64,000 bases of DNA from Prevotella sp. (GTDB taxonomy: Bacteria > Bacteroidota > Bacteroidia > Bacteroidales > Bacteroidaceae): the NCBI GenBank assembly GCA_017561825.1, contig JAFZBK010000004.1:1-64000 (forward strand), written 5' to 3'. This document shows positions 1-64,000 of this stretch, one piece after another. Positions within the stretch are counted from its first letter, which is position 1. The number at the start of each line of letters is the position of its first letter. A program made the position numbers and the translations under genes. The notes under the pieces are model-generated. The model worked only from the letters and a program-made list of their open reading frames with translations. It made no database searches and was not told the DNA's origin.

Positions 1-114
1 ATTGCCCCAACTAAGCCTGTTTGGAGCTTGGAAAGACACCACAACACACTAATCACAAAAATGGCGGCATAAAGTGGTCATCGGACCAATGAAAGCTATA
101 GATGAATATAAAAA

Positions 115-141
115 GAGGATGTGCCTATTTGACACACCCTC
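115..141 (-). terminator. Rho-independent terminator of clpB
   Basis: Read on the minus strand, an imperfect stem (GAGGgTGTG against CACAtCCTC, 9-nt loop) is followed at once by a run of five T. It lies about 40 bases past the clpB stop. Bases 1-114 hold no supportable gene; they may belong to the far side of the next transcription unit. Confidence 0.7.
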
Positions 142-177
142 ATCTTTTTCTATCACAGAATACTGTTTAGAGGTACA

Positions 178-2790
178 TCAGTTCCTAAAGATCAGTCCCT
201 CTCCGAAGCAGTCGATGATGATGGACTTATCACGGTTCACGTCACCAGCCAACAGTTTCTTTGAGAGGTCGTTCAGCACATAGTGCTGGATAGCCCTTTT
301 AACTGGTCGTGCACCAAACTCTGGATCGAAGCCTACCTCTGTCAGGTAGTCGATGGCAGGCTGTGTCCATTCCAACTGGATATCCTGATCCTTCAACATT
401 TTCTGCACCTGCTTCATCTGCAGCGTCACAACATCGGCTATCTCCTGTTGGGTTAGCGGCAGGAACATGATGGTCTCATCGATACGGTTCAGGAACTCCG
501 GTCGGATGGTCTGTTTCAGCATCGTCATCAGTTGGGCACGCAATGCCGACAACTGGGTATCACGGTTACCGCCGTTTTCCATCTGTTCAACGGTCTCGCG
601 GATCAGCTGACTACCCAGATTACTGGTCATGATAATGATGGTATTCTTGAAGTTCACCGTCCGTCCCTTGTTATCGGTCAGTCGTCCGTCATCCAACACC
701 TGCAGAAGGATATTGAACACGTCGGGATGTGCCTTCTCGATCTCATCGAAGAGTACTACGCTATACGGCTTATGGCGCACGGCCTCCGTGAGTTGTCCAC
801 CCTCGTCATAGCCGATATATCCCGGAGGCGCACCAATCAGTCTACTCACTGTATGTTTCTCCTGATACTCGCTCATATCGATACGCGTCATCATCGACTC
901 ATCATTGAATAGGTATTCAGCCAAAGCTTTCGCCAGCTCAGTCTTACCCACACCCGTTGTACCTAAGAAGATGAACGAAGCAATAGGACGTTTCGGGTCG
1001 TGCAACCCAGCTCTACTACGGCGCACAGCATCGCTCACAGCCGTGATAGCCTCATCCTGACCGATGACCCGCTTGTGCAGTTCCTCCTCCAGATGCAGCA
1101 GTTTCTCCTTTTCGCTCTGCATCATCCTTGTCACGGGAATGCCGGTCCAGCGGCTCACCACCTCAGCGATATCATCAGCCGTCACCTCTTCACGCACCAT
1201 ACCCATACCGTTCTGGGCGGTTGCCAGTTGCTTTTGGATATGTGCGATATCCTCTTCGAGAGCCTGCAGCTTGGAGTAACGGATCTCGGCCACACGTTCA
1301 TAGTTACCCTCGCGTTCAGCCCTTTCCGCCTCGAAACGCAGCTGTTCCATCTCCTGCTTATCCTGCTGGATCTTGTTCACCAGGTTGCGTTCGTTCTCCC
1401 ATCTTGCGCGGAAAGCATTTTCTTTCTCACGCAGCTCGGCAATCTCCTTGTCGAGTTGCCCCAATTTACTAGTAGAACTAGTATCACTAGTATTACTAGT
1501 TTCTCTAGAAATCGCAGATCGTTCAATCTCCAACTGCGCCAATTGACGGGAGATATCATCCAATTCCTCAGGCACACTATCGCGTTCCATACGCAGCTTA
1601 GCAGCAGCCTCATCCATCAGGTCGATGGCCTTATCCGGCAGGAAACGGTCGGAGATATAGCGTTCTGATAGTTTCACAGCAGCGATACAGGCATCATCTT
1701 GTATCCTCACCTTATGATGATTCTCATAACGCTCTTTCAGTCCACGCAAGATACTGATGGCACTCAGTTCATCGGGTTCATCCACCATCACGGTCTGGAA
1801 CCTACGTTCCAGCGCCTTATCCTTCTCAAAGTATTTCTGGTATTCGTTCAATGTGGTAGCGCCAATACTTCTCAGTTCACCACGAGCCAAGGCAGGCTTC
1901 AGGATATTAGCCGCATCCATGGCCCCCTCGCCAGCACCTGCTCCCACCAGTGTATGAATCTCGTCGATGAACAGGATCACGCGTCCTTCACTCTTCGTCA
2001 CCTCGTTGATGACACTTTTCAGTCGTTCCTCAAACTCACCCTTGTACTTCGCACCGGCCACCAAGGCACCCATATCGAGCGAGAACACCTGCTTGTCCTT
2101 CAGGTTCTCGGGCACATCACCACGCACGATTCGCTGGGCAAGACCCTCCACAATGGCAGTCTTACCTGTTCCCGGTTCACCAATTAAGATAGGATTATTC
2201 TTCGTACGACGGGAAAGGATCTGCAAGATACGACGGATCTCATCGTCACGGCCGATCACAGGGTCGAGCTTTCCTGCCCTGGCCTCCTCCACGAGGTTCT
2301 TCGCATACTTGCTCAGACTCTGGAAGCTCTCGTCACCGCTCATGCTCTGCACCTTCTGTCCTTGGCGCAACTCCTGCACAGCCTTCATCACATCATTGCT
2401 GTTCATACCCGCATCTTTCAGGATACGGCTCACCGTAGAGTTTACCTCCAAGAGCGCCAACAGGATTGGCTCGATGCTCACGAACTCATCACCTAACTGT
2501 TTCGAGTGATCCATCGCCTTCATCATCACCTCGTTGGTCTCACGACTCAGATAAGGCTCACCACCCTGCACACGTGGCAGGTGCTGGATCTCACCATCGA
2601 TCAGTGTACCCACATGCACAGCGTTCACCCCCAGCTTCTGGAAGATGAAGTTCATCACGTCCTTTCCTTTCTCCATTACACCTTTCAGCAGATGTACAGG
2701 TTCGATGACCTGCTGACTGTTCTGCCGCACCGTGTTCACGGCACTTTGTACCGCTTCCTGCGCTTTAATCGTAAAATTCTCTAATGTCAT
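178..2790 (-). CDS. clpB: ClpB disaggregase (Hsp100 AAA+ chaperone)
   Basis: Hexameric cytoplasmic ATPase that extracts proteins from aggregates together with DnaK. The 870 residues show the double N-terminal Clp repeat (about 1-145), a first AAA+ module with Walker A GEPGTGKT (204-211) and Walker B ILFIDE (about 272-277), the coiled-coil middle domain that marks ClpB (about 405-525), and a second AAA+ module with Walker A GTTGVGKT (610-617). Length is normal for the family. The start is set by an unusually good Shine-Dalgarno AAAGGAG 7 bases upstream. Oddity: residues 428-441 in a turn of the middle domain are a Thr/Ser tract encoded by a 9-bp tandem repeat (see 1468-1509). Heat-shock control is expected from the family, but no operator was recognised. 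Confidence 0.97.
1468..1509. repeat. 9-bp ACTAGTnnn tandem array inside clpB
   Basis: ACTAGT starts at 1468, 1477, 1486 and 1495, and a variant TCTAGA at 1504, so the period is exactly 9 bp. In clpB it encodes an X-T-S tripeptide repeat ([12 protein letters not shown] read along the protein). Compared with my memory of Bacteroides and E. coli ClpB the tract looks like an insertion of about ten residues in the middle-domain turn. The same unit occurs in murF-alr at 27418-27450. Confidence 0.9.
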
Positions 2791-2889
2791 GATTAGCTCC
2801 TTTCTTGTTTTGTTCTAATAATCCATCATCAAAACACGTACCGATGGAGCAAACATGACAAATTGGCACAAGAAAGTAGCATAAAAAAA

Positions 2890-2954
2890 GAGTCCGTAAC
2901 GTCACGGACTCATAGTCCGCAAGGCGCGGACTGGGAGTCCGAAACGTTCGGACT
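2890..2954. repeat. Array of three 22/23-bp hairpin units after nagB
   Basis: Three adjacent perfect hairpins: GAGTCCGT/ACGGACTC (2890-2911, loop 6), AGTCCGC/GCGGACT (2914-2932, loop 5) and AGTCCGA/TCGGACT (2936-2954, loop 5). The AGTCCG/CGGACT core is constant; the pair at the loop side varies but stays complementary. On the minus strand the array starts 23 bases after the nagB stop, and the last hairpin is followed by seven T, so it can act as a multi-hairpin terminator or 3' stabiliser. Confidence 0.9.
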
Positions 2955-2977
2955 GAAACTAAACTACTGATTATTGA

Positions 2978-3763
2978 TTACTTTCCTTCAATATCCTTGA
3001 AGTACTTATAGGTTGCCACCTTCAGTTCATCGGTAGCAGGCTCATCGCAAACAATGATACCATGCTGATGCATCTGCAGGGCGCTAATGGTCCACTCATG
3101 AGAAACGGCACCTTCAACAGCAGCCTTCAAAGCACGTGCCTTGTGGTGTCCGTTTACCAGAATCATCACCTCACGGGCATCCATCACGGTACCAACACCA
3201 ACGGTCAGCGCGCTCTTCGGCACCTTGTTCACATCATTGTCGAAGAAACGTGAGTTAGCGATGATGGTATCTGTGGTCAGTGTCTTCTGACGGGTACGGG
3301 AGGTCAGAGAAGAATACGGCTCGTTGAACGCGATATGTCCGTCAGGACCGATACCGCCGATGAACAGATCGATACCACCTGCTTCCTTGATCATCTCCTC
3401 ATAGTGTGCACACTCTGCTACCAGATCCTTGGCATTGCCGTTCAGGATATGGATATGATCCTTGGGAATGTCGATATGGTCGAACAGGTTACGTGCCATG
3501 AAAGAGTGATAGCTCTCGGGATGATCCTCAGCCAGTCCTACATACTCATCCATGTTAAACGTAATCACATTCTTGAACGATACGCGTCCTTCCTTGTTGG
3601 CTTTCACCAGACAAGCATACATACCCTCAGGAGAAGAACCTGTAGGCAAGCCCAACACAAAAGGCTTCTCAGCGGTCGGCTGGAAGGCATTAATACGTTC
3701 AATCACATGTTCTGCCGCCCACTGCGACATCTTCTGATAATCTTTTTCAATAATTAATCTCAT
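2978..3763 (-). CDS. nagB: Glucosamine-6-phosphate deaminase
   Basis: Converts glucosamine 6-phosphate to fructose 6-phosphate and ammonia, linking amino-sugar use to glycolysis. Family motifs are present: the sugar-phosphate loop [12 protein letters not shown], the catalytic NMDEYVGL segment and [14 protein letters not shown] start it at the ATG of MRLIIEKDY (261 residues), because an upstream in-frame ATG (3799) would fall within a likely -7 element (complement of CAAAAATA, 3797-3804). It stands alone, followed by a triple-hairpin array. No other nag gene is adjacent. Confidence 0.95.
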
Positions 3764-3867
3764 AATTGTGTCTGTTTGTAGTTGAATATCTGGCTGCAAA
3801 AATAATAAAAAAACACGAAAGTATGACTTTCGGTGGGATTTTTCTTCTTACATATTATAATTTTTTG

Positions 3868-3875
3868 TATCTTTG
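3868..3875 (+). promoter_or_regulatory. Promoter -7 element of hflX
   Basis: TATCTTTG matches the Bacteroidetes -7 consensus TAnnTTTG and lies 25 bases before the hflX ATG. No clear TTTG is seen at the -33 position. A small hairpin (CGAAAG, 5-nt loop, CTTTCG, 3816-3832) separates this promoter from nagB. Confidence 0.6.
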
Positions 3876-3897
3876 CAAAATAAACAAATATATTTGA

Positions 3898-5154
3898 ATG
3901 AAAGAATTCGTAATATCTGAAGTCAAGGCCGAGACCGCTGTTCTTGTAGGACTGATTACCAAGGAACAGGATGAAGCCAAGACCAAAGAGTACCTTGACG
4001 AACTAGAGTTTCTGGCCGATACTGCAGGGGCAGTGACCGTGAAACGGTTCACCCAGAAAGTGGGAGGACCGAACCAGACCACCTATGTGGGAAAGGGAAA
4101 GTTGGAGGAGATACGCGACTATATCAAACAGGAGGAAGAGAACGACAGGGAGATCGGTATGGTGATCTTCGACGATGAACTGTCACCACGACAGATCCGC
4201 AATATTGAGAGTATGCTGCAAGTGAAGATCCTCGACCGCACCTCTCTCATCCTCGATATCTTCGCCATGCGGGCACAGACTGCCAATGCAAAGAACCAGG
4301 TGGAGCTGGCCCAGTACCGCTATATGCTTCCCCGACTGCAACGACTCTGGACACACTTGGAACGTCAGGGTGGTGGCTCTGGTAGCGGCGGCGGTAAGGG
4401 TAGCGTAGGACTGCGTGGACCGGGTGAGACCCAGTTGGAGATGGACCGCCGTATCATCCTGCAGCGTATCACCTTATTGAAACAACGCTTGCAGGATATC
4501 GACAAGCAGAAAGCTACACAACGGAAGAATCGCGGACGACTGATCCGTGTGGCACTTGTGGGATATACAAACGTGGGAAAGAGTACGCTGATGAACCTGC
4601 TCTCAAAGAGTGAGGTGTTCGCCGAGAATAAACTCTTTGCCACCCTTGATACAACCGTCAGGAAAGTGGTGGTGGAGAACCTGCCTTTCCTGCTGGCCGA
4701 CACGGTAGGATTCATCCGCAAGCTGCCCACCGATCTCGTGGATTCGTTCAAATCAACCCTCGATGAGGTGCGTGAAGCCGACTTGCTGCTGCATGTGGTG
4801 GACATTTCACATCCCGACTTTGAGGAACAAATCAAGGTGGTAGAGAAGACATTGCAGGAACTGGGTGCTGCCGATAAGCCTTCGATGATCATCTTCAACA
4901 AGATCGATGCCTACTCATGGACAGAGAAGGAACCTGATGACCTCACGCCGCCCACCAAGGAAAACATTACCTTGGATGAGTTGCGAAATACTTGGATGGC
5001 GAAGCTCGATGATGCATGTATCTTCATTTCCGCCAAGGAGAAGACGAATATCGAGGACCTACGCGACCGCCTATACAAGAAGGTGAAAGAACTGCATGTG
5101 CAGAAATACCCATACAACGATTTCCTCTATGAAACGGATATCGAAGAAGAATGA
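3898..5154 (+). CDS. hflX: GTPase HflX
   Basis: Ribosome-associated GTPase of the OBG-HflX class, known to bind 50S/70S particles and to rescue or split stalled ribosomes after stress. 418 residues: N-terminal HflX domain, the glycine-rich linker around 158-176 that leads into GLRGPGETQLE, a coiled coil (about 180-212) and a G domain with G1 GYTNVGKS (222-229), G3 DTVGF (268-272) and G4 NKID (334-337). Length and order are standard. The next gene begins 28 bases after its stop, so the two may be cotranscribed. Confidence 0.96.
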   Translation: MKEFVISEVKAETAVLVGLITKEQDEAKTKEYLDELEFLADTAGAVTVKRFTQKVGGPNQTTYVGKGKLEEIRDYIKQEEENDREIGMVIFDDELSPRQIRNIESMLQVKILDRTSLILDIFAMRAQTANAKNQVELAQYRYMLPRLQRLWTHLERQGGGSGSGGGKGSVGLRGPGETQLEMDRRIILQRITLLKQRLQDIDKQKATQRKNRGRLIRVALVGYTNVGKSTLMNLLSKSEVFAENKLFATLDTTVRKVVVENLPFLLADTVGFIRKLPTDLVDSFKSTLDEVREADLLLHVVDISHPDFEEQIKVVEKTLQELGAADKPSMIIFNKIDAYSWTEKEPDDLTPPTKENITLDELRNTWMAKLDDACIFISAKEKTNIEDLRDRLYKKVKELHVQKYPYNDFLYETDIEEE

Positions 5155-5182
5155 ATTAATAACAATCACAAACAATAAAATT

Positions 5183-7033
5183 ATGGATTACAGATTATTA
5201 ACTGAAGAAGAGATTATCATCCTGGAGAATAACGGATGTACGGCAGAGGATTGGACCGCCATCAATGTAGCAGAGGACTTCCAGCCGAATTATATTAAAA
5301 GTACCAGCTTCTATGGTGAAGTGAATCTGGGTGTGTTCGAGAAGAATATCGAAGTGTCGAAAGACTTTGTCAAGCATACAGGTATCACACGTTCCACCTT
5401 GCGGAACGTGACCATCGGCGACAACTGTCTTATTGAAAACGTGGCAGGGTATATCAACAACTATACCATCGGTGACGACTGCTTCATCTCTAATGTGAGC
5501 ATCATCGAAACCACTGAGGGAGCTACCTATGGTGAGGGCAACCTGATATCCGTACTTAATGAGGCCGGTGATGGTAATGCCATCCTCTTCGGTAACCTGA
5601 ACAGTCAGTTTGCAGCCTTCATGGTGAAGCATTTCACTGATAAGAATATCAAGGATGAGATCCGCCGACTGATCAACGAGGACATCGAAAGGAACATGCC
5701 CGAACGAGGAATCATCGGTAATAACGTGAAGATTATCGGTACGAAGGAGATCACCAATACCGTCATCAACGACAACTGCGAGATCAACGGTGCCTCACGC
5801 ATCAGCGACTGCTCCATCCTGAACGGTCCTAGCGACTCAGTATATATAGGTACAGGCGTTATCTGTGAGAACTCCATCATCTGCAACGGTTCTTCGATCA
5901 TCAATAGTGTAAAGATGCAGGACTGCTTCGTAGGCGAGGCTTGTCATATCGCCAACGGATTCACTGCCTCACAGAGCGTGTTCTTCGCCAACAGCTATAT
6001 GTCGAACGGTGAGGCATGTGCCGCCTTCTGCGGACCGTTCTCTGCCTCTCACCATAAGTCGAGTCTGCTCATCGGTGGTCAGTTCTCGTTCTACAACGCT
6101 GGTTCGAACACCAACTTCTCGAACCATGCTTATAAGATGGGACCCATCCACTATGGTACGCTGGAGCGTGGAACAAAGACGGCCAGTGGCTCCTACGTGC
6201 TGATGCCCGCCAAGATCGGTGCCTTCTCGGTATGTATGGGTAAGCTGATGCACCATCCCGACACCCGCGATGTGCCGTTCTCATATCTTATCTCCTACAA
6301 CGACGATATGTACCTGGTACCCGGACGTAACATCACTACTGTTGGTCTCTACCGTGATATCAAGAAATGGCCGAAGCGCGACATGCGCCAGCAGGGCTGT
6401 CAGAAGAGTATCGTGAACTTCGACTGGCTCTCACCGTTCACCGTGGGAGAGATTCTGAGAGGTAAGAAGATCCTGGAGAACCTGCGTGCTGCATCCGGCG
6501 ACCTGCAGTCGCAATACAACTACCACGAATATGTCATCAATGCCTCTTCACTGAAGAAGGGTATCAAATACTACGACATCGCCCTCAGACTGTATATGGG
6601 TGCCGTACTGAAGCGTGCCAAGAAGCATGACTATTTCAGAAAACCCACCAGTACCACAGGAGAGGGTAATTGGATTGATCTTTCAGGACTGCTGTTGCCA
6701 GAGAGCGAAGAGACCCGTCTGATCGATGATATCAAGAACGGTACTTTGGAGACCATCCAGGCTGTCATCGACCGCTTTGAGGAGATCAACGACCACTACC
6801 GCGAATATCAGTGGGCATGGACGTACCAGATGATTCTCGACTACTATGGTTTGGATGAGATTACCGAGGAGGATGCTCAGCGGATCCGCGAGGACTATAT
6901 CGTGGCTCGTCGCATCTGGATCGGTGAGATCCGCAAGGATGCCGAAAAGGAATATGCCATGGGCGATGTGGAAGATGAGGTATTCAACGACTTCATCGAC
7001 AAACTCGACCATGAAATCGATTACGAGAATTGA
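5183..7033 (+). CDS. DUF4954 family left-handed beta-helix protein
   Basis: 616-residue protein of unknown function, recognised as the Bacteroidetes DUF4954 family. Its first half is built of hexapeptide-type turns (IGDNCLIENV, IGDDCFISNV, INDNCEINGA and similar), the pattern of left-handed beta helices in sugar-nucleotide and acyl transferases. The C-terminal third is helical and acidic. No signal peptide. The start MDYRLL is preferred over an upstream ATG that would overlap hflX. A nucleotidyl or acyl transferase role is only an inference from the fold. Confidence 0.85.
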   Translation: MDYRLLTEEEIIILENNGCTAEDWTAINVAEDFQPNYIKSTSFYGEVNLGVFEKNIEVSKDFVKHTGITRSTLRNVTIGDNCLIENVAGYINNYTIGDDCFISNVSIIETTEGATYGEGNLISVLNEAGDGNAILFGNLNSQFAAFMVKHFTDKNIKDEIRRLINEDIERNMPERGIIGNNVKIIGTKEITNTVINDNCEINGASRISDCSILNGPSDSVYIGTGVICENSIICNGSSIINSVKMQDCFVGEACHIANGFTASQSVFFANSYMSNGEACAAFCGPFSASHHKSSLLIGGQFSFYNAGSNTNFSNHAYKMGPIHYGTLERGTKTASGSYVLMPAKIGAFSVCMGKLMHHPDTRDVPFSYLISYNDDMYLVPGRNITTVGLYRDIKKWPKRDMRQQGCQKSIVNFDWLSPFTVGEILRGKKILENLRAASGDLQSQYNYHEYVINASSLKKGIKYYDIALRLYMGAVLKRAKKHDYFRKPTSTTGEGNWIDLSGLLLPESEETRLIDDIKNGTLETIQAVIDRFEEINDHYREYQWAWTYQMILDYYGLDEITEEDAQRIREDYIVARRIWIGEIRKDAEKEYAMGDVEDEVFNDFIDKLDHEIDYEN

Positions 7034-7044
7034 TTGTCAAGTAT

Positions 7045-7063
7045 ATCGTCGTGTCGCGACGAT
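7045..7063. repeat. Single hairpin between DUF4954 gene and M16 gene
   Basis: ATCGTCG/CGACGAT with a 5-nt loop, 11 bases after the DUF4954 stop and 15 before the M16 start. Stem and loop sizes match the units of the 22-bp hairpin arrays, but it is a single copy and has no T-run. Confidence 0.6.
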
Positions 7064-7078
7064 TAATTTATATACATT

Positions 7079-9985
7079 ATGAAACTGAAAACACTATTTA
7101 CAGCTATTCTGGTATTACTGGGCAGCTGCTCTGTAATGGCCAAAGATTACAAGTTCACCACCGTTCCTGGTGACTTGATGAACACACGTATCTACACCCT
7201 TGACAACGGTCTGACGGTCTATCTATCGGTCAACAAGGAGAAACCGCGCATCCAGACATATATCGCTGTGCGCACTGGTTCCAAGAACGATCCTGCCGAG
7301 ACCACGGGTCTGGCACATTATCTGGAGCACCTGATGTTCAAGGGAACCAAGCAGTTTGGTACAAACAACTACGAAGCTGAAGCTCCGCTGCTCGATAAAA
7401 TCGAGGCATGTTATGAGGAGTATCGTAAGATGACGGATCCCGATCTTCGTAAACAGAAATATCACGAGATCGACAGCATCTCGCAGGAGGCTGCTAAGTA
7501 TTTCATTCCTAACGAATACGACAAGCTGATGTCAGCTATCGGTGCCGAGGGAACGAATGCCTATACAAGCAATGATGTCACCTGCTATACCGAGGATATT
7601 CCTTCGAACGAGGTGGAGAATTGGGCTAAGATCCAATCGGACCGTTTCCAGAATATGGTGATCCGCGGTTTCCATACGGAGCTGGAGGCTGTATATGAGG
7701 AGTATAACATCGGTATCGCACAGGATCAGCGGAAGCTGTGGCAGTCGATCTGCAAGATGCTCTGCCCCACCCACCCCTACGGTACACAGACCACCATCGG
7801 TACACAGGAGCACCTGAAGAACCCCAGTATCACGAACATCAAGAACTATTTCAATAAGTGGTACCGTCCGAACAACGTGGCTATCTGTATGGCAGGCGAC
7901 TTCAACCCGGAAACGGTCATCGCTATCATTGACAAGTATTTCGGCTCATGGAAGCCAGGTGCCGATGTGAAACAGCCCGTGTTCCCCGCCTTGGAACCGA
8001 TTACCGCACCACGCGATACCACCGTGTACGGACTGGAGACTGAGACCATCTGGATGGGTTGGCGCTTCGGAAGGGGCAACACGCTACAAGGTGACACTCT
8101 GCAGGTGATCGAGAACATGCTCAGCAACGGCGTGGCCGGACTTATCGACTTGAACATCAATCAGCAGATGAAAATGCTCGAAGCCTGGGGCGGCGTGGAG
8201 AGAATGCGTGATCACTCTGGCTTCATCCTAGCAGGAACACCGAAGGAAGGACAGACTCTCGACGAGGTGAAGGATCTTCTGCTGGCAGAGATCGAGAACC
8301 TGAAGAACGGTAACTTCTCTGACGACCTGTTACCATCAGTGATCAATAACGCCAAACTGAACTACTACACCTCATTGGAGAACAACGCTTCTCGCGCGAA
8401 CAAATTTGTTCAGACCTTTATCAACGAGATTCCATGGGAGCAGGAAGTGGGCTACCTGAACCGTATCTCCAATATGAAAAAGCAGGAGATCATGGACTTC
8501 GTGAAGCGTCATTTCCGCGACAACTATGTGGTGGTATATAAGCGTCAGGGTGAGGACAAGAACCTGAAGAAGATCGATAAGCCTGCCATCACGCCAATTC
8601 CTACCAACCGCGATCTCATCAGCGACTTCGTGAAGGAAATCCAGAACACGAAGGTGGAACCCATACAGCCGCGTTTCATCGACTTCAAAAACGACCTGAC
8701 CTTTGGAAAGACCAAGAAGAACCTCCCCTATATCTATGTGAAGAATACAGAGAACGGGCGTTTCGTCATGGCCTTTGAGTATAAGTTCGGTGAGGAAGTA
8801 AACCTAAAATACTCATATGCACCCGACTATCTGGAGTATCTGGGCACCGATAAGCTCACCAACGAGCAGATCAAACAGCAGTTCTACAAACTGGCATGTA
8901 ACTATAGTATCAACGTTGGAGCACGCAGCATCAACGTGAGACTCAGCGGACTGAGCGAGAATATGCCACAGGCACTGGCACTGCTCGAGGATGTCATCAA
9001 GAACGCAAAGGTTGACAAGGACGCATGGGAACAGTATATCCAGCTTGTAGAGAAGTCACGTGCCGATCAGAAACTGAATCAGCAGTCGAACTTCTCACGA
9101 CTGGTTAGATATGGTTTCTACGGTCCTTACAATCCCTCAAGGAATATCCTAACGTCTGAGCAATTACGTAATACTGATCCGCAAGAGCTGTTGGATCTGC
9201 TGAAGAACCTTCCGCTGTATGAGCACACCTTATTATATTATGGTCCGATGAGCGAGAAAGAGCTGACTGCCGCTGTTACCAAACAGCACAAGATAGCCAA
9301 GAAACTCCTTCCTGCTCCCGAGGGTCGACGCTATACCTTCGAGCCTACGCCTACCAACGAGGTACTTATCGCTCCCTATGATGCGAAGAACATCTACATG
9401 CGTATGATTCATAACGAGCAACGTCCTTGGCATCCCGAGGAGGCTGCCGTGAAGGCACTCTTCAACGAGTACTATGGCAGTGGTATGAACACCATCGTGT
9501 TCCAGGAGATGCGCGAGGCCCGAGGACTGGCATACAATGCTTATGCCGGTTATGTGGAACCTGATTACAAATGGGAACCTGAGTTGTTCTTCACCCATAT
9601 CATCACACAGAACGACAAGATGATGGACTGCCTGAAACAGTTCAACGTCATTCTCGACACCATTCCACAGAGTGAGGCGGCTTTCCGCATCGCAAAGGAA
9701 GCCTTGACAAAACGCCTGGCTACTGAGCGCACTACGAAGTTCAACCTTATCAATGCGTGGATCAGAGCACAACGTTTAGGTATCGACTACGACATTGATG
9801 AGCGCATCTACAATGCCCTGCCCAACTTGACGTTGCAAGACATCGTTCGCTTCGAGCAGGAACAGATGGCTCACAAGCCCTATCGCTACGTTATCCTCGG
9901 CGACGAGAAAGAGCTTGACATGGATAGCCTCTCCAAGATCGGCACCATCAAGCGCCTCTCCACCGAGGAGATCTTTGGCTATTAA
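7079..9985 (+). CDS. M16 family zinc metallopeptidase, exported
   Basis: 968-residue pitrilysin-like protease with two tandem M16 halves. The inverted zinc motif HYLEH is at 80-84, with the distal glutamate region [10 protein letters not shown] about 120 residues later, so the N-terminal half should be active and the C-terminal half structural. It starts with a signal sequence. LLGSC at 13-17 may be a lipobox, or cleavage may follow VMA. It probably degrades peptides in the periplasm or at the outer membrane. The fumarase gene follows after 28 bases. Confidence 0.92.
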
Positions 9986-10013
9986 TCTAGTAAACCATAA
10001 AAGAAAAAAGTAT

Positions 10014-11660
10014 ATGGCAAAACCAGTTGCATTCAAGTATGCTCCGATGTTCCAACTTGGAAAAGACGACACGGAGTATCGCCTTCTGACTAAGGAAGGA
10101 GTAACCCTCAGCGAATTCGAGGGTAAGGAAATCGTGAAAGTGTCAAAGGAGGCACTGACCCTGTTGGCACAGGAAGCATTCCACGATGTGGAGTTCATGC
10201 TGCGCCGCGAACATAATGAGCAGGTGGCACAGGTGCTTAGCGACCCTGAGGCCAGTGAGAACGACAAGTATGTAGCCCTGCAGTTCCTACGCAATGCGGA
10301 GGTGGCCTGCAAAGGAATCCTGCCGTTCTGTCAGGATACAGGTACAGCGATCATCCACGGCGAGAAAGGTCAGCAGGTGTGGACGGGCTTCGAGGATGAG
10401 GAAGCACTCTCTCTCGGCGTGTTCAACACCTTCACGCAGGATAACCTGCGCTACTCACAGAACGCTCCGCTGAACATGTACGACGAAGTGAACACCCGTT
10501 GTAACCTGCCTGCACAGATTGACATCGAGGCTTGTGAGGGTGCGGAATACCGCTTCGTCATGGTGGCTAAGGGTGGCGGCTCTGCCAACAAAACCTATTT
10601 CTATCCCATGACCAAGGCTACCATCCAGAACGAGGGTACACTCATCCCGTTCCTTGTGGAGAAGATGAAGAGTCTGGGAACAGCTGCCTGTCCTCCCTAC
10701 CACATCGCTTTCGTCATCGGCGGCACATCTGCAGAAAAGAACCTGCTCACAGTGAAGCTCGCCAGCATCAAGTACTACGACAGTCTGCCTACTACGGGCG
10801 ACGAGACCGGTCGTGCCTTCCGCGACATCGATCTGGAAAAGAAACTCTTGTTAGAGGCTCATCGTATCGGTCTGGGTGCCCAGTTCGGCGGTAAGTACAT
10901 GGCACACGACATCCGCGTGATCCGTCTGCCGCGACATGGTGCTTCCTGTCCTATCGGTATGGGCGTGAGTTGCTCTGCTGACCGAAACATCAAGGCAAAG
11001 ATCAACCGCGACGGTGTCTGGCTGGAGAAGATGGACAACAACCCCACTGAACTGATTCCGGCTGAGTATGCCAAGGCTGGTGAAGGAGCTAACTCCATTG
11101 TCATCGACCTGAACAAGGGCATCGACTCCGTGCGTGCCGAACTGACGAAGTATCCTGTCAGCACCCGCGTGAACCTCAAGGGTACCATCATTGTGGCCCG
11201 CGATATCGCACACGCCAAACTGAAGGCTCGTCTGGATGCCGGTGAAGATCTACCGCAGTATTTCAAGGACTATCCCGTTCTCTATGCAGGACCCGCCAAG
11301 ACACCGGAGGGATATCCTTGTGGATCAATGGGACCGACTACGGCCAACCGTATGGATCCTTATGTGGATGAATTCCAGGAGCATGGTGCTTCACTCGTGA
11401 TGATTGCCAAGGGTAACCGCTCACAGGTGGTAACGGATGCTTGTCAGAAGCATGGTGGCTTCTACCTGGGCTCTATCGGCGGTGTGGCTGCAGTGCTCTC
11501 GCAGTCGAGCATCAAGAGCATTGAGTGCGTGGAGTATCCTGAACTCGGCATGGAGGCTATCTGGAAGATTGAGGTAGAGGATTTCCCCGCTTTCATCCTC
11601 GTAGATGACAAGGGTAACGATTTCTTCAAGACCTTGAAGCCGTGGCCAGCTACTTGTTGA
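10014..11660 (+). CDS. Class I fumarate hydratase (iron-sulfur)
   Basis: Oxygen-sensitive [4Fe-4S] fumarase interconverting fumarate and malate, here in the reductive branch that Bacteroidales use to make succinate. 548 residues, the fused alpha-beta form. Visible landmarks are the cluster-side segment [23 protein letters not shown], and the C-terminal [15 protein letters not shown] region. The start at MAKPVAFKY is chosen because longer starts run back into the M16 gene. No other TCA gene is adjacent. Confidence 0.95.
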
Positions 11661-11680
11661 ACCGCTAAACGATAGTATCT

Positions 11681-12565
11681 ATGTACAAAAGAGCGTTTCA
11701 GCAAATTGTCTTTGTTCTTTTGACGGCAGTCGTTTGTGGCTGCCATCAGAAGACTCAGACACCTCTTTCTTCATCATCGCAGGAAGATTCCACAACGGTG
11801 AAAGAGATGGAGAAGGGAGAAGTTCAGAAGGAAGGTAAACTGACCTTCAAGCAAGTGGAGCAGGTAAAGAAGGATAATTCGGGCGAATACAAGATTGTTG
11901 TCGATTTCCCCACTGACGGTAACCCCATTCTTGTCAATGCCATCCGCGAATATATCAGCGAGTCGTTAGGCACATCCTATGCAGGTGAACTGGAGAACAA
12001 TAAGCAGGGATCCTACGATGGTGACCTCAGCGATGGGCAAAAGATGGTTGACTACTATTTCCGCTTGAAGTATAAGGAGTTCAAGAGCGCTCATGACATG
12101 ATGGCCGAAGACATGACGGGTGACATCCCCACCTTCGCTTCTGAGACGGAAATCCGCCATCTCTATGAGACCGATAAGTTTGTTTCTTACGAGTTCAAGA
12201 AGTATGAGGATATGGGCGGTGCTCATGGGGGTACTGCCATCACAGGTATGACCTTCCGCAAGAACGACGGACGACGGATTGAATGGGATATGTTTACTGG
12301 TAGCATGCAGGATGTTATGAAGAAGGGTCTGAAGAAGTACTTCGAAGTGAACACCGATGAGGAACTGGATAATTGTCTGTCATTGGAGCATACCTACCTG
12401 CTACCGCTTCCGGTTAATCCTCCCGTATTTATCAAAGAGGGTGTGTCAATCACCTACCAGCAATACGAGATAGCTCCCTACGCAGCCGGTCTTCCTTCAT
12501 TCATCTTGCCTTACAGTGAGGCCAAGTCATTGATGAATACAACAGGAAAGAATCTGCTTCCTTAA
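11681..12565 (+). CDS. DUF3298/RsiV-like lipoprotein
   Basis: 294 residues with a lipoprotein signal (lipobox VCGC near residue 20), a Ser/Thr/Lys-rich linker, then a domain resembling the DUF4163/DUF3298 pair found in RsiV anti-sigma factors and PdaC deacetylases: DYYFRLKYKEF, then YEDMGGAHGGTAI and the RRIEWDMFTG strand. No membrane-spanning anti-sigma part and no sigma-factor gene nearby, so this is a stand-alone envelope protein of unknown role. RsiV-type domains can bind lysozyme, but that function is not shown here. Confidence 0.8.
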   Translation: MYKRAFQQIVFVLLTAVVCGCHQKTQTPLSSSSQEDSTTVKEMEKGEVQKEGKLTFKQVEQVKKDNSGEYKIVVDFPTDGNPILVNAIREYISESLGTSYAGELENNKQGSYDGDLSDGQKMVDYYFRLKYKEFKSAHDMMAEDMTGDIPTFASETEIRHLYETDKFVSYEFKKYEDMGGAHGGTAITGMTFRKNDGRRIEWDMFTGSMQDVMKKGLKKYFEVNTDEELDNCLSLEHTYLLPLPVNPPVFIKEGVSITYQQYEIAPYAAGLPSFILPYSEAKSLMNTTGKNLLP

Positions 12566-12600
12566 ACTGAATTCAACATAAAAATATGAGTACAGATCTA

Positions 12601-12686
12601 GTACAAAGGTTTTGTACTAGTAGTACAAGGCTTCTGTACTAGTAGAACAAGGCTTCTGTACTAGTAGAACAAGGCTTCTGTATTGG
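12601..12686. repeat. Array of four 22-bp palindromic units
   Basis: Units start at 12601, 12623, 12645 and 12667 with exact 22-bp spacing. The second unit reads GTACAAGGCTTCTGTACTAG plus TA. Each can fold as GTACA/TGTAC, the first longer as GTACAAA/TTTGTAC; the third and fourth begin GAACA. It starts 36 bases after the stop of the RsiV-like gene. Confidence 0.9.
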
Positions 12687-12708
12687 CTCCACCGAGGGTT
12701 CATTAGTC

Positions 12709-12748
12709 CGAAAAACCAAACAAAATATTGTTTTTGTTTGGTTTTTCG
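12709..12748. terminator. Long inverted repeat before the thiamine promoter
   Basis: A 17-bp perfect stem, CGAAAAACCAAACAAAA with its complement and a 6-nt loop. It can terminate transcripts from the RsiV-like gene. Its right arm contains the TTTG -33 element (12737-12740) of the thiamine operon promoter, so hairpin and promoter overlap. Confidence 0.75.
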
Positions 12749-12768
12749 CTTTCTTATCATTACCTTTG
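12737..12768 (+). promoter_or_regulatory. Promoter of the thiamine uptake operon
   Basis: TTTG (12737-12740), 20-bp spacer, TACCTTTG (12761-12768): full match to the Bacteroidetes primary-sigma consensus. Transcription should start near 12775, just ahead of the TPP riboswitch. Confidence 0.8.
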
Positions 12769-12783
12769 CAGCGGCTTACAGAA

Positions 12784-12863
12784 TGTAGGCTAAGGGGTGC
12801 CCGATGTTTCGGGCTGAGATGATACCCTCTGACCTGATCCAGGTAATACTGGCGTAGGAATGA
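12784..12863 (+). promoter_or_regulatory. TPP riboswitch (THI element)
   Basis: Contains the conserved thi-box blocks in order: GGGGTGCCC, the P3 hairpin, GGGCTGAGATGATACCC, then GACCTGATCCAGGTAATACT and GGCGTAGGAA. These form the pyrimidine- and pyrophosphate-sensing arms. It lies 80 bases before the start of the TonB-dependent receptor gene. No obvious terminator stem follows, so control of translation initiation or processing is possible. Confidence 0.97.
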
Positions 12864-12940
12864 ACGAGCAACGCTCACAAGAAAAACCTTTGGTTATTCT
12901 TCTCTCTCCCCCTTTTTGCATTATATATATTAATAAGGTA

Positions 12941-15400
12941 ATGAAAAAAGTTATTGTTTTCAGTGTGATGATGGCTTTGGCATCTCTTCAACTAGCCAAG
13001 GCAATGAACAACCGTATCGGTGTGCAAGATGAAATTGACTCCCTCCGCATGGAACAACTGCAGGAGGTAGTAGTGAAAGGTGTATGGGTACAGAAAGATG
13101 CACCCTTCGCCGTGGCAAATATCAAGAAGAAAGAACTGCAGGACTTTGCCAAAACAGGTCAGGAACTGCCTTTCCTATTCTCACAGACTCCTGGCGTACT
13201 GTCATGGAGCGAGAATGGTGTAGGTACAGGAACAACCTATCTGCGCATTCGTGGTGCAGCAGGTTCACGCATCAATATCACCCTCGATGGTGTGGCACTT
13301 AACTCTCCCGAGGACCAGTGTGTGTTCTGGGCGAACATGAATTCCTACGCTTCACTGCTGGGAAATGCTCAGATACAACGTGGTGTGGGAACATCAACCA
13401 ATGGCGACGGTGCCTTTGGCGGTACCATCTCACTGTCTACCAAGACTCCATCGACAACACCTGGGGGTGAAGTGAATTTCTCCTATGGCTCCTATAACAC
13501 CTTCAATGTGGGCGGATCGTTCTCAACAGGACTGCTCTGGAATCATTTTGTCTTCGATGGCGCCTACCATGAGACGAATACCGACGGCTATATCCATGGC
13601 ACCAGCGGACGCTCAGGAAGCTACTATGGCGGACTGAGCTGGGTGTCAGACGATTTCGTTATCCGTTACAAGAATATCGGTAACTTCGAAAAAACAGGCC
13701 AGGCATGGAACGGTGTTACTGCAGGCAATGACGACCTCAGCCTGATGGACGGCACCTATGGTGCTAACACGGGCATCAAGACCTATGAGGATCTGTACAA
13801 AGTGGGACTCGGACGCTATAATAGTCTTTATGAGATGCTCTCTACCGACATAGAGGGGAACTTCATTCGCGATGTCAACGGTAACTACCAGACAGAACGC
13901 TACATGCTGAACAACGGTAAGCCCTGGGACAAGACCACCGACAATTTCTGGCAGAACCACAACATTCTCTCTGCCGTATGGGATATCAACGAGCACTGGA
14001 ACACCATGGCCTCGCTGCACTATACCCATGGCTACGGATACTATAAGGAGTTCCGCTACAACAACAAGATCAAGAAGCTTGGTTTGCCCAACGCCACATT
14101 CAGTGACATGAGCGGTGTGAAGCGCACCGACTGGGTACGCAAGAAGGGACTGAAACAGGATACCTACGGTATCGTATGGAACCTGAACTACAAAGATAAC
14201 AACTGGGATGTAATCGGTGGACTCTCCGTACAGCAGTTCGACGGTAACCACTTCGGCTATATAACCTACCTGAGCAACGATAAGCTGCGTAACATGCTCA
14301 TGAGTAATGGTAACTATCAGTACTACGACTCTGATGCCAGCAAGTTCGACGGCAGCGCTTTCATCAAGGCTCTCTACCGATTATCAGATAGCTGGGATGC
14401 TTTTGCCGATATGCAGTACCGTCGTGTGAACTACACCACCGATGGCTATAACGATAAGTTCGTATATAATAAAAAGACCTACATGTACGACAAGCACATG
14501 CTCGATATTGATGAAACATACAACTTCTTCAATCCGAAAGCGGGCATCAGCTTCCACAACGGTGGTCACCGTGCCTTCGCCTCAGTGGCTCTGAGTCACC
14601 GTGAACCGGAACGAAACAACTTCACAGATAACGGTAACTATCCTGCGCCCAAGACAGAGTCGTTGCTCGACTACGAAGCAGGTTATAGCTTTGCCACACC
14701 GAAATGGCGTGCTGGTTTTACCATTTATTATATGGACTATGACAACCAACTCGTGCAGACAGGTGCACAGAGTGATATCGGTGAGCCGCTCACAACCAAT
14801 GTAAAGAAGTCGTATCGTGCAGGTGTTGAGATGACGGCCGGATACGACATCACCTCTTGGTTGACCGTGGAAGGGAATGCAGCCCTGAGTCTGAATAAGA
14901 TCAAGGACTTTGATGAGTTCGTAGAGGACTGGGATGACTGGGAAGGAAACACAGATGCCGACAAATATCATTGCGATGGTAACGGTGATGAGTTGCGCCA
15001 GTTCCACTACGACAATTCCACTCTTGCCTTCTCTCCCTCGACTATCCTCAACGGATTCCTTAACTTCCACTACAAAGGATGGCAGGCTGTATGGCACACC
15101 AACTACGTGAGCCGACAATATCTTGACAATACAGAGAACAAAGACCGCTCACTGCCTTCCTACTCAACTACGAATGTCAACCTGAGCTATACGCTCCCGT
15201 TGAACAAGATCGGCGTGAAGGAAGCCGTTTTCGGTCTGAACCTGAACAACATCTTTGATGCGCACTATGCCAGCAGCGGATGGGTGTATTCTGCCATTGC
15301 CGAGAGTTATGGACATACGAACAATAACCGTTACTACCAGATTGGATTCATTCCCATGGCTGGTTTCACCGCCATGGGTAGCATCACACTGCGCTTCTAA
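12941..15400 (+). CDS. TonB-dependent outer-membrane receptor, probably for thiamine
   Basis: 819-residue outer-membrane gated barrel with a signal peptide (cut near AKA), a plug domain (EVVVKGVWVQKDAPFAV, TPGVLSWSENG, YLRIRGAAGSRINITLDG, about 45-180) and a beta barrel that ends in a terminal aromatic (ITLRF). Position behind a TPP riboswitch and before PnuT makes thiamine or a thiamine phosphate the likely substrate, as in the known Bacteroidetes OMR1-PnuT arrangement. There is no SusD partner. The start is MKKVIVF, not an upstream ATG inside the riboswitch. Confidence 0.93.
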   Translation: MKKVIVFSVMMALASLQLAKAMNNRIGVQDEIDSLRMEQLQEVVVKGVWVQKDAPFAVANIKKKELQDFAKTGQELPFLFSQTPGVLSWSENGVGTGTTYLRIRGAAGSRINITLDGVALNSPEDQCVFWANMNSYASLLGNAQIQRGVGTSTNGDGAFGGTISLSTKTPSTTPGGEVNFSYGSYNTFNVGGSFSTGLLWNHFVFDGAYHETNTDGYIHGTSGRSGSYYGGLSWVSDDFVIRYKNIGNFEKTGQAWNGVTAGNDDLSLMDGTYGANTGIKTYEDLYKVGLGRYNSLYEMLSTDIEGNFIRDVNGNYQTERYMLNNGKPWDKTTDNFWQNHNILSAVWDINEHWNTMASLHYTHGYGYYKEFRYNNKIKKLGLPNATFSDMSGVKRTDWVRKKGLKQDTYGIVWNLNYKDNNWDVIGGLSVQQFDGNHFGYITYLSNDKLRNMLMSNGNYQYYDSDASKFDGSAFIKALYRLSDSWDAFADMQYRRVNYTTDGYNDKFVYNKKTYMYDKHMLDIDETYNFFNPKAGISFHNGGHRAFASVALSHREPERNNFTDNGNYPAPKTESLLDYEAGYSFATPKWRAGFTIYYMDYDNQLVQTGAQSDIGEPLTTNVKKSYRAGVEMTAGYDITSWLTVEGNAALSLNKIKDFDEFVEDWDDWEGNTDADKYHCDGNGDELRQFHYDNSTLAFSPSTILNGFLNFHYKGWQAVWHTNYVSRQYLDNTENKDRSLPSYSTTNVNLSYTLPLNKIGVKEAVFGLNLNNIFDAHYASSGWVYSAIAESYGHTNNNRYYQIGFIPMAGFTAMGSITLRF

Positions 15401-15413
15401 CTAAAAAGATTAT

Positions 15414-16028
15414 ATGATCAGTACATTCATCACAGCCCACTGGCTTGATATCGTCACCACAATCCTCGGTCTGGCCTATATTCTATTTGAATACAAGGCC
15501 AGTGCTTGGATGTGGCTCGTAGGTTTCCTGATGCAGTCATTGGGCATCGTGCTCTACTACCAGAAAGGACTCTATGCCGACTGCGGCATGGAGTTCTACT
15601 ACTTGATGATGACAATCTATGGTGTGGGCTGCTGGGCACTAGGTGACAAACTTTGGTGGAAACACAAGAAGAAACCAGCTGCTACACTAGCCATCAGTCA
15701 TTTCCCACGTCGTCTCATGCTACCTTGGATAACAGTCATCCTTTGCATCTGGGGTATCATCTATTGGCTACTCGTAACATTCACCAACAGTAACGTGCCA
15801 TTAGCTGACAGTTTCACCACCGCCTTGAGCATCGTAGGCATCTGGGCTTTGGCACACAAATACCTGGAGCAATGGTTCATCTGGATTGCCGTCGATGTGG
15901 TCACTTGCATTCTCTATTTCTACAAGGACATTCCCTTCAAGGCATCCCTCTACGGACTTTACGTCGTGATTGCTGTGATGGGATATTACAAGTGGAAGCA
16001 GATGATGAAAGAAGAAAAAGCGACGTGA
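15414..16028 (+). CDS. pnuT: PnuT/PnuC family thiamine transporter
   Basis: 204-residue inner-membrane carrier with about seven hydrophobic segments and the PnuC-family WLVGFLMQSLGIVLYYQKGLY and EFYYLMMTIYGVGCW regions. PnuC-type proteins move vitamins by facilitated diffusion, with intracellular phosphorylation trapping the substrate. Thiamine specificity is inferred from the riboswitch operon. The thiamine pyrophosphokinase gene that often follows in Bacteroidetes is absent from this window. A small hairpin (16031-16052) lies just past the stop. Confidence 0.9.
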   Translation: MISTFITAHWLDIVTTILGLAYILFEYKASAWMWLVGFLMQSLGIVLYYQKGLYADCGMEFYYLMMTIYGVGCWALGDKLWWKHKKKPAATLAISHFPRRLMLPWITVILCIWGIIYWLLVTFTNSNVPLADSFTTALSIVGIWALAHKYLEQWFIWIAVDVVTCILYFYKDIPFKASLYGLYVVIAVMGYYKWKQMMKEEKAT

Positions 16029-16104
16029 AGAATGTGTGTATAATTACACATTTAGCAAAAAAACATTAAAAACCACATTCTGTATGATTTTTCACTTGAA
16101 AACG

Positions 16105-16136
16105 TTTGCATAGTTATAAAAATACAATTATCTTTG
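16105..16136 (+). promoter_or_regulatory. Strong orphan promoter
   Basis: TTTG (16105-16108), 20-bp spacer, TATCTTTG (16129-16136). This is a full match to the Bacteroidetes promoter consensus and has no protein gene downstream on the plus strand. Confidence 0.75.
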
Positions 16137-16142
16137 CATACG

Positions 16143-16266
16143 AATAAAAGAATATGTGAATCTCACCATTGTGAGATCATATACAGTGCTCGTGAGAGTA
16201 TTTCCCTATAAACTTGAGTTAATTTAGTTTTTTCCAACGGCCCGCTCGTGAAGAGTAGGCCGTTTT
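16143..16266 (+). ncRNA. Candidate small RNA of about 120 nt
   Basis: Begins about 7 bases after the orphan promoter and ends with a GC-rich terminator stem (AACGGCC/GGCCGTT, 16236-16264) followed by TT. An internal stem-loop (TCTCAC/GTGAGA, about 16161-16174) is visible. No long ORF. The family is not recognised; a 6S-like or antisense role cannot be decided by eye. Exact ends are inferred. Confidence 0.5.
16236..16266 (+). terminator. Terminator of the candidate small RNA
   Basis: Stem AACGGCC/GGCCGTT with a 15-nt loop followed by TTTT with one G interruption further on. Moderately strong. Confidence 0.6.
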
Positions 16267-16382
16267 GCTTTGTATGCAAAATTGACAAAACTGTTAAGTA
16301 TAAAAAATGACCAGTCTATGGTAAACGCCTTACCAAAGACTGGTTCTTGCTGTGAGACAAGGAAAAACTTGTTTCCTGTTGG

Positions 16383-17795
16383 CTACTTTGTGAGTTTGAA
16401 GGAGTTCTCGATACTGTGAACTTCAGCCGAGAATGCCTTGTCAATCTTCAGTCGCTGCTCAACCTGCGTACAGCTATGGATAACCGTACTGTGATCACGG
16501 CCAGCAACCAACTTTCCGATACGACTGGCTGGCATCTTAGTCAGTTTTTGTGCCAAGTACATGGACACCTGACGGGCTACTACCAGCTCACGTTTCCGTG
16601 AACGACTTGCCATAGCAGCTGTTGTGACATTGAAATGATGGCACACCTTCTCCATAATCTCATCGACTGATAACGATCGTTCATTCACCTTGACCGCACG
16701 CTTAATGACGCGTTGGGCCAACTTCATGTCGATATTCCCGTTATAGACAATCGAGAAGGCCAGCAATGAATTGATCACGCCTTCCAGGTCGCGCACGCTA
16801 CCGTTAGCCGTCTCTGCAATGTACTGGATCACATCTTCCGGAATCTTCAGTCCGTCGCGCTTGATCTTACTCTTTAAGATATCAATGCAAAGCTGCACAT
16901 TCGGGCGTTCCAGCTCAGCAATGAGTCCGCAAGAGAAACGTGTGATCAACCGCTCGCTCATTCCTTTGAGATCCACCGGTGGACGGTCGGATGCAAGGAT
17001 GATGCGTTTCCCGTTTCTGAACAGGTGGTTGAAGATATGGAAGAATGTCTCCTGTGTCTTGGTAGCCGTCACCCACTCCTGTACATCATCCACTATCAGC
17101 ACATCGATGGTCTGATAGAAATGGATAAAATCATTGATGCGGTTCTGCATCTGTGCACTGGTGTATTGTACTTGGAACAGTCGGGCACTGATATACAGCA
17201 CGCGTTTCTGCGGGTACAACTCCTTGGTGCGTACACCGATCGCATTAATCAGGTGTGTCTTTCCGCATCCGCTGGGACCGTAAATGAACATCGGATTGAA
17301 CTGCGTGGTTCCCGGGTGCTCCGCTATAGACAGTCCTACACTGCGTGGCAGTTTGTTACTGTCACCCTCAATGAAGTTTGCAAAGGTGTGGTGGGGATCC
17401 AACTGACTGTCGATGTCCTGCGGCTGTGCTGCATCCAGTTCTGTGGGTGAGGCATTACCTCTTGTCTTCACGCGTGGAGTAACCACATCTGTAGCTGCCT
17501 CTTCTGCTTGAAGATCCTGTGTCAGATTATGGGTCTTATCCGTCACCACCCGATAGGTCAGTCGTGTACCGGCTCCAAACACTCTCGTCAACACCTTCTT
17601 CAACAGATCCACGTAGTGCTCTTCCAAGTACTCGTATACGAACGGACTCGGAACTTGCACCAACAAGGTCTTCATCGCAGGCTTGTACGATTCGAAGGCC
17701 AAGGGTCTGAACCAGGTGTTGAATTGCTGCTCGGAGACGTTCTCCTTTATTAATTGGAGGCAACTGTCCCAGCAGGCACGGGGGTTAATACTCAT
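16383..17795 (-). CDS. dnaA: Chromosomal replication initiator DnaA
   Basis: Binds DnaA boxes at oriC and opens the origin in its ATP form. 470 residues from MSINPRACW: domain I (about 1-85), variable domain II, AAA+ domain III with Walker A YGPSGCGKTHL and Walker B LIVDDVQ, and domain IV with the box-recognition signature AGRDHSTVIHS near the C terminus. Longer in-frame starts are rejected because the promoter (17835-17866) lies between them and this ATG. No cluster of DnaA boxes was recognised beside the gene, so oriC is not placed here. Confidence 0.97.
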   Translation of the reverse strand: MSINPRACWDSCLQLIKENVSEQQFNTWFRPLAFESYKPAMKTLLVQVPSPFVYEYLEEHYVDLLKKVLTRVFGAGTRLTYRVVTDKTHNLTQDLQAEEAATDVVTPRVKTRGNASPTELDAAQPQDIDSQLDPHHTFANFIEGDSNKLPRSVGLSIAEHPGTTQFNPMFIYGPSGCGKTHLINAIGVRTKELYPQKRVLYISARLFQVQYTSAQMQNRINDFIHFYQTIDVLIVDDVQEWVTATKTQETFFHIFNHLFRNGKRIILASDRPPVDLKGMSERLITRFSCGLIAELERPNVQLCIDILKSKIKRDGLKIPEDVIQYIAETANGSVRDLEGVINSLLAFSIVYNGNIDMKLAQRVIKRAVKVNERSLSVDEIMEKVCHHFNVTTAAMASRSRKRELVVARQVSMYLAQKLTKMPASRIGKLVAGRDHSTVIHSCTQVEQRLKIDKAFSAEVHSIENSFKLTK

Positions 17796-18137
17796 AAAAT
17801 AAACACGGTTAGTCTTTCGACGTTTTTGACTCTGCAAAGGTAAAAAAGAATATTGATTCATGCAAATCATCTTTTTTGTCTTTTGTTTCTGAATCGGTCG
17901 TAAAACGCCTAAGATTGGCACTTTAAGCGTGAAACATTTCCTAACAATAAAAGAATGGTATTGCAGAATTATAAGTTATTAAAAATGAAAGTTTTATAAT
18001 CATGAAACAACTCCACAACAAGTAAGAACCTCTCTTAAGAAAAGAAGGTGAAAAGTGGCGACTAGTAACCACTTACGCATTTCCAAGAAAGCAAAAATCA
18101 AGCACCAATCTATTTAGATGTTTTTTAAATTAAGCAC
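17796..18137. other. 342-bp intergenic region between the MCE gene and dnaA
   Basis: AT-rich, noncoding. Holds the dnaA promoter at its left end and a hairpin AAGTGG/CCACTT (18053-18074) that may end the nrdJ-folB-amidase-MCE transcript. No convincing ORF, tRNA or DnaA-box cluster was seen. Confidence 0.7.
17835..17866 (-). promoter_or_regulatory. dnaA promoter
   Basis: On the minus strand TTTG (17866-17863), 20-bp spacer, TACCTTTG (17842-17835), ending 39 bases before the dnaA ATG. Full match to the Bacteroidetes consensus. Confidence 0.75.
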
Positions 18138-19031
18138 TTATTTGTCTTTTTTCCCAAACAACGAAAAATGCACATAGCGCTTCGGGTGTGCCTTCATATT
18201 GACCAGCAAAGAGTCGGCATCTCGCATGGTGGCATTTAGGTTCTGGTAAAGACTCGGATCCCGCATCAACAGTCCTATACTTCCCTCTGTATTATTCAGT
18301 TGAGTGGTCAGTTTCTCTACATTGTCCAGCGTCTCATTCACCTTCTCCATGGTACCCGCCACGTTGATGGCAGCGAGGTTCCCAGTGAGGGTGTTTGTAT
18401 TATCGAGCACGGTATTGGCGCGGTTCACCAATCCTGGCACATTCTTGTTCAGTTGTGCCATCAATTCATTCACCTCACGGGTGGTCTTTGTAAGGTCACC
18501 TGTAACCGTTCTGATATTATGGAGCGACTGTCCGATGGCCGGGTCTGCGAGTATGGTATTCAGATTCGCCAGGATACTATCTAGTTTGGGCAGCATTTTC
18601 TCGATGGTTGGAATCATCTCTTTCACCTTTCCCAAAGTACCGTCGTTGATATCCCCGTTGATTAGTCCTCCGGGAGCCAAACGCTGTTGCGCATTATCTG
18701 CCAGTAGCAGGTTTACCTGAACGTTTCCGAGGAGGTCGCTGACGATCTCTGCTGTACTGCCCTCTGGGATATGAAGACTGGGATCGATGCCCGCTTCGAT
18801 CTTGATGTTTCCTGGCTTCTCATAATCGTAGTTAATGCTTTTCACCACACCAACCTTAAAGCCATCGGCATATATCGGACTCGAAGAAGTCAGTCCGCTG
18901 ATATCCTTAAACGACAGATAGTATTTTGTATCCGTCGAGAAGATGTTCTTTCCTTTCAGGTAGTTCATTCCGAAGAACAGAAGAACCAGTCCTGCGACGG
19001 CCACCAAGCCGATTTTGATTTCTTTTCTCAT
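18138..19031 (-). CDS. MCE/MlaD domain envelope lipid-binding protein
   Basis: 297 residues: one N-terminal membrane helix (about 7-23), then an MCE domain (KYYLSFKDISGLTSSSPIYADGFKVGVVKSI region, about 35-125) and a long helical tail predicted to form coiled coils (about 130-280). MlaD-type proteins form hexameric rings on the periplasmic face that carry phospholipids between membranes. No MlaE or MlaF ABC genes are adjacent. It is 18 bases downstream of the amidase gene, so it is last in the nrdJ-folB-amidase unit. Confidence 0.9.
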   Translation of the reverse strand: MRKEIKIGLVAVAGLVLLFFGMNYLKGKNIFSTDTKYYLSFKDISGLTSSSPIYADGFKVGVVKSINYDYEKPGNIKIEAGIDPSLHIPEGSTAEIVSDLLGNVQVNLLLADNAQQRLAPGGLINGDINDGTLGKVKEMIPTIEKMLPKLDSILANLNTILADPAIGQSLHNIRTVTGDLTKTTREVNELMAQLNKNVPGLVNRANTVLDNTNTLTGNLAAINVAGTMEKVNETLDNVEKLTTQLNNTEGSIGLLMRDPSLYQNLNATMRDADSLLVNMKAHPKRYVHFSLFGKKDK

Positions 19032-19049
19032 GTTGTAATCCTGCTATTG

Positions 19050-20276
19050 TTATTGACTCCTGCGAGCCTTAAACTCACGTATCGCCTGCGTAACATCCAT
19101 TTTCTCCCCATTCTTGAAGGCAATGATGAATGCCCCAGGGAACTTGTCCAAAAGCGATTTCCTTAATCGATAGATCTCGTTATAGTCTGTTGAGCTACCT
19201 ATAGTATATTTATAATAGCCTCCCTCTTTGTAGGAGTCTATATCCTTGAGTCCTTTGAAGCGACTGCTTCCTACGGGAACAGCCTTTGTATCAGCCATAA
19301 TCTGCACCTTGAATACCGGTGCGCCCTGCGATGCACTCGACTGACTCACCTGTTCTTTCTTCATCTCAGACTGCTGTTCCTTAACTGGCTCAGTCTTATC
19401 CTTGACAGGTTGTTCAATCTTGGACTTTGCTGGCTGTTCTATCTTGGGTGCACTCGGTGTCTTTGGTTCACTTAGGAAAGGAGTGGCCGACCCACCGAAA
19501 TACTTTTTCTTATAGGCGATGAAGGCATTATAGAAGCCTCGTGCGTATTTCTCAGGCGCATCGCTGGAGTTCATGAACTGCTCCTCGTCAGACGTAGAGA
19601 TGAAGCCCAGTTCCAGCAGACAGCCTGGCATTGACGAGAGGCGCAGCACTGCCAGATTGTCCTGATGGGCACCTGCATTGGCTCTTCCCGTAGCTGCGCA
19701 CATATACCGTTGCATGAACTTCGACAGTTCCACGCTACGCTCCATATAGGTGTCCTGAATGAACTCGAACATGATATTGCTTTCAGGGGAATTGGGATCG
19801 AAGCCCGCATAATGCTGCTGGTAGTCCTTCTCCATCACGATGACCGAGTTCTCGCGCTTGGCCACCTCGAGGTTCTCGATGATTCCTTTCTTTCCTGAGT
19901 TCCTGCCACGTCCCAGCGTATAGGTCTGGAATCCCCTTGCGATCTTCCCACCCGGCAGGGCATTGATATGCACAGATATGAATAGGTCGGCTTTGTTCTT
20001 GTTGGCAATCTCGGCCCGTTGCCACAGTTCGAGGAACACATCCGTTTTACGCGTATAGATCACTTTCACGTCTGGACAATTCCTTTCGATCATCTTGCCC
20101 AGTGCGAGCGCCATCTTCAGTGTGAGGTTCTTCTCCTTTGAGATCTTCCCCACACATCCAGCGTCTTTTCCTCCGTGACCTGCATCGATGACAAGGACGA
20201 ACTTCTTAGCGGCGGTATCGGCGAAAGCCCCTACCGAACACATCATCAGAATCACGAACAATAACCTTTTCACCAT
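19050..20276 (-). CDS. N-acetylmuramoyl-L-alanine amidase
   Basis: 408-residue exported hydrolase that cuts the bond between muramic acid and the stem peptide, mainly during cell separation. Signal peptide (cut near AFA), Amidase_3 domain (about 26-240) with the zinc motif DAGHGGKDAG and later SVHINA and ELGFIS. A Pro/Lys/Glu-rich linker (about 255-315) leads to a C-terminal SPOR-like segment (FKVQIMADTKAVP onward) that should bind denuded septal glycan. In the operon between folB and the MCE gene. Confidence 0.92.
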   Translation of the reverse strand: MVKRLLFVILMMCSVGAFADTAAKKFVLVIDAGHGGKDAGCVGKISKEKNLTLKMALALGKMIERNCPDVKVIYTRKTDVFLELWQRAEIANKNKADLFISVHINALPGGKIARGFQTYTLGRGRNSGKKGIIENLEVAKRENSVIVMEKDYQQHYAGFDPNSPESNIMFEFIQDTYMERSVELSKFMQRYMCAATGRANAGAHQDNLAVLRLSSMPGCLLELGFISTSDEEQFMNSSDAPEKYARGFYNAFIAYKKKYFGGSATPFLSEPKTPSAPKIEQPAKSKIEQPVKDKTEPVKEQQSEMKKEQVSQSSASQGAPVFKVQIMADTKAVPVGSSRFKGLKDIDSYKEGGYYKYTIGSSTDYNEIYRLRKSLLDKFPGAFIIAFKNGEKMDVTQAIREFKARRSQ

Positions 20277-20320
20277 ATGCGCTGCAAAGTTAATGAATTA
20301 TCGTAAAACGTAGTCAACCG

Positions 20321-20701
20321 TCATGGAGTTTTATCATTTATTAAGTGTAAGGTCACGGCAGCCCCTTCCAACTGTGCCTCTATTGGCGGATTCTTCTTGG
20401 TAACGGTGATGATCATCTCCTCCACCTGCGGAAACGCATCCATTATGCTTCCGCCGATCCTCCCTGCCAAGTGCTCCAGCAGGTTGGACGGCGTCTGCAT
20501 CTCTCTATTTATGATTTCGGATAGTTCCGCATAATTCAGGGTGTCTTTCACATCATCTGAGCGTACGGCTGCGGAGAGGTCATATTTCACACGGACATCC
20601 ACTGTGAACGTCCCGCCCGTGACTCTCTCCTGCTCCATTACCCCATGACGGGCAAAGAATGACAGTCCTTTCAGTTCTATGTAACCAGCTGTTATCTTCA
20701 T
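20321..20701 (-). CDS. folB: Dihydroneopterin aldolase
   Basis: Cleaves dihydroneopterin to 6-hydroxymethyl-dihydropterin in folate synthesis. 126 residues, the usual size; motifs FFARHGVMEQER, LNYAELSEII, LLEHLAGRI and the terminal TVTKKNPP with the catalytic lysine. I prefer the ATG at 20701, 2 bases after the nrdJ stop; a GTG at 20710 would add three residues and overlap nrdJ by 8 bases. folE, earlier in the same pathway, lies at 53.5-54.1 kb. Confidence 0.93.
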   Translation of the reverse strand: MKITAGYIELKGLSFFARHGVMEQERVTGGTFTVDVRVKYDLSAAVRSDDVKDTLNYAELSEIINREMQTPSNLLEHLAGRIGGSIMDAFPQVEEMIITVTKKNPPIEAQLEGAAVTLHLINDKTP

Positions 20702-20702
20702 A

Positions 20703-23249
20703 TCATCCACATCGACTGGCTCCGCAATTCGTACAGATCAGACAGCCCTCCTGATAGACAAGCGTCTCCTCGCCGCAGTTCGGACACCTTTGTCCTTTAG
20801 CCTGTGTACCGTCAGAGATATACTTCTTCAGGGCACGTTCCACACCCACCTTCCAGGTGTTGATGCTCTCACTCTTCAACTGCAGCGAGCTGACGAGCTT
20901 GATGACATGCTCGATAGGCATTCGGTAACGCAGCACACCAGATATCAGCTTCGCATAGTTCCAATACTCAGGATTGAACTTCTCGCTCAGTCCCTCCACG
21001 GTAGTCTTGTACCCCCGTTTGTTTTCGAACTGAAAGTCGTAACGCTTCGAGCCGTCCTCGTTGGTCTGCTTGATAATCTTACCCTTCACCACCGACTTTG
21101 GCAGCATGATTCCTTCCTCATCATCCTGCAGACCCGTGAATATCTCATAGGGATAGCCGTCGAGCAAGCCGACGAATGCCACCCATTTCTCTTTGTTGTT
21201 CTGGAACCGTACCACATCGCACTCCAAGGTCTGCGGTCTTACCTCCGTCACCTCCGGGTGCTTGCAGGGAACTGGTTCCGGTTTCTTCTCTTCCTTCTTC
21301 TTTTTCTCGTTCACCTGAATCATCACGCCCGAACGACTGCCATCGCGGTAGATGGTGCAACCTTTGCAGCCACTACGCCAAGCCTCCACATAGAGACGGT
21401 TCACGAGAGCCTCATCCACATCGTTCGGCAGGTTGACGGTTACGCTGATGGAGTGGTCAACCCACTTCTGGATAGCTCCCTGCATCTTCACCTTCATCAG
21501 CCAGTCCACATCATTAGCTGTAGCCTTATAATAAGGTGAACGAGCCACAAGGGCATCAATCTCCTCCTGGGTGTATCGTTTCTCTGTATCGATGCCATTG
21601 ATCTTCATCCAGTCAAGGAACTTCTTGTGATAGACAATGAACTCTTCGAAGGAGTCACCCACCTCGTCCACGAAGTCCACATGCACATCAGGCTCATTGG
21701 GATTCACCTTGCGACGACGCTTGTATACGGGCAGGAACACCGGTTCGATACCACTGGTAGTCTGTGTCATCAACGAGGTTGTACCCGTCGGTGCGATGGT
21801 CAGACAGGCGATATTCCTTCTACCATACTTCTTCATCGCATCGTACAGTTTCGGATCAGCCTCCTTAATACGAAGGATAAACGGATTCTTCTTCTCACGC
21901 TCGGCATCGAAGATCTCAAAGGCGCCACGCTCCTTAGCCATCTGTACTGATGAGCCATAAGCAGCCAGTGCCAAAGTGCGATGAACGTTCACGGAGAAGT
22001 CGGTGGCCTCCTGCGTACCATAGCGCAACATCATGGCAGCAATCATATCACCTTCAGCAGTGATACCTACACCCGTGCGTCGTCCCATCGAGCTCTTCCG
22101 TTTGATCTTCTCCCACAGATGATATTCAGCCCCTTTCACCTCATCGTTCTGTGGATCACTCTCCACCTTCTTCATGATCTGGTCGATCTTCTCCAGTTCC
22201 AGATCCACGATATCATCCATCAGTCGCTGTGCATAGCCCACATGCTTCTTGAACAGTTCGTAATCAAAATATGCCTCCTTTGTGAACGGATTCACTACAT
22301 AACTGAAGAGGTTGATACTCAACAGACGACAGGAGTCGTACGGACAAAGTGGAATCTCGCCACAGGGGTTCGTAGAAACCGTACGGAAGCCGAGATCCGC
22401 ATAGCAGTCGGGAATACTCTCCCTAAGGATGGTATCCCAAAACAGCACGCCCGGCTCAGCACTCTTCCAAGCATTATGCACGATCTTCTCCCACAGTTCC
22501 TTGGCGCGGATAGTCTTCTTCACCTCGGGATGATCACTATCTACAGGGAACTGTTGCACATATTCCTTGTCATCAATGGCGGCCTGCATGAACGCATCGT
22601 CGATCTTTACGCTAACGTTCGCACCCGTCACCTTTCCTTCTGTCATCTTCGCATCGATGAAAGCCTCTGAATCCGGATGCTTGATACCCACACTAAGCAT
22701 CAGAGCGCCACGACGACCATCCTGGGCCACCTCGCGCGTACTATTACTATAACGCTCCATGAAAGGAACCAGTCCTGTGGAAGTGAGTGCTGAGTTGTTC
22801 ACTGGTGATCCCTTCGGACGTACATGGGTAAGGTCATGCCCTACGCCACCACGTCGCTTCATCAACTGTACCTGTTCCTCATCAATACGCAAGATGGCAC
22901 CATAAGAATCGGCATCACCATCCAAACCGATCACGAAGCAGTTCGATAGTGAGGCCACCTGAAAGTTGTTTCCAATACCAGTCATCGGACTGCCTGCCGG
23001 TACAATATATTTGAAATGGTCTAGCAACTGGAAAATTTCCTCGGCAGACATCGGGTTGGAATACTTCTTTTCAATTCGGGCAATCTCATTGGCAATACGC
23101 CAATGCATGTCTGCCGGACTCTGCTCATAGATATTACCGAAACTGTCCTTCATGGCATACTTGGTCACCCACACGCGGGCAGCCAGTTCATCACCGCTGA
23201 AATACTCCAGCGATGCGTTAAATGCTTCATCGTACGTATATGTTCTCAT
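20703..23249 (-). CDS. nrdJ: Adenosylcobalamin-dependent (class II) ribonucleotide reductase
   Basis: Reduces ribonucleotides to deoxyribonucleotides using a B12-derived radical, independent of oxygen. 848 residues. The 10-stranded barrel contains the radical-site segment TNPCGEIPLCPYDSCRL and APTGTTSLMTQTTSGIEP. The C terminus carries a zinc ribbon of two CxxC knuckles (CPNCG, CTNCG) ending in a redox-type CG. First gene of a minus-strand unit with folB, amidase and MCE genes. It implies that the cell makes or imports cobalamin. No cobalamin riboswitch was recognised upstream. Confidence 0.95.
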   Translation of the reverse strand: MRTYTYDEAFNASLEYFSGDELAARVWVTKYAMKDSFGNIYEQSPADMHWRIANEIARIEKKYSNPMSAEEIFQLLDHFKYIVPAGSPMTGIGNNFQVASLSNCFVIGLDGDADSYGAILRIDEEQVQLMKRRGGVGHDLTHVRPKGSPVNNSALTSTGLVPFMERYSNSTREVAQDGRRGALMLSVGIKHPDSEAFIDAKMTEGKVTGANVSVKIDDAFMQAAIDDKEYVQQFPVDSDHPEVKKTIRAKELWEKIVHNAWKSAEPGVLFWDTILRESIPDCYADLGFRTVSTNPCGEIPLCPYDSCRLLSINLFSYVVNPFTKEAYFDYELFKKHVGYAQRLMDDIVDLELEKIDQIMKKVESDPQNDEVKGAEYHLWEKIKRKSSMGRRTGVGITAEGDMIAAMMLRYGTQEATDFSVNVHRTLALAAYGSSVQMAKERGAFEIFDAEREKKNPFILRIKEADPKLYDAMKKYGRRNIACLTIAPTGTTSLMTQTTSGIEPVFLPVYKRRRKVNPNEPDVHVDFVDEVGDSFEEFIVYHKKFLDWMKINGIDTEKRYTQEEIDALVARSPYYKATANDVDWLMKVKMQGAIQKWVDHSISVTVNLPNDVDEALVNRLYVEAWRSGCKGCTIYRDGSRSGVMIQVNEKKKKEEKKPEPVPCKHPEVTEVRPQTLECDVVRFQNNKEKWVAFVGLLDGYPYEIFTGLQDDEEGIMLPKSVVKGKIIKQTNEDGSKRYDFQFENKRGYKTTVEGLSEKFNPEYWNYAKLISGVLRYRMPIEHVIKLVSSLQLKSESINTWKVGVERALKKYISDGTQAKGQRCPNCGEETLVYQEGCLICTNCGASRCG

Positions 23250-23279
23250 CTTGATCTTGTAGTTTTATGCGATTTGGTG

Positions 23280-23310
23280 CAAAGATACGAAAAAACAAGA
23301 GTAGAACAAA
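23280..23310 (-). promoter_or_regulatory. nrdJ promoter
   Basis: Minus strand TTTG (23310-23307), 19-bp spacer, TATCTTTG (23287-23280), about 30 bases before the nrdJ ATG. Confidence 0.7.
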
Positions 23311-23410
23311 ACAAATTTTTTATTTTTTTTCATTCCAATCGAAAATTCTGCGGTCAAGTTTCCCATTTTGGAAAACTTATCGTATCTTTGCAAAACAAAA
23401 ATGATCCAAA

Positions 23411-24178
23411 ATGAAAAACTTAGAAACCAGAAGAAGCATCCGCAAATATGCGAATAAGGATATCAGTGAAGAACTGCTCAACAAGTTGTTCACCCAAGCA
23501 GCGCGCACCCAGACGATGGGTAACCTGCAGTTATACAGTGTGGTAGTCACCCGTGATCCGAAGATCAAGGAACAACTGTCGCCTGCACATTTCAATCAGC
23601 CGATGGTGACAGAGGCGCCGGTGGTGCTTACTATCTGTGCCGACTTCAACCGTACCAGTTTTTGGGCCCGTTGTCGTGATGCCGAACCGGGATATGACAA
23701 TTTTCTGTCGTTTATCAATGCCGCCACTGATGCGCTGCTTTACACCCAGACGCTCTGCAATCTCATGGACGAGGAAGGCTTAGGTTACTGTTTCCTTGGC
23801 ACCACCATTTATCAGCCGCAGCAGATCATCGATGTACTGCAACTGCCCAAACTTGTCATGCCCGTAGCCACTCTCACCGTGGGTTGGCCAGACGAGGAGC
23901 CTGCCCTCAGCGACCGTCTGCCCACTGAGAGCTTCGTGCATCAGGAACGATACAACGATTATCTTAGCATGGATATCGACAACTATTATTACAACAAGGA
24001 GCACCTGCCCGAAAACGAACACTTCGTTCGTATCAACAATAAGGAGACACTTGCACAAGTGTTCACCGATATCCGTTATACACGAAAAGACAATGAGGCC
24101 TTGACGAATGAACTCATCAAGGCCCTTGTACATCAGGGCTTCCTGCCCCACACGATATTGACTGCAAAAGTAGTATAA
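23411..24178 (+). CDS. Nitroreductase family flavoprotein
   Basis: 255-residue FMN-dependent NAD(P)H oxidoreductase of the NfsA/FRP type. The N-terminal ETRRSIRKYANKDI motif binds FMN phosphate; the GLGYCFLGTTIYQ and VATLTVGWPDEEP segments are also typical. Cytoplasmic, substrate unknown; relatives reduce nitroaromatics, quinones or flavins. A TATCTTTG -7 element lies at 23383-23390. It converges on the MFS gene, with a short hairpin (24185-24204) at the meeting point. Confidence 0.9.
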   Translation: MKNLETRRSIRKYANKDISEELLNKLFTQAARTQTMGNLQLYSVVVTRDPKIKEQLSPAHFNQPMVTEAPVVLTICADFNRTSFWARCRDAEPGYDNFLSFINAATDALLYTQTLCNLMDEEGLGYCFLGTTIYQPQQIIDVLQLPKLVMPVATLTVGWPDEEPALSDRLPTESFVHQERYNDYLSMDIDNYYYNKEHLPENEHFVRINNKETLAQVFTDIRYTRKDNEALTNELIKALVHQGFLPHTILTAKVV

Positions 24179-24184
24179 TTCTTC

Positions 24185-24204
24185 AGTACACTGCGGTCTG
24201 TACT
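24185..24204. terminator. Hairpin between convergent nitroreductase and MFS genes
   Basis: AGTACA/TGTACT with an 8-nt loop, just after the nitroreductase stop and touching the stop codon of the MFS gene. No T-run, so termination strength is doubtful. Confidence 0.4.
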
Positions 24205-25660
24205 AATCCTGTTCTTCCAGAATGATAGGCTTATACTTCGGTACAAGCGTCTTCATGATGCACCAGCCAATCAGATAAGCCACAGCACAGATGCAGAACA
24301 CCACCATATAGGCAGCAGGTTTCCCTTCGAAGCCGAAGAACGTATAGGCACAACCCTGACCAGCAGCCCAGTCGAAGAACTCACCCGAACAAAGGTTGAT
24401 GGCATAAGAACCCAGTCCGCCAGCCATTGTACCAATACCCGTAATCGTACCGATAGTAGATTTGGGGAACATATCACCGATGGTTGAATACAGGTTAGCC
24501 GACCAAGCCTGATGACCAGCGCCAAGGAGTCCGATGAGAATGGCAGGCCACCACGCACTATAGGTACCCAAAGGCTGTGCAAAAAGTCCCAACAGTGGTA
24601 AGCAGGCAAAGATCAGCATGGCACGCATACGACCCAGATAGGGGTTCATGCCGCGCTTCTCCACGAAATAAGTTGGCAAATAACCACCGCCGATGGAAAC
24701 CACAGTCACGATGAGATAGAGTGTGAAGATCAGCAGGATGCCCATCTTGGAGTCGGATGTGTAGCCATACTGGTCGCTGAAATAAGCGGGTGCCCAGAAC
24801 AGGAAGAACCACCATACGCCATCAGTAAACAACTTACCCACGATAAACGACCATGTTTGTTTGAAAGTGAAACACTTCCAGAAGGGGATGGTCTTCTCTT
24901 CCTTGATATTCGTGCGGTCCTGTACCTCCTCAATATCGCTGTCCTGTTCGATATAGTTCAGCTCGGCCTGATCAACGAAACTGCTTTTATGAGGTTTCTC
25001 ATAGAGCCACATCCACAGTCCCATCCACACAAAACCCAGTACACCGATAATGATAAATGCCAGTTCCCAGCCCCAGGCACGTGCTAGCAGTGGAATGGTA
25101 GCAGGGGCTGCCAAGGCACCTACTGATGCACCACTATTAAAGATAGAGGTAGCAAAGGCACGGTCTTTCTTGGGGAAATACTCCGCCGTTACCTTGATGG
25201 CAGCAGGAAAGTTGCCTGCCTCACCGAGGGCGAGCACCATACGACACGCAAGGAACAGATACATTGATACGGTAGCGATCATCACCGCGGCATCACCTGT
25301 CAGCTGTCCTAACTGGACCACCGAGGTGTATCCCTCCCACTCCATGGCTGCCCAGCCACAACCTGCATGAAGACAGGCGCCCAACGACCATACGAAGATA
25401 GCGATGAGGTAACCCTTCTTGGTACCCATCCAGTCGATGAACTTCCCTGCAAAGAGGTTAGCGATGGCATAGAAGATGGAGAAATAGGCCGTGATCTTAC
25501 CATAGTTGGCATCGGTCCAATGAAACTCAGGAGCAATAAAGTCCTTCCATGTGAGAGACAGGACCTGACGGTCCATGTAGTTAACAGTGGTTGCCAAGAA
25601 GAGCAAACCACAGATTACCCAGCGGAAGTGGGTCATTGTAGTAGTTCTAACAGGTGTCAT
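24203..25660 (-). CDS. MFS transporter of the ExuT/hexuronate type
   Basis: 485-residue inner-membrane carrier with 12 expected helices. The NYMDRQVLSLTWKDF start, the AGKFIDWMGTKKGY loop and GEAGNFPAAIKVTAEYFPKKDRA match the anion:cation symporter branch that includes ExuT. Likely substrate is a hexuronate or related sugar acid, but no uronate catabolic gene is nearby, so this is a family-level guess. It follows murF-alr after 38 bases that contain a 7-bp repeat array. Confidence 0.85.
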   Translation of the reverse strand: MTPVRTTTMTHFRWVICGLLFLATTVNYMDRQVLSLTWKDFIAPEFHWTDANYGKITAYFSIFYAIANLFAGKFIDWMGTKKGYLIAIFVWSLGACLHAGCGWAAMEWEGYTSVVQLGQLTGDAAVMIATVSMYLFLACRMVLALGEAGNFPAAIKVTAEYFPKKDRAFATSIFNSGASVGALAAPATIPLLARAWGWELAFIIIGVLGFVWMGLWMWLYEKPHKSSFVDQAELNYIEQDSDIEEVQDRTNIKEEKTIPFWKCFTFKQTWSFIVGKLFTDGVWWFFLFWAPAYFSDQYGYTSDSKMGILLIFTLYLIVTVVSIGGGYLPTYFVEKRGMNPYLGRMRAMLIFACLPLLGLFAQPLGTYSAWWPAILIGLLGAGHQAWSANLYSTIGDMFPKSTIGTITGIGTMAGGLGSYAINLCSGEFFDWAAGQGCAYTFFGFEGKPAAYMVVFCICAVAYLIGWCIMKTLVPKYKPIILEEQD

Positions 25661-25668
25661 ATCGATTT

Positions 25669-25699
25669 ATCACTTATCACTTGTAACTTATCACTTATC
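25669..25699. repeat. 7-bp tandem array (ATCACTT) between murF-alr and MFS gene
   Basis: Units ATCACTT, ATCACTT, GTAACTT, ATCACTT and a partial ATC start at 25669, 25676, 25683, 25690 and 25697. It fills most of the 38-bp gap between the two genes. Confidence 0.85.
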
Positions 25700-28218
25700 T
25701 AGTCTTGGAAATACACGCGTTTCACGCGGTTTGAGATGCCCGTAAGCACCTCGTATGGAATGGTATCCAGACACTCGGCCAGTATGGCTACAGGCAGATG
25801 ATCGCCGAAGATCTCCACCGTATCACCTTCCTGACAAAGAATATCGGTCACATCTATCATGGCCACATCCATGCAGATATTCCCCACGTAGGGAGCCTTC
25901 TGACCGTTCACCAAGCAATAGCAACGCCCCCGTCCCAGATGACGGTTCAGTCCGTCGGCATAGCCAATAGGAATAGCCGCGATGAGACTGTCGCGTGTGA
26001 GCACACCCTTTCTGCTATATCCTACCGTTTCCTCCTTAGGCACATGTCGCAACTGAAGGATGGTGGTCTTGAGGGTGCTGACGCATTTCAGCGGTGAGAG
26101 GTGAGAAGTGAGAGGTGAGACATAGGGATCCACACCATAAAGACCGATACCCAACCGGCACATCTCCATCTGACGTTCAGGGAAGTGCTCGATGCCTGCA
26201 GAGTTGTCCATGTGTCGGAGGATCTGATGACTGAATGCCTGCTGTATTCTACTGCTGCCTTTCTGGAACAGTTCGAACTGTCGGGCAGAGAAGCGGTCGA
26301 AGTCATCACTGTCACTCCCCACGAAGTGCGAGAACACTGATCGTGGTATTACCGCCTGCTGGTGCGTCAGTCGATCGATCAACTCATCGATCTCATCCCG
26401 CTCCCCTTCTTTTGTTCCTATATTGAATCCCAGTCGGTGCATACCCGTATCCAGTTTGATGTGTACGGGCCATCCTGTGATACCCTCCTTACGGGCCGCC
26501 TTGATCAGCGCATCCAGCAGTCGGAAGGAATACACCTCCGGTTCCAAGTCGTAGTCGAACATCGTCTTGAAGGCCGTCATCTCAGGATTCATCACCATGA
26601 TACTGCTGGTGATACCCGCTTTTCGCAGGGTCACGCCCTCATCAGCCACAGCCACAGCCAGATAATCCACATGATGGTCCTGTAATGTCTTTGCAATCTC
26701 CACCGCACCGGCTCCATAGCCGTCGGCCTTGATCATGCACACCATCTTCGTCTCCGGCTTCAGGAACGAGCGGAAATAGTTCAGGTTGTCAACAAGCGCA
26801 TTCAGGTTCACTTCCAGAATGGTCTCATGCACCTTCTGTTCCAGCAGTTCCGTGATCTGTTCGAAGCCGAAACGACGACCGCCTTTCAAGAGGATCACCT
26901 CATTGTGCAGGTTGCGGAACAAGGCTGATGCGAGGAAATCCCCCACCGTAATGAAAGCATGCAGTTCGCACGAAGATGAAGGTGTTGCTCCTTTCACATA
27001 CTCCTTGATCTCCTTGCCGATGCCGATGAACTTATTGATTCCCCTGCTCTCAGCCAGTCGCATCACCTTATTATATAACTCATGTGGATCTTCACCACTT
27101 TGGTCGATATCGCTTAAGATCAGCGTACGACTCCTTCCCTGATGCTCAGGACGACGGTTCATGAAGTCGAGCGCAATAGCCAACGAGTTGATATCCGAGT
27201 TATAGGAGTCGTTGATCAGTGTACACCCATGCTGTCCTTCCTTCACCTCCAGTCGCATGGCCACAGGCTCCAACTGTTGCATACGCTCATCAAGATCCTC
27301 TGGCGTCACGCCAAGGTAGAGCGCAACAGCAGCACAGGCAAAGGAACATTCTATAGAAGCCTCATCGATAAACGGCAGATGGTATTGGCCTTGCACGCCC
27401 TTAAAGGAATAGGATACACTAGTAATACTAGCACTACTAGTAATACTAGAGATAAACAATGGCGCCGACTGGTTCTCGCGGCTCCATCCGATCTTCTCGC
27501 CCTTGTATCCCGAACGGCGGATGCAACGACTGATGGTGTCGTTATCGCTATCGTAAACAACAACTTTTGCCCCATGGAAGAGTTGTAGTTTCTCCATACA
27601 TTTCTCTTCCAACGAACGGAAATTCTCCTGATGGGCATTACCCAGAGAGGTGAACACGCCGATGGTGGGCTGGATGATGTCGTGCAATGCCAGCATCTCC
27701 CCCGGCTCACTGATGCCTGCTTCGAAGATACCTATGCGCGACTCCTCGTTCAGCAGCCATACCGACAAGGGTACGCCAATCTGTGAATTATAACTCTTGG
27801 GAGAACGGACAACATGTCGTGAAGGGAGCAGCAGTTGATACAGCCACTCCTTCACCATGGTCTTACCATTACTACCTGTGATGCCCACAATGGGAATATC
27901 GAACTCGTCGCGATGACGCTCCGCCAGTCGCTGCAAGGCAGCCCGCGTATCCACCACCTTCAAGAAGTTGGTCTGCGGATAACGCTCGTTGGCTTGGGCA
28001 GGAACGGTATCTACCACGAAGTTCCGTACGCCACGGCGATAGAGGTCATCGATATACCTATGACCATCGTTTCTTTTTGTTTTCAGCGCGAAGAACAGGG
28101 TTTCCTCAGGGAAACAGAGCGATCTGCTGTCAGTAAGAAGCCACCGGATCTGAGCCTCCCGACTACCATAACGTCGGGCTCCAATCAGCGTGGCCACCTT
28201 TTCGATCGTATATGTCAT
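25699..28218 (-). CDS. murF: Bifunctional MurF ligase / alanine racemase
   Basis: 839-residue fusion known in Bacteroidetes. The N-terminal half (about 1-455) is UDP-MurNAc-tripeptide:D-Ala-D-Ala ligase with the ATP loop GITGSNGKT and the NDSYNSDINSL segment. The C-terminal half (about 465-839) is the PLP racemase that supplies D-alanine, with the PLP lysine in KADGYGAG and IPIGYADG. The fusion couples precursor supply to the last cytoplasmic step of peptidoglycan synthesis. Two repeat-derived insertions are visible: ITS tripeptides at 257-267 and SPLTSHLSPL at 700-709, both in likely surface loops. Confidence 0.95.
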   Translation of the reverse strand: MTYTIEKVATLIGARRYGSREAQIRWLLTDSRSLCFPEETLFFALKTKRNDGHRYIDDLYRRGVRNFVVDTVPAQANERYPQTNFLKVVDTRAALQRLAERHRDEFDIPIVGITGSNGKTMVKEWLYQLLLPSRHVVRSPKSYNSQIGVPLSVWLLNEESRIGIFEAGISEPGEMLALHDIIQPTIGVFTSLGNAHQENFRSLEEKCMEKLQLFHGAKVVVYDSDNDTISRCIRRSGYKGEKIGWSRENQSAPLFISSITSSASITSVSYSFKGVQGQYHLPFIDEASIECSFACAAVALYLGVTPEDLDERMQQLEPVAMRLEVKEGQHGCTLINDSYNSDINSLAIALDFMNRRPEHQGRSRTLILSDIDQSGEDPHELYNKVMRLAESRGINKFIGIGKEIKEYVKGATPSSSCELHAFITVGDFLASALFRNLHNEVILLKGGRRFGFEQITELLEQKVHETILEVNLNALVDNLNYFRSFLKPETKMVCMIKADGYGAGAVEIAKTLQDHHVDYLAVAVADEGVTLRKAGITSSIMVMNPEMTAFKTMFDYDLEPEVYSFRLLDALIKAARKEGITGWPVHIKLDTGMHRLGFNIGTKEGERDEIDELIDRLTHQQAVIPRSVFSHFVGSDSDDFDRFSARQFELFQKGSSRIQQAFSHQILRHMDNSAGIEHFPERQMEMCRLGIGLYGVDPYVSPLTSHLSPLKCVSTLKTTILQLRHVPKEETVGYSRKGVLTRDSLIAAIPIGYADGLNRHLGRGRCYCLVNGQKAPYVGNICMDVAMIDVTDILCQEGDTVEIFGDHLPVAILAECLDTIPYEVLTGISNRVKRVYFQD
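26093..26120. repeat. 7-bp tandem array (GGTGAGA) inside the racemase half
   Basis: Four units, GGTGAGA, GGTGAGA, AGTGAGA, GGTGAGA, at 26093, 26100, 26107 and 26114. On the coding strand they give SPLTSHLSPL, a stretch with no counterpart in the alanine racemases I remember (it falls between GVDPY and the KCVSTLKTTI strand). Confidence 0.9.
27418..27450. repeat. 9-bp ACTAGTnnn array inside the MurF half
   Basis: ACTAGT, ACTAGC, ACTAGT, ACTAGA begin at 27418, 27427, 27436 and 27445: exact 9-bp period and the same unit as in clpB (1468-1509). It encodes ITS-SAS-ITS tripeptides at about residues 257-267. Confidence 0.9.
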
Positions 28219-28315
28219 GAATATAGTCTTTATTATGCCGCGAAATTACAACTTTTTAGCGAAACAACAAAATAATCGGGGTAATAGTTTCACAAAAGGG
28301 AAATGTGCGGATGTG

Positions 28316-29146
28316 TCATCCCACTTGATAACGTGCTTTGAATGCCTCCAACTTCTCCTTTGTCTGAGCGATGAACTGACGGTATTCCTCACTTTCAGGG
28401 TTGAAAGGACGGTGGTTCAACGCCTGTCGTATCGGTCGATAGTCCTCCACAAAACGATGTGTCTTCTCTGAGAAGAAGGTCTCGGCAAACCGCTCATAGA
28501 TATAATCCACCGCCTGCTCAGAGGGATGGAGCATGTCGGATGCATAGAAACGGTAGTCACGTAACTCATCCAACAGGATCTCGTAGGAAGGAAAGTATGT
28601 CAGTTGACAGTTGATAGTTGATAGTTGACAGTTATTAAGGGTGTTGATGGCCATCAGCAGGGTGCCCTTTGACAACTGACTCTCATGGAAACCGTATTTG
28701 GCATAGCGTATCGGACTGACGGTTAAGATGGTGCGCACATCGGGATTGACCTGTTGCAGGAGTGTGATGCAGCGAGTGAGATAATCGGTACACTCCTCCA
28801 TCGAGAGGACCTTCTCTGTGAAGAGTCGTTGCGGACGCTTCTCGCAGTTATCCACAATCTCACCAGTCTCGTTGAGGATATACACATGATTGGTACCAAG
28901 GGAGAGAACAACCACATCGGGCGCAACGAATGAAGATGCTTCATCCGCATACATCCGCTCCAATGTATGTAACACACTGGCAGGATTATACATCACGCCG
29001 AAGGGATTCACCGTGGTGTGGAACAGGTTATCGGAAAACCGCTTCCCGATATTGTCGGCAAAGCAACTGCCCACAAAGAGCAGGTGGTGATGCGGTTCCA
29101 CCTTCCATGCTGATGTTGGGATATTTACTGTTGTTCTGAATTCCAC
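28316..29146 (-). CDS. GSCFA domain (SGNH-like hydrolase) protein
   Basis: 276 residues with the family-defining VGSCFADNIG near residue 25 and the later DMLHPSEQAVDYI block that supplies a catalytic-type DxxH. This matches the GSCFA domain, related to SGNH/GDSL esterases; a sugar O-acetyl esterase or transferase role is possible but unproven. No signal peptide. It lies 15 bases after fkp, so it may act on fucose-containing or other surface glycans. Oddity: residues about 171-182 (NCQLSTINCQLT) are encoded by a 7-bp repeat and look inserted before YFPSYEI. Confidence 0.85.
   Translation of the reverse strand: MEFRTTVNIPTSAWKVEPHHHLLFVGSCFADNIGKRFSDNLFHTTVNPFGVMYNPASVLHTLERMYADEASSFVAPDVVVLSLGTNHVYILNETGEIVDNCEKRPQRLFTEKVLSMEECTDYLTRCITLLQQVNPDVRTILTVSPIRYAKYGFHESQLSKGTLLMAINTLNNCQLSTINCQLTYFPSYEILLDELRDYRFYASDMLHPSEQAVDYIYERFAETFFSEKTHRFVEDYRPIRQALNHRPFNPESEEYRQFIAQTKEKLEAFKARYQVG
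28601..28635. repeat. 7-bp tandem array (YAGTTGA) inside the GSCFA gene
   Basis: Five units, CAGTTGA, CAGTTGA, TAGTTGA, TAGTTGA, CAGTTAT, at 28601, 28608, 28615, 28622 and 28629. As 7 is not a multiple of 3, the reading frame rotates and gives a 7-residue peptide repeat (NCQLSTI, NCQL). Confidence 0.9.
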
Positions 29147-29161
29147 TGGATAAAGATTTGA

Positions 29162-31978
29162 TTAACTTCTACTCACTTGCAGTCCTGTGGTACTCAACGA
29201 CATATCCACGAACCGCGCATTGGTATTGGTACGATAGGCTGATAGCTGCTGTCTGATGCGGGCAGCAGCCTCTAAATCCTTCGCCACCATATAGAGATAA
29301 CCGCCCCCACCGGCACCCGAGAGTTTATAGCCCAGACAGAGATCATCAACCTGTGAAACGATGCGTTGCACCTCCGCAGGATTCGTACCGCTGTCGATGA
29401 GTTGGTTCTGCTGCCACGACTTCCTTACCAACCGTCCCATTTCCATGAAGTCATTCCGTTGTATCGCCTCGTACATGTCCATGGCATGCTGCTTCATCTC
29501 ACGCAACAACGACAGTTCAGTATGTTGGTTCAGGAACATCCTTCTGACAATCTCTGTGAGAAGACGCTTGGCCGTACGGGTGATACCCGTGTAATACAAC
29601 AGATGACAGGCTGCATATTCAGGCTGCGTGAACAGGTTGTCGGGAAGCCAGCGTACCACAGGTTGCTGGCCAAAACCCCGTTCTGTCTGCAGCAGTTTCA
29701 CGCCTTGCAGAATACCACCGAACTGATCCTGCCAACCACCGCCTGTTGTCAGGAGTTGCTCCAAGACGAGGGTCCTATGACCGATCTCCTCTTTATCCCA
29801 TGCCAGTCCGCAGAAATCACTCAGTGCACCCAGTATGGTGGAGGCCAGCAGACTGCTCGTGCCGAGTCCGCTACCCGCAGGAATGGCAGAAAGAGAAGTA
29901 ATCTCGATGCCACAACCGAAGGCTCTCAGTTGTTCTTCAAGCGTGGCGAACGACTCCTGACAGAATGCGGGCAGGAATCCCGCCAATGCCAGCGCCGCCT
30001 TGGGAATGGAAAACGGACTCCCTACATGGTGGTAGTCGGCCAACTCCTCATACGTTGTCACCTTCTCCATAGCACCAAGATCGATGCTCCGCAGTACAAT
30101 ATGCGACTCTTTGCACGGTCGGATATAGGTCTGCAGTGGTGGCTGTCCGTTCAGTTCAATGGCCAAGTTCACTACGTTTCCTCCTTCCATCAGACAATAA
30201 GGAGGCGTATCTGTCCATCCGCCGGCAATATCGATGCGGACTGGCGAACGTCCCCAGACAATCTGATCGCTGTAAACCGACATATGTGGTGACTGCTTAT
30301 CCTGCAGGATCTGATCTGTAAGACCCTCACGAAGTAGTGCGAAGGCTTGCTGTCCATAGGTGTCAGCCGCTTCCGTCTGTCCCTTCAGTCGGGCCAGTTC
30401 AGAGCGGAACATACTATCATGAATACGGATAAACAGCGGAGCGTTTTCAGTAATCGGTAACGGTTCCTGGAGATGATGGGTGGCAAATGCCTGCGCCGCA
30501 TCTTCCAGATCAACCTGATAGAACACACTATGTTCGTAGTTCCTTGCCAGCATCCGCCAGTTTTCCGTGCGGAAAGTGCTTCTCTGCTGGGTAAGTCGTA
30601 TGAGATTCGCTTCGGCAGAGATCTCTTCTGCACTCATCTTCCTACTGCGCTCCCATAAGCGTCTGCCACCTTCCAACTCATGACTACCCATCATCCATCG
30701 CAGCAACAATCCCGTATCGTGGATATTGTCAGCAACCGGGAAGATGTGCGCTTGTTGGATGTCACAGTTGTCCTCGATGGAAACCCTGTGTTCTTCTGCC
30801 CATTCCGAGAACGGTCGGCCGAAATACAAGGTAGTACTATCCTTCAGTACACCTCGGAACGGATCATGAAAACCGTAGGGTCGCACCACGAAACCCTTCT
30901 CATCAACGGGAACGATGTCGATGCAGTCACCAGGACGAAGGAGAATATCCCAATCATTCTCTGGCACACCTGTGATGATATGCTCATGACTGAGCACCCA
31001 TTTCCTGCCCACATAACTGTTCTCCACCCACAGGTTCTGATTATCTTCTGTGATGGGAGCCTCCGTGATGGCGTTCTGGATGAACATAGCAGGATGCGGT
31101 TTCCTGGAATGATGGATAATCTCACGCTGGTCGTTCACTAAGTTCTGAATGGCCAACGTAGAAGAGATGATCTCCGGGGAGGTGCCGTAATGGTAGAACT
31201 CGCCACCCGGCAAGGGCAGCACCGCCACTTTCAAGCTGTTCAGTTCCTTATCAATGATGCCGGGGTTGGTGCCTAAGGCGCAGCCAAACTGACTGTAGAG
31301 ATCATATTCTCCATCACTGCTCCGTTGCATCAGCAGTTTTACCGCCTTGTCGCTCAGTAGCCAGATACCGATATCTGTTAAGTAGAAATGATCTTTCAGC
31401 AGTTCACCGAGCGTCTGCAGGGAAGGTTTCTGCAGCATGCACTTCAGGGTATTGGGCGATTGTCGTTCGCTGACAAACACACCGTGGTTCTTCGCAATCT
31501 CCCTGCTGAGCCACAAGCCATAGCAAACCACATCGACCTCAGGAATCTTCTGCAGCGGTTGCGTGGCACGTACCAGCACATCCCCGCTGACAATCATCGT
31601 GTGCAACGAATCAGGGGCAGCCTGCATGATCTGCTCATAGAGCGGTACCTGCAACGAGAGTAAGTCCTGTGACAACCGTTGACCTCGTTCCCATCTGAAT
31701 ACAGGAATAGGAATGAGGATCTTTCCCGAAGGCGCATAGGCAGGTAGTCTACGACTCTGACCGCCAGCGTGGATCAGGATACGCTTCTCGGCAGACAGCC
31801 ATTCATCATCGCCACCTTCCTCCATACGACAGGCTTCCAAGAGCCATGCGCTACCACCGCCCGAACCCAGTTTCCGTCCGATGGGATCATGGGTACAGAA
31901 CCACTCATCACGGTTGTAACCAGTTATCTCATGGAAGCAACCTACGAGATTGGGCGGCAGCGACAGCAGTTTCTTCAT
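29162..31978 (-). CDS. fkp: Bifunctional L-fucokinase / GDP-fucose pyrophosphorylase
   Basis: Turns free L-fucose into fucose 1-phosphate and then GDP-L-fucose, letting Bacteroidales decorate capsule and glycoproteins with host-derived fucose. 938 residues: N-terminal nucleotidyltransferase (about 1-430) beginning with a GSGGGSAWLL loop, a beta-helix-like middle, and a C-terminal GHMP kinase (about 570-938) with IPAGSGLGTSSLLA and SGAGGGGYLYMV. Size is typical of Fkp. It overlaps the YfhO gene by 4 bases, so translation is coupled. Confidence 0.95.
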   Translation of the reverse strand: MKKLLSLPPNLVGCFHEITGYNRDEWFCTHDPIGRKLGSGGGSAWLLEACRMEEGGDDEWLSAEKRILIHAGGQSRRLPAYAPSGKILIPIPVFRWERGQRLSQDLLSLQVPLYEQIMQAAPDSLHTMIVSGDVLVRATQPLQKIPEVDVVCYGLWLSREIAKNHGVFVSERQSPNTLKCMLQKPSLQTLGELLKDHFYLTDIGIWLLSDKAVKLLMQRSSDGEYDLYSQFGCALGTNPGIIDKELNSLKVAVLPLPGGEFYHYGTSPEIISSTLAIQNLVNDQREIIHHSRKPHPAMFIQNAITEAPITEDNQNLWVENSYVGRKWVLSHEHIITGVPENDWDILLRPGDCIDIVPVDEKGFVVRPYGFHDPFRGVLKDSTTLYFGRPFSEWAEEHRVSIEDNCDIQQAHIFPVADNIHDTGLLLRWMMGSHELEGGRRLWERSRKMSAEEISAEANLIRLTQQRSTFRTENWRMLARNYEHSVFYQVDLEDAAQAFATHHLQEPLPITENAPLFIRIHDSMFRSELARLKGQTEAADTYGQQAFALLREGLTDQILQDKQSPHMSVYSDQIVWGRSPVRIDIAGGWTDTPPYCLMEGGNVVNLAIELNGQPPLQTYIRPCKESHIVLRSIDLGAMEKVTTYEELADYHHVGSPFSIPKAALALAGFLPAFCQESFATLEEQLRAFGCGIEITSLSAIPAGSGLGTSSLLASTILGALSDFCGLAWDKEEIGHRTLVLEQLLTTGGGWQDQFGGILQGVKLLQTERGFGQQPVVRWLPDNLFTQPEYAACHLLYYTGITRTAKRLLTEIVRRMFLNQHTELSLLREMKQHAMDMYEAIQRNDFMEMGRLVRKSWQQNQLIDSGTNPAEVQRIVSQVDDLCLGYKLSGAGGGGYLYMVAKDLEAAARIRQQLSAYRTNTNARFVDMSLSTTGLQVSRS

Positions 31979-34479
31979 GCCTCACTGCGTTTCGACTTTT
32001 TCCATTGGAGATACACCATGAACAGGATCATCAGCAAGAGTGCCACATAAGCCATATAGGCCACGGTTTCCGTGGTCTTAATGCTCTTGGGGAAGAACAT
32101 CAGTTCCACCTTATGACTGCCCGGTGATACCTGCAGGGCACGTAACACATAGTCAACCCTACCCAACTCGGCATCCTTACCGTCAACAGTGGCGGTCCAA
32201 CCGGGATAATAGATTTCCGAGAACACGATGACACCACCCTTGCCCGACTGCACGTCATACGACAGATGGTTCGGTTCATAGGCAGTCAGTGTCACCAAAG
32301 AGGTGCCGTCCTGCTCCTTCGCCTCTCCGAGTTGCTCGCTGAACTTCTTGTCGGCCACGGCCTGATGTCTCAGCGCCAGTTGTCCTACGGCATCCAACTC
32401 TTCATTGGCATTGTCAACATACTGCACCTGATCCACGAACCACGCGTTTCCATAGGCATACGGGTTCTTGATGGGAACAGTCTCGCCACCCTGTAGCGGC
32501 ATGATGACATAGCGCATGTTCAGCATGTTCATCACCGGGAAGATGCTGTCACCGTTCACCTTGGTCATATCTCCAGCAGCCTCAGCGATAGCCGGCATCA
32601 TCTGCTGCATCTCAGGCGACAGGTAGGCATCGATCAGTTCCTGGTAGCGGCGCAGCTTGGCAGCATGATAACCACCAATGCTCTTATGGTAGTAAGAAGT
32701 CTCGTTCTCGTTGAATGTATTTGATGCGAGGTTCAGTACACGGTAGTTACCCTGATCGCTTGTATCCTGCAAGATGAACTCATCCGTATTGGTCTTGGGC
32801 TGCGGAGCCTCACGCTCACTCTTGTTCACGAACATGTCGTTGTTCAGATAGCGCTTGTTCACTGTCCACATATCAACAAGACAGAGCACCAGGATAATCC
32901 CCACGGCATATTCCTTCTTCAGCTTACCGAAAGCGACAGCCAGCAGAATGCCTGTACCTACCAAGATGATATAGAACGAACGCAGACAGTCGGCGGTAAA
33001 CACGGCCTGACGCATCTCCGTCAGGTTGGCCACCAACGGAGCCAGATACTCCGGTGGCAATCCGTTACGCAGGGCATTCATTTCGCCCGATGAGATAAAA
33101 CTGCCGAAGAAGGCCGAGGGCATCAGCGAGAACAACATGGCGACACCACCCGTCAGCAAGAACGATATACCCACATACTTCATCCTTGCCTTCATCTGCT
33201 CAGGCTCATCCAGCAGTTTCTTCAATGCGAGCATCGCCAGCAGTGGAATGGTAAACTCGGCAATCACCAGGATGGAGGCCACAGTACGGAACTTCGCATA
33301 CATCGGCACATAGTCGATGAAGAAATCCGTCAATCCCATGAAGTTTTTACCCCACGACAGCAGGATAGAGAGGATGGTGGCTGCCAGCAGCGCCCACTTC
33401 ATTGGTCCTTTGACGATGAACAGTCCGAGCACGAAGAGCATCAGCACGAAGGCCCCCACATAGACAGGACCGCTGGTGCCGGGCTGCTCACCCCAATACT
33501 GTCCTAACTGCTGATAGATATCCACGAACTGGTTATCCGCATGCTCCATGGCTGTTTTGCTCATAGACAGCGGCACACTCGCACCACCCTTGGTGTTCGG
33601 CACCAGTAAGGTCCATGTCTCCCCGATACCATAACTCCACTGCGTGATATAGTCACGTTCCAGTCCGCTACTCGTCTGATTGGCACTGTTCTTCTTCACC
33701 AGTTCACTCTTACCGCGCATCGATTCCTGCGAGTACTGCCAGGTATGATAGAGGTTCGAGAGGTTCAGGCAGATACCGATGAGTGCACCCACGATGCACA
33801 CGCCGGTGGCTTTGAGGAAATGACGGATCTGATTCTTGCGCACGGCCTCCACGAGCCATGCAATCACCATGAACAGGATGATGAACAAGTAATAGTAGGT
33901 CATCTGCACATGGTTGGCATTGATCTCGAACGCCGTAAACAAGGCCGTGACGATCAGGCCCCATAGGTATTTGCCCCGGTAGGCCAGCACGATACCCGCT
34001 ATCATCGGCGGCAGATAGGCCAAAGCCCACACCTTCCAGATATGTCCTGCGGCGATGATGATAAAGAAATAGCTCGAGAACGCCCATATCACAGCACCCA
34101 GGGCCGCCATCCACTGACGGAAATCGAAGGCACGCAACAGGAGATAGAATCCCAACAGATAGACAAACACATACCATACGTTCTCGGGTAGCCACAGGTG
34201 GTAGGCATTGATCACCTTTCCCAGGGCGTTGGTACTGTTGTACGACGGGGATGTCTGGTAGGTGGGCATACCGCTGAACAAACCGTTTGTCCAGCGCGTG
34301 CGCTCTCCTGTCCGCTCGTAATAGGTCTTAGCCTCCTGACCGGCTCCTACACCTGCTGATGAATCATGTCGATACAAGATCCTTCCCTCGATGTCGGCAG
34401 GGAAGAAATAAGCAAACGAGATGACGGCAAAGAGGATCACAACTAGTGCGTCCGGCAGATATTGTTTCAAAGTTCTCAT
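31975..34479 (-). CDS. YfhO-family polytopic membrane protein
   Basis: 834 residues with a dozen or more hydrophobic segments, an N-terminal DALVVILFAVISFAYFFP helix and a long soluble C-terminal stretch before a last membrane pair. Resembles YfhO, a GT-C-fold family linked in Firmicutes to glycosylation of lipoteichoic acid and other lipid-linked sugar transfer. Start MRTLKQYL is chosen since longer starts cross the promoter (34502-34509). First gene of the YfhO-fkp-GSCFA operon, so a role in glycan assembly with fucose is a reasonable inference. Confidence 0.85.
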   Translation of the reverse strand: MRTLKQYLPDALVVILFAVISFAYFFPADIEGRILYRHDSSAGVGAGQEAKTYYERTGERTRWTNGLFSGMPTYQTSPSYNSTNALGKVINAYHLWLPENVWYVFVYLLGFYLLLRAFDFRQWMAALGAVIWAFSSYFFIIIAAGHIWKVWALAYLPPMIAGIVLAYRGKYLWGLIVTALFTAFEINANHVQMTYYYLFIILFMVIAWLVEAVRKNQIRHFLKATGVCIVGALIGICLNLSNLYHTWQYSQESMRGKSELVKKNSANQTSSGLERDYITQWSYGIGETWTLLVPNTKGGASVPLSMSKTAMEHADNQFVDIYQQLGQYWGEQPGTSGPVYVGAFVLMLFVLGLFIVKGPMKWALLAATILSILLSWGKNFMGLTDFFIDYVPMYAKFRTVASILVIAEFTIPLLAMLALKKLLDEPEQMKARMKYVGISFLLTGGVAMLFSLMPSAFFGSFISSGEMNALRNGLPPEYLAPLVANLTEMRQAVFTADCLRSFYIILVGTGILLAVAFGKLKKEYAVGIILVLCLVDMWTVNKRYLNNDMFVNKSEREAPQPKTNTDEFILQDTSDQGNYRVLNLASNTFNENETSYYHKSIGGYHAAKLRRYQELIDAYLSPEMQQMMPAIAEAAGDMTKVNGDSIFPVMNMLNMRYVIMPLQGGETVPIKNPYAYGNAWFVDQVQYVDNANEELDAVGQLALRHQAVADKKFSEQLGEAKEQDGTSLVTLTAYEPNHLSYDVQSGKGGVIVFSEIYYPGWTATVDGKDAELGRVDYVLRALQVSPGSHKVELMFFPKSIKTTETVAYMAYVALLLMILFMVYLQWKKSKRSEA

Positions 34480-34501
34480 AACAGATGGTTTTATTTTTGT
34501 G

Positions 34502-34561
34502 CAAAGGTACAAATAATTTTCAATTTTCAATTGTCAATTATCAATTATTTTCCTACCTTTG
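34502..34561. promoter_or_regulatory. Divergent promoters of YfhO-fkp operon and mtnN-luxS
   Basis: Minus strand: -7 TACCTTTG as its complement CAAAGGTA at 34502-34509. Plus strand: TACCTTTG at 34554-34561. The DNA between is a 7-bp array with a central CAATTG (34529-34534), whose two halves sit near the -33 distance for both directions (ATTG at 34530-34533 is 20 bp before the plus -7). Confidence 0.65.
34517..34551. repeat. 7-bp tandem array (TTNTCAA) in the divergent promoter region
   Basis: Units TTTTCAA, TTTTCAA, TTGTCAA, TTATCAA, TTATTTT at 34517, 34524, 34531, 34538 and 34545. It occupies the whole spacer between the two opposed -7 elements. Confidence 0.8.
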
Positions 34562-34569
34562 CAGGCGAA

Positions 34570-35262
34570 ATGAAAATAGGAATTATAGTAGCCATGGAAA
34601 AGGAGTTCGTCCAACTGAAGACACTCCTTGACGAGCCCCGTGCGGAACAGCACCACGGTCGCCACTACATTCTCGGTCATATCAACAACAACGAGATGAT
34701 CATGATGCAGTGCGGCATCGGTAAGGTGAATGCTGCCATAGGGACCACAGAACTGATTAGCACTTACCATCCCGATCTCGTGATCAGCACAGGTGTAGCC
34801 GGCGGCGCAGATGTCTCCTTGGAGGTGATGAACGTCGTGGTGAGCACCGAGTGCACCTACCATGATGTCTATTGCGGCAGCGAAGTGGAATACGGTCAGT
34901 TGATCGGTACACCAGCACGTTTTAAGATTGCAAAGAATCTGGTAGATAAAGCCTTGGAAGTGAACAAGAAGGAAACGAACAACACCGTTGTCAGCGGACT
35001 GATTGTTACTGGCGACTGGTTTGTTGACTCGCAAGAGAAGATGCGTTCCATCCTTGAGAAGTTCCCTGATGCCAAGGCTGTGGATATGGAGAGCTGTGCC
35101 ATCGCCCACACCTGTCACCTCTACCAGATACCGTTCATCTCGTTCCGCATCATCAGCGATATCCCCCTGAAGGACAACAAGGCCGCCCAGTATTTCGATT
35201 TCTGGGCCCGCATGGCCGAAGGCTCCTTTAATGTCACCAAGCGTTTCCTCGAACTGTTATAA
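34570..35262 (+). CDS. mtnN: 5'-methylthioadenosine/S-adenosylhomocysteine nucleosidase
   Basis: Removes adenine from methylthioadenosine and S-adenosylhomocysteine; the latter gives S-ribosylhomocysteine, the substrate of the next gene, luxS. 230 residues; motifs IIVAMEKEF at the start, [15 protein letters not shown], and [12 protein letters not shown] with the ribose-binding MEx and catalytic region. Start MKIGIIVAM is preferred, as the longer frame reads through the promoter and repeat array. It is 10 bases upstream of luxS. Confidence 0.95.
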
Positions 35263-35272
35263 ACCCTATACG

Positions 35273-35758
35273 ATGAAAGAAATGGACAAGATCCCTTCGT
35301 TTACGATTGACCATAATAAGTTGCTTCGCGGTATCTATGTGAGCAGGAAGGACCAGGTAGGCGGCGAGACCGTCACCACCTTCGACATCCGCATGAAGGA
35401 GCCCAACCGCGAGCCGGTACTGCACAATGGTGCCATCCATACCATCGAGCACCTGGCAGCCACCTATCTGCGCAACGATCCTGAATGGAAAGACCGCGTC
35501 ATCTACTGGGGACCCATGGGGTGCCTCACAGGGAACTATCTCCTGTTGCGAGGTGATTATGAATCGAAGGATATTGTGGAACTGATGAAACGCACGTTCC
35601 GCTTCGTGGCTGACTTTGAAGGTGAGATTCCCGGTGCAGCGGCCAAGGACTGCGGTAACTACCTGTTGCACGACCTCCCCATGGCACGCTTTGAAGCCCG
35701 TAAGTATCTTGAAGAGGTACTGGAGCAGATTACAGAAGCGAATCTTGTTTATCCATAA
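35273..35758 (+). CDS. luxS: S-ribosylhomocysteine lyase LuxS
   Basis: Splits S-ribosylhomocysteine into homocysteine and DPD, the precursor of autoinducer AI-2. 161 residues. Metal-site histidines in [13 protein letters not shown], catalytic cysteine in [10 protein letters not shown] and the third metal ligand in [10 protein letters not shown] are all present. The residue after the catalytic Cys is Leu rather than the Arg or Gln I remember in E. coli and B. subtilis; that position varies. Cotranscribed with mtnN. Its last 29 bases are also coding on the opposite strand (MATE gene). Confidence 0.96.
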
Positions 35759-37052
35759 GGGAACGGTGGAAGAACACCGTTTGCAGCACACCCCTAATCA
35801 ACAGATAGACCAGGAACGACAGCCACAGTCCGTGGTTGCCCCAAGATCTGTACACCCAAGCGAACAGCAGGAAAAACACGACAGCCGCCACCAGCGAGGT
35901 GATCAGCATCTCACGCGAGGCGGTGATACCCACGAACACCCCGTCCCAGATAAAGGCCCCGATACTGCAAACCGGTATCAGGTAAATCCACCAGATGTAC
36001 TCATGTGCAGCATCCACCACTGTCGGCTCATCGGTGAGCAATGCCACAAAAGCATCTCCACCCACGATGTAGATTACAGAGAACAGGAATGCACAGGCAT
36101 AGCCCCACATGAAACAATGCTTCACCGTATGGGCGAATGCCCTGAGGTTCCTTGCGCCCCAGTATTTCCCGCTCATAGCCTCAGCCGCATTGGCAAAGCC
36201 GTCAACCACATAACTCACCAGCAGGAAGAACTGCATCAGTAATGTGTTTGCTGCCAGTGTCACCTCCCCTTGCCACGATCCTGCAGTGGTGAAGAACAGC
36301 ATCACGCTGACCAAGCAGACAGTGCGGAAGAAGAGATCACGGTTTACGATGAAAAACTTTCTCAAAGCTGACTTTGAAAAAAGTTTTTCCACTCTACACT
36401 CTCCACTCTTTAAGTGTCTTCCGTAGAACCTGAACAGCAGGGCGAGGGCAAGAAGGAAGCCCACCCACTGGGCGATAAGCGTACCCGAAGCGACACCTTC
36501 CACCTTCATGTGGAGTCCGAAGACGAGGAAGAGGGAAACAAGGATATTGATGATGTTCTGTACGATGGCAACCACCATCGGGATCCGCGAGTTCTGCATA
36601 CCGATGAACCAGCCGTTCAAGGTATAAAGACCTAACATCGCGGGCGCTCCCCAAATACAGATATGGAAATAGGTGATTACCATCTGGCGCACCTCCTCTT
36701 CGGGGCGCATCAGCCACAAGGCCATTTCCCGTATCGGCCACTGCGCAAGAATCAGCAGCAGTCCGATACCCATTGCAATCACCAATCCGCGCACCAGCCA
36801 CATGGTCACCTCCTGCAGGTCGCGTCTTCCCAGCGCCTGCGAGGTGAGTCCGCTGCTACCCATCCTCAGAAAGCCGAACAGCCAGTAGGTAGTATTGAAC
36901 ACCATACTGCCGATGCTGATGGCTGCGATATAGGCTGCGGCGCCCAGATGACCCGTTATCGCCACATCCACCAGTCCTAAGAGGGGCACCGTGATATTAC
37001 TCACGATACTGGGTATGGCAATTTTCAGTATCTGGTTGTCGCGCGGGTTCAT
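35730..37052 (-). CDS. MATE family efflux transporter
   Basis: 440-residue inner-membrane antiporter with 12 expected helices in two halves, close to the DinF/NorM type; [31 protein letters not shown] is a typical first segment when read along. Exports cationic drugs or metabolites using Na+ or H+. It starts 2 bases after the typA stop, so it is cotranscribed with typA. Residues about 215-222 (KSGECRVE) are encoded by a 7-bp repeat array in a cytoplasmic loop. Its C-terminal codons overlap the end of luxS. Confidence 0.9.
36389..36409. repeat. 7-bp tandem array (CCACTCT) inside the MATE gene
   Basis: Units CCACTCT, ACACTCT, CCACTCT at 36389, 36396 and 36403. They encode KSGECRVE in the loop between transporter halves. 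Confidence 0.8.
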
Positions 37053-37054
37053 GA

Positions 37055-38857
37055 TTATTCTTTATTAGCGCGTTTGCGCTCCAGATGGTCGAGAACGATC
37101 TTGCGCATACGCATCGACTTCGGTGTCACCTCCACGTATTCATCCTCCTTGATATACTCAAGACATTCCTCCAGACTCATCACGGTCTTGGGGATGATAC
37201 GCGCCTTCTCGTCAGTACCCGAAGCACGAACGTTCGTGAGTTGTTTGGCCTTGCACACGTTCACCACGAGGTCGTTGTCGTGAACATGCTCGCCTACCAC
37301 CTGACCTGCATACACATCCTCACCCGGATCGATGAAGAACTTACCGCGGTCCTGCAGCTTGTCGATACTATAGGCGAAGGCCGTACCCGTTTCCAGGGCG
37401 ATCATCGAACCGTTGAGTCGACGGGTAATCTCACCCTTGTACGGCTGATATTCCTTGTAGCGGTGAGCCATGATAGCCTCACCCTGCGAGGCGGTCAGCA
37501 CATTGGTACGCAGTCCGATGATACCTCTCGACGGGATATCGAACTCGATATTCACGCGGTCGGCCTGTGTTTCCATACTGGTCATCTCACCCTTACGGCG
37601 TGTCACCATATCAATCATCTTCGAGGCGAACTCCTCAGGCACGTTGATGGTCAGCTCCTCCACAGGCTCGCATTTCACCCCATCGATATTCTTATAGATC
37701 ACCTGAGGCTGTCCTACCTCCAGTTCGTAGCCCTCGCGACGCATGGTCTCGATGAGCACAGAGAGGTGGAGCACACCACGACCGCTTACCAGCCACTTGT
37801 CGGTATTATCCTCGAACGGTTCCACGCGCAGGGCCAGGTTCTTCTCCAGCTCACGGTTCAGACGGTCCTGAATATGTCTACTGGTGCAGAACTTACCCTC
37901 CTTACCGAAGAAAGGTGAGTCGTTGATGGTGAAAAGCATCGACATGGTCGGCTCGTCGATGGCGATGGGCGGCAGGGCCTCAGGATTGTCGAAGTCGGTA
38001 ATCGTATCACCGATCTCGAAGCGCTCCAAGCCGATCACGGCACAGATATCGCCAGAGTCCACATGATCCGTCTTCACGTGCGTCATTCCCTCAAAGGTAT
38101 GCAGTTCCTTGATCTTGGTCTTCTCGATGGTACCGTCACGATGGGCAATCGAGATATTCATGCCCCCGCGCAGTGTTCCACGATGCACACGTCCTACGGC
38201 GATACGCCCCGTATAACTACTGTAGTCGAGCGAGGTAATCAGCATCTGCGGATCACCCTCGATCTGCTTCGGTGCAGGAATCACCTCGATGATCTTATCC
38301 AGCAGATAGGTGATATCGTTGGTAGGTGTGCTATAGTCCTCACCCATCCATCCGTTCTTGGCAGAGCCATATACCACGGGGAAGTCAAGCTGGTCCTCGG
38401 TAGCATTCAGGGCGAACATCAGGTCGAACACCATCTCGTACACCTCCTCAGGACGACAGTTGGGCTTATCCACCTTGTTCACCACCACGATGGGCTTCAG
38501 TCCGATCTGCAAGGCCTTTTGCAGCACGAAACGTGTCTGCGGCATCGGACCCTCGAAGGCGTCCACCAACAGCAGACAGCCGTCGGCCATATTGAGCACA
38601 CGCTCCACCTCACCACCGAAGTCGCTGTGTCCCGGAGTGTCGATAATGTTAATCTTGGTACCCTTCCAGTTGATGGAAACATTCTTGGAAAGGATGGTGA
38701 TGCCGCGCTCGCGTTCCAGGTCGTTACTATCCAATACCTGACTGCTGAGGTTCTGTCCTTCGCGGAACAGGTTTCCCGCCAGCATCATCTTATCCACCAA
38801 TGTGGTCTTACCGTGGTCAACGTGGGCAATAATTGCTATGTTTCTGATATCCTGCAT
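37055..38857 (-). CDS. typA: Ribosome-binding translational GTPase TypA/BipA
   Basis: 600-residue EF-G-like GTPase involved in 50S assembly and stress or cold adaptation. G1 [14 protein letters not shown] near residue 11, effector-side RERGITI, G3 [15 protein letters not shown]4 NKVDK, followed by EF-G-like domains and the BipA-specific C-terminal domain. Length is standard. Divergent from rpsO; a complement of TAACTTTG (38882-38889) is a probable -7 element. Confidence 0.97.
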
Positions 38858-38931
38858 ACCTTATTATTTGAAAAACGCGTGCAAAGTTACAACTTTTCTT
38901 CGAAAAACTTGTTGGAATGAGTAAAAAGTTG

Positions 38932-38939
38932 TACCTTTG
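38932..38939 (+). promoter_or_regulatory. rpsO promoter -7 element
   Basis: TACCTTTG. Leaves a leader of about 100 nt before rpsO containing small stems (for example CGGA/TCCG near 38951-38961), which could host S15 autoregulation. No known S15 leader class was recognised. Confidence 0.6.
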
Positions 38940-39047
38940 CACCCGCATTTCGGAAAATCCGGAGCATTTGACGACGTAGTCTGCGTGTGATTAGGCAGGA
39001 ATCGCGTCTGAAAGATGTTATTGCAAAACCATTAATCACAAGTTATT

Positions 39048-39320
39048 ATGTATTTAGACAAAGCTAAGAAAGCTGAGATTTTCGAGAAGTATGGCAAGGG
39101 TGGTGTCAAGGACACCGGTTCAGTGGAGAGCCAGGTTGCATTGTTCACCTATCGTATCTCCCACCTCACCGAGCACCTGAAGGAGAACCACAAGGATCAC
39201 GCCACCGCACGTTCACTGACCAAGTTGGTAGGTAAGCGTCGCGCATTGCTCGACTACATGAAGGAGCGCGACATCGAGCGCTACCGTGCTATCGTGAAGG
39301 CTCTGGGTCTGCGTCGATAA
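39048..39320 (+). CDS. rpsO: 30S ribosomal protein S15
   Basis: Primary 16S rRNA-binding protein of the small-subunit platform. 90 residues with the conserved DTGSVESQVALFTYRI, HLKENHKDHATARSL and LVGKRRALLDYM blocks; complete. Monocistronic, with its own promoter and a strong terminator at 39346-39371. No pnp gene follows, unlike the E. coli arrangement. Confidence 0.98.
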   Translation: MYLDKAKKAEIFEKYGKGGVKDTGSVESQVALFTYRISHLTEHLKENHKDHATARSLTKLVGKRRALLDYMKERDIERYRAIVKALGLRR

Positions 39321-39345
39321 TTTTTCAGCTAAGAGAAAAAATGAT

Positions 39346-39371
39346 AAGTGGAGAGTTTTAGCTCTCCACTT
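39346..39371 (+). terminator. rpsO terminator
   Basis: Perfect 10-bp stem AAGTGGAGAG/CTCTCCACTT with a 6-nt loop followed by six T. Strong intrinsic terminator. Confidence 0.9.
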
Positions 39372-39400
39372 TTTTTATTATAAATGTCAACAGAGTGATT

Positions 39401-39855
39401 TTTACCTACATAACTACATGGTTTTGTTTTAACCAACTATAATACAACGTATTGCGAACCATTCTACCTACATGCAAACTACATGGAAACTACATATAAC
39501 TACATGCAAACTACATGGTTTGATGGGTATAAACGACCAGAACCATGGCGTTCTCGATAAGTATCTTAGTCGTTTGCTATGAAATTCTCTAGAGAATTAA
39601 TGAATAACTACGTCACTTACTAGTAGTAAACATGCTGCTTGCGCACAAATTCTCTAGAGAATTTATGTAAGAGTGACGTTCTGACTGTCAGAAAGTGACG
39701 TACATTCTGCCTATTAGTGCCACAGTTTCTATGGTATTATACGGCAATTTGTGGCAAAACATGTAGTTTGCATGTAGTTATATGTAGTTTCCATGTAGTT
39801 TGAAATTCTCGTAACACATTGAGGAATAGTAAAATAAGGTAAAACATGTAGGTAA
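39401..39855. repeat. Inverted-repeat element with 43-bp arms and palindromic core
   Basis: Outer ends TTTACCTACAT (39401-39411) and ATGTAGGTAAA (39845-39855) are complementary. Inner arms 39475-39517 and 39760-39802 are perfect 43-bp inverted copies, each built of ACTACAT motifs spaced 10-11 bp. The core holds two copies of the palindrome AATTCTCTAGAGAATT (39583-39598; extended by one pair to 39647-39664) plus AGTGACGT motifs. No ORF of note. Confidence 0.85.
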
Positions 39856-39895
39856 ATTCCAGAAACAACCATTTTTTGTCAAATTGGGATTAGGT

Positions 39896-39927
39896 TTTGC
39901 ATCGCGATATCTATGCTCGTACCTTTG
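39896..39927 (+). promoter_or_regulatory. Orphan full-consensus promoter upstream of the channel operon
   Basis: TTTG (39896-39899), 20-bp spacer, TACCTTTG (39920-39927). It is 212 bases from the next start codon, so it drives either a small RNA or a long leader for the K+ channel operon. Confidence 0.7.
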
Positions 39928-40067
39928 CACCACTAGAACCCGTAAAAATATCAGTAAGTTCCAAATTTTAAGACCCTTAGCTTTCAAAAAAATGTGATAA
40001 TATTAGTCTCTGTGATTCAATCTGGACGTTTTTTTTCGACTTTATACGCATAAAATATGCGTTTTCA

Positions 40068-40098
40068 TTTGTAATTCACAGATTTATATTTATATTTG
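40068..40098 (+). promoter_or_regulatory. Promoter of the channel-CHASE2-caspase operon
   Basis: TTTG (40068-40071), 19-bp spacer, TATATTTG (40091-40098). A 7-bp inverted repeat ACGCATA/TATGCGT (40046-40062) lies just upstream of the -33 element and could be an operator. Confidence 0.7.
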
Positions 40099-40138
40099 CA
40101 GTCGATTAGGACTTATTATTACTACGGATTTAACGGAG

Positions 40139-40951
40139 ATGAACATCAGGAAGAAGATATACGACATTATCGGTCCCGGTTATCTTGAGAATGATGGGAC
40201 ATGGTCGCAGCTGTACCACATGAGTATGTCTGCGGTGATTGCTGTGAGCATCTTCCCATTGATGTTCCGCGAGCATTCGACGTTGTTCCTGTATTTTGAT
40301 ATCATTCCCGCCATCATCTTCGTCATCGACTACATCCTGCGCTGGATCACGGCCGACTATGAGCTAAAGCGAGGGTGGGTATCATTCGTGATCTATCCGT
40401 TCACGTTCATGGCCATTATCGACTTGCTTAGTATCCTGCCAACCATCCACCTGCTGAGTCCTACGTTCAAGGCGGCGCGAATTACCCGTCTGTTGCGCAT
40501 CCTGCGCGTGGTGAAGTTCATCCGCTACTATGAGCCGTTGGAGATCATCATGTCGGTCATCAGACGACAAGGAAGGATCCTGTGGACCGTGTTCTCCTTG
40601 GCGGCATTCTATATCTTCATCACGGCACTCATCATGTTCAATGCCGAGGAAGATATCAATCCTAGTACGGGCGAATACCTGTTCCACACCTTCTTCGATG
40701 CCATCTATTGGTCGGCCTGTACACTGACAACTGTGGGCTATGGCGACATCTATCCTGTATCGCAGATTGGTCGATTCATCAGTATGATCTCCGCCTTTGT
40801 GGGCGTGGCCATCGTGGCACTGCCCTCAGGTATCATCACCGCAGGTTATCTGGATGAGCTGAAAGCCAAACGCGAGCAGAAGTTGGCGAAGAAGATTTCC
40901 AAGAAACAAAAACAGAACCAGATAGAGGAACCTTATGAAGAAATGGATTAG
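40139..40951 (+). CDS. Voltage-gated potassium channel (6TM, KvAP/Kch type)
   Basis: 270 residues with six membrane segments. S4-like helix 114-129 carries regularly spaced arginines (RITRLLRILRVVKFIR). The pore loop has the selectivity filter TTVGYGD at 197-203 and is followed by a typical S6 with a PSG hinge. A short Lys/Glu-rich cytoplasmic tail lacks an RCK or cyclic-nucleotide domain. Forms a tetrameric K+ pore in the inner membrane. First gene of a six-gene operon and overlaps the CHASE2 gene by 17 bases, suggesting coupled production. Confidence 0.93.
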   Translation: MNIRKKIYDIIGPGYLENDGTWSQLYHMSMSAVIAVSIFPLMFREHSTLFLYFDIIPAIIFVIDYILRWITADYELKRGWVSFVIYPFTFMAIIDLLSILPTIHLLSPTFKAARITRLLRILRVVKFIRYYEPLEIIMSVIRRQGRILWTVFSLAAFYIFITALIMFNAEEDINPSTGEYLFHTFFDAIYWSACTLTTVGYGDIYPVSQIGRFISMISAFVGVAIVALPSGIITAGYLDELKAKREQKLAKKISKKQKQNQIEEPYEEMD

Positions 40952-42149
40952 TCATATCAAGCAGTTCATCAAGGATCATATCCATGAGATCTTCCATCAC
41001 GACCATGTCTTTGTGGTTGTGCTGGCATGGGTGATTGCTGCTTTCTGGGCTTTGCTGTTCGTGAATTTCACGATCTTCGATCCTGTGAGTCGTGCGCTGA
41101 GTGAGTTCAAGATGACTGATATCTATTTCACCATCCAGCGTATGGGGCACTCCGTGAAATGGAGCGACGACATCGTGCTGATAGACATCACGGAACAGAC
41201 GAGTCGAGGGGACATCGCAAAGACGCTGGAGCAGTTGGCAGCCTGCGAACCCAAGACCACCATGATGGATATTATCTACGAGAAGGAGGGGGATGACATG
41301 ATCGGCAATGGTGAGCTGATCATGGCCATCGACCAGCTGCCGAATCCCATCCTCTCGTGCAAGCTCATCGCCTCGTCAGAGGAGCAGGGGAAGTTCGTGG
41401 ATGTGCTGAAATCGTTCTTCGAGCCTTTTGGTGAATACACCTGGGCATATAGCAACGTGTTGAAGAGCAACGGTCCTAATGGTACCCTCCGCGATTACAC
41501 TATCTGTCAGAAGGTGGATTCCACCAGTTATTACTCCTTGGCCTATATGGCCGCATGTAAGTATATGGGTAAGGAGCCCACGGCAGAGAAGAACAACAAA
41601 CGCACCATCCTTTATTCGAATGTGGAATTCCCCATTGTCAGATACGACTCGATCATGGAGAACAAAGCACTCATCAAGGGCAGACTGGCCATGGTGGGAA
41701 CGATTACCGAGGAGGCGGATATGCACTTCACGCCTGTGGGGAAGATGGCTGGAATGAAGACCGTGGCGTATGCCGCCCAGACCTATATTGATCATCATGA
41801 GATATCCTCCATGTCGAGCATCATCTCATGGATACTAACCATTATCGTTTGTCTGATTGCCGCCTATGCAGGCTACTTGACCCGAAAGCACTCGCCGCGT
41901 TTCTTCATCTATTGGAACAAGCTGGTGTATCTGGTCATCAGTGTGGTATTTGCATGGATAGGCTTTATCTGTTTCGTGAAACACGACTACGACATCTCGC
42001 TGCTATTGCCGTTGTTGGGAGTGGCCTTCATCGAACGCAGTCGTATCCACTACATGTGGTTCATCGATTACTGTACCATCCATCCCCAATGGAAACGGCT
42101 TTACGCTTTTGCTTCAAAATCACTTTACTTTAAACCGCCAAAGAAATGA
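40935..42149 (+). CDS. CHASE2-domain membrane sensor without output domain
   Basis: 404 residues: one membrane helix (about 25-48), an extracytoplasmic CHASE2 domain (about 60-285, with WSDDIVLIDITEQT and KALIKGRLAMVGTI blocks), then three helices (about 296-315, 329-348, 354-368) and a 35-residue basic tail. CHASE2 is a sensory domain usually joined to a kinase, cyclase or similar unit; none is present here, so any signal must pass to a partner, perhaps the channel or the caspase protein encoded in overlapping genes. Overlaps the next gene by 4 bases (ATGA). Confidence 0.85.
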   Translation: MKKWISHIKQFIKDHIHEIFHHDHVFVVVLAWVIAAFWALLFVNFTIFDPVSRALSEFKMTDIYFTIQRMGHSVKWSDDIVLIDITEQTSRGDIAKTLEQLAACEPKTTMMDIIYEKEGDDMIGNGELIMAIDQLPNPILSCKLIASSEEQGKFVDVLKSFFEPFGEYTWAYSNVLKSNGPNGTLRDYTICQKVDSTSYYSLAYMAACKYMGKEPTAEKNNKRTILYSNVEFPIVRYDSIMENKALIKGRLAMVGTITEEADMHFTPVGKMAGMKTVAYAAQTYIDHHEISSMSSIISWILTIIVCLIAAYAGYLTRKHSPRFFIYWNKLVYLVISVVFAWIGFICFVKHDYDISLLLPLLGVAFIERSRIHYMWFIDYCTIHPQWKRLYAFASKSLYFKPPKK

Positions 42150-43831
42150 TCAAGAGAATCAGTATATTGATAGGTGCTTTGATGGTTGTTGCCGTTGTTT
42201 ATGGACAGTCGGCTGACCAATGGCTCAAGCAGGGCAACGACTATTACGAGAAGCAGCAGTTCAGCAAGGCTGTGGAATGCTATCAGCAAGCAGCCGAGGC
42301 AGGCAGTCAGGAAGGACAGTTCAACCTGGGTTACGCCCTCTATAACGGTGAGGGTATCGACAAGGACTATGCCACGGCGGCCATGTGGTTCAAAAGGGCT
42401 GCCCGTAAAGGGTTTGCCAAGGCACAGTATAACCTGGCCTACTGCTATATGTATGGTCGCGGTGTGCCAATCGACTACGACAAGGCGCTGAAAAACCTGA
42501 CCGATGCCGCGAACAACGGTAACAAGAACGCTCAACTTACATTGGCTGAGTGTTATGAGAAAGGTGTACTGGTGATGCAGGACAAGAAGATGAGTCAGCT
42601 GTGGAAAGACAAGGCGGCAGGTAAGCATACGGCAGCCATTCCGATGCAGGAGGTAGAAGAGGTGACGCCTGTGGTAGCAGCAACACCCCCACCAGCGCCT
42701 AAGCCAACGCCTAAACCCGTAGAGCAACCCGTGGAACAACCTGTTGTGGCACAACAACCACAGCCAGCAGTCACACCACAACCAGCAACAAGTGGTCGTC
42801 CTGTACCGCCCGAAGTACGTATCCTGTTCCCAGAAGATCAGAGTCCTTTCCATACAGATGTGATCAAGCTGCGCTATCAGTTGCTTGCTCAGGGCTTGGA
42901 GGCAAATACGCGTATCACGGTGATGGTGGATGGACAGAAGCAGCCAGCAGATCGTGCTGTGCGTGCTGCGAATACCGTTGAGGTGGATCTGCCCAATCGC
43001 GACTGCACCGTAACGATCTATGCACAGAACGAGAACGGTAACAGCGAACCCGCCAGTATCCGTCTGATTCGCGAAAAGCAGGTGGCTGAGCTGCCGCGAC
43101 TCTTTGCTGTGGCCATAGGCGTGGGCGACTACAATGATCCTGAACTGCCGAAGCTGAAATATACCACGAAGGATGCGCGTGACTTCTCCAAGGTGCTCAG
43201 TACCAAGAAGGATTATCCCTACCAGGACGTGCAGGTGAAGACCATCTGCGACGAGGAGGCTACGCGTGAGGATTTCTACGAGGCTATGGAATGGCTCAAA
43301 CAGGAGTCATCACCCACGGATGTATGTATCTTCTTCTATGCCGGTCATGGCTATCGCGACGAGAAGGACCGCTTCTACTTCATGAACTACGGCAGTAGTA
43401 CATCGAAGCTGTACAACTGCTTCTCGAGTAACGACTTCCGTCAAGCAGTGGAGGACATCAACGGCAAACTCATCGTGTTTGTGGATGCCTGCTATTCAGG
43501 TGCCTTGATGGGTGGCAACCGCTCGGCTGCCAGTAACCATTTCGTGGAACAGCTACGGCGCACCAAGAACGGTATGGTGATGTATGCCTCGAGTGCCAGT
43601 GATACAAAGTCGAAGGAGAACGAGGACTGGAAGAACGGTGCGTTCACCAAAGCCCTGGTGGATGCCTTCAATGGGGCTGCACGTACGGATGGTGATATAG
43701 GTCTATCCACGCAGCAGTTGGATCAGTATCTGTATAAGGCTGTACGTCAGATGACGGATTTCAAGCAGACGCCTATCTTTATGAATCCCAACGGTATGGA
43801 GCCGTTCGAACTGTTTACGTATGAGAAATAA
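42146..43831 (+). CDS. Exported Sel1-repeat caspase-family peptidase
   Basis: 561 residues: signal peptide (about 1-20), Sel1/TPR repeats (about 22-160), a Pro/Gln-rich linker (about 170-220), an Ig-like beta domain (about 222-310) and a C14 caspase fold (about 318-555). The catalytic dyad is visible as His401 in YAGHGY and Cys449 in DACYSG, so the enzyme should be active with Arg/Lys-type (metacaspase-like) or Asp specificity undetermined. Predicted periplasmic. Third gene of the operon. Confidence 0.92.
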   Translation: MIKRISILIGALMVVAVVYGQSADQWLKQGNDYYEKQQFSKAVECYQQAAEAGSQEGQFNLGYALYNGEGIDKDYATAAMWFKRAARKGFAKAQYNLAYCYMYGRGVPIDYDKALKNLTDAANNGNKNAQLTLAECYEKGVLVMQDKKMSQLWKDKAAGKHTAAIPMQEVEEVTPVVAATPPPAPKPTPKPVEQPVEQPVVAQQPQPAVTPQPATSGRPVPPEVRILFPEDQSPFHTDVIKLRYQLLAQGLEANTRITVMVDGQKQPADRAVRAANTVEVDLPNRDCTVTIYAQNENGNSEPASIRLIREKQVAELPRLFAVAIGVGDYNDPELPKLKYTTKDARDFSKVLSTKKDYPYQDVQVKTICDEEATREDFYEAMEWLKQESSPTDVCIFFYAGHGYRDEKDRFYFMNYGSSTSKLYNCFSSNDFRQAVEDINGKLIVFVDACYSGALMGGNRSAASNHFVEQLRRTKNGMVMYASSASDTKSKENEDWKNGAFTKALVDAFNGAARTDGDIGLSTQQLDQYLYKAVRQMTDFKQTPIFMNPNGMEPFELFTYEK

Positions 43832-43858
43832 TCAACAATAATATAGACAAAAAAACGT

Positions 43859-44779
43859 ATGACGATGAAAACGAAGAAATGTAGCGCAATGCGCTTAGTA
43901 ATAGTCTTGTTCGCACTGATGACTGCCTCGGTGGCAAGTGCAGCTGATTACCTGGTATATTCCGTGGTGGGAACGGCTAAGATCTACGAGGGATCCAAGA
44001 CCGTGGCACTGAATGCCCGTAAAACACTCACCTCGACCAGTAAGCTGGTTATTGGTAAGGAGAGTGCCGTAACGGTACTCGACGAGACGAACAGTAAGAT
44101 GTACTCCTTCACTACAGAGGGAACAAACACTGTGGCTGCTCTGCTGAAGGCAGCCAAGGCACCGAAGAGCTTGTCGAAGCAGTATGCAAGCTATATGGTG
44201 AAGCAGCTGTTCTCGAAGGAGAGCAAGAACCTCTCGCACCCCAGTGCCTATATGCAGGCTACGGCCACCTCGTATCGTGCCACAGCCCGCGACTCGTTCC
44301 TGTTGAACCGCTTGGCCAGCATGGCAGAGATGACTGCCTCGGTGGAGAGCAGTCTGATACAACCCAAGAACCTCCTGGAGTCGGATATGGATGTTCGCTT
44401 CGACCTCGTTTCCTGCGAGACAGGCGAGCCCATCAATCCTGAGGTGGATGTGTTCACCAACTGCTATGTAAGAGTGACGAACAGAACGGAGGAGCCTCTC
44501 TTTGTAAACGTGCTGGATATCGATGAGCGCGGTAACAAATACCTGGTGCTGCCCGTGGATGAGGCGGCCACATGTGCCCATCTGCTGGTTCCTGCCGGTT
44601 GTACGGTGGCGTTCAAATCGGAGCCCTTTGAGTTCTCTGAGGCTAACTCTCGTGAGACCTTCCTGCTAGTGGCTACAGAGGAACCCGTTGACTTCAGTAT
44701 CCTGATGAGTCCGATTCGCGGCAATGGCGGTGATCAGATGAAATCAGGCATCTATCGTGTTTCTTATCTGACGAAATAA
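43859..44779 (+). CDS. Exported FecR-like / DUF4384-like protein
   Basis: 306 residues with a signal peptide (cut near ASA, residue 28). The N-terminal 30-105 segment (YSVVGTAKIYEGSKTVALNA, then KLVIGKESAVTVLD) resembles FecR-type ligand domains. The C-terminal 195-300 part (CYVRVTNRTEEPLFVNVLDI, then YLVLP and VPAGCTVAFKSEPF) resembles DUF4384, which is often found with caspase-family proteins. Both domain calls are by eye. Two ATGs (43859, 43865) are possible starts. Its stop abuts the next start. Confidence 0.7.
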   Translation: MTMKTKKCSAMRLVIVLFALMTASVASAADYLVYSVVGTAKIYEGSKTVALNARKTLTSTSKLVIGKESAVTVLDETNSKMYSFTTEGTNTVAALLKAAKAPKSLSKQYASYMVKQLFSKESKNLSHPSAYMQATATSYRATARDSFLLNRLASMAEMTASVESSLIQPKNLLESDMDVRFDLVSCETGEPINPEVDVFTNCYVRVTNRTEEPLFVNVLDIDERGNKYLVLPVDEAATCAHLLVPAGCTVAFKSEPFEFSEANSRETFLLVATEEPVDFSILMSPIRGNGGDQMKSGIYRVSYLTK

Positions 44780-45457
44780 ATGAAAGGAATAGAAATGTTC
44801 AATAGGAAAACACTACGCTTAGCATGCTTCCTGACAGCCTTACTGACAACAGTCTCAGTGGGGGCTCAGGATCGTGATAAGGTGAGTGCCGACACGCTGC
44901 TCTATGAGCAGTTGTGCGCGAATCATGTCACAGAGAACTACCATGCTCCTTACACCGTGAACAAACGGGATCTGCAAGCCACTGCAGAACGCGGCATCTA
45001 TATCGTTAAGGGAAAGTCGTTCCAGGTGAAATCACTCACATCCGACTTCTACGTCCGTGAGAATAAAGGCTCGTATGAACCCATCTTCGACAGGAAGTAT
45101 CCTGTGGAGTCGTTCACGAATATCCTGCTGAACCGCATCAAGCAGAACAAGCTGAAGATCGAGATCACCCAGCACATGTACGGACACACCAAGAAGGTGC
45201 CCGTGCAGAACATGCAGAATATCTACGACCTGCTGGCAAGGAACATGGATATCTACTGTAGTGTGACATCCATCACCAAGGAGAAGATGGAGGCCACATT
45301 GGTGTTCCACCACCGCAAAATGAACTTCATCCACATGTTTATCGTCTCTGTTCCTACCGACGAGCTGTTTGAAGAGGGTGGAATGGTAACGGCTAAGCTC
45401 TACGGGAATATCCCACAGAGCAATATCCGTACGTTGTTTGGAAAATATAAGGAATAA
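44780..45457 (+). CDS. Exported protein of unknown function in the caspase operon
   Basis: 225 residues with a signal peptide (cut near VGA-QD, residue 29). The mature part is mixed alpha/beta and basic (FQVKSLTSDFYVRENKGSY, RYPVESFTN-like region, KMNFIHMFIVSVPTDELF). No family recognised. It begins at the base right after the previous stop, so the two genes are translationally linked. Role is unknown beyond membership in the operon. Confidence 0.75.
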   Translation: MKGIEMFNRKTLRLACFLTALLTTVSVGAQDRDKVSADTLLYEQLCANHVTENYHAPYTVNKRDLQATAERGIYIVKGKSFQVKSLTSDFYVRENKGSYEPIFDRKYPVESFTNILLNRIKQNKLKIEITQHMYGHTKKVPVQNMQNIYDLLARNMDIYCSVTSITKEKMEATLVFHHRKMNFIHMFIVSVPTDELFEEGGMVTAKLYGNIPQSNIRTLFGKYKE

Positions 45458-45469
45458 TATAACATAGAT

Positions 45470-46471
45470 ATGAACATGACTAAGAATGTGATGATAAGGT
45501 CGTTCATGGCGGTTATACTGCTCATGATGACCACCGTGGCTTGGGCAGACGGGGCTACCTTCAAGATCAACGAGGGGGTGGTGGATGCTGCTACGAAGGC
45601 CAAGATGGAGAGTAATGTCACGCTGATGATGTCGCTATTCAAGACGGCTGCCGACGAGCAGCAGAAGAAACTCAAGATGTCGAAGGACAACTTCACACCT
45701 GAGGCTATCAGGGATGTAGAGCAGATGTGGAAGACCAGCGCGATGAGCTGTCCGCCAGTGAGCATTATGAGTCGTTGTCTGAAGACTTCCACGGGCTATC
45801 AGGTGCGTGGTATTCCTGTGGATATGGTGGAGGCCGACCAAGAGGAGTCACGACAGGAGCTGACGGTTGACTTCACCACCGACGGTCGTATATCTGGTGT
45901 GAGCATCTCGATCGACCTGCAGCGCTATGAGGAGATCATGGGACAGAAGGAGAGTGATCTTGACTATGCCCGCAGACAGATCATTGTTGACTTCGTGGAG
46001 AACTTCCGCACGGCGTATAACCGTAAGGATATCGACTTGCTGAACAGTGTGTTCTCTGACAAGGCGCTGATCATCACGGGTAAGATCGTGAAGGAGAAGC
46101 CGAACAGTGACCTCACCCGCATGACACTCAATAATAATAAGGTGGTGTATATCAAGCAGTCGAAAGAGCAGTATATTGCCAATCTCACCCGCGTATTCAA
46201 GAACACGAAGTATATCAACGTGAAGTTCGACGAGATAGAGGTGGTGCAGCACCCGAAGTATGATGATGTGTATGGCGTCACACTGAAGCAGTACTGGCAT
46301 ACCTCTGGCTATAGCGACGAGGGTTATCTGTTCCTGATGATTGACTTCCGTGATGCTGATAACCCATTGATCCAGGTGCGTACCTGGCAGCCGTACAAGA
46401 ATGCGGAAGGACAGGTGGTTACCAAACGTGAGGATGTGTTCCACTTAGGATCGTTCAGGATCGTTAGATAA
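45470..46471 (+). CDS. Exported NTF2-like domain protein in the caspase operon
   Basis: 333 residues: signal peptide (cut near AWA, residue 26), a helical and beta N-terminal region, and a C-terminal cone-shaped NTF2/SnoaL-like domain (about 168-333; IIVDFVENFRTAYNRKDI and SVFSDKALIITGKI are typical first helices and strand). NTF2 folds bind small ligands or peptides; no catalytic residues can be assigned. Last gene of the operon. The frame ends 7 bases before a triple hairpin array. Confidence 0.75.
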   Translation: MNMTKNVMIRSFMAVILLMMTTVAWADGATFKINEGVVDAATKAKMESNVTLMMSLFKTAADEQQKKLKMSKDNFTPEAIRDVEQMWKTSAMSCPPVSIMSRCLKTSTGYQVRGIPVDMVEADQEESRQELTVDFTTDGRISGVSISIDLQRYEEIMGQKESDLDYARRQIIVDFVENFRTAYNRKDIDLLNSVFSDKALIITGKIVKEKPNSDLTRMTLNNNKVVYIKQSKEQYIANLTRVFKNTKYINVKFDEIEVVQHPKYDDVYGVTLKQYWHTSGYSDEGYLFLMIDFRDADNPLIQVRTWQPYKNAEGQVVTKREDVFHLGSFRIVR

Positions 46472-46477
46472 AAACTA

Positions 46478-46537
46478 TTCCCATGTTGGGAACAGATCGT
46501 TCCCAACGTGGGAATAAATAGTTCCCAACGTGGGAAC
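46478..46537. repeat. Array of three 22-bp hairpin units after the caspase operon
   Basis: TTCCCA/TGGGAA hairpins start at 46478, 46500 and 46522, exactly 22 bp apart, with 3-nt loops (TGT, ACG, ACG). The third extends to GTTCCCA/TGGGAAC (46521-46537). It begins 7 bases after the stop codon of the last operon gene. Confidence 0.9.
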
Positions 46538-46550
46538 AAAAACAAACAGT

Positions 46551-46591
46551 AATGGCTCCCATATGTTAAACAAAAACAATTGGGAGCCATT
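46551..46591. terminator. Bidirectional terminator between convergent operons
   Basis: 11-bp perfect stem AATGGCTCCCA/TGGGAGCCATT with a 19-nt loop. T-rich on the plus-strand exit and A-rich on entry, so it can end both the caspase operon and the TPR gene that faces it. Confidence 0.8.
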
Positions 46592-46629
46592 ATTGTTTGC
46601 CTTTGGCTGCTATAGCCAAGAGCCTTTTG

Positions 46630-48009
46630 TTAGAAGGCGAAGCCGATACCCAGACTGAAGCAATGCTGACCGAGGAAGTCCTTCAGTACATTGTTCAGGG
46701 CAAAGCGGTAGTTGTAGGCTACGCGAGCTGCGAAGAAGCTGTACTTCACGCAAAGACCGATCTCTGGATTCACTGACACGGCAGCGTTGAACTTCTGACC
46801 GTCCTCCAAGTCGATATCCTGCACATTGGCCTCCTTATTAGGATAGCCATGCTTATCGGGATGGGAGTTCTTGTCGATGGTCTCATAATCTCCATAGAAG
46901 CCCTTCATGGTAACACCAGGACCGAAGGTGATCCAGATGGGTACCTTTTCCGACTTCACGATATGCTTGGTCCAACCCACACCGAAGTTCACCTCTGGGT
47001 GATCAGGAATGGCATTACCCGAGTTGCTCTGGATGGCACTGAAGCCCTTGGAGTTCACGTTCAGGTGCAGATAGATACCCGCTTTGGTCTGGTTGTAACG
47101 ACCGTAATGGATACCAATGGGCGCTCCATCCATCCACTCGTAGGTAACAACACTGGCGTGCTCTTCCTTGGCGGTGAGGTAGTTGGTGATACTGTTCAGA
47201 CGCTCTGTTGATGTCTTGGCCTCAGGACAGCCGTTCTCAACCACACGTTGATAAAGGGCACGGGCCTTCTCGTACAGACGGTTGTCGAAATAGGCCTCCG
47301 CCTGCTTGAATGTTACGGCACACTCAGAAGCGTAACGCTCATTACACTCCTTGAACCGCTGCACTGCATAGGCATCATACGAGTTGATCTGCACGATGTT
47401 GTTATAGATCTCTGCGGCAGCACTGTAGTCGAGCATACGATACAGGATGTCAGCATCACTGCGCAACTTGATCAGCGAGTCAACCTTGGCGATATTCGCA
47501 TCGTTCTCCTTTTCATCACAATCCGAGCACTGCTTGGCCACGTTGAACTGGTTGAGCGCCTCCTCGTAGTTGGCATTCTGGATCTCACGAACACCCATGT
47601 TACGATGACCGCGATAGCAACCAGCGTCCACCATCGAGTTCGGGTCGTAGATCTTGAACGTGCGCAACTGTTTCGGCTCCAGGTCGAGCGGGATGTCGAG
47701 GGGGTTGAACCCTGGGGCTGTGATGGTGATCACACGACCGCGATACCTTGGACCAGCAGGGAATTCAATGAAATACACGGAATCCGTTCCCTGAATCTCG
47801 GTACTGAAGAGGTCAACCGACTTATCCATCGTTGAAGAGAACTGCAAGGGAATGGTGTGGTTACACCTGATTTCCACAGCAGCCTTCTCACCTTCGCTCG
47901 AATAGACAGCATTGGCTTGTGAGAGATCATCTACTTCGAGTACCCCTTGTGCCCTGACTGCGACTGCTGTCACAACAAGCAGGAGTAATAGGATTGTTTT
48001 CTTTATCAT
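46630..48009 (-). CDS. Exported TPR protein with outer-membrane-type C terminus
   Basis: 459 residues from MIKKTILL: signal peptide (cut near VRA-QG), an N-terminal beta domain (about 22-135) that may be PEGA-like, TPR-type helices (about 140-290; AGCYRGHRNMGVREIQNANY, YAVQRFKECNERYASECAV) and a C-terminal barrel-like region ending in FSLGIGFAF, the aromatic end typical of outer-membrane proteins. It lies 40 bases downstream of the last fimbrillin-like gene and may be cotranscribed. Role unknown. Confidence 0.7.
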   Translation of the reverse strand: MIKKTILLLLLVVTAVAVRAQGVLEVDDLSQANAVYSSEGEKAAVEIRCNHTIPLQFSSTMDKSVDLFSTEIQGTDSVYFIEFPAGPRYRGRVITITAPGFNPLDIPLDLEPKQLRTFKIYDPNSMVDAGCYRGHRNMGVREIQNANYEEALNQFNVAKQCSDCDEKENDANIAKVDSLIKLRSDADILYRMLDYSAAAEIYNNIVQINSYDAYAVQRFKECNERYASECAVTFKQAEAYFDNRLYEKARALYQRVVENGCPEAKTSTERLNSITNYLTAKEEHASVVTYEWMDGAPIGIHYGRYNQTKAGIYLHLNVNSKGFSAIQSNSGNAIPDHPEVNFGVGWTKHIVKSEKVPIWITFGPGVTMKGFYGDYETIDKNSHPDKHGYPNKEANVQDIDLEDGQKFNAAVSVNPEIGLCVKYSFFAARVAYNYRFALNNVLKDFLGQHCFSLGIGFAF

Positions 48010-48048
48010 AACGATATCTTGTATTTGAATTTTCGACATGCACATGGC

Positions 48049-48879
48049 TTAGTAAGTTGGATAAATAATCTTATTGGTAATGAACCCTTTGTCTTCATCA
48101 ACATCTACATAAAATTGTTCGTACGAATAGAAACTATTATTCCAACACCAAAACTCAAATCTGGTGCCAGGCTTAGTGATATAATAGTAGTATTCTCCAG
48201 TATTATACGGAATGGGGCAACTACCTTCCTCTTCTTCTTCGTTGTAAAAGTATGACCAGCTACCCATACTTGAAATATCACTTATGATCTCATCGCTTTC
48301 CCAGTCATAGTAAGACATCCTTACCAATCCCATCTGATGGTCCATTGTGAACGAAACAGAAGCCGTCTCACTATTGTCTATTCCCTTACCAATCATCAAG
48401 TCGCTGGCGTTGAAGTTTGCCAATGTGCTCTGGTCTAACAGAGGCTCCCATGATGAAATGAATGTGCTAAAGAATTCCGTAGGAGCAGCGTCCATATAGG
48501 AATTAATCAAATAATACCAATCATCTTCGTCTTCTTTCTCCACATAGGGATAATAAGCATAATAGGAGCAGTTGGACGAATAGTAAACTTTATTCGATGA
48601 ATCTACCAGATTCCATTTCGTGCCATCGTATTCATAGGCGACATTTTTCTTCATCATATCCCCAGAGGAATTAATGACGAAGACACCAATCTTATCACCG
48701 CTTTCAAAAGAGGTAGTAACATCGTTGACAGTAGCACGCGTGGAAATGGAGGAAGGATGGTTTACCATCACTCGTAGCTCAGGCAATGTTCCTTCTTTCA
48801 CCTGCTCCATTTCGTCTTGGGAACAGGCTGCAAGCAGGATAACTGTCATGCTCATGAAGAGATAATATATCTTTTTCAT
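48049..48879 (-). CDS. Fimbrillin-like lipoprotein 4
   Basis: 276 residues; lipobox LLAAC, then an acidic SQDEMEQ stretch like Bacteroidetes surface-export signals. A maturation-type TR-A site (SISTRATVND) lies about 30 residues after the Cys, as in type V pilins cut by an arginine-specific protease. The rest is beta-rich with SGDKIGVFVIN and SYYAYYPY, both common in FimA/Mfa-type proteins. Unusually rich in Tyr, Asp and Glu. It lacks the I-x-DW ending of its neighbours, so it may be a tip component. Confidence 0.8.
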   Translation of the reverse strand: MKKIYYLFMSMTVILLAACSQDEMEQVKEGTLPELRVMVNHPSSISTRATVNDVTTSFESGDKIGVFVINSSGDMMKKNVAYEYDGTKWNLVDSSNKVYYSSNCSYYAYYPYVEKEDEDDWYYLINSYMDAAPTEFFSTFISSWEPLLDQSTLANFNASDLMIGKGIDNSETASVSFTMDHQMGLVRMSYYDWESDEIISDISSMGSWSYFYNEEEEEGSCPIPYNTGEYYYYITKPGTRFEFWCWNNSFYSYEQFYVDVDEDKGFITNKIIYPTY

Positions 48880-48897
48880 TATTCTCATTTCTTCCTT

Positions 48898-49857
48898 TTA
48901 TTGATGTATCCTCCAGTCGTTTACAGATACAGGATCAAGTGTTTGTCCTTCAGGATTAACAAATCCGTCAACTGTGAGTTCCTTGTTCCTGATGGTGATA
49001 TTGAAGGTGTTCACTGTTCCTGGATCGAAAGGTAATGGGCCATCAGGATCATACTCATATATTCCTCCCATGTAATAGTAGATTGATCCGTCTAATAGGG
49101 TGATGGTAATAGCGAATGACTCGATGGGAGAGGGTAAGAGGATCGCTGAATAGGAAGCATCATACCCAGTAACCGTACTTACCTTGCAGGGAGTAATAGT
49201 CGTTGCTTCATCGTAATCAACATCGAAATAACCATGATTAGGATCAGCATCTTCATCATCATCATCAACGTAAGGCTCTGTGTAGGTTGCCTGATAAAAT
49301 AGTGGGTTTTGGTTAACCATATCTCCTAATTCCACACTACTGATTTCTGCTGCTTCATCACATTTGATGTTGATGTTCACGCGAGCCATCTGATGATAGA
49401 ATTTCAGTTCGGGTGTTGCTGTCTTTCTGATCGTGGTGCTTGGGGCATAGAGGAAGTCGCTGTTGTAGTAATTCTGTTCATCACTTTGGTCTAACTCAAC
49501 AGTAATTGTGCCATCCAAGGAATTAATTTCTTTCTTGGCAAAACTCCAAGCGGTAACGGTTATTGAAGTTCCTTCAAAATCTTCCCAGTAGAACGTGTTG
49601 CTCACATCAATACCTACGGCCTTCGGAGAGCCATCATCGTCAAAAGTGATCTTATATTGCTTGACATCCTCTCCCACCTTCACAAATATATAGTCGTCCT
49701 CAGACCACGTATTGTCTGTGATGGCACGCGTCTCTTGATAACCCATACTAACCTGGAAAGCCAGTTCGTGACGGGTTAAAGAGTCATCTTCCTCTGTTGT
49801 ACAAGCAGAGAAGAATAACGCGCCTATGGCTATGATGAGAAGTTTGCTCAGCTTCAT
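48898..49857 (-). CDS. Fimbrillin-like lipoprotein 3
   Basis: 319 residues; lipobox FFSAC followed by TTEEDDS, and a TR-A site (YQETRAITDN) about 25 residues later. Two-domain beta-sandwich pattern of fimbrillins: N-terminal domain, FYHQMARVNINIKC core motif (this HxMARVN-type motif is common in the family) and a C-terminal strand ending in VNDWRIHQ, a likely donor strand. Surface-exposed, probably a pilus subunit or accessory tip protein. Confidence 0.85.
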   Translation of the reverse strand: MKLSKLLIIAIGALFFSACTTEEDDSLTRHELAFQVSMGYQETRAITDNTWSEDDYIFVKVGEDVKQYKITFDDDGSPKAVGIDVSNTFYWEDFEGTSITVTAWSFAKKEINSLDGTITVELDQSDEQNYYNSDFLYAPSTTIRKTATPELKFYHQMARVNINIKCDEAAEISSVELGDMVNQNPLFYQATYTEPYVDDDDEDADPNHGYFDVDYDEATTITPCKVSTVTGYDASYSAILLPSPIESFAITITLLDGSIYYYMGGIYEYDPDGPLPFDPGTVNTFNITIRNKELTVDGFVNPEGQTLDPVSVNDWRIHQ

Positions 49858-49871
49858 ATCTTGTTTACTGA

Positions 49872-50834
49872 TTACATCCTGTAAGCATCTCCGTCGGTTT
49901 CGCCAACATTATCCCAATCTGTAATAGTGATCGTGTCAATGGTAATATCCGACTTCCTAACCGTTAGGTTATAGGTATAGGCTTTTCCTGCTACAAATTC
50001 CACTTCATTAACTGTGGTTGGAATACTATAGCCATAGCTGGTCTGGTTAGTGGTGCTAATTCTGATAAACAGAGAACCTGCCGAAATTACTTGCGGTATA
50101 ATGATTCCACTCATACCGATAGGTCCTGCTTCTTCTGTCACTGTCAGAGTACCTAAAGAAACAAAAGGCGATGCTGCTTGTCCTTGGCTTTCGAGAGCGG
50201 TTACTATACCTGTCTGAACATTAAAGGTGGCTTCATTCGTACGTGTATATATGGTAACTGTGGCGCCTTGAAGATCACTTTCTAAGATTCCGTCACCCGC
50301 TGAGATGTTGACGTTAATCTTCGTCAGGCAATGCTTGAACTGTAGGGTAACATTGTTGGTGGTTCTATATACAACCTTATCATTAGTAGTAGGAGAACCG
50401 ACCATCAAATCACTGGCTTTGTAATTATCATCCGTACTCTGATCACTTTGTACTGAGAATTGCGCTGATTCATCTGTAACAAGTACACCGTTTTTAGTTG
50501 CATCTAAGGGATAGACGGCATAGATTGTGATACCGTTACCGTTCTGGGGGAAATACTGTGTTGTCGTAGTGGTAAGAGATCCATCTTCTCCGACTTCATA
50601 TTCCAACGGCTGGGTGTAAGATGTGGAGGGCGATGAGGAGTTCTCATTGATATACACAGCCACTTCTGCCCCACTATCAAAGGCTTCTGACTGGATGCCT
50701 TGAGCAGCTCGGGTTTGTACCAACAGGGTGGAATTCAGTTTGATCTCGCACTTCCCAATCTGCTCAAACTCTTCATTACTGCTGCATGCTGCCAATGCTA
50801 CGACAGCGGTTGCAAGAAATATATACTTCTTCAT
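49872..50834 (-). CDS. Fimbrillin-like lipoprotein 2
   Basis: 320 residues; lipobox LAAC then SSNEEFEQ, and a TR-A site (LVQTRAAQGI) about 30 residues on. SGAEVAVYINEN, TIYAVYPLD, SDLMVGSP and LQFKHCLTKINVNISAG are typical fimbrillin landmarks. The C-terminal ITIDTITITDWDNVGE strand fits a donor strand. Similar size and order to the two flanking genes, suggesting duplication followed by divergence. Confidence 0.88.
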   Translation of the reverse strand: MKKYIFLATAVVALAACSSNEEFEQIGKCEIKLNSTLLVQTRAAQGIQSEAFDSGAEVAVYINENSSSPSTSYTQPLEYEVGEDGSLTTTTTQYFPQNGNGITIYAVYPLDATKNGVLVTDESAQFSVQSDQSTDDNYKASDLMVGSPTTNDKVVYRTTNNVTLQFKHCLTKINVNISAGDGILESDLQGATVTIYTRTNEATFNVQTGIVTALESQGQAASPFVSLGTLTVTEEAGPIGMSGIIIPQVISAGSLFIRISTTNQTSYGYSIPTTVNEVEFVAGKAYTYNLTVRKSDITIDTITITDWDNVGETDGDAYRM

Positions 50835-50855
50835 AACGAAAGTTTTTAATGGTGA

Positions 50856-51767
50856 TTAAATGGCATTACCGTCCTCGCCTCCGTTACCGTCTGCCCAGTC
50901 TTCAATGCGGGAATTAACGATCAAAGAGGTCTTGTTGATGGTGATGTCGTATTTGTACTTGTTTCCTGCAACGAACGACTTAGATTTAGCTGCGCTATTC
51001 ACAGTCCACTTGTATTCACCAGCTCCAGGAACACTGAAGGTCAGGATCATACCCGTTGTCGTTGTGGCAGGCAGAAGGATAGCCTCGCTGCTTGTTCCGT
51101 CGGCAGATGTCAGTAAGGTAATATCACCGGTAGCAGCACCTGTGCCAACAACTGCAGCATTGTTAATGATGTCGCAAGTACCGGTAGTCTGCTGACCGCT
51201 AATGGTCACAGTCATATAGGCCAGCTGATCAGAAGTGATACCATCACCAGGTTTCATGGTGAGGGCTATCTTCACCAACTTGTGGTAGAAGTCGAGGGAG
51301 GCCACAGGACTAAGCTTGTTCACGCCGCTTACTGGGGCAGCCACAAGCAGGTCGATAGCCTCTTGATCATCTTGGTTGCTGACATCAATAGAGTAAGTTC
51401 CCGATGCGGCTGAGGCCGTGTAGGGATAGTAGGCAGCAATGGTGAAGTCTTTTCCATCGTAAGGCAGCATGATAGTCTGGTCTTCAGCGGTGGGTAGGAA
51501 TTTACCATCACCTTCTTTCGTTGCGTAGCTTTTATTAATGTACTCCTGCGTACCTTCTTTCAAGGCGAAAACACCGATTTTGTCACCTGCTGTCCATGCA
51601 GCATTGACGGCACGGGTGTTGATAGCGGAAACGATCTGTAGTTCCACAGGTTGTTGGTTCTCCATGTTCTGTTCGTCATCACTGCTACAAGAAGAGAACA
51701 GCACGGGGGTCATCATGGCACAAACGACTGTTGCCAATGAGACGCTTGTCATAAGGTTTCTTTTCAT
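50856..51767 (-). CDS. Fimbrillin-like lipoprotein 1
   Basis: 303 residues from MKRNLMTS; lipobox FSSC then SSDDEQN; TR-A site (INTRAVNAAW) about 25 residues later. AGDKIGVFAL, TIAAYYPYT, LLVAAPV and LDFYHKLVKIALTM match the family, and the end SLIVNSRIEDWADG is a donor-strand candidate. First of four pilin-like genes after DUF5119, so it may be the major shaft subunit. An alternative ATG two codons upstream is possible. Confidence 0.88.
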   Translation of the reverse strand: MKRNLMTSVSLATVVCAMMTPVLFSSCSSDDEQNMENQQPVELQIVSAINTRAVNAAWTAGDKIGVFALKEGTQEYINKSYATKEGDGKFLPTAEDQTIMLPYDGKDFTIAAYYPYTASAASGTYSIDVSNQDDQEAIDLLVAAPVSGVNKLSPVASLDFYHKLVKIALTMKPGDGITSDQLAYMTVTISGQQTTGTCDIINNAAVVGTGAATGDITLLTSADGTSSEAILLPATTTTGMILTFSVPGAGEYKWTVNSAAKSKSFVAGNKYKYDITINKTSLIVNSRIEDWADGNGGEDGNAI

Positions 51768-51830
51768 TTTCATATTGTTTTTGTTTTATTATTGATTATT
51801 CCTAATATTATATTATGGTAATAAAATAGA

Positions 51831-52751
51831 TTATTTTATGTCGTGATGTCCTTCATCAATCACATGCCAGTCAATGATAGAGGTACGAATTCCAGATTCT
51901 GTCTTGATAAAGTAGTCGAGTTCCACCTTTGTTACATCGTCTTTCTTACTGATATTGTCCAGAATGTTCTCAAGATTGATGGTCATGGTAGCCTCCGTTC
52001 CATCACTATAGGTGATATGTAACTCCATAGGTTGTGTGGAGGAATGAATGATATCAATGATGCGGATGGTACAGGTATAGGTAGGTACCGACTGTCCCTG
52101 CAGCTCTTCCTCCTTACCGTTGTAAGGAGTATAGGTAAGGGTGAGAGGTAAAGAAATGATGCTATTATAGTCGGAAACAACCTCTCCGGTAGTAATATCA
52201 ACAGCCTGTGCAATACCATCGATGGATCCCGTAATGCTTGAGATATACTGCTCGTCGCCTGGCCACATATAGATGCTCACTGTTACTTCGTGTACCAACT
52301 GACGCATAACGAGGTTTACATAGGTGGTATCACTACGCATCACCTTGGCTTCTTCGAAGTTGGAAACCATCAGCGTACCTGGAGTACGCAGCAGGGTTCC
52401 ATCTGACTCATTGTCAACCGTGGCCACATTATCTTCTATATGAATACCCTGCGGGTCGTAGTAGGCAAAGACATTGTATGTCTCGGGGTGCATATGGCGA
52501 AAGATATTGGTAACACCTTCCGCTAAATATGTATCCTCATTCAGCAAGAGAAAATAGTTGTCTGAGGGTGCTACACCCAGATCAGTACGACTCCAGTCGG
52601 TATTAACAATCATGGTTCCCAGTTTCCACTCATCGGGATTGTAGTATTCAGGATCGTCTTCAGGCAATAAAAGGAGCCTATCTTTGACGCATGATGCCAA
52701 GAGGAGCATCACGACCATGCTGGTGAATATGTAAAAGATATGCCTTTTCAT
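51831..52751 (-). CDS. DUF5119 family lipoprotein (FimB/Mfa2-type anchor candidate)
   Basis: 306 residues from MKRHIFYIF; lipobox LLASC then VKDRLLLLPEDDP. The body has strands typical of DUF5119/fimbrillin-anchor proteins (YNVFAYYD, YVNLVMRQLVHEVTVSIYM) and ends SIIDWHVIDEG, like the pilin-like genes. In related clusters the gene before the pilins encodes the outer-membrane anchor and length terminator; that role is inferred. The ATG overlaps the TAA of the DUF3575 gene by one base. Confidence 0.82.
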   Translation of the reverse strand: MKRHIFYIFTSMVVMLLLASCVKDRLLLLPEDDPEYYNPDEWKLGTMIVNTDWSRTDLGVAPSDNYFLLLNEDTYLAEGVTNIFRHMHPETYNVFAYYDPQGIHIEDNVATVDNESDGTLLRTPGTLMVSNFEEAKVMRSDTTYVNLVMRQLVHEVTVSIYMWPGDEQYISSITGSIDGIAQAVDITTGEVVSDYNSIISLPLTLTYTPYNGKEEELQGQSVPTYTCTIRIIDIIHSSTQPMELHITYSDGTEATMTINLENILDNISKKDDVTKVELDYFIKTESGIRTSIIDWHVIDEGHHDIK

Positions 52752-53350
52752 TACTTTGTCTTTTTTAAGAAATCCCACACAATAGCCACCGACAGCTTAT
52801 TGATGCCGATGTAGTTCGAATTATCGTCGCCTGTCTTGTAGCGCACGCCGTCAATAGTCTTGTACTTCTCAATGGTTGCATGCGTAAAACCGAGTCCACC
52901 ACCAAAGTCAATAAAGAACTTCTTGTTGTGCAGACGAAGACGGTAACCTGCTGTGATACCACCTCCCATATAGTCGCCCTGACGACCTCTTTCGGTAAGT
53001 CCGAAATTATACTGTCCGCCATGTACCATGATACCTGCGTACCAAGGACGCTGGGTTGACATATATCCCATATAGTGACGGATCTCACCGGCAAACTCCT
53101 TCTGGGCGAAACGGTGGCTATTGTCACTCCAGCTCCAGCGGGTATAGGTAGCATTCGCCAGAACGCTCCATTCCTTATTCAACTGCCACTCAATACCTAC
53201 ATCAGGGGTAAGGGTGGCCCAACGAAGTATATTAGCTCGCAAAAGAATGGATTCTTCCTTATCTTGAGCACACACATAACAACAACACAACGTCATAAAC
53301 GCTGTGAGCAAAATACCTTTGCATATGTGCCGTTTTACTATTTTATCCAC
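52751..53350 (-). CDS. DUF3575 family protein of the fimbrial operon
   Basis: 199 residues with a signal peptide (cut near CAQ-DK). The mature part reads as a small outer-membrane-type beta barrel: LLRANILRWATLTPDVGIEW, GGQYNFGL, GGGITAGYRL and FFIDFGGGLGFT are alternating strands. DUF3575 genes usually head fimbrillin clusters in Bacteroidales; function unknown. First gene of the operon. Confidence 0.85.
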   Translation of the reverse strand: MDKIVKRHICKGILLTAFMTLCCCYVCAQDKEESILLRANILRWATLTPDVGIEWQLNKEWSVLANATYTRWSWSDNSHRFAQKEFAGEIRHYMGYMSTQRPWYAGIMVHGGQYNFGLTERGRQGDYMGGGITAGYRLRLHNKKFFIDFGGGLGFTHATIEKYKTIDGVRYKTGDDNSNYIGINKLSVAIVWDFLKKTK

Positions 53351-53405
53351 CTAGTAAGTTTAATTCGTTAGTAGTTTCGCGATATAAGTACTAGCTTATC
53401 CGACG

Positions 53406-53413
53406 CAAAGATA
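53406..53413 (-). promoter_or_regulatory. -7 element of the fimbrial operon promoter
   Basis: Complement of TATCTTTG, 56 bases before the DUF3575 start. No good TTTG at -33. An inverted repeat ATAAG/CTTAT (53384-53399) lies in the leader. No long inverted repeats that would suggest an invertible promoter were seen. Confidence 0.6.
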
Positions 53414-53494
53414 GTATAAAAAAATGAAACAACGAAGAAAAAACGTGTTTTTTTGTTATTTGGTGGTACAAAACAGACCGATTCTTGATTGATT

Positions 53495-54088
53495 TCAGAT
53501 CCGTTTGCTCTCTCCGCGGAGAAGGTTCATGAACTCCTCACGTGTCTTTGCTTGGTTGAATGCACCACTGAAGTCACTGGTTGTCGTGATGGCATTTTGT
53601 TTCTCCACGCCCCGCATCTGCATGCACATGTGTTTGGCCTCAATCACCACCATGACTCCAAGCGGACGGAGTGTCTGCTGGATGCAGTCCTTGATCTGTT
53701 GGGTGAGTCGTTCCTGTACTTGAAGACGGTGACTGAAGATATCCACAACGCGGGCAATCTTTGATAATCCAGTGATGTATCCGTTGGGAATGTATGCAAC
53801 ATGTACCTTTCCGTAGAACGGCAGCATGTGGTGCTCACAGAGGGAGAAGAAGTCGATATCCTTGACAATCACCATCTGGTTGTATTTCTCCTCGAACAGC
53901 GCATCGGTGAGCACCTTGTTGGCATCTTGCTCATATCCTCGGGTCAGGATCTGCATAGCTTTGGCCACGCGGAGGGGAGTCTTTAGCAACCCTTCACGTT
54001 CCGTATCCTCTCCCAGCAGTTCCAAGATGCTCTTATAATGAGCAGCGAGTTCCTCGAGTCCTTCTCTGTATTCTGTTTCCGGATTCAT
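53495..54088 (-). CDS. folE: GTP cyclohydrolase I
   Basis: Makes dihydroneopterin triphosphate from GTP, the first step of folate synthesis. 197 residues; zinc-site [14 protein letters not shown], the VQERLTQQI loop and [13 protein letters not shown] with the second metal cysteine are intact. Last gene of the DUF1599-DoxX/tpiA-SPOR-folE unit, 2 bases after the SPOR gene. FolB is encoded at 20.3-20.7 kb. Confidence 0.96.
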
Positions 54089-54090
54089 GG

Positions 54091-54717
54091 TTAATTCTGT
54101 ACGGTAATCTTACCCTTGACGACACAAGCCTGCTTGTATCCCATGGCTTTTACTTTCTTGCAATAGTTGTTGGCTTCGTTGAAGGTACGGTAGTTACCCA
54201 TACGACAAATCCAACGCGGAGAATAGAAATGCGTATAGATCGGCTGGTCGGGGAAGGCAGCTTTCAGCTTGTCACGTATCTGCTCTGCCTGAACGCGGTC
54301 GTTGCGGGTGTTGCCTCCAGAGAAGACCTGTACACGGTAGCCATCTACCTTGTAACTGTTCTTCATCACCTTCTTACGAGTGTCGATGACAGGAATCTCC
54401 AGTTCACTCTCCTCCTTTTCCTTCTTTTCCTTTTCTGCCAGCAGTCGGGCCTTTTCGCGTTCTTTCTCAGCAGCCAGTCTAGCAGCTTCTTCCTTTTCCT
54501 TGGCTGCAGCAGCTGCGGCAGCAGCGGCCTTTTCTTCCTCCAGTTTCTTGGCAGCGAGGGCGGCAGCACCGTTTACCAAGTCGGAAATCTCCTTGCTCTC
54601 GGTAACGGTAACCGTTCCTTGGCCTTGCTGTTTCTTCTGCAGTTCGTCAAGGAAATTCTGTGCGCTGGCTGTAGTAGCAGCGCACAGAATAAGTAGTATG
54701 GTTATTAGTTTCTTCAT
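54091..54717 (-). CDS. SPOR-domain exported protein
   Basis: 208 residues: signal peptide (cut near ASA-QN), a long charged coiled coil rich in Ala, Lys and Glu (about 55-105), and a C-terminal SPOR domain (about 125-205; [45 protein letters not shown]). SPOR domains bind glycan strands stripped of peptides at the division site. Probably a periplasmic division or cell-wall protein. Lies between tpiA and folE with gaps of 2-4 bases. Confidence 0.9.
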
Positions 54718-54721
54718 TTTA

Positions 54722-55480
54722 TTATTTCCAAGCGTCGATGATTCCCTTGAAATCAGCCGCCTTCAATGATGCACCGCCGATGAGGCCGCCATCGATATCG
54801 GGCTTGGCGAACAGTTCGGGAGCGTTGCTTGCCTTGCAGCTACCGCCATAGAGGATGGTTGTGTCGTCTGCTACAGCCTGTCCGTATTTCTCAGCAATGA
54901 TGCTGCGGATGTAGGCATGGATCTCTTCAGCCTGATCGCTGGTGGCAGTCTTACCAGTTCCAATAGCCCAGATAGGTTCGTAAGCGATGACGATCTTACG
55001 GAAGTCCTCCTCAGAGAGGTTGAATACGCTTCCTTCGAGTTCTGCCTTAACTACCTCGTTCTGCTTGCCAGCTTCGCGCTCTTCCAGACTCTCACCGATG
55101 CAGAAGATCACCTTCAGACCGTTCTTCTGTGCCAGGAGCACCTTCTCTTTCAGGATCTCTGGTGTTTCTTTGTAGTATTCGCGACGTTCAGAGTGTCCAA
55201 GGATCACATACTGGGCTCCAGTGCTCTTGATCATCTCAGCTGAAACCTCACCCGTGAAAGCACCCTTCTCCTTGTCAGCGCAGTTCTCAGCACCAAGACC
55301 GATGATGTCCTGATCGAGGAACTGTGCGATGGAAGCCAGATGGATGAACGGTGTGCAGATCACAACGCCACAGTTTGGCTTATCAGCTTTCAGTGTCTCA
55401 TTCAGCTCTTTTGCCAGAGCGATACCCTCTTGCAGGTTCATGTTCATTTTCCAGTTACCTGCTACGATTTTCTTTCTCAT
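54722..55480 (-). CDS. tpiA: Triosephosphate isomerase (internal start within a longer frame)
   Basis: Interconverts dihydroxyacetone phosphate and glyceraldehyde 3-phosphate in glycolysis. 252 residues from [13 protein letters not shown]; catalytic His in [11 protein letters not shown], catalytic Glu in [14 protein letters not shown], phosphate-binding [10 protein letters not shown] and [10 protein letters not shown] complete TIM barrel of normal length. The ATG is preceded by an A-rich leader-like stretch, so separate initiation is plausible, but the frame is open upstream into the DoxX gene (next entry). Confidence 0.95.
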
Positions 55481-56791
55481 TTTTCTTTTATTATGTTTGT
55501 AATGGGTTATACTTGATTTTCTTTTGATCCATTTCGTCCAAGCCCAGAGTCTGTCAGCCAGTGTCAGCAGGAAGAGCGGTAAGGCGAATCCCATGAGGAT
55601 GCCCAGGATCTTTCTCGGCGCGGAGTCTTTCGAAGAATGCCCGATGTCGAGTTTCTCTAGCGGCTGTGTGGCAAGTGCCGATTCAATGATCGGCAATCTG
55701 TTATGGCTCCATTTCCGAATCACTGTCCCATCTTTGATCAGCATCAGTCCGGGATTACTGCGGATCATGGTTTTGAGCGTAATCTCATCCATGGTATAGA
55801 AGGGGTATTCAGCCCCAGTAAGTTCTCTCCAACGGGCCACGGCCTTCTCGTTACTGGCGGTAAGACCATAGAACGGATATCCGTTTGCCTGTGCGTATTC
55901 GTACAACTGATCGATCTCGCCAAAGTTTGTGTCACTGGCATCCTCTAGATGGGGTGAGATGAGTAAGAAGGTATAGTCTTTGTTGCTTAGGACCTCTTCC
56001 GTGATATCCTCCCCAGAATCCATCGAGATGATGGAGAAGTCGTGTATAGGCGGCACATATCCTTCTTTCTTCAGTACGCTCTTGCTGTCGATGAACGTCC
56101 ATGTGGAGTCAGGATAGTTCTCGAGTGTGAACGTTTCTCTCTTGCCATCTTTCTCCATGATGAAGGTTGTCTCGAACTCCGGCTGCTCCGCATCCTCGGG
56201 TATTTTCATTCCTTCTGGGATGTTGGCTCCTACATGATAGGGCCGGAAGTCAAAGAGCGGCAAGTCGTAGAGGCACCAGATGCTTGACAGGATGATGAAA
56301 ATGGCCGTATAGTTCTTCACGATCCATTGGTTGCTCTTGCTGATGAACCTCACCATCGAAAGCGGTTTCCATGCCATGAATCCCGCACATGCCAATAGCA
56401 CCACGTTCTTCAATAACGTCTGTCCATTAGTCAGATGCACAGCATCGCCGAAGCAGCCGCAGTCGGTTATCGGGTTTGCCACCCACAGCCAGAAGGTAAC
56501 GATGGTCATGATGACCATGAAGCCCACTGCCACACGACTCATCACTCTTCTGTTGATGGCGAAGAGCAGCATCATTCCTGTGTAGAACTCCACTGCCGAC
56601 AGCAATACCGAGATGCCCAGTGTCACGATGGGCGGAACGATCCCTTCACAGCCGAGGGCCTGAAGGTAGTCGTTAATCTTGTACTGCGTGCCCAGCGGAT
56701 CGATGGCTTTCACGAATCCGGAGAAGATGAAAGTCAGCGCCACGATGAAACGGCAGACATTCACTCCTATCGAAATCCACTTAGCCTTCAT
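54722..56791 (-). CDS. DoxX/BT_3928-type membrane protein fused in frame to TpiA
   Basis: A single 689-codon frame. Residues 1-437 are a BT_3928-like protein: four DoxX helices in the first 150 residues ([22 protein letters not shown]), a further helix (about 163-180), a periplasmic thioredoxin-like part (about 190-395, no CxxC seen) and a terminal helix (about 403-422). The link [10 protein letters not shown] reads like translated intergenic DNA, then TpiA follows. One extra base or two fewer in the A-rich run before the link would create a stop (TAA near 55502). Natural fusion, lost stop or sequencing error are all possible. Confidence 0.75.
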
Positions 56792-57342
56792 TCCTCACCT
56801 TTTAGTTTGATGGCTCCGAACACGGCATAGTTGATGATATCCATATAGTTGGCATCAATGCCCTCGCTCACCAGCGTGGCACCTGCGATGTCCTCGATTT
56901 CCTTTACGCGTTGTATCTTTGTTAAGATGAAGTCGGTATAGCTACTTACGCGCATTGAACGCCATGCTTCATCATAGTCGTGGTTCTTCTTGAGCATCAG
57001 TTCCAGCGCCTCATTGGCATAGCGGTCGTAGAGCACCATGGCCTCATCGGGAGTCATATCTACAGTATCCACATAATTGCGGTCGAGCTGGATCAGTCCT
57101 ACAATACCGTAGTTGATGAGAGCGATGAACTCTGGTCGGATACCTTCTCCAACCAGTGATTCTTTCTTGATTTCCAACGACCGAATACGCTTAGCCTTGA
57201 TGAACAGTTGATCAGTGAGCGACGATGGGCGCAAGATGCGCCACGAAGCTCCGTAGTCGTGCAACTTTTTCTCAAAGAGCGTGCGGCATTCAGCCATCAC
57301 GTTTTTGAACTGTTCCTCTGTCTTATTTGTATTCTTCGACAT
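56788..57342 (-). CDS. DUF1599 protein
   Basis: 184 residues made of two similar halves, each with a [20 protein letters not shown]-type motif (second copy [20 protein letters not shown]), matching DUF1599. The paired D-Y-x-x-S/A-W histidine and acidic residues suggest a metal-binding all-alpha fold, perhaps of the NTP pyrophosphohydrolase kind; that is only inference. First gene of a minus-strand unit; overlaps the DoxX gene by 4 bases (ATGA). Confidence 0.88.
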
Positions 57343-57364
57343 GACTCATCTTATAAAGATGGTG

Positions 57365-57395
57365 CAAAGTTACGAATTAAAATTGAAACAGCAAA
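57365..57395 (-). promoter_or_regulatory. Promoter of the DUF1599-DoxX/tpiA-SPOR-folE unit
   Basis: Minus strand TTTG (57395-57392), 19-bp spacer, TAACTTTG (57372-57365), 23 bases before the DUF1599 start. Confidence 0.75.
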
Positions 57396-57409
57396 GACAA
57401 TTACCTATT

Positions 57410-57829
57410 TTATCTCTTTCCTGCGGCGGTAGTGTCTTTGGCAGACGTGTTTTTCTCGTTCCATAAGGCCATTTCCGACTGTCGTTTTCGGATATACTTG
57501 ATCTTGGCACAAAGCATGTCAAACTGTGTTTTCAATGAGTCGCGATGCATCCGCATACGGGTCACTGCACGTAACTGTTCCGCTGTGGCTGTCCCGGCAT
57601 CATGTGCCACTTGTGCCTCGTGTTTCATCTGATTGTATTTCCTGTTCACTATTTGTATCTCCTTATCGAGCTCTTCCACTTCCTTTTGGGACGCTTTAAG
57701 GACGGAGTCTTGTTTGTGAATCAGTGCTTCTTTGCGCTGACGTATTTCTTCCTGCAACTTGGTATGCTTTGATTCACAGTTAATTAGCAGAAGTAATAGT
57801 GTAAATAATATGTATAGTCGGACTTTCAT
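57410..57829 (-). CDS. Small coiled-coil lipoprotein
   Basis: 139 residues; lipobox LLINC at about 14-18 followed by ESKHTKLQEEI, then heptad-rich helices (about 25-120; VEELDKEIQIVNRKYNQMKH) and a Lys/Thr tail. Likely attached to the inner face of the outer membrane or the surface. No family recognised. Own promoter upstream (57845-57875). It ends 20 bases before the DUF1599 promoter region. Confidence 0.75.
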   Translation of the reverse strand: MKVRLYILFTLLLLLINCESKHTKLQEEIRQRKEALIHKQDSVLKASQKEVEELDKEIQIVNRKYNQMKHEAQVAHDAGTATAEQLRAVTRMRMHRDSLKTQFDMLCAKIKYIRKRQSEMALWNEKNTSAKDTTAAGKR

Positions 57830-57844
57830 CTATAGAATTTTCTG

Positions 57845-57875
57845 CAAAGTTACGAAAAAACGAGTGTAATGCAAA
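57845..57875 (-). promoter_or_regulatory. Promoter of the small coiled-coil lipoprotein gene
   Basis: Minus strand TTTG (57875-57872), 19-bp spacer, TAACTTTG (57852-57845), 16 bases before the ATG. Confidence 0.75.
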
Positions 57876-57900
57876 AGAAAAACCGTTTTTTTCTTTTCAT

Positions 57901-58060
57901 TGCCGAGTGCATTGTAACTTTGGCTGCGCCGAAGATACTCTCGTTCGGAAAAGTTCAAATAAATTTGGCTTTTCGCTCACTTATTGCATAAAATCTTCAC
58001 GTTCGAGAAAACAAATATACTTGTTTTCTTCTCACTTACTCAGATTTTTCGTACCTTTGC
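57901..58060 (+). promoter_or_regulatory. Promoter-bearing intergenic element upstream of cca
   Basis: Holds two -7 like sites, TAACTTTG (57915-57922) and TACCTTTG (58052-58059), separated by a stretch with GGCTGCGCCGAAGATACTC and two TCACTTA motifs. I recall very similar sequence before many Prevotella genes, so it may be a dispersed element; this cannot be verified here. The second -7 lies 23 bases before the cca ATG. Confidence 0.55.
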
Positions 58061-58081
58061 ACACCCAAACGAAGCGAAGTG

Positions 58082-59527
58082 ATGAAGCTATATAGTGACA
58101 AAGAATTAGCACAGATCCTTGATCAGGAGATCTTCCACCAGATTTCTGCCATAGCCGACAAACTGGGCGTGGAATGCTATGTCGTGGGCGGATATGTCCG
58201 AGACATCTTCCTCGAACGACCCTCCAACGATATTGATGTCGTGGTTGTGGGCAGTGGGATTGCTGTGGCTCAGGCCTTGAAGAAGGAACTGGGCAGGAAG
58301 GCATATCTGAGTGTCTTCAAGAACTTCGGTACGGCACAAGTGAAGATCAGAGATAAGAAGCATGAAGAGATTGAGGTGGAGTTTGTGGGTGCCAGAAAGG
58401 AGAGCTATAGTCACGACTCGCGCAAACCGGTGGTGGAAGATGGTACCTTGGAAGATGATCAGTGCCGCCGCGACTTCACCATCAATGCCCTGGCCATCTG
58501 CTTGAATCACGATCGTTTTGGGGAACTGGTTGATCCCTTCGATGGCATATACGACATGGAAGATGGTCTGATACGTACACCGCTGGATCCCGATATCACC
58601 TTCTCCGACGATCCGTTGCGGATGCTTCGTTGTGTACGCTTTGCTACACAATTGCGCTTTGATATTGAGCAGGAGACGAAAGAGGCACTTCGCCGCAATG
58701 CCCAACGACTGAAGATTATCAGTGGGGAACGTATCGCCGAAGAGCTGAATAAGATCCTCTTGGCGGCGCATCCCAGTATTGGACTATTAGAGCTGCATGA
58801 TAGCGGACTCCTCCAGCTGATCCTGCCTGAACTGTCAGCACTCGACATCGTGGAGACGCGCAACGGCAGGGCACATAAGAACAATTTCTACCATACCCTG
58901 GAAGTACTGGAAAACGTATGTAAGACCGACCAGTCACAGCTTTGGTTGCGTTGGGCGGCACTGTTGCACGATATCGGTAAGACCAAGAGTAAACGCTGGG
59001 ATGGTCAGCAGGGTTGGACTTTCCATAACCATAACTTCATCGGGGCGAAGATGGTGCCTGAGATATTCAGAAGACTGAAACTGCCGTTGGATGCGAAGAT
59101 GAAATATGTGCAGAAACTGGTAGATCTGCATATGCGCCCCATCGTGATTGCTGATAAGGAGGTGACCGACAGTGCTGTGCGCCGATTGATGAACGATGCG
59201 GGTGATGACATAGACGACTTGATGCTGCTCTGCGAGGCGGATATCACCAGTAAGAACGAGGTGCGCAAGAAACGCTTCCTGGAGAACTTCAGAATCGTCA
59301 GGGAAAAACTCACCGATCTGAAGGAAAAGGATTATAAACGCTTGCTGCAGCCGGTCATCGACGGGAATGAGATCATGGAAATCTTCCACCTCCAGCCGTC
59401 ACCTGCCGTGGGAAGACTGAAACAATACTTGAAAGATGCCGTGCTCGACAATCAGGTGCCAAACGAACGGGAACCGCTGATGGAACTGCTGATGGCAAAG
59501 GCTAAGGAATTAGGTTTGCAGTCTTAA
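58082..59527 (+). CDS. cca: CCA-adding tRNA nucleotidyltransferase with HD domain
   Basis: Adds or repairs the 3' CCA of tRNAs. 481 residues: class II nucleotidyltransferase head with VVGGYVRDIFLERPSNDIDV (metal-binding D-x-D), the RRDFTINALAI and DDPLRMLRCVRFATQL blocks, then an HD domain with LLHDIGK that may give phosphatase or phosphodiesterase activity, and a helical tail. ATG at 58082 is preferred to a GTG one codon earlier. Complete. Confidence 0.95.
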   Translation: MKLYSDKELAQILDQEIFHQISAIADKLGVECYVVGGYVRDIFLERPSNDIDVVVVGSGIAVAQALKKELGRKAYLSVFKNFGTAQVKIRDKKHEEIEVEFVGARKESYSHDSRKPVVEDGTLEDDQCRRDFTINALAICLNHDRFGELVDPFDGIYDMEDGLIRTPLDPDITFSDDPLRMLRCVRFATQLRFDIEQETKEALRRNAQRLKIISGERIAEELNKILLAAHPSIGLLELHDSGLLQLILPELSALDIVETRNGRAHKNNFYHTLEVLENVCKTDQSQLWLRWAALLHDIGKTKSKRWDGQQGWTFHNHNFIGAKMVPEIFRRLKLPLDAKMKYVQKLVDLHMRPIVIADKEVTDSAVRRLMNDAGDDIDDLMLLCEADITSKNEVRKKRFLENFRIVREKLTDLKEKDYKRLLQPVIDGNEIMEIFHLQPSPAVGRLKQYLKDAVLDNQVPNEREPLMELLMAKAKELGLQS

Positions 59528-59598
59528 CATTTGTTGCAAATATTCGTTAATATTTGCCAATAATGTCATATCTTTTACGCATGCTAAATAATAATGTG

Positions 59599-59606
59599 TA
59601 TCTTTG
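59599..59606 (+). promoter_or_regulatory. -7 element of the RND efflux operon
   Basis: TATCTTTG, 80 bases before the adaptor start. No clear -33 TTTG at 19-21 bp. No repressor gene (TetR or MarR type) is adjacent. Confidence 0.55.
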
Positions 59607-59685
59607 CAATTTGAAAAAACCGAAAGAAGAGCATTAGTTTTCAGGAGAAAGTAGGTTTGAAATAATAATTAATAATAAAATAGGT

Positions 59686-60885
59686 ATGAAAAGAAACAAG
59701 ATTTTAATGGTTGTGGCTATGGCTGTCGCCCTGGTCTCTTGTGGAGGCAAGGGAGGCGGTATGCCAAACTTTGGTGACAATGAGTTCCCGGTGCAGTCGG
59801 TGCAGACCTCAGATGCCTCGATGCAGACCACCTATCCCGCTACCATCAAAGGTGTGCAGGATGTTGAGATTCGTCCGAAAGCCTCAGGATTCATTACGCG
59901 AGTTTGTGTAAAGGAAGGTCAGGCGGTTGGCGTTGGTCAGCTGCTGTTCGTGATTGATAACGAGACCTATCAGGCGGCAGTTCGTCAGGCACAGGCTTCA
60001 GTAAATACAGCTACTGCCCAGTGCAACACAGCGAAGCTGACCTACGAGAACAACCAGAAACTGTTTGAGCAGAACGTGATCGGACAATATGAGCTGGAGT
60101 CAGCCAAGAATACTTATGCCAGTGCTCAGGCACAGCTGTCATTGGCCAAGGCTACCTTGGCATCTGCCAAAGAGCAGCTGAGCTTCTGCTTCGTGAAGAG
60201 TCCTGCCGCAGGTGTTATCGCCAGTCTGCCTTATAAGGTAGGAGCCATGGTGAGCGCATCCAGCGTACCGGCTCTCACAACCGTATCAAATATCAGTAGC
60301 ATGGAGGTATATTTCTCCATGACAGAGAAGGATATGCTAGAGCTGAGCAAGACTGCTGGTGGTACACAGGCTGCCATCAACTCCATTCCTTCCGTACGTC
60401 TCCAGTTGGCCGACGGTACTATGTATGGTCATGAGGGTAAAGTTACCAAGGCCAGCGGTGTGATAGATGCTTCCACAGGTTCCGTTCAGCTGATTGCTCA
60501 CTTCCCCAACCCCGAGCGCTTGCTGAAGAGCGGCGGTAGTGGTTCTATCATCATTTCCAAGAACGACAATTCTGCCATGATCATCCCGCAGTCATGCGTG
60601 TCTGAGGTGCAGGATAAGAAGTTCGTTTATGTGTTGGGTAAGGACAATAAGGTGAAATATACGGAGATTACCGTGGATCCCCAAACCGACGGTCTGAACT
60701 TCATCGTTCGCAGCGGTCTGAAACCTGGTGACAAGTACGTTACCAACGGTATCACCAAACTGTCAGACGGTATGGAGATCGTTCCCATTACGCCCGAGCA
60801 GTATCAGAAGAAGATTGAGGATGCCACCCAGATCAATGCCGGCGGCTCTGCCAAAGGCTTCGTGGATGCGATGAAAGGGAAGTAA
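59686..60885 (+). CDS. RND efflux periplasmic adaptor (AcrA/MexA type)
   Basis: 399-residue lipoprotein (lipobox VSCG near residue 19) joining the inner-membrane RND pump to an outer-membrane channel. Order: beta-barrel strand, lipoyl half (VQDVEIRPKASGFITRVCVKEGQAV), helical hairpin (about 90-165, QAQASVNTATAQCNTAKLTYEN), second lipoyl half (FCFVKSPAAGVIASLPYKVG), then barrel and membrane-proximal domains. First gene of an operon with the permease; substrate not predictable. Confidence 0.95.
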   Translation: MKRNKILMVVAMAVALVSCGGKGGGMPNFGDNEFPVQSVQTSDASMQTTYPATIKGVQDVEIRPKASGFITRVCVKEGQAVGVGQLLFVIDNETYQAAVRQAQASVNTATAQCNTAKLTYENNQKLFEQNVIGQYELESAKNTYASAQAQLSLAKATLASAKEQLSFCFVKSPAAGVIASLPYKVGAMVSASSVPALTTVSNISSMEVYFSMTEKDMLELSKTAGGTQAAINSIPSVRLQLADGTMYGHEGKVTKASGVIDASTGSVQLIAHFPNPERLLKSGGSGSIIISKNDNSAMIIPQSCVSEVQDKKFVYVLGKDNKVKYTEITVDPQTDGLNFIVRSGLKPGDKYVTNGITKLSDGMEIVPITPEQYQKKIEDATQINAGGSAKGFVDAMKGK

Positions 60886-60895
60886 AGTTCAGTAT

Positions 60896-60920
60896 AGTTC
60901 ATAGATCATAGTTCATAGTT
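60896..60920. repeat. 7-bp tandem array (AGTTCAT) between adaptor and permease genes
   Basis: Units AGTTCAT, AGATCAT, AGTTCAT and partial AGTT start at 60896, 60903, 60910 and 60917; a related AGTTCAG lies at 60886. It fills the short gap between the two operon genes. Confidence 0.8.
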
Positions 60921-60922
60921 AT

Positions 60923-63900
60923 ATGACATTTACGACATTTATCAAACGCCCGGTACTCTCCACGGTGATCTCCATCGTGATTGTGCTTTTGGGTATTATC
61001 GGACTGACCACGCTGCCTATTGAGCAGTATCCGGACATTGCGCCGCCTACCGTTGTGGTCTTCACCAGCTATCCTGGTGCCGATGCAGAGACAGTAAAGA
61101 ATTCCGTGCTCGTCCCACTGGAGGAGAGCATCAATGGTGTGGAGGGTATGGACTACCTCTCCTCATCAGCTGGCTCAGGTTCTGCCAGCATACAAGTGTT
61201 GTTCCGTCAAGGCATGAATGCCGATATGTGTGCGGTGAACGTTCAGAACCGTGTTCAGCAGGCATTGGCCTTACTGCCGGCTGAGGTTACCCGTATCGGT
61301 GTGACGGTGATGAAGCGTCAGACCTCTCAGGTGATGATGTTCACGCTGACCTCCGATGGTCGTTACGATGACAAGTTCCTGACGAACTACTCTAATATCA
61401 ACATCGTTCCCGCCATCAAGCGTATCCAGGGTGTGGGTGACGTGCAGTCGCCAGGTGTGAAAACCTACTCTATGCGTATCTGGTTGAAGCCCGAGGTGAT
61501 GAAGCAGTACAACTTGATGCCGAGCGACATCAGTGGTGTACTGGCAGAACAGAATATCGAGGCGGCACCTGGTAAGTTCGGTGAAGAGTCGAACGTGGCC
61601 TTTGAGTATGCCATGCGCTATACGGGTCGTCTGAAGACTGAAGAGGAGTTTGGGAACATCGTTATCTCCAGTGATGCCAATGGTAACACGCTGAAGTTGA
61701 AGGATGTGGCACGAATTGAGTTGGGTGGCTTGCAGTACAGCGTATCCATGAAGAACAACAACATCCCCTCAGTGATGGGTATGGTACAGCAGATTGCCGG
61801 TTCCAACGCTAACGAGATTGCCAAGCAGGTGAAGGCCGAGCTGAATGAGCAGGCTAAGCTGTTCCCGCCGGGAATGACCTACAAGATCAACTACGATGTA
61901 ACGGAGTTCCTCTATGCCTCTATCGAGGAGGTGGTGTTCACGCTCATCATGACGCTGATCCTGGTGTTCCTTGTGGTGTATGTGTTCTTGCAGGACTTCC
62001 GTTCTACGCTCATCCCGCTGATTGCCGTACCAGTGTCATTGATTGGTACGTTCTTCTTCCTGAAGATCTTCGGATTCTCCATCAACCTGCTTACGCTGTC
62101 GGCCTTGCTTCTGGCTATCGCCATCGTGGTGGATGACGCTATCGTGGTGGTGGAGGCGGTACATGCCAAGTTGGATCAGGGATACAAGAGTTCACTTACC
62201 GCGTCTATCGATGCCATGAACGAGATTTCAGGCGCCATCATCTCCATCACCCTTGTGATGGCCTCAGTGTTCATTCCTGTGTCGTTCATCGGTGGTACGA
62301 GCGGTACGTTCTATAGAGAGTTCGGTGTTACCATGGCGGTGTCAATCTTTATCTCGGCTTTGAACGCCTTGACCTTGTCACCTGCCCTCTGTGCTATTTT
62401 CCTGAAACCGCACGATGAGAACGGCAATGAAGTGAAGATGTCACGCATCGACCGTTTCCATGCTTCATTCAATACTGCATACGACAAGGTGCTGGGCAAG
62501 TATAAGAATGGTGTGCAGAAACTGGTGCGTAAGCCGATCATCATCGGTCTTGCTGTCATCCTTGGTATCGCCGTATTGGCCACCACAATGTTCACAACCA
62601 AGACAGGTCTGGTACCAAGCGAAGATACAGGTACGCTGTTTTGTACCATTTCCATGCCGCCGGCTACTTCTGTGGCAAGAACACGTCAGATCATCGATCA
62701 GGTTGACTCGATGCTTGCTACGAACCCCGCCATCCAGAGTCGTGAGCAGATCCAGGGTTATAACTTCGTTGCCGGTTCCGGTTCCGATCAGGCTACGTTC
62801 ATCCTGAAACTGAAACCGTTCTCTGAACGACAGAAGGGATTCTGGTGGAAACTCTCAGGATTGTGGCAAGGCGACGGAATCTATCGTTTCCTCGTCAATC
62901 CTTATGATGCCAACTCTGTGTTGGGATTGATTTATAAGCAGACCGCTGCCATCAAGGATGCTCAGGTACTGGCATTTGCGCCGCCGATGATTCCTGGTTT
63001 CTCTGCCAGCAGTGGTGTGACATTGGTGATGCAGGACCGTACAGGTGGTAATCTGAACCGTTTCTTCGAGGTTACTAAGGAGTATTTGGCCGAGCTGAAT
63101 AAGCGTCCTGAGATCCAGACCGCCCAAACCAGTTACAACCCGAACTACCCACAGTATATGATTCATGTGGATGTTGCTAAATGTAAGCAGGCAGGCATAT
63201 CACCGTCAACCATCCTCAGTACGCTGCAGGGTTACTATGGCGGTCTATATGCATCTAACTTCAATGCCTACGGTAAGCTCTACCGTGTGATGGTACAGGG
63301 TGATCCTTCCACACGAATGACTCCCGAGAGTCTGGGTAGTGTATATGTACGCACCCCGAACGGTATGTCACCGATCTTGGAGTATTGTGAGTTGGAGCGT
63401 GTGTATGGTCCTTCGAACATCAACCGTTTCAACCTCTTCACCTCCATCAACGTGACAGCTACTGTGGCTAATGGCTATTCTTCCGGTGAGGCCATCAAGG
63501 CTTGTCAGGAGGTGGCTGCGCAGTACCTGCCCGCTGGTTATACCTATGATTATTCTGGTTTGACCCGTTCAGAGGCTGCTTCCAGCAATTCAACGGCATT
63601 GATCTTCGTACTCTGCTTCATCTTCATCTACCTGATTCTGAGTGCCCAGTACGAGAGTTATATCCTGCCGTTGGCCGTGGTGCTCTCTGTACCTTTCGGT
63701 TTGGCAGGTGCTTTCCTCTTCACGCAGCTGTTCGGTCATTCGAACGATATCTACATGCAGATCTCATTGATTATGTTGATCGGTCTGTTGGCCAAGAACG
63801 CCATCTTGATCGTACAGTTCGCCTTGGAGCGCCGCGAAACAGGTATGGCCATTTCATGGTCAGCTGTGCTGGGTGCTGCCGCTCGTTTGCGTCCTATCCT

Positions 63901-64000
63901 CATGACGTCACTCGCCATGATCGTAGGTCTGCTGCCGATGATGTTCGCCACGGGTGTGGGTAAGAACGGTAGTCAGACGCTGGGTGCTGCCGCCGTGGGT
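60923..64000 (+). CDS. RND efflux permease (AcrB/HAE1 type), cut by the window end
   Basis: 1026 codons are present with no stop, so perhaps 25-40 residues at the C terminus lie beyond the window. Starts MTFTTFIKRPVLSTVISIVI with the N-terminal helix, then LPIEQYPDIAPPTVVV. The proton-relay aspartates are visible in AIAIVVDDAIVVVEAVHAK, and the second half shows the QISLIMLIGLLAKNAILIVQ helix. A trimeric proton-driven drug or lipid exporter of the hydrophobe/amphiphile class. The outer-membrane TolC-like gene is probably next. Confidence 0.96.
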   Translation, partial: MTFTTFIKRPVLSTVISIVIVLLGIIGLTTLPIEQYPDIAPPTVVVFTSYPGADAETVKNSVLVPLEESINGVEGMDYLSSSAGSGSASIQVLFRQGMNADMCAVNVQNRVQQALALLPAEVTRIGVTVMKRQTSQVMMFTLTSDGRYDDKFLTNYSNINIVPAIKRIQGVGDVQSPGVKTYSMRIWLKPEVMKQYNLMPSDISGVLAEQNIEAAPGKFGEESNVAFEYAMRYTGRLKTEEEFGNIVISSDANGNTLKLKDVARIELGGLQYSVSMKNNNIPSVMGMVQQIAGSNANEIAKQVKAELNEQAKLFPPGMTYKINYDVTEFLYASIEEVVFTLIMTLILVFLVVYVFLQDFRSTLIPLIAVPVSLIGTFFFLKIFGFSINLLTLSALLLAIAIVVDDAIVVVEAVHAKLDQGYKSSLTASIDAMNEISGAIISITLVMASVFIPVSFIGGTSGTFYREFGVTMAVSIFISALNALTLSPALCAIFLKPHDENGNEVKMSRIDRFHASFNTAYDKVLGKYKNGVQKLVRKPIIIGLAVILGIAVLATTMFTTKTGLVPSEDTGTLFCTISMPPATSVARTRQIIDQVDSMLATNPAIQSREQIQGYNFVAGSGSDQATFILKLKPFSERQKGFWWKLSGLWQGDGIYRFLVNPYDANSVLGLIYKQTAAIKDAQVLAFAPPMIPGFSASSGVTLVMQDRTGGNLNRFFEVTKEYLAELNKRPEIQTAQTSYNPNYPQYMIHVDVAKCKQAGISPSTILSTLQGYYGGLYASNFNAYGKLYRVMVQGDPSTRMTPESLGSVYVRTPNGMSPILEYCELERVYGPSNINRFNLFTSINVTATVANGYSSGEAIKACQEVAAQYLPAGYTYDYSGLTRSEAASSNSTALIFVLCFIFIYLILSAQYESYILPLAVVLSVPFGLAGAFLFTQLFGHSNDIYMQISLIMLIGLLAKNAILIVQFALERRETGMAISWSAVLGAAARLRPILMTSLAMIVGLLPMMFATGVGKNGSQTLGAAAVG

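Follow-up and report, generated by a model that had tools for sequence, protein, structure and literature searches.

Results

Gene organization of the locus

Six plus-strand genes lie close together in the window (the whole stretch of 64,000 nucleotides that was analyzed), with a seventh member converging on them and, beyond it, a type V pilus operon that is an associated neighbor, not a part of the system (Table 1). The junctions between the six open reading frames measure -17, -4, +27, 0 and +12 bases, and the coordinates and gap computation bear out the overlaps and abutments described in the original prediction. At that stage, neither the pilus operon nor the seventh gene had been noticed; the start codon of OMP471 is found 3-39 bases after the last fimbrillin gene of the pilus operon. 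The other flanking genes resemble rpsO and typA (named by eye); the labels LPP20, FecR-like, OMP and ZNMORN were likewise given by eye.

Table 1. Features of the locus and the evidence for them, in window coordinates.
Feature	Position	Strand	Evidence or remark
Bacteroides-type promoter motif TTTG-N19-TATATTTG	40068..40098	+	40 bases 5' of channel ATG
Voltage-gated-type K+ channel	40139..40951	+	Pfam Ion_trans, 99 bits
CHASE2 protein, 404 residues	40935..42149	+	Pfam CHASE2, 60.9 bits (cut-off 26.3)
Sel1-caspase (Peptidase_C14), export-type N-terminus	42146..43831	+	Pfam C14, 81.9 bits (cut-off 21.4); Sel1, 78.5 bits
FecR-like protein (label by eye), export-type N-terminus, DUF4384-like C-terminus	43859..44779	+	Sequence, below Pfam cut-off
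P225, export-type N-terminus	44780..45457	+	No Pfam family above cut-off
P333, export-type N-terminus, NTF2-like C-terminus	45470..46471	+	Cds6_C below cut-off
OMP471, seventh member	46630..48045	-	TPR matches below cut-off; putative outer-membrane site
Type V pilus operon (associated neighbor)	48049..53350	-	Four Mfa_like_1 fimbrillins, Mfa2-type anchor, DUF3575

A single promoter had been proposed, and one Bacteroides-type motif was indeed found upstream of the channel gene, with none of that type inside the operon on its own strand. The full motif occurs at the same position in the window and L063 only, and further up in L068; the element TAnnTTTG lies within 160 bases 5' of the first gene in nine loci out of nine (raw count for a short element). 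A generic sigma-70 scan gave results near background (15 found vs 10.6 ± 2.7 expected), and it is the Bacteroides-type motif that serves as promoter evidence. Terminator-like repeats were detected at 46475-46620, with only 46602-46620 on the plus strand (window alone). No Rfam match reached gathering scores over 39000-47000, and genes 4-6 had no family in NCBIfam.

Channel, sensor, caspase and FecR-like partner

The first gene encodes, by sequence, a voltage-gated-type K+ channel: in addition to the Ion_trans match, K/R residues recur at every third position of S4 (111, 114, 117, 120, 123, 126 and 129) and the selectivity filter TVGYGD is present at 198-203. Hydropathy marked five segments in this protein, S4 not being one of them. 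It is from the channel motifs only that the operon may be said to sense membrane potential. The CHASE2 domain of the second gene product is flanked by hydrophobic stretches (25-43, 290-308 and 330-348) and alone scored above the Pfam cut-off across all 404 residues, so that no cytoplasmic output domain was found; the CHASE2 profile matched no solved structure. Likewise, Pfam revealed neither a histidine kinase nor a response regulator among the six proteins.

The predicted catalytic dyad of the caspase was confirmed, with His401 in AGHG (399-402) and Cys449 in DACYSG (447-452), both invariant across the 9 rows of alignment A1. The Sel1 repeats were also recovered above the cut-off, and no Ig-type match appeared in the Pfam search for the Ig-like domain that had been proposed. 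Among solved structures, the protein matched Sel1/TPR proteins, and its caspase part matched metacaspase-1 (7qp0, E 0.0035). Some CHASE2-linked caspases of other loci do not show the customary GHG or D[AS]C pattern (one each in L190, L193 and L206). According to hydropathy, each of genes 3-6 has one N-terminal hydrophobic segment, which predicts export.

Gene 4 had been described as FecR/DUF4384-like, and neither name reached the threshold of its family. Pfam DUF4384 scored 15.9 bits in this protein, under the cut-off of 27, and matched 6/41 of its relatives at E<=0.01, so that a distant kinship is possible; Pfam FecR matched none of the 41 at the same E-value, and the name FecR-like rests on inspection by eye. 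The FecR-like profile retrieved mostly TPR proteins among solved structures, the matches falling on TPR tails present in some of its rows.

Conservation of the operon

The six-gene order is kept in all eight related loci found in genome contigs, with identities of 55-96% per protein, and a ninth related locus (G100) keeps genes 2-6, with no channel within the stretch fetched. The channel and CHASE2 genes overlap in 8/8 loci by 4-20 bases (start codons estimated), and none of the seven upstream ORFs of the window (within 8.2 kb) is common to the other loci. The run is thus not a product of chance, and the idea that its neighbors would come apart in related genomes, which would have counted against the original prediction, is contradicted. 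The operon's carriers are relatives of Prevotella, and many come from ruminants. Picking the longest non-overlapping ORFs hides P333 in L064 and L065 and the FecR-like gene in L064; direct searches show them.

Outside window-type loci, 41 of the 46 CHASE2 matches were compared (G731, G888, G799, G962 and the second G970 match were left out). The FecR-like gene was present in 30 of these 41 loci vs 0/59 control loci, which have P333 but no CHASE2 (Fisher p 1.1e-16), and C14 in 11/41 vs 2/59 (p 1.4e-3). These p-values overstate the enrichment because groups of close relatives are among the 41 loci, the controls are P333-centered and the loci scored with the FecR profile come from the pool used to iterate it. 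A C14 or CHAT protease lies within 5 ORFs in 14 of the 41 loci, with none so near in the other 27. P225, P333, OMP and this channel were all absent from the 41 loci. Two loci from one other genus (L169 and L197) have CHASE2, caspase and FecR without the cassette, and a CHASE2-FecR-CHAT arrangement exists in the window's own genus (L202). As judged from these neighborhoods, CHASE2 and its FecR-like, putatively exported partner form a pair that is widespread in Bacteroidia. The FecR-like domain itself is probably not tied to CHASE2, given short N-terminal matches to the FecR-like protein in other family genomes (41/399 genomes matched in all), a minority of which were checked for CHASE2.

An exported cassette with other upstream partners

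The P333 profile gave three and the P225 profile four matches to solved structures, weak and unrelated, and Cds6_C was matched at E<=0.01 in 43/58 P333 relatives. OMP471, convergent in the window, follows P333 in the same direction in L064, L065 and G100. Elsewhere in Bacteroidales, the cassette formed by these three proteins comes after a tubulin-like GTPase (Tubulin_2, which we take to be FtsZl1), a kinase or a TPR/Sel1 protein, inputs that were named by Pfam. Sorted by locus, the 58 full-length P333 proteins fall into 26 with Tubulin_2, 14 with a TPR/Sel1 protein, 7 with a kinase, 8 of the window type and 3 with none, where an input label means any match within the locus, the labels of L184 (TPR group) and of L116 and L107 (kinase group) are weak, and neighborhoods were drawn from top-scoring matches, not at random. 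Window-type P333 proteins form one clade (SH-aLRT 100) in a quick tree that has several long branches and was built without relatives of 438-635 residues (L111-L115, L117-L120). No tubulin-like gene accompanies the cassette in any of 10 window-type loci, and the LPP20-labeled protein has no Pfam family. These comparisons indicate that P225 and P333 are members of a cassette broadly distributed in Bacteroidales, not proteins private to the channel-CHASE2 operon. The operon itself is, by its gene content, composite, made of the CHASE2-FecR pair, the predicted exported cassette and a channel seen only in window-type loci.

Discussion

Parts of this arrangement resemble known systems. A caspase-CHASE2 fusion of Trichodesmium erythraeum, as described in excerpts of PMC3501461 and PMC2853523, also couples CHASE2 to Peptidase C14, but it is a single membrane protein whose caspase is predicted to be cytoplasmic, whereas here separate genes encode CHASE2 and an exported caspase, together with a FecR-like partner, a channel and the cassette. 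In the BiofilmReg operon of Burkholderia, which according to part of PMC5192318 comprises a response regulator, a LysM-FecR protein, a CHASE2 histidine kinase and a DUF4136 protein, an exported FecR-domain protein likewise adjoins a CHASE2 membrane sensor. There, however, CHASE2 bears a kinase and has a response regulator beside it; here it has no output domain, and a protease is its neighbor. FtsZl1 systems share the tubulin-like gene (Tubulin_2) that lies 5' of P225/P333 relatives elsewhere in Bacteroidales and that window-type loci lack; the excerpted account (PMC2875224) lists vWA proteins, kinases and OmpA-type proteins and has no mention of MORN. In the portion of the open-licence PMC literature that was covered, no description of a system that combines CHASE2 with both an exported caspase and a FecR-like protein was found.

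Since an output-less CHASE2 sensor is encoded with an exported caspase that keeps its dyad and with further exported partners, signaling through membrane and periplasm to proteolysis is a natural inference. We therefore give a probability of about 0.5 to a composite operon for envelope sensing and periplasmic proteolysis that would lead to a change at the outer surface. Of what was first proposed, the path from envelope sensing to periplasmic proteolysis fits the conserved operon, the output-less CHASE2 and the exported caspase dyad; the accompanying death or defence role found no such support. The CHASE2 domain might read a periplasmic cue, either a ligand or the state of the wall or envelope, and because no cytoplasmic output exists the CHASE2 protein would signal inside the membrane and periplasm, via the FecR-like protein, to the caspase. 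The latter would cut after Arg/Lys, as expected from orthocaspases, for which PMC6426788 reports cleavage after positively charged residues. The P225-P333-OMP cassette would be the target or output on the outer-membrane side and remodel the surface, as an interchangeable output that in other Bacteroidales stands behind a tubulin-like GTPase, kinase or TPR protein. The channel might tie the response to membrane potential, or the response might open the channel, its role and direction being guesses.

The modules do occur separately elsewhere, and G100 shows the rest of the operon next to no channel in the stretch fetched. It is thus conceivable, though rather unlikely, that the channel, CHASE2-caspase-FecR and P225-P333 are co-transcribed yet work apart; the channel/CHASE2 overlap in 8/8 loci and the persistence of all six genes in eight loci at the identities given above argue against it. 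The adjoining pilus operon suggests another explanation, in which the exported caspase matures its pilins and the rest of the operon sets the timing. Gingipain matures pilins in Porphyromonas, clostripain offers a precedent in Bacteroides, and the caspase shares clan CD kinship with these pilin-processing enzymes; like them, it is an exported cysteine protease encoded beside Mfa-like pilins. Fimbrillin genes adjoin 8/9 channel-bearing loci (L068 among them, cut by the contig end), in contrast to the unshared upstream neighbors of the window. Moreover, TR[AS] occurs in the first 90 residues of all 29 fimbrillin-like proteins of these loci and L116 (raw count), and the window's genome has six fimbrillin matches at two sites, both of them adjoining a P333 gene and a gene of OMP or PEGA type. 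TR[AS] would, however, fit any Arg-specific protease, and the pilin protease in the excerpt of PMC12632263 is a surface clostripain, whereas the caspase, known from sequence alone, is of family C14, has a Sel1 arm and carries no visible surface anchor (by eye, neither a lipobox nor a type IX tail). A clostripain-type (C11) protein, lipoprotein-like by eye, is likewise encoded in the window's genome, and L065 and, within the stretch fetched, G100 carry the operon but no fimbrillins. Both points weaken the case for pilin maturation as the chief role, which we keep only as a quite improbable rival.

A cell-death or anti-phage system, in which the channel or CHASE2 would sense envelope damage or depolarization and the caspase would kill the cell, has some points in its favor. 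Caspases are among the effectors of bacterial conflict systems (part of PMC8195603), the generic caspase model of PADLOC matched gene 3 with 38.9 bits, and the operon is patchy, caspase matches over most of the length being confined to the window's genome and G100 among the matches listed for 151 family genomes. Against this, the export-type N-terminus would put cytoplasmic targets beyond the caspase's reach. As a second component PADLOC gave only a weak PtuA match (14.2 bits) to the same caspase protein and nothing in the other five, so that no component of an anti-phage caspase system was found beside gene 3 among the six proteins. Neither plasmids (near matches only) nor viral contigs (close relatives only) yielded a match, the flanks are the rpsO- and typA-like genes and the pilus operon, and the seven-gene set with sensor, channel and cassette stays joined between species. 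A defence function was therefore rejected as very unlikely, and the operon more probably serves routine regulation of the surface than cell death.

Returning to envelope sensing coupled to proteolysis, a wider reading may be proposed, tentatively and with less conviction: Bacteroidota might use one exported outer-envelope cassette (P225, P333, OMP/PEGA and, in many cases, another exported protein of ~260 residues) with interchangeable inputs. In Prevotella relatives the input would be a channel and a CHASE2-FecR pair controlling a periplasmic caspase, and in other cases a tubulin-like GTPase, kinase or TPR protein. The roles of prokaryotic caspases beyond cyanobacterial and defence settings are largely open, and the operon gives such a caspase concrete partners, as the CHASE2-FecR pair recurs across Bacteroidia with a caspase or CHAT protease near about one third of the loci. 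An exported caspase of obscure role would thereby be placed in a testable pathway with a sensor, a protease and a candidate output. If true, caspase proteolysis would be the output of transmembrane signaling that shapes the surface, for instance its type V pili, and not a death effector, and tubulin-like GTPases, kinases and caspases would be linked by common exported partners.

Results

The operon and its relatives

A re-check of the sequence agreed with all six ORFs, overlaps and motifs of the original prediction, and Pfam matches above the curated cut-offs bore out the K+ channel, the CHASE2 protein and the Sel1-caspase (Peptidase_C14). The DUF4384 match of gene 4 lies under the cut-off; this gene is labelled FecR-like by eye. 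Genes 5 and 6, named P225 and P333 after their residue counts, had no Pfam family above cut-off. The channel carries basic residues at 111, 114, 117, 120, 123, 126 and 129 and a TVGYGD filter. In the CHASE2 protein, residues 25-43, 290-308 and 330-348 form hydrophobic segments, and Pfam found no output domain. Each of genes 3-6 starts with one hydrophobic segment, which we read as a probable export signal.

Gene order is conserved. When GTDB genome contigs were scanned, eight relative loci emerged, and all eight hold the six genes in the same order, with caspase identities of 71-96%. Their assemblies are assigned to Prevotella, Prevotellaceae and Bacteroidaceae, and five of the eight titles mention the omasum of sheep, goat or yak. 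With start codons estimated, channel and CHASE2 genes overlap by 4-20 bases in 8/8 loci, and CHASE2 and caspase genes by 1-4 bases in 6/8. G100, a genome from a different genus, lacks the channel but keeps genes 2-6. Across the family as a whole the operon is rare, since among the matches listed for 151 sampled family genomes, those covering most of the caspase came from just two, G100 and the genome of the window itself. The seven ORFs upstream of the operon in the window have no counterpart upstream in the other loci, in a comparison where L063 had no upstream flank; L064 and L070 had upstream ORFs in common, as did L066 and L067.

An excerpt of PMC12632263 gives the -7 consensus of the Bacteroides-type promoter. 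One motif of this type precedes the operon, which contains none on its own strand. In 9/9 loci the 160 bases before the first gene include a TAnnTTTG element; the full motif stands at an equal position in the window and L063 only, and further up in L068. The whole window holds nine full motifs (TTTG-N18-22-TAnnTTTG) versus 0.56 expected by shuffling. In L068, a tRNA-like sequence, recognized by eye, directly precedes the channel gene.

Coordinates of features in the window and in other fetched loci
Feature	Sequence	Position	Strand	Remark
Bacteroides-type promoter motif	window	40068-40098		before operon
OMP471	window	46630-48045	minus	seventh gene
Pilus operon ending in OMP471	window	46630-53350	minus	convergent with caspase operon
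tRNA-like sequence	L068	about 7900-7987		
Second P333 relative and neighbours	L116 (contig C35 of own genome)	3021-9436		
CHASE2, FecR-like, TPR-CHAT genes	L202	8080-13338		window's genus
PEGA-P333 pair, caspase and following genes	L120	3527-12072		

Separable modules

CHASE2 was present in 13/295 genomes of the order and 31/295 of the class (own genome counted in both). Of the 41 fetched CHASE2 loci, 30 have a FecR-like gene no more than two ORFs away, against none of the 59 P333 loci without CHASE2. The p of 1.1e-16 overstates this enrichment, because the loci include close kin and iteration of the FecR profile drew on the same pool. The FecR-like N-terminal part matched in 41/399 family genomes, a minority of which were checked for CHASE2. 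A caspase or CHAT gene occurs within five ORFs in 14/41 CHASE2 loci, and C14 alone in 11/41 versus 2/59 P333 loci (L120, L157). The linked caspases differ in make-up (Sel1, WD40, TPR with Glucodextran_B, and DUF4384 under cut-off), and a few are without the usual catalytic pattern. L169 and L197 combine CHASE2, caspase and FecR without the cassette, and in L202 the genes for CHASE2, a FecR-like protein and an exported TPR-CHAT protein are consecutive.

Relatives of P333, fused forms and own genome included, were found in 34/295 order genomes and 117/399 family genomes, and neighbourhoods were those fetched around the top-scoring matches. In these, P225 and P333 relatives are preceded by a kinase gene, by a gene for a TPR/Sel1 protein, or by a tubulin-like gene together with one for a MORN-type protein. 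P225 is present in 46, a protein labelled LPP20 by eye in 41, and an OMP profile match in 17 of the 59 P333 loci without CHASE2. The 58 full-length P333 proteins comprise a tubulin group (26), a TPR group (14), the window type (8), a kinase group (7) and none of these (3). In a quick tree the window type forms a single clade (SH-aLRT 100), nested in a 21-row set that also contains TPR-type proteins (support 92). A relative of OMP471, an outer-membrane-type protein by eye, adjoins P333 in 9/9 other window-type loci, co-directionally in L064, L065 and G100 and convergently in the other six, like the window; in 13 TPR-type loci it follows P333 co-directionally.

Several variants accompany these loci. 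Tandem tubulin-like genes (774 and 1032 residues) precede the cassette in L160 and L161, and PP2C stands beside the kinase gene in L152 and L167. The P333-type C-terminal part also occurs in 438-635-residue proteins (L111-L115, L117-L120), with a PEGA-profile gene adjacent or one gene away in 7/9 loci. In L120 the gene immediately after the PEGA-P333 pair encodes a single-domain caspase whose N-terminus is of export type, and then come genes resembling, by eye, a sigma and an anti-sigma factor.

Discussion

At the level of sequence, composition, gene order, an intact His401/Cys449 dyad, export-type N-termini, a CHASE2 protein without output domain and modularity are established. We propose that CHASE2 would signal by way of membrane and periplasm, with the FecR-like protein and the caspase as receivers; the caspase would cleave after basic residues, as an excerpt of PMC6426788 describes for orthocaspase-type cleavage. 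P225, P333 and the OMP would act at the outer membrane, and the channel may couple membrane potential to the system, as input or as output.

A type V pilus operon (four Mfa_like_1, an Mfa2-type anchor, DUF3575) heads towards the caspase operon, and the caspase might instead mature its pilins. Fimbrillin genes lie alongside in 8/9 channel-bearing loci (L065 being the exception), and TR[AS] occurs in the first 90 residues of all 29 fimbrillin-like proteins found. The own genome, 88% complete, has six fimbrillin matches in two places, the window operon and contig C35, in each case next to a P333 gene and one of OMP or PEGA type. Fimbrillin genes were absent from the fetched stretch of G100, and fimbrillin profiles matched none of the other cassette loci. 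Pilin maturation is kept only as a rival because the own genome also encodes a C11 protein and an excerpt of PMC12632263 assigns pilin cleavage in Bacteroides to a surface clostripain. On contig C35 (L116), the genome's second P333 relative, of WG-repeat type, adjoins a PEGA-profile gene without Pfam match and two fimbrillin-domain proteins, one of 1155 residues with LRR_5, BACON and Peptidase_M64; the opposite strand carries a kinase gene close by.

According to excerpts of the sources, the literature already describes both fusions of CHASE2 to a caspase and kinase operons of the FecR-CHASE2 kind. Neither a CHASE2-FecR-exported protease operon nor an exchangeable cassette was found in the open-licence literature searched.
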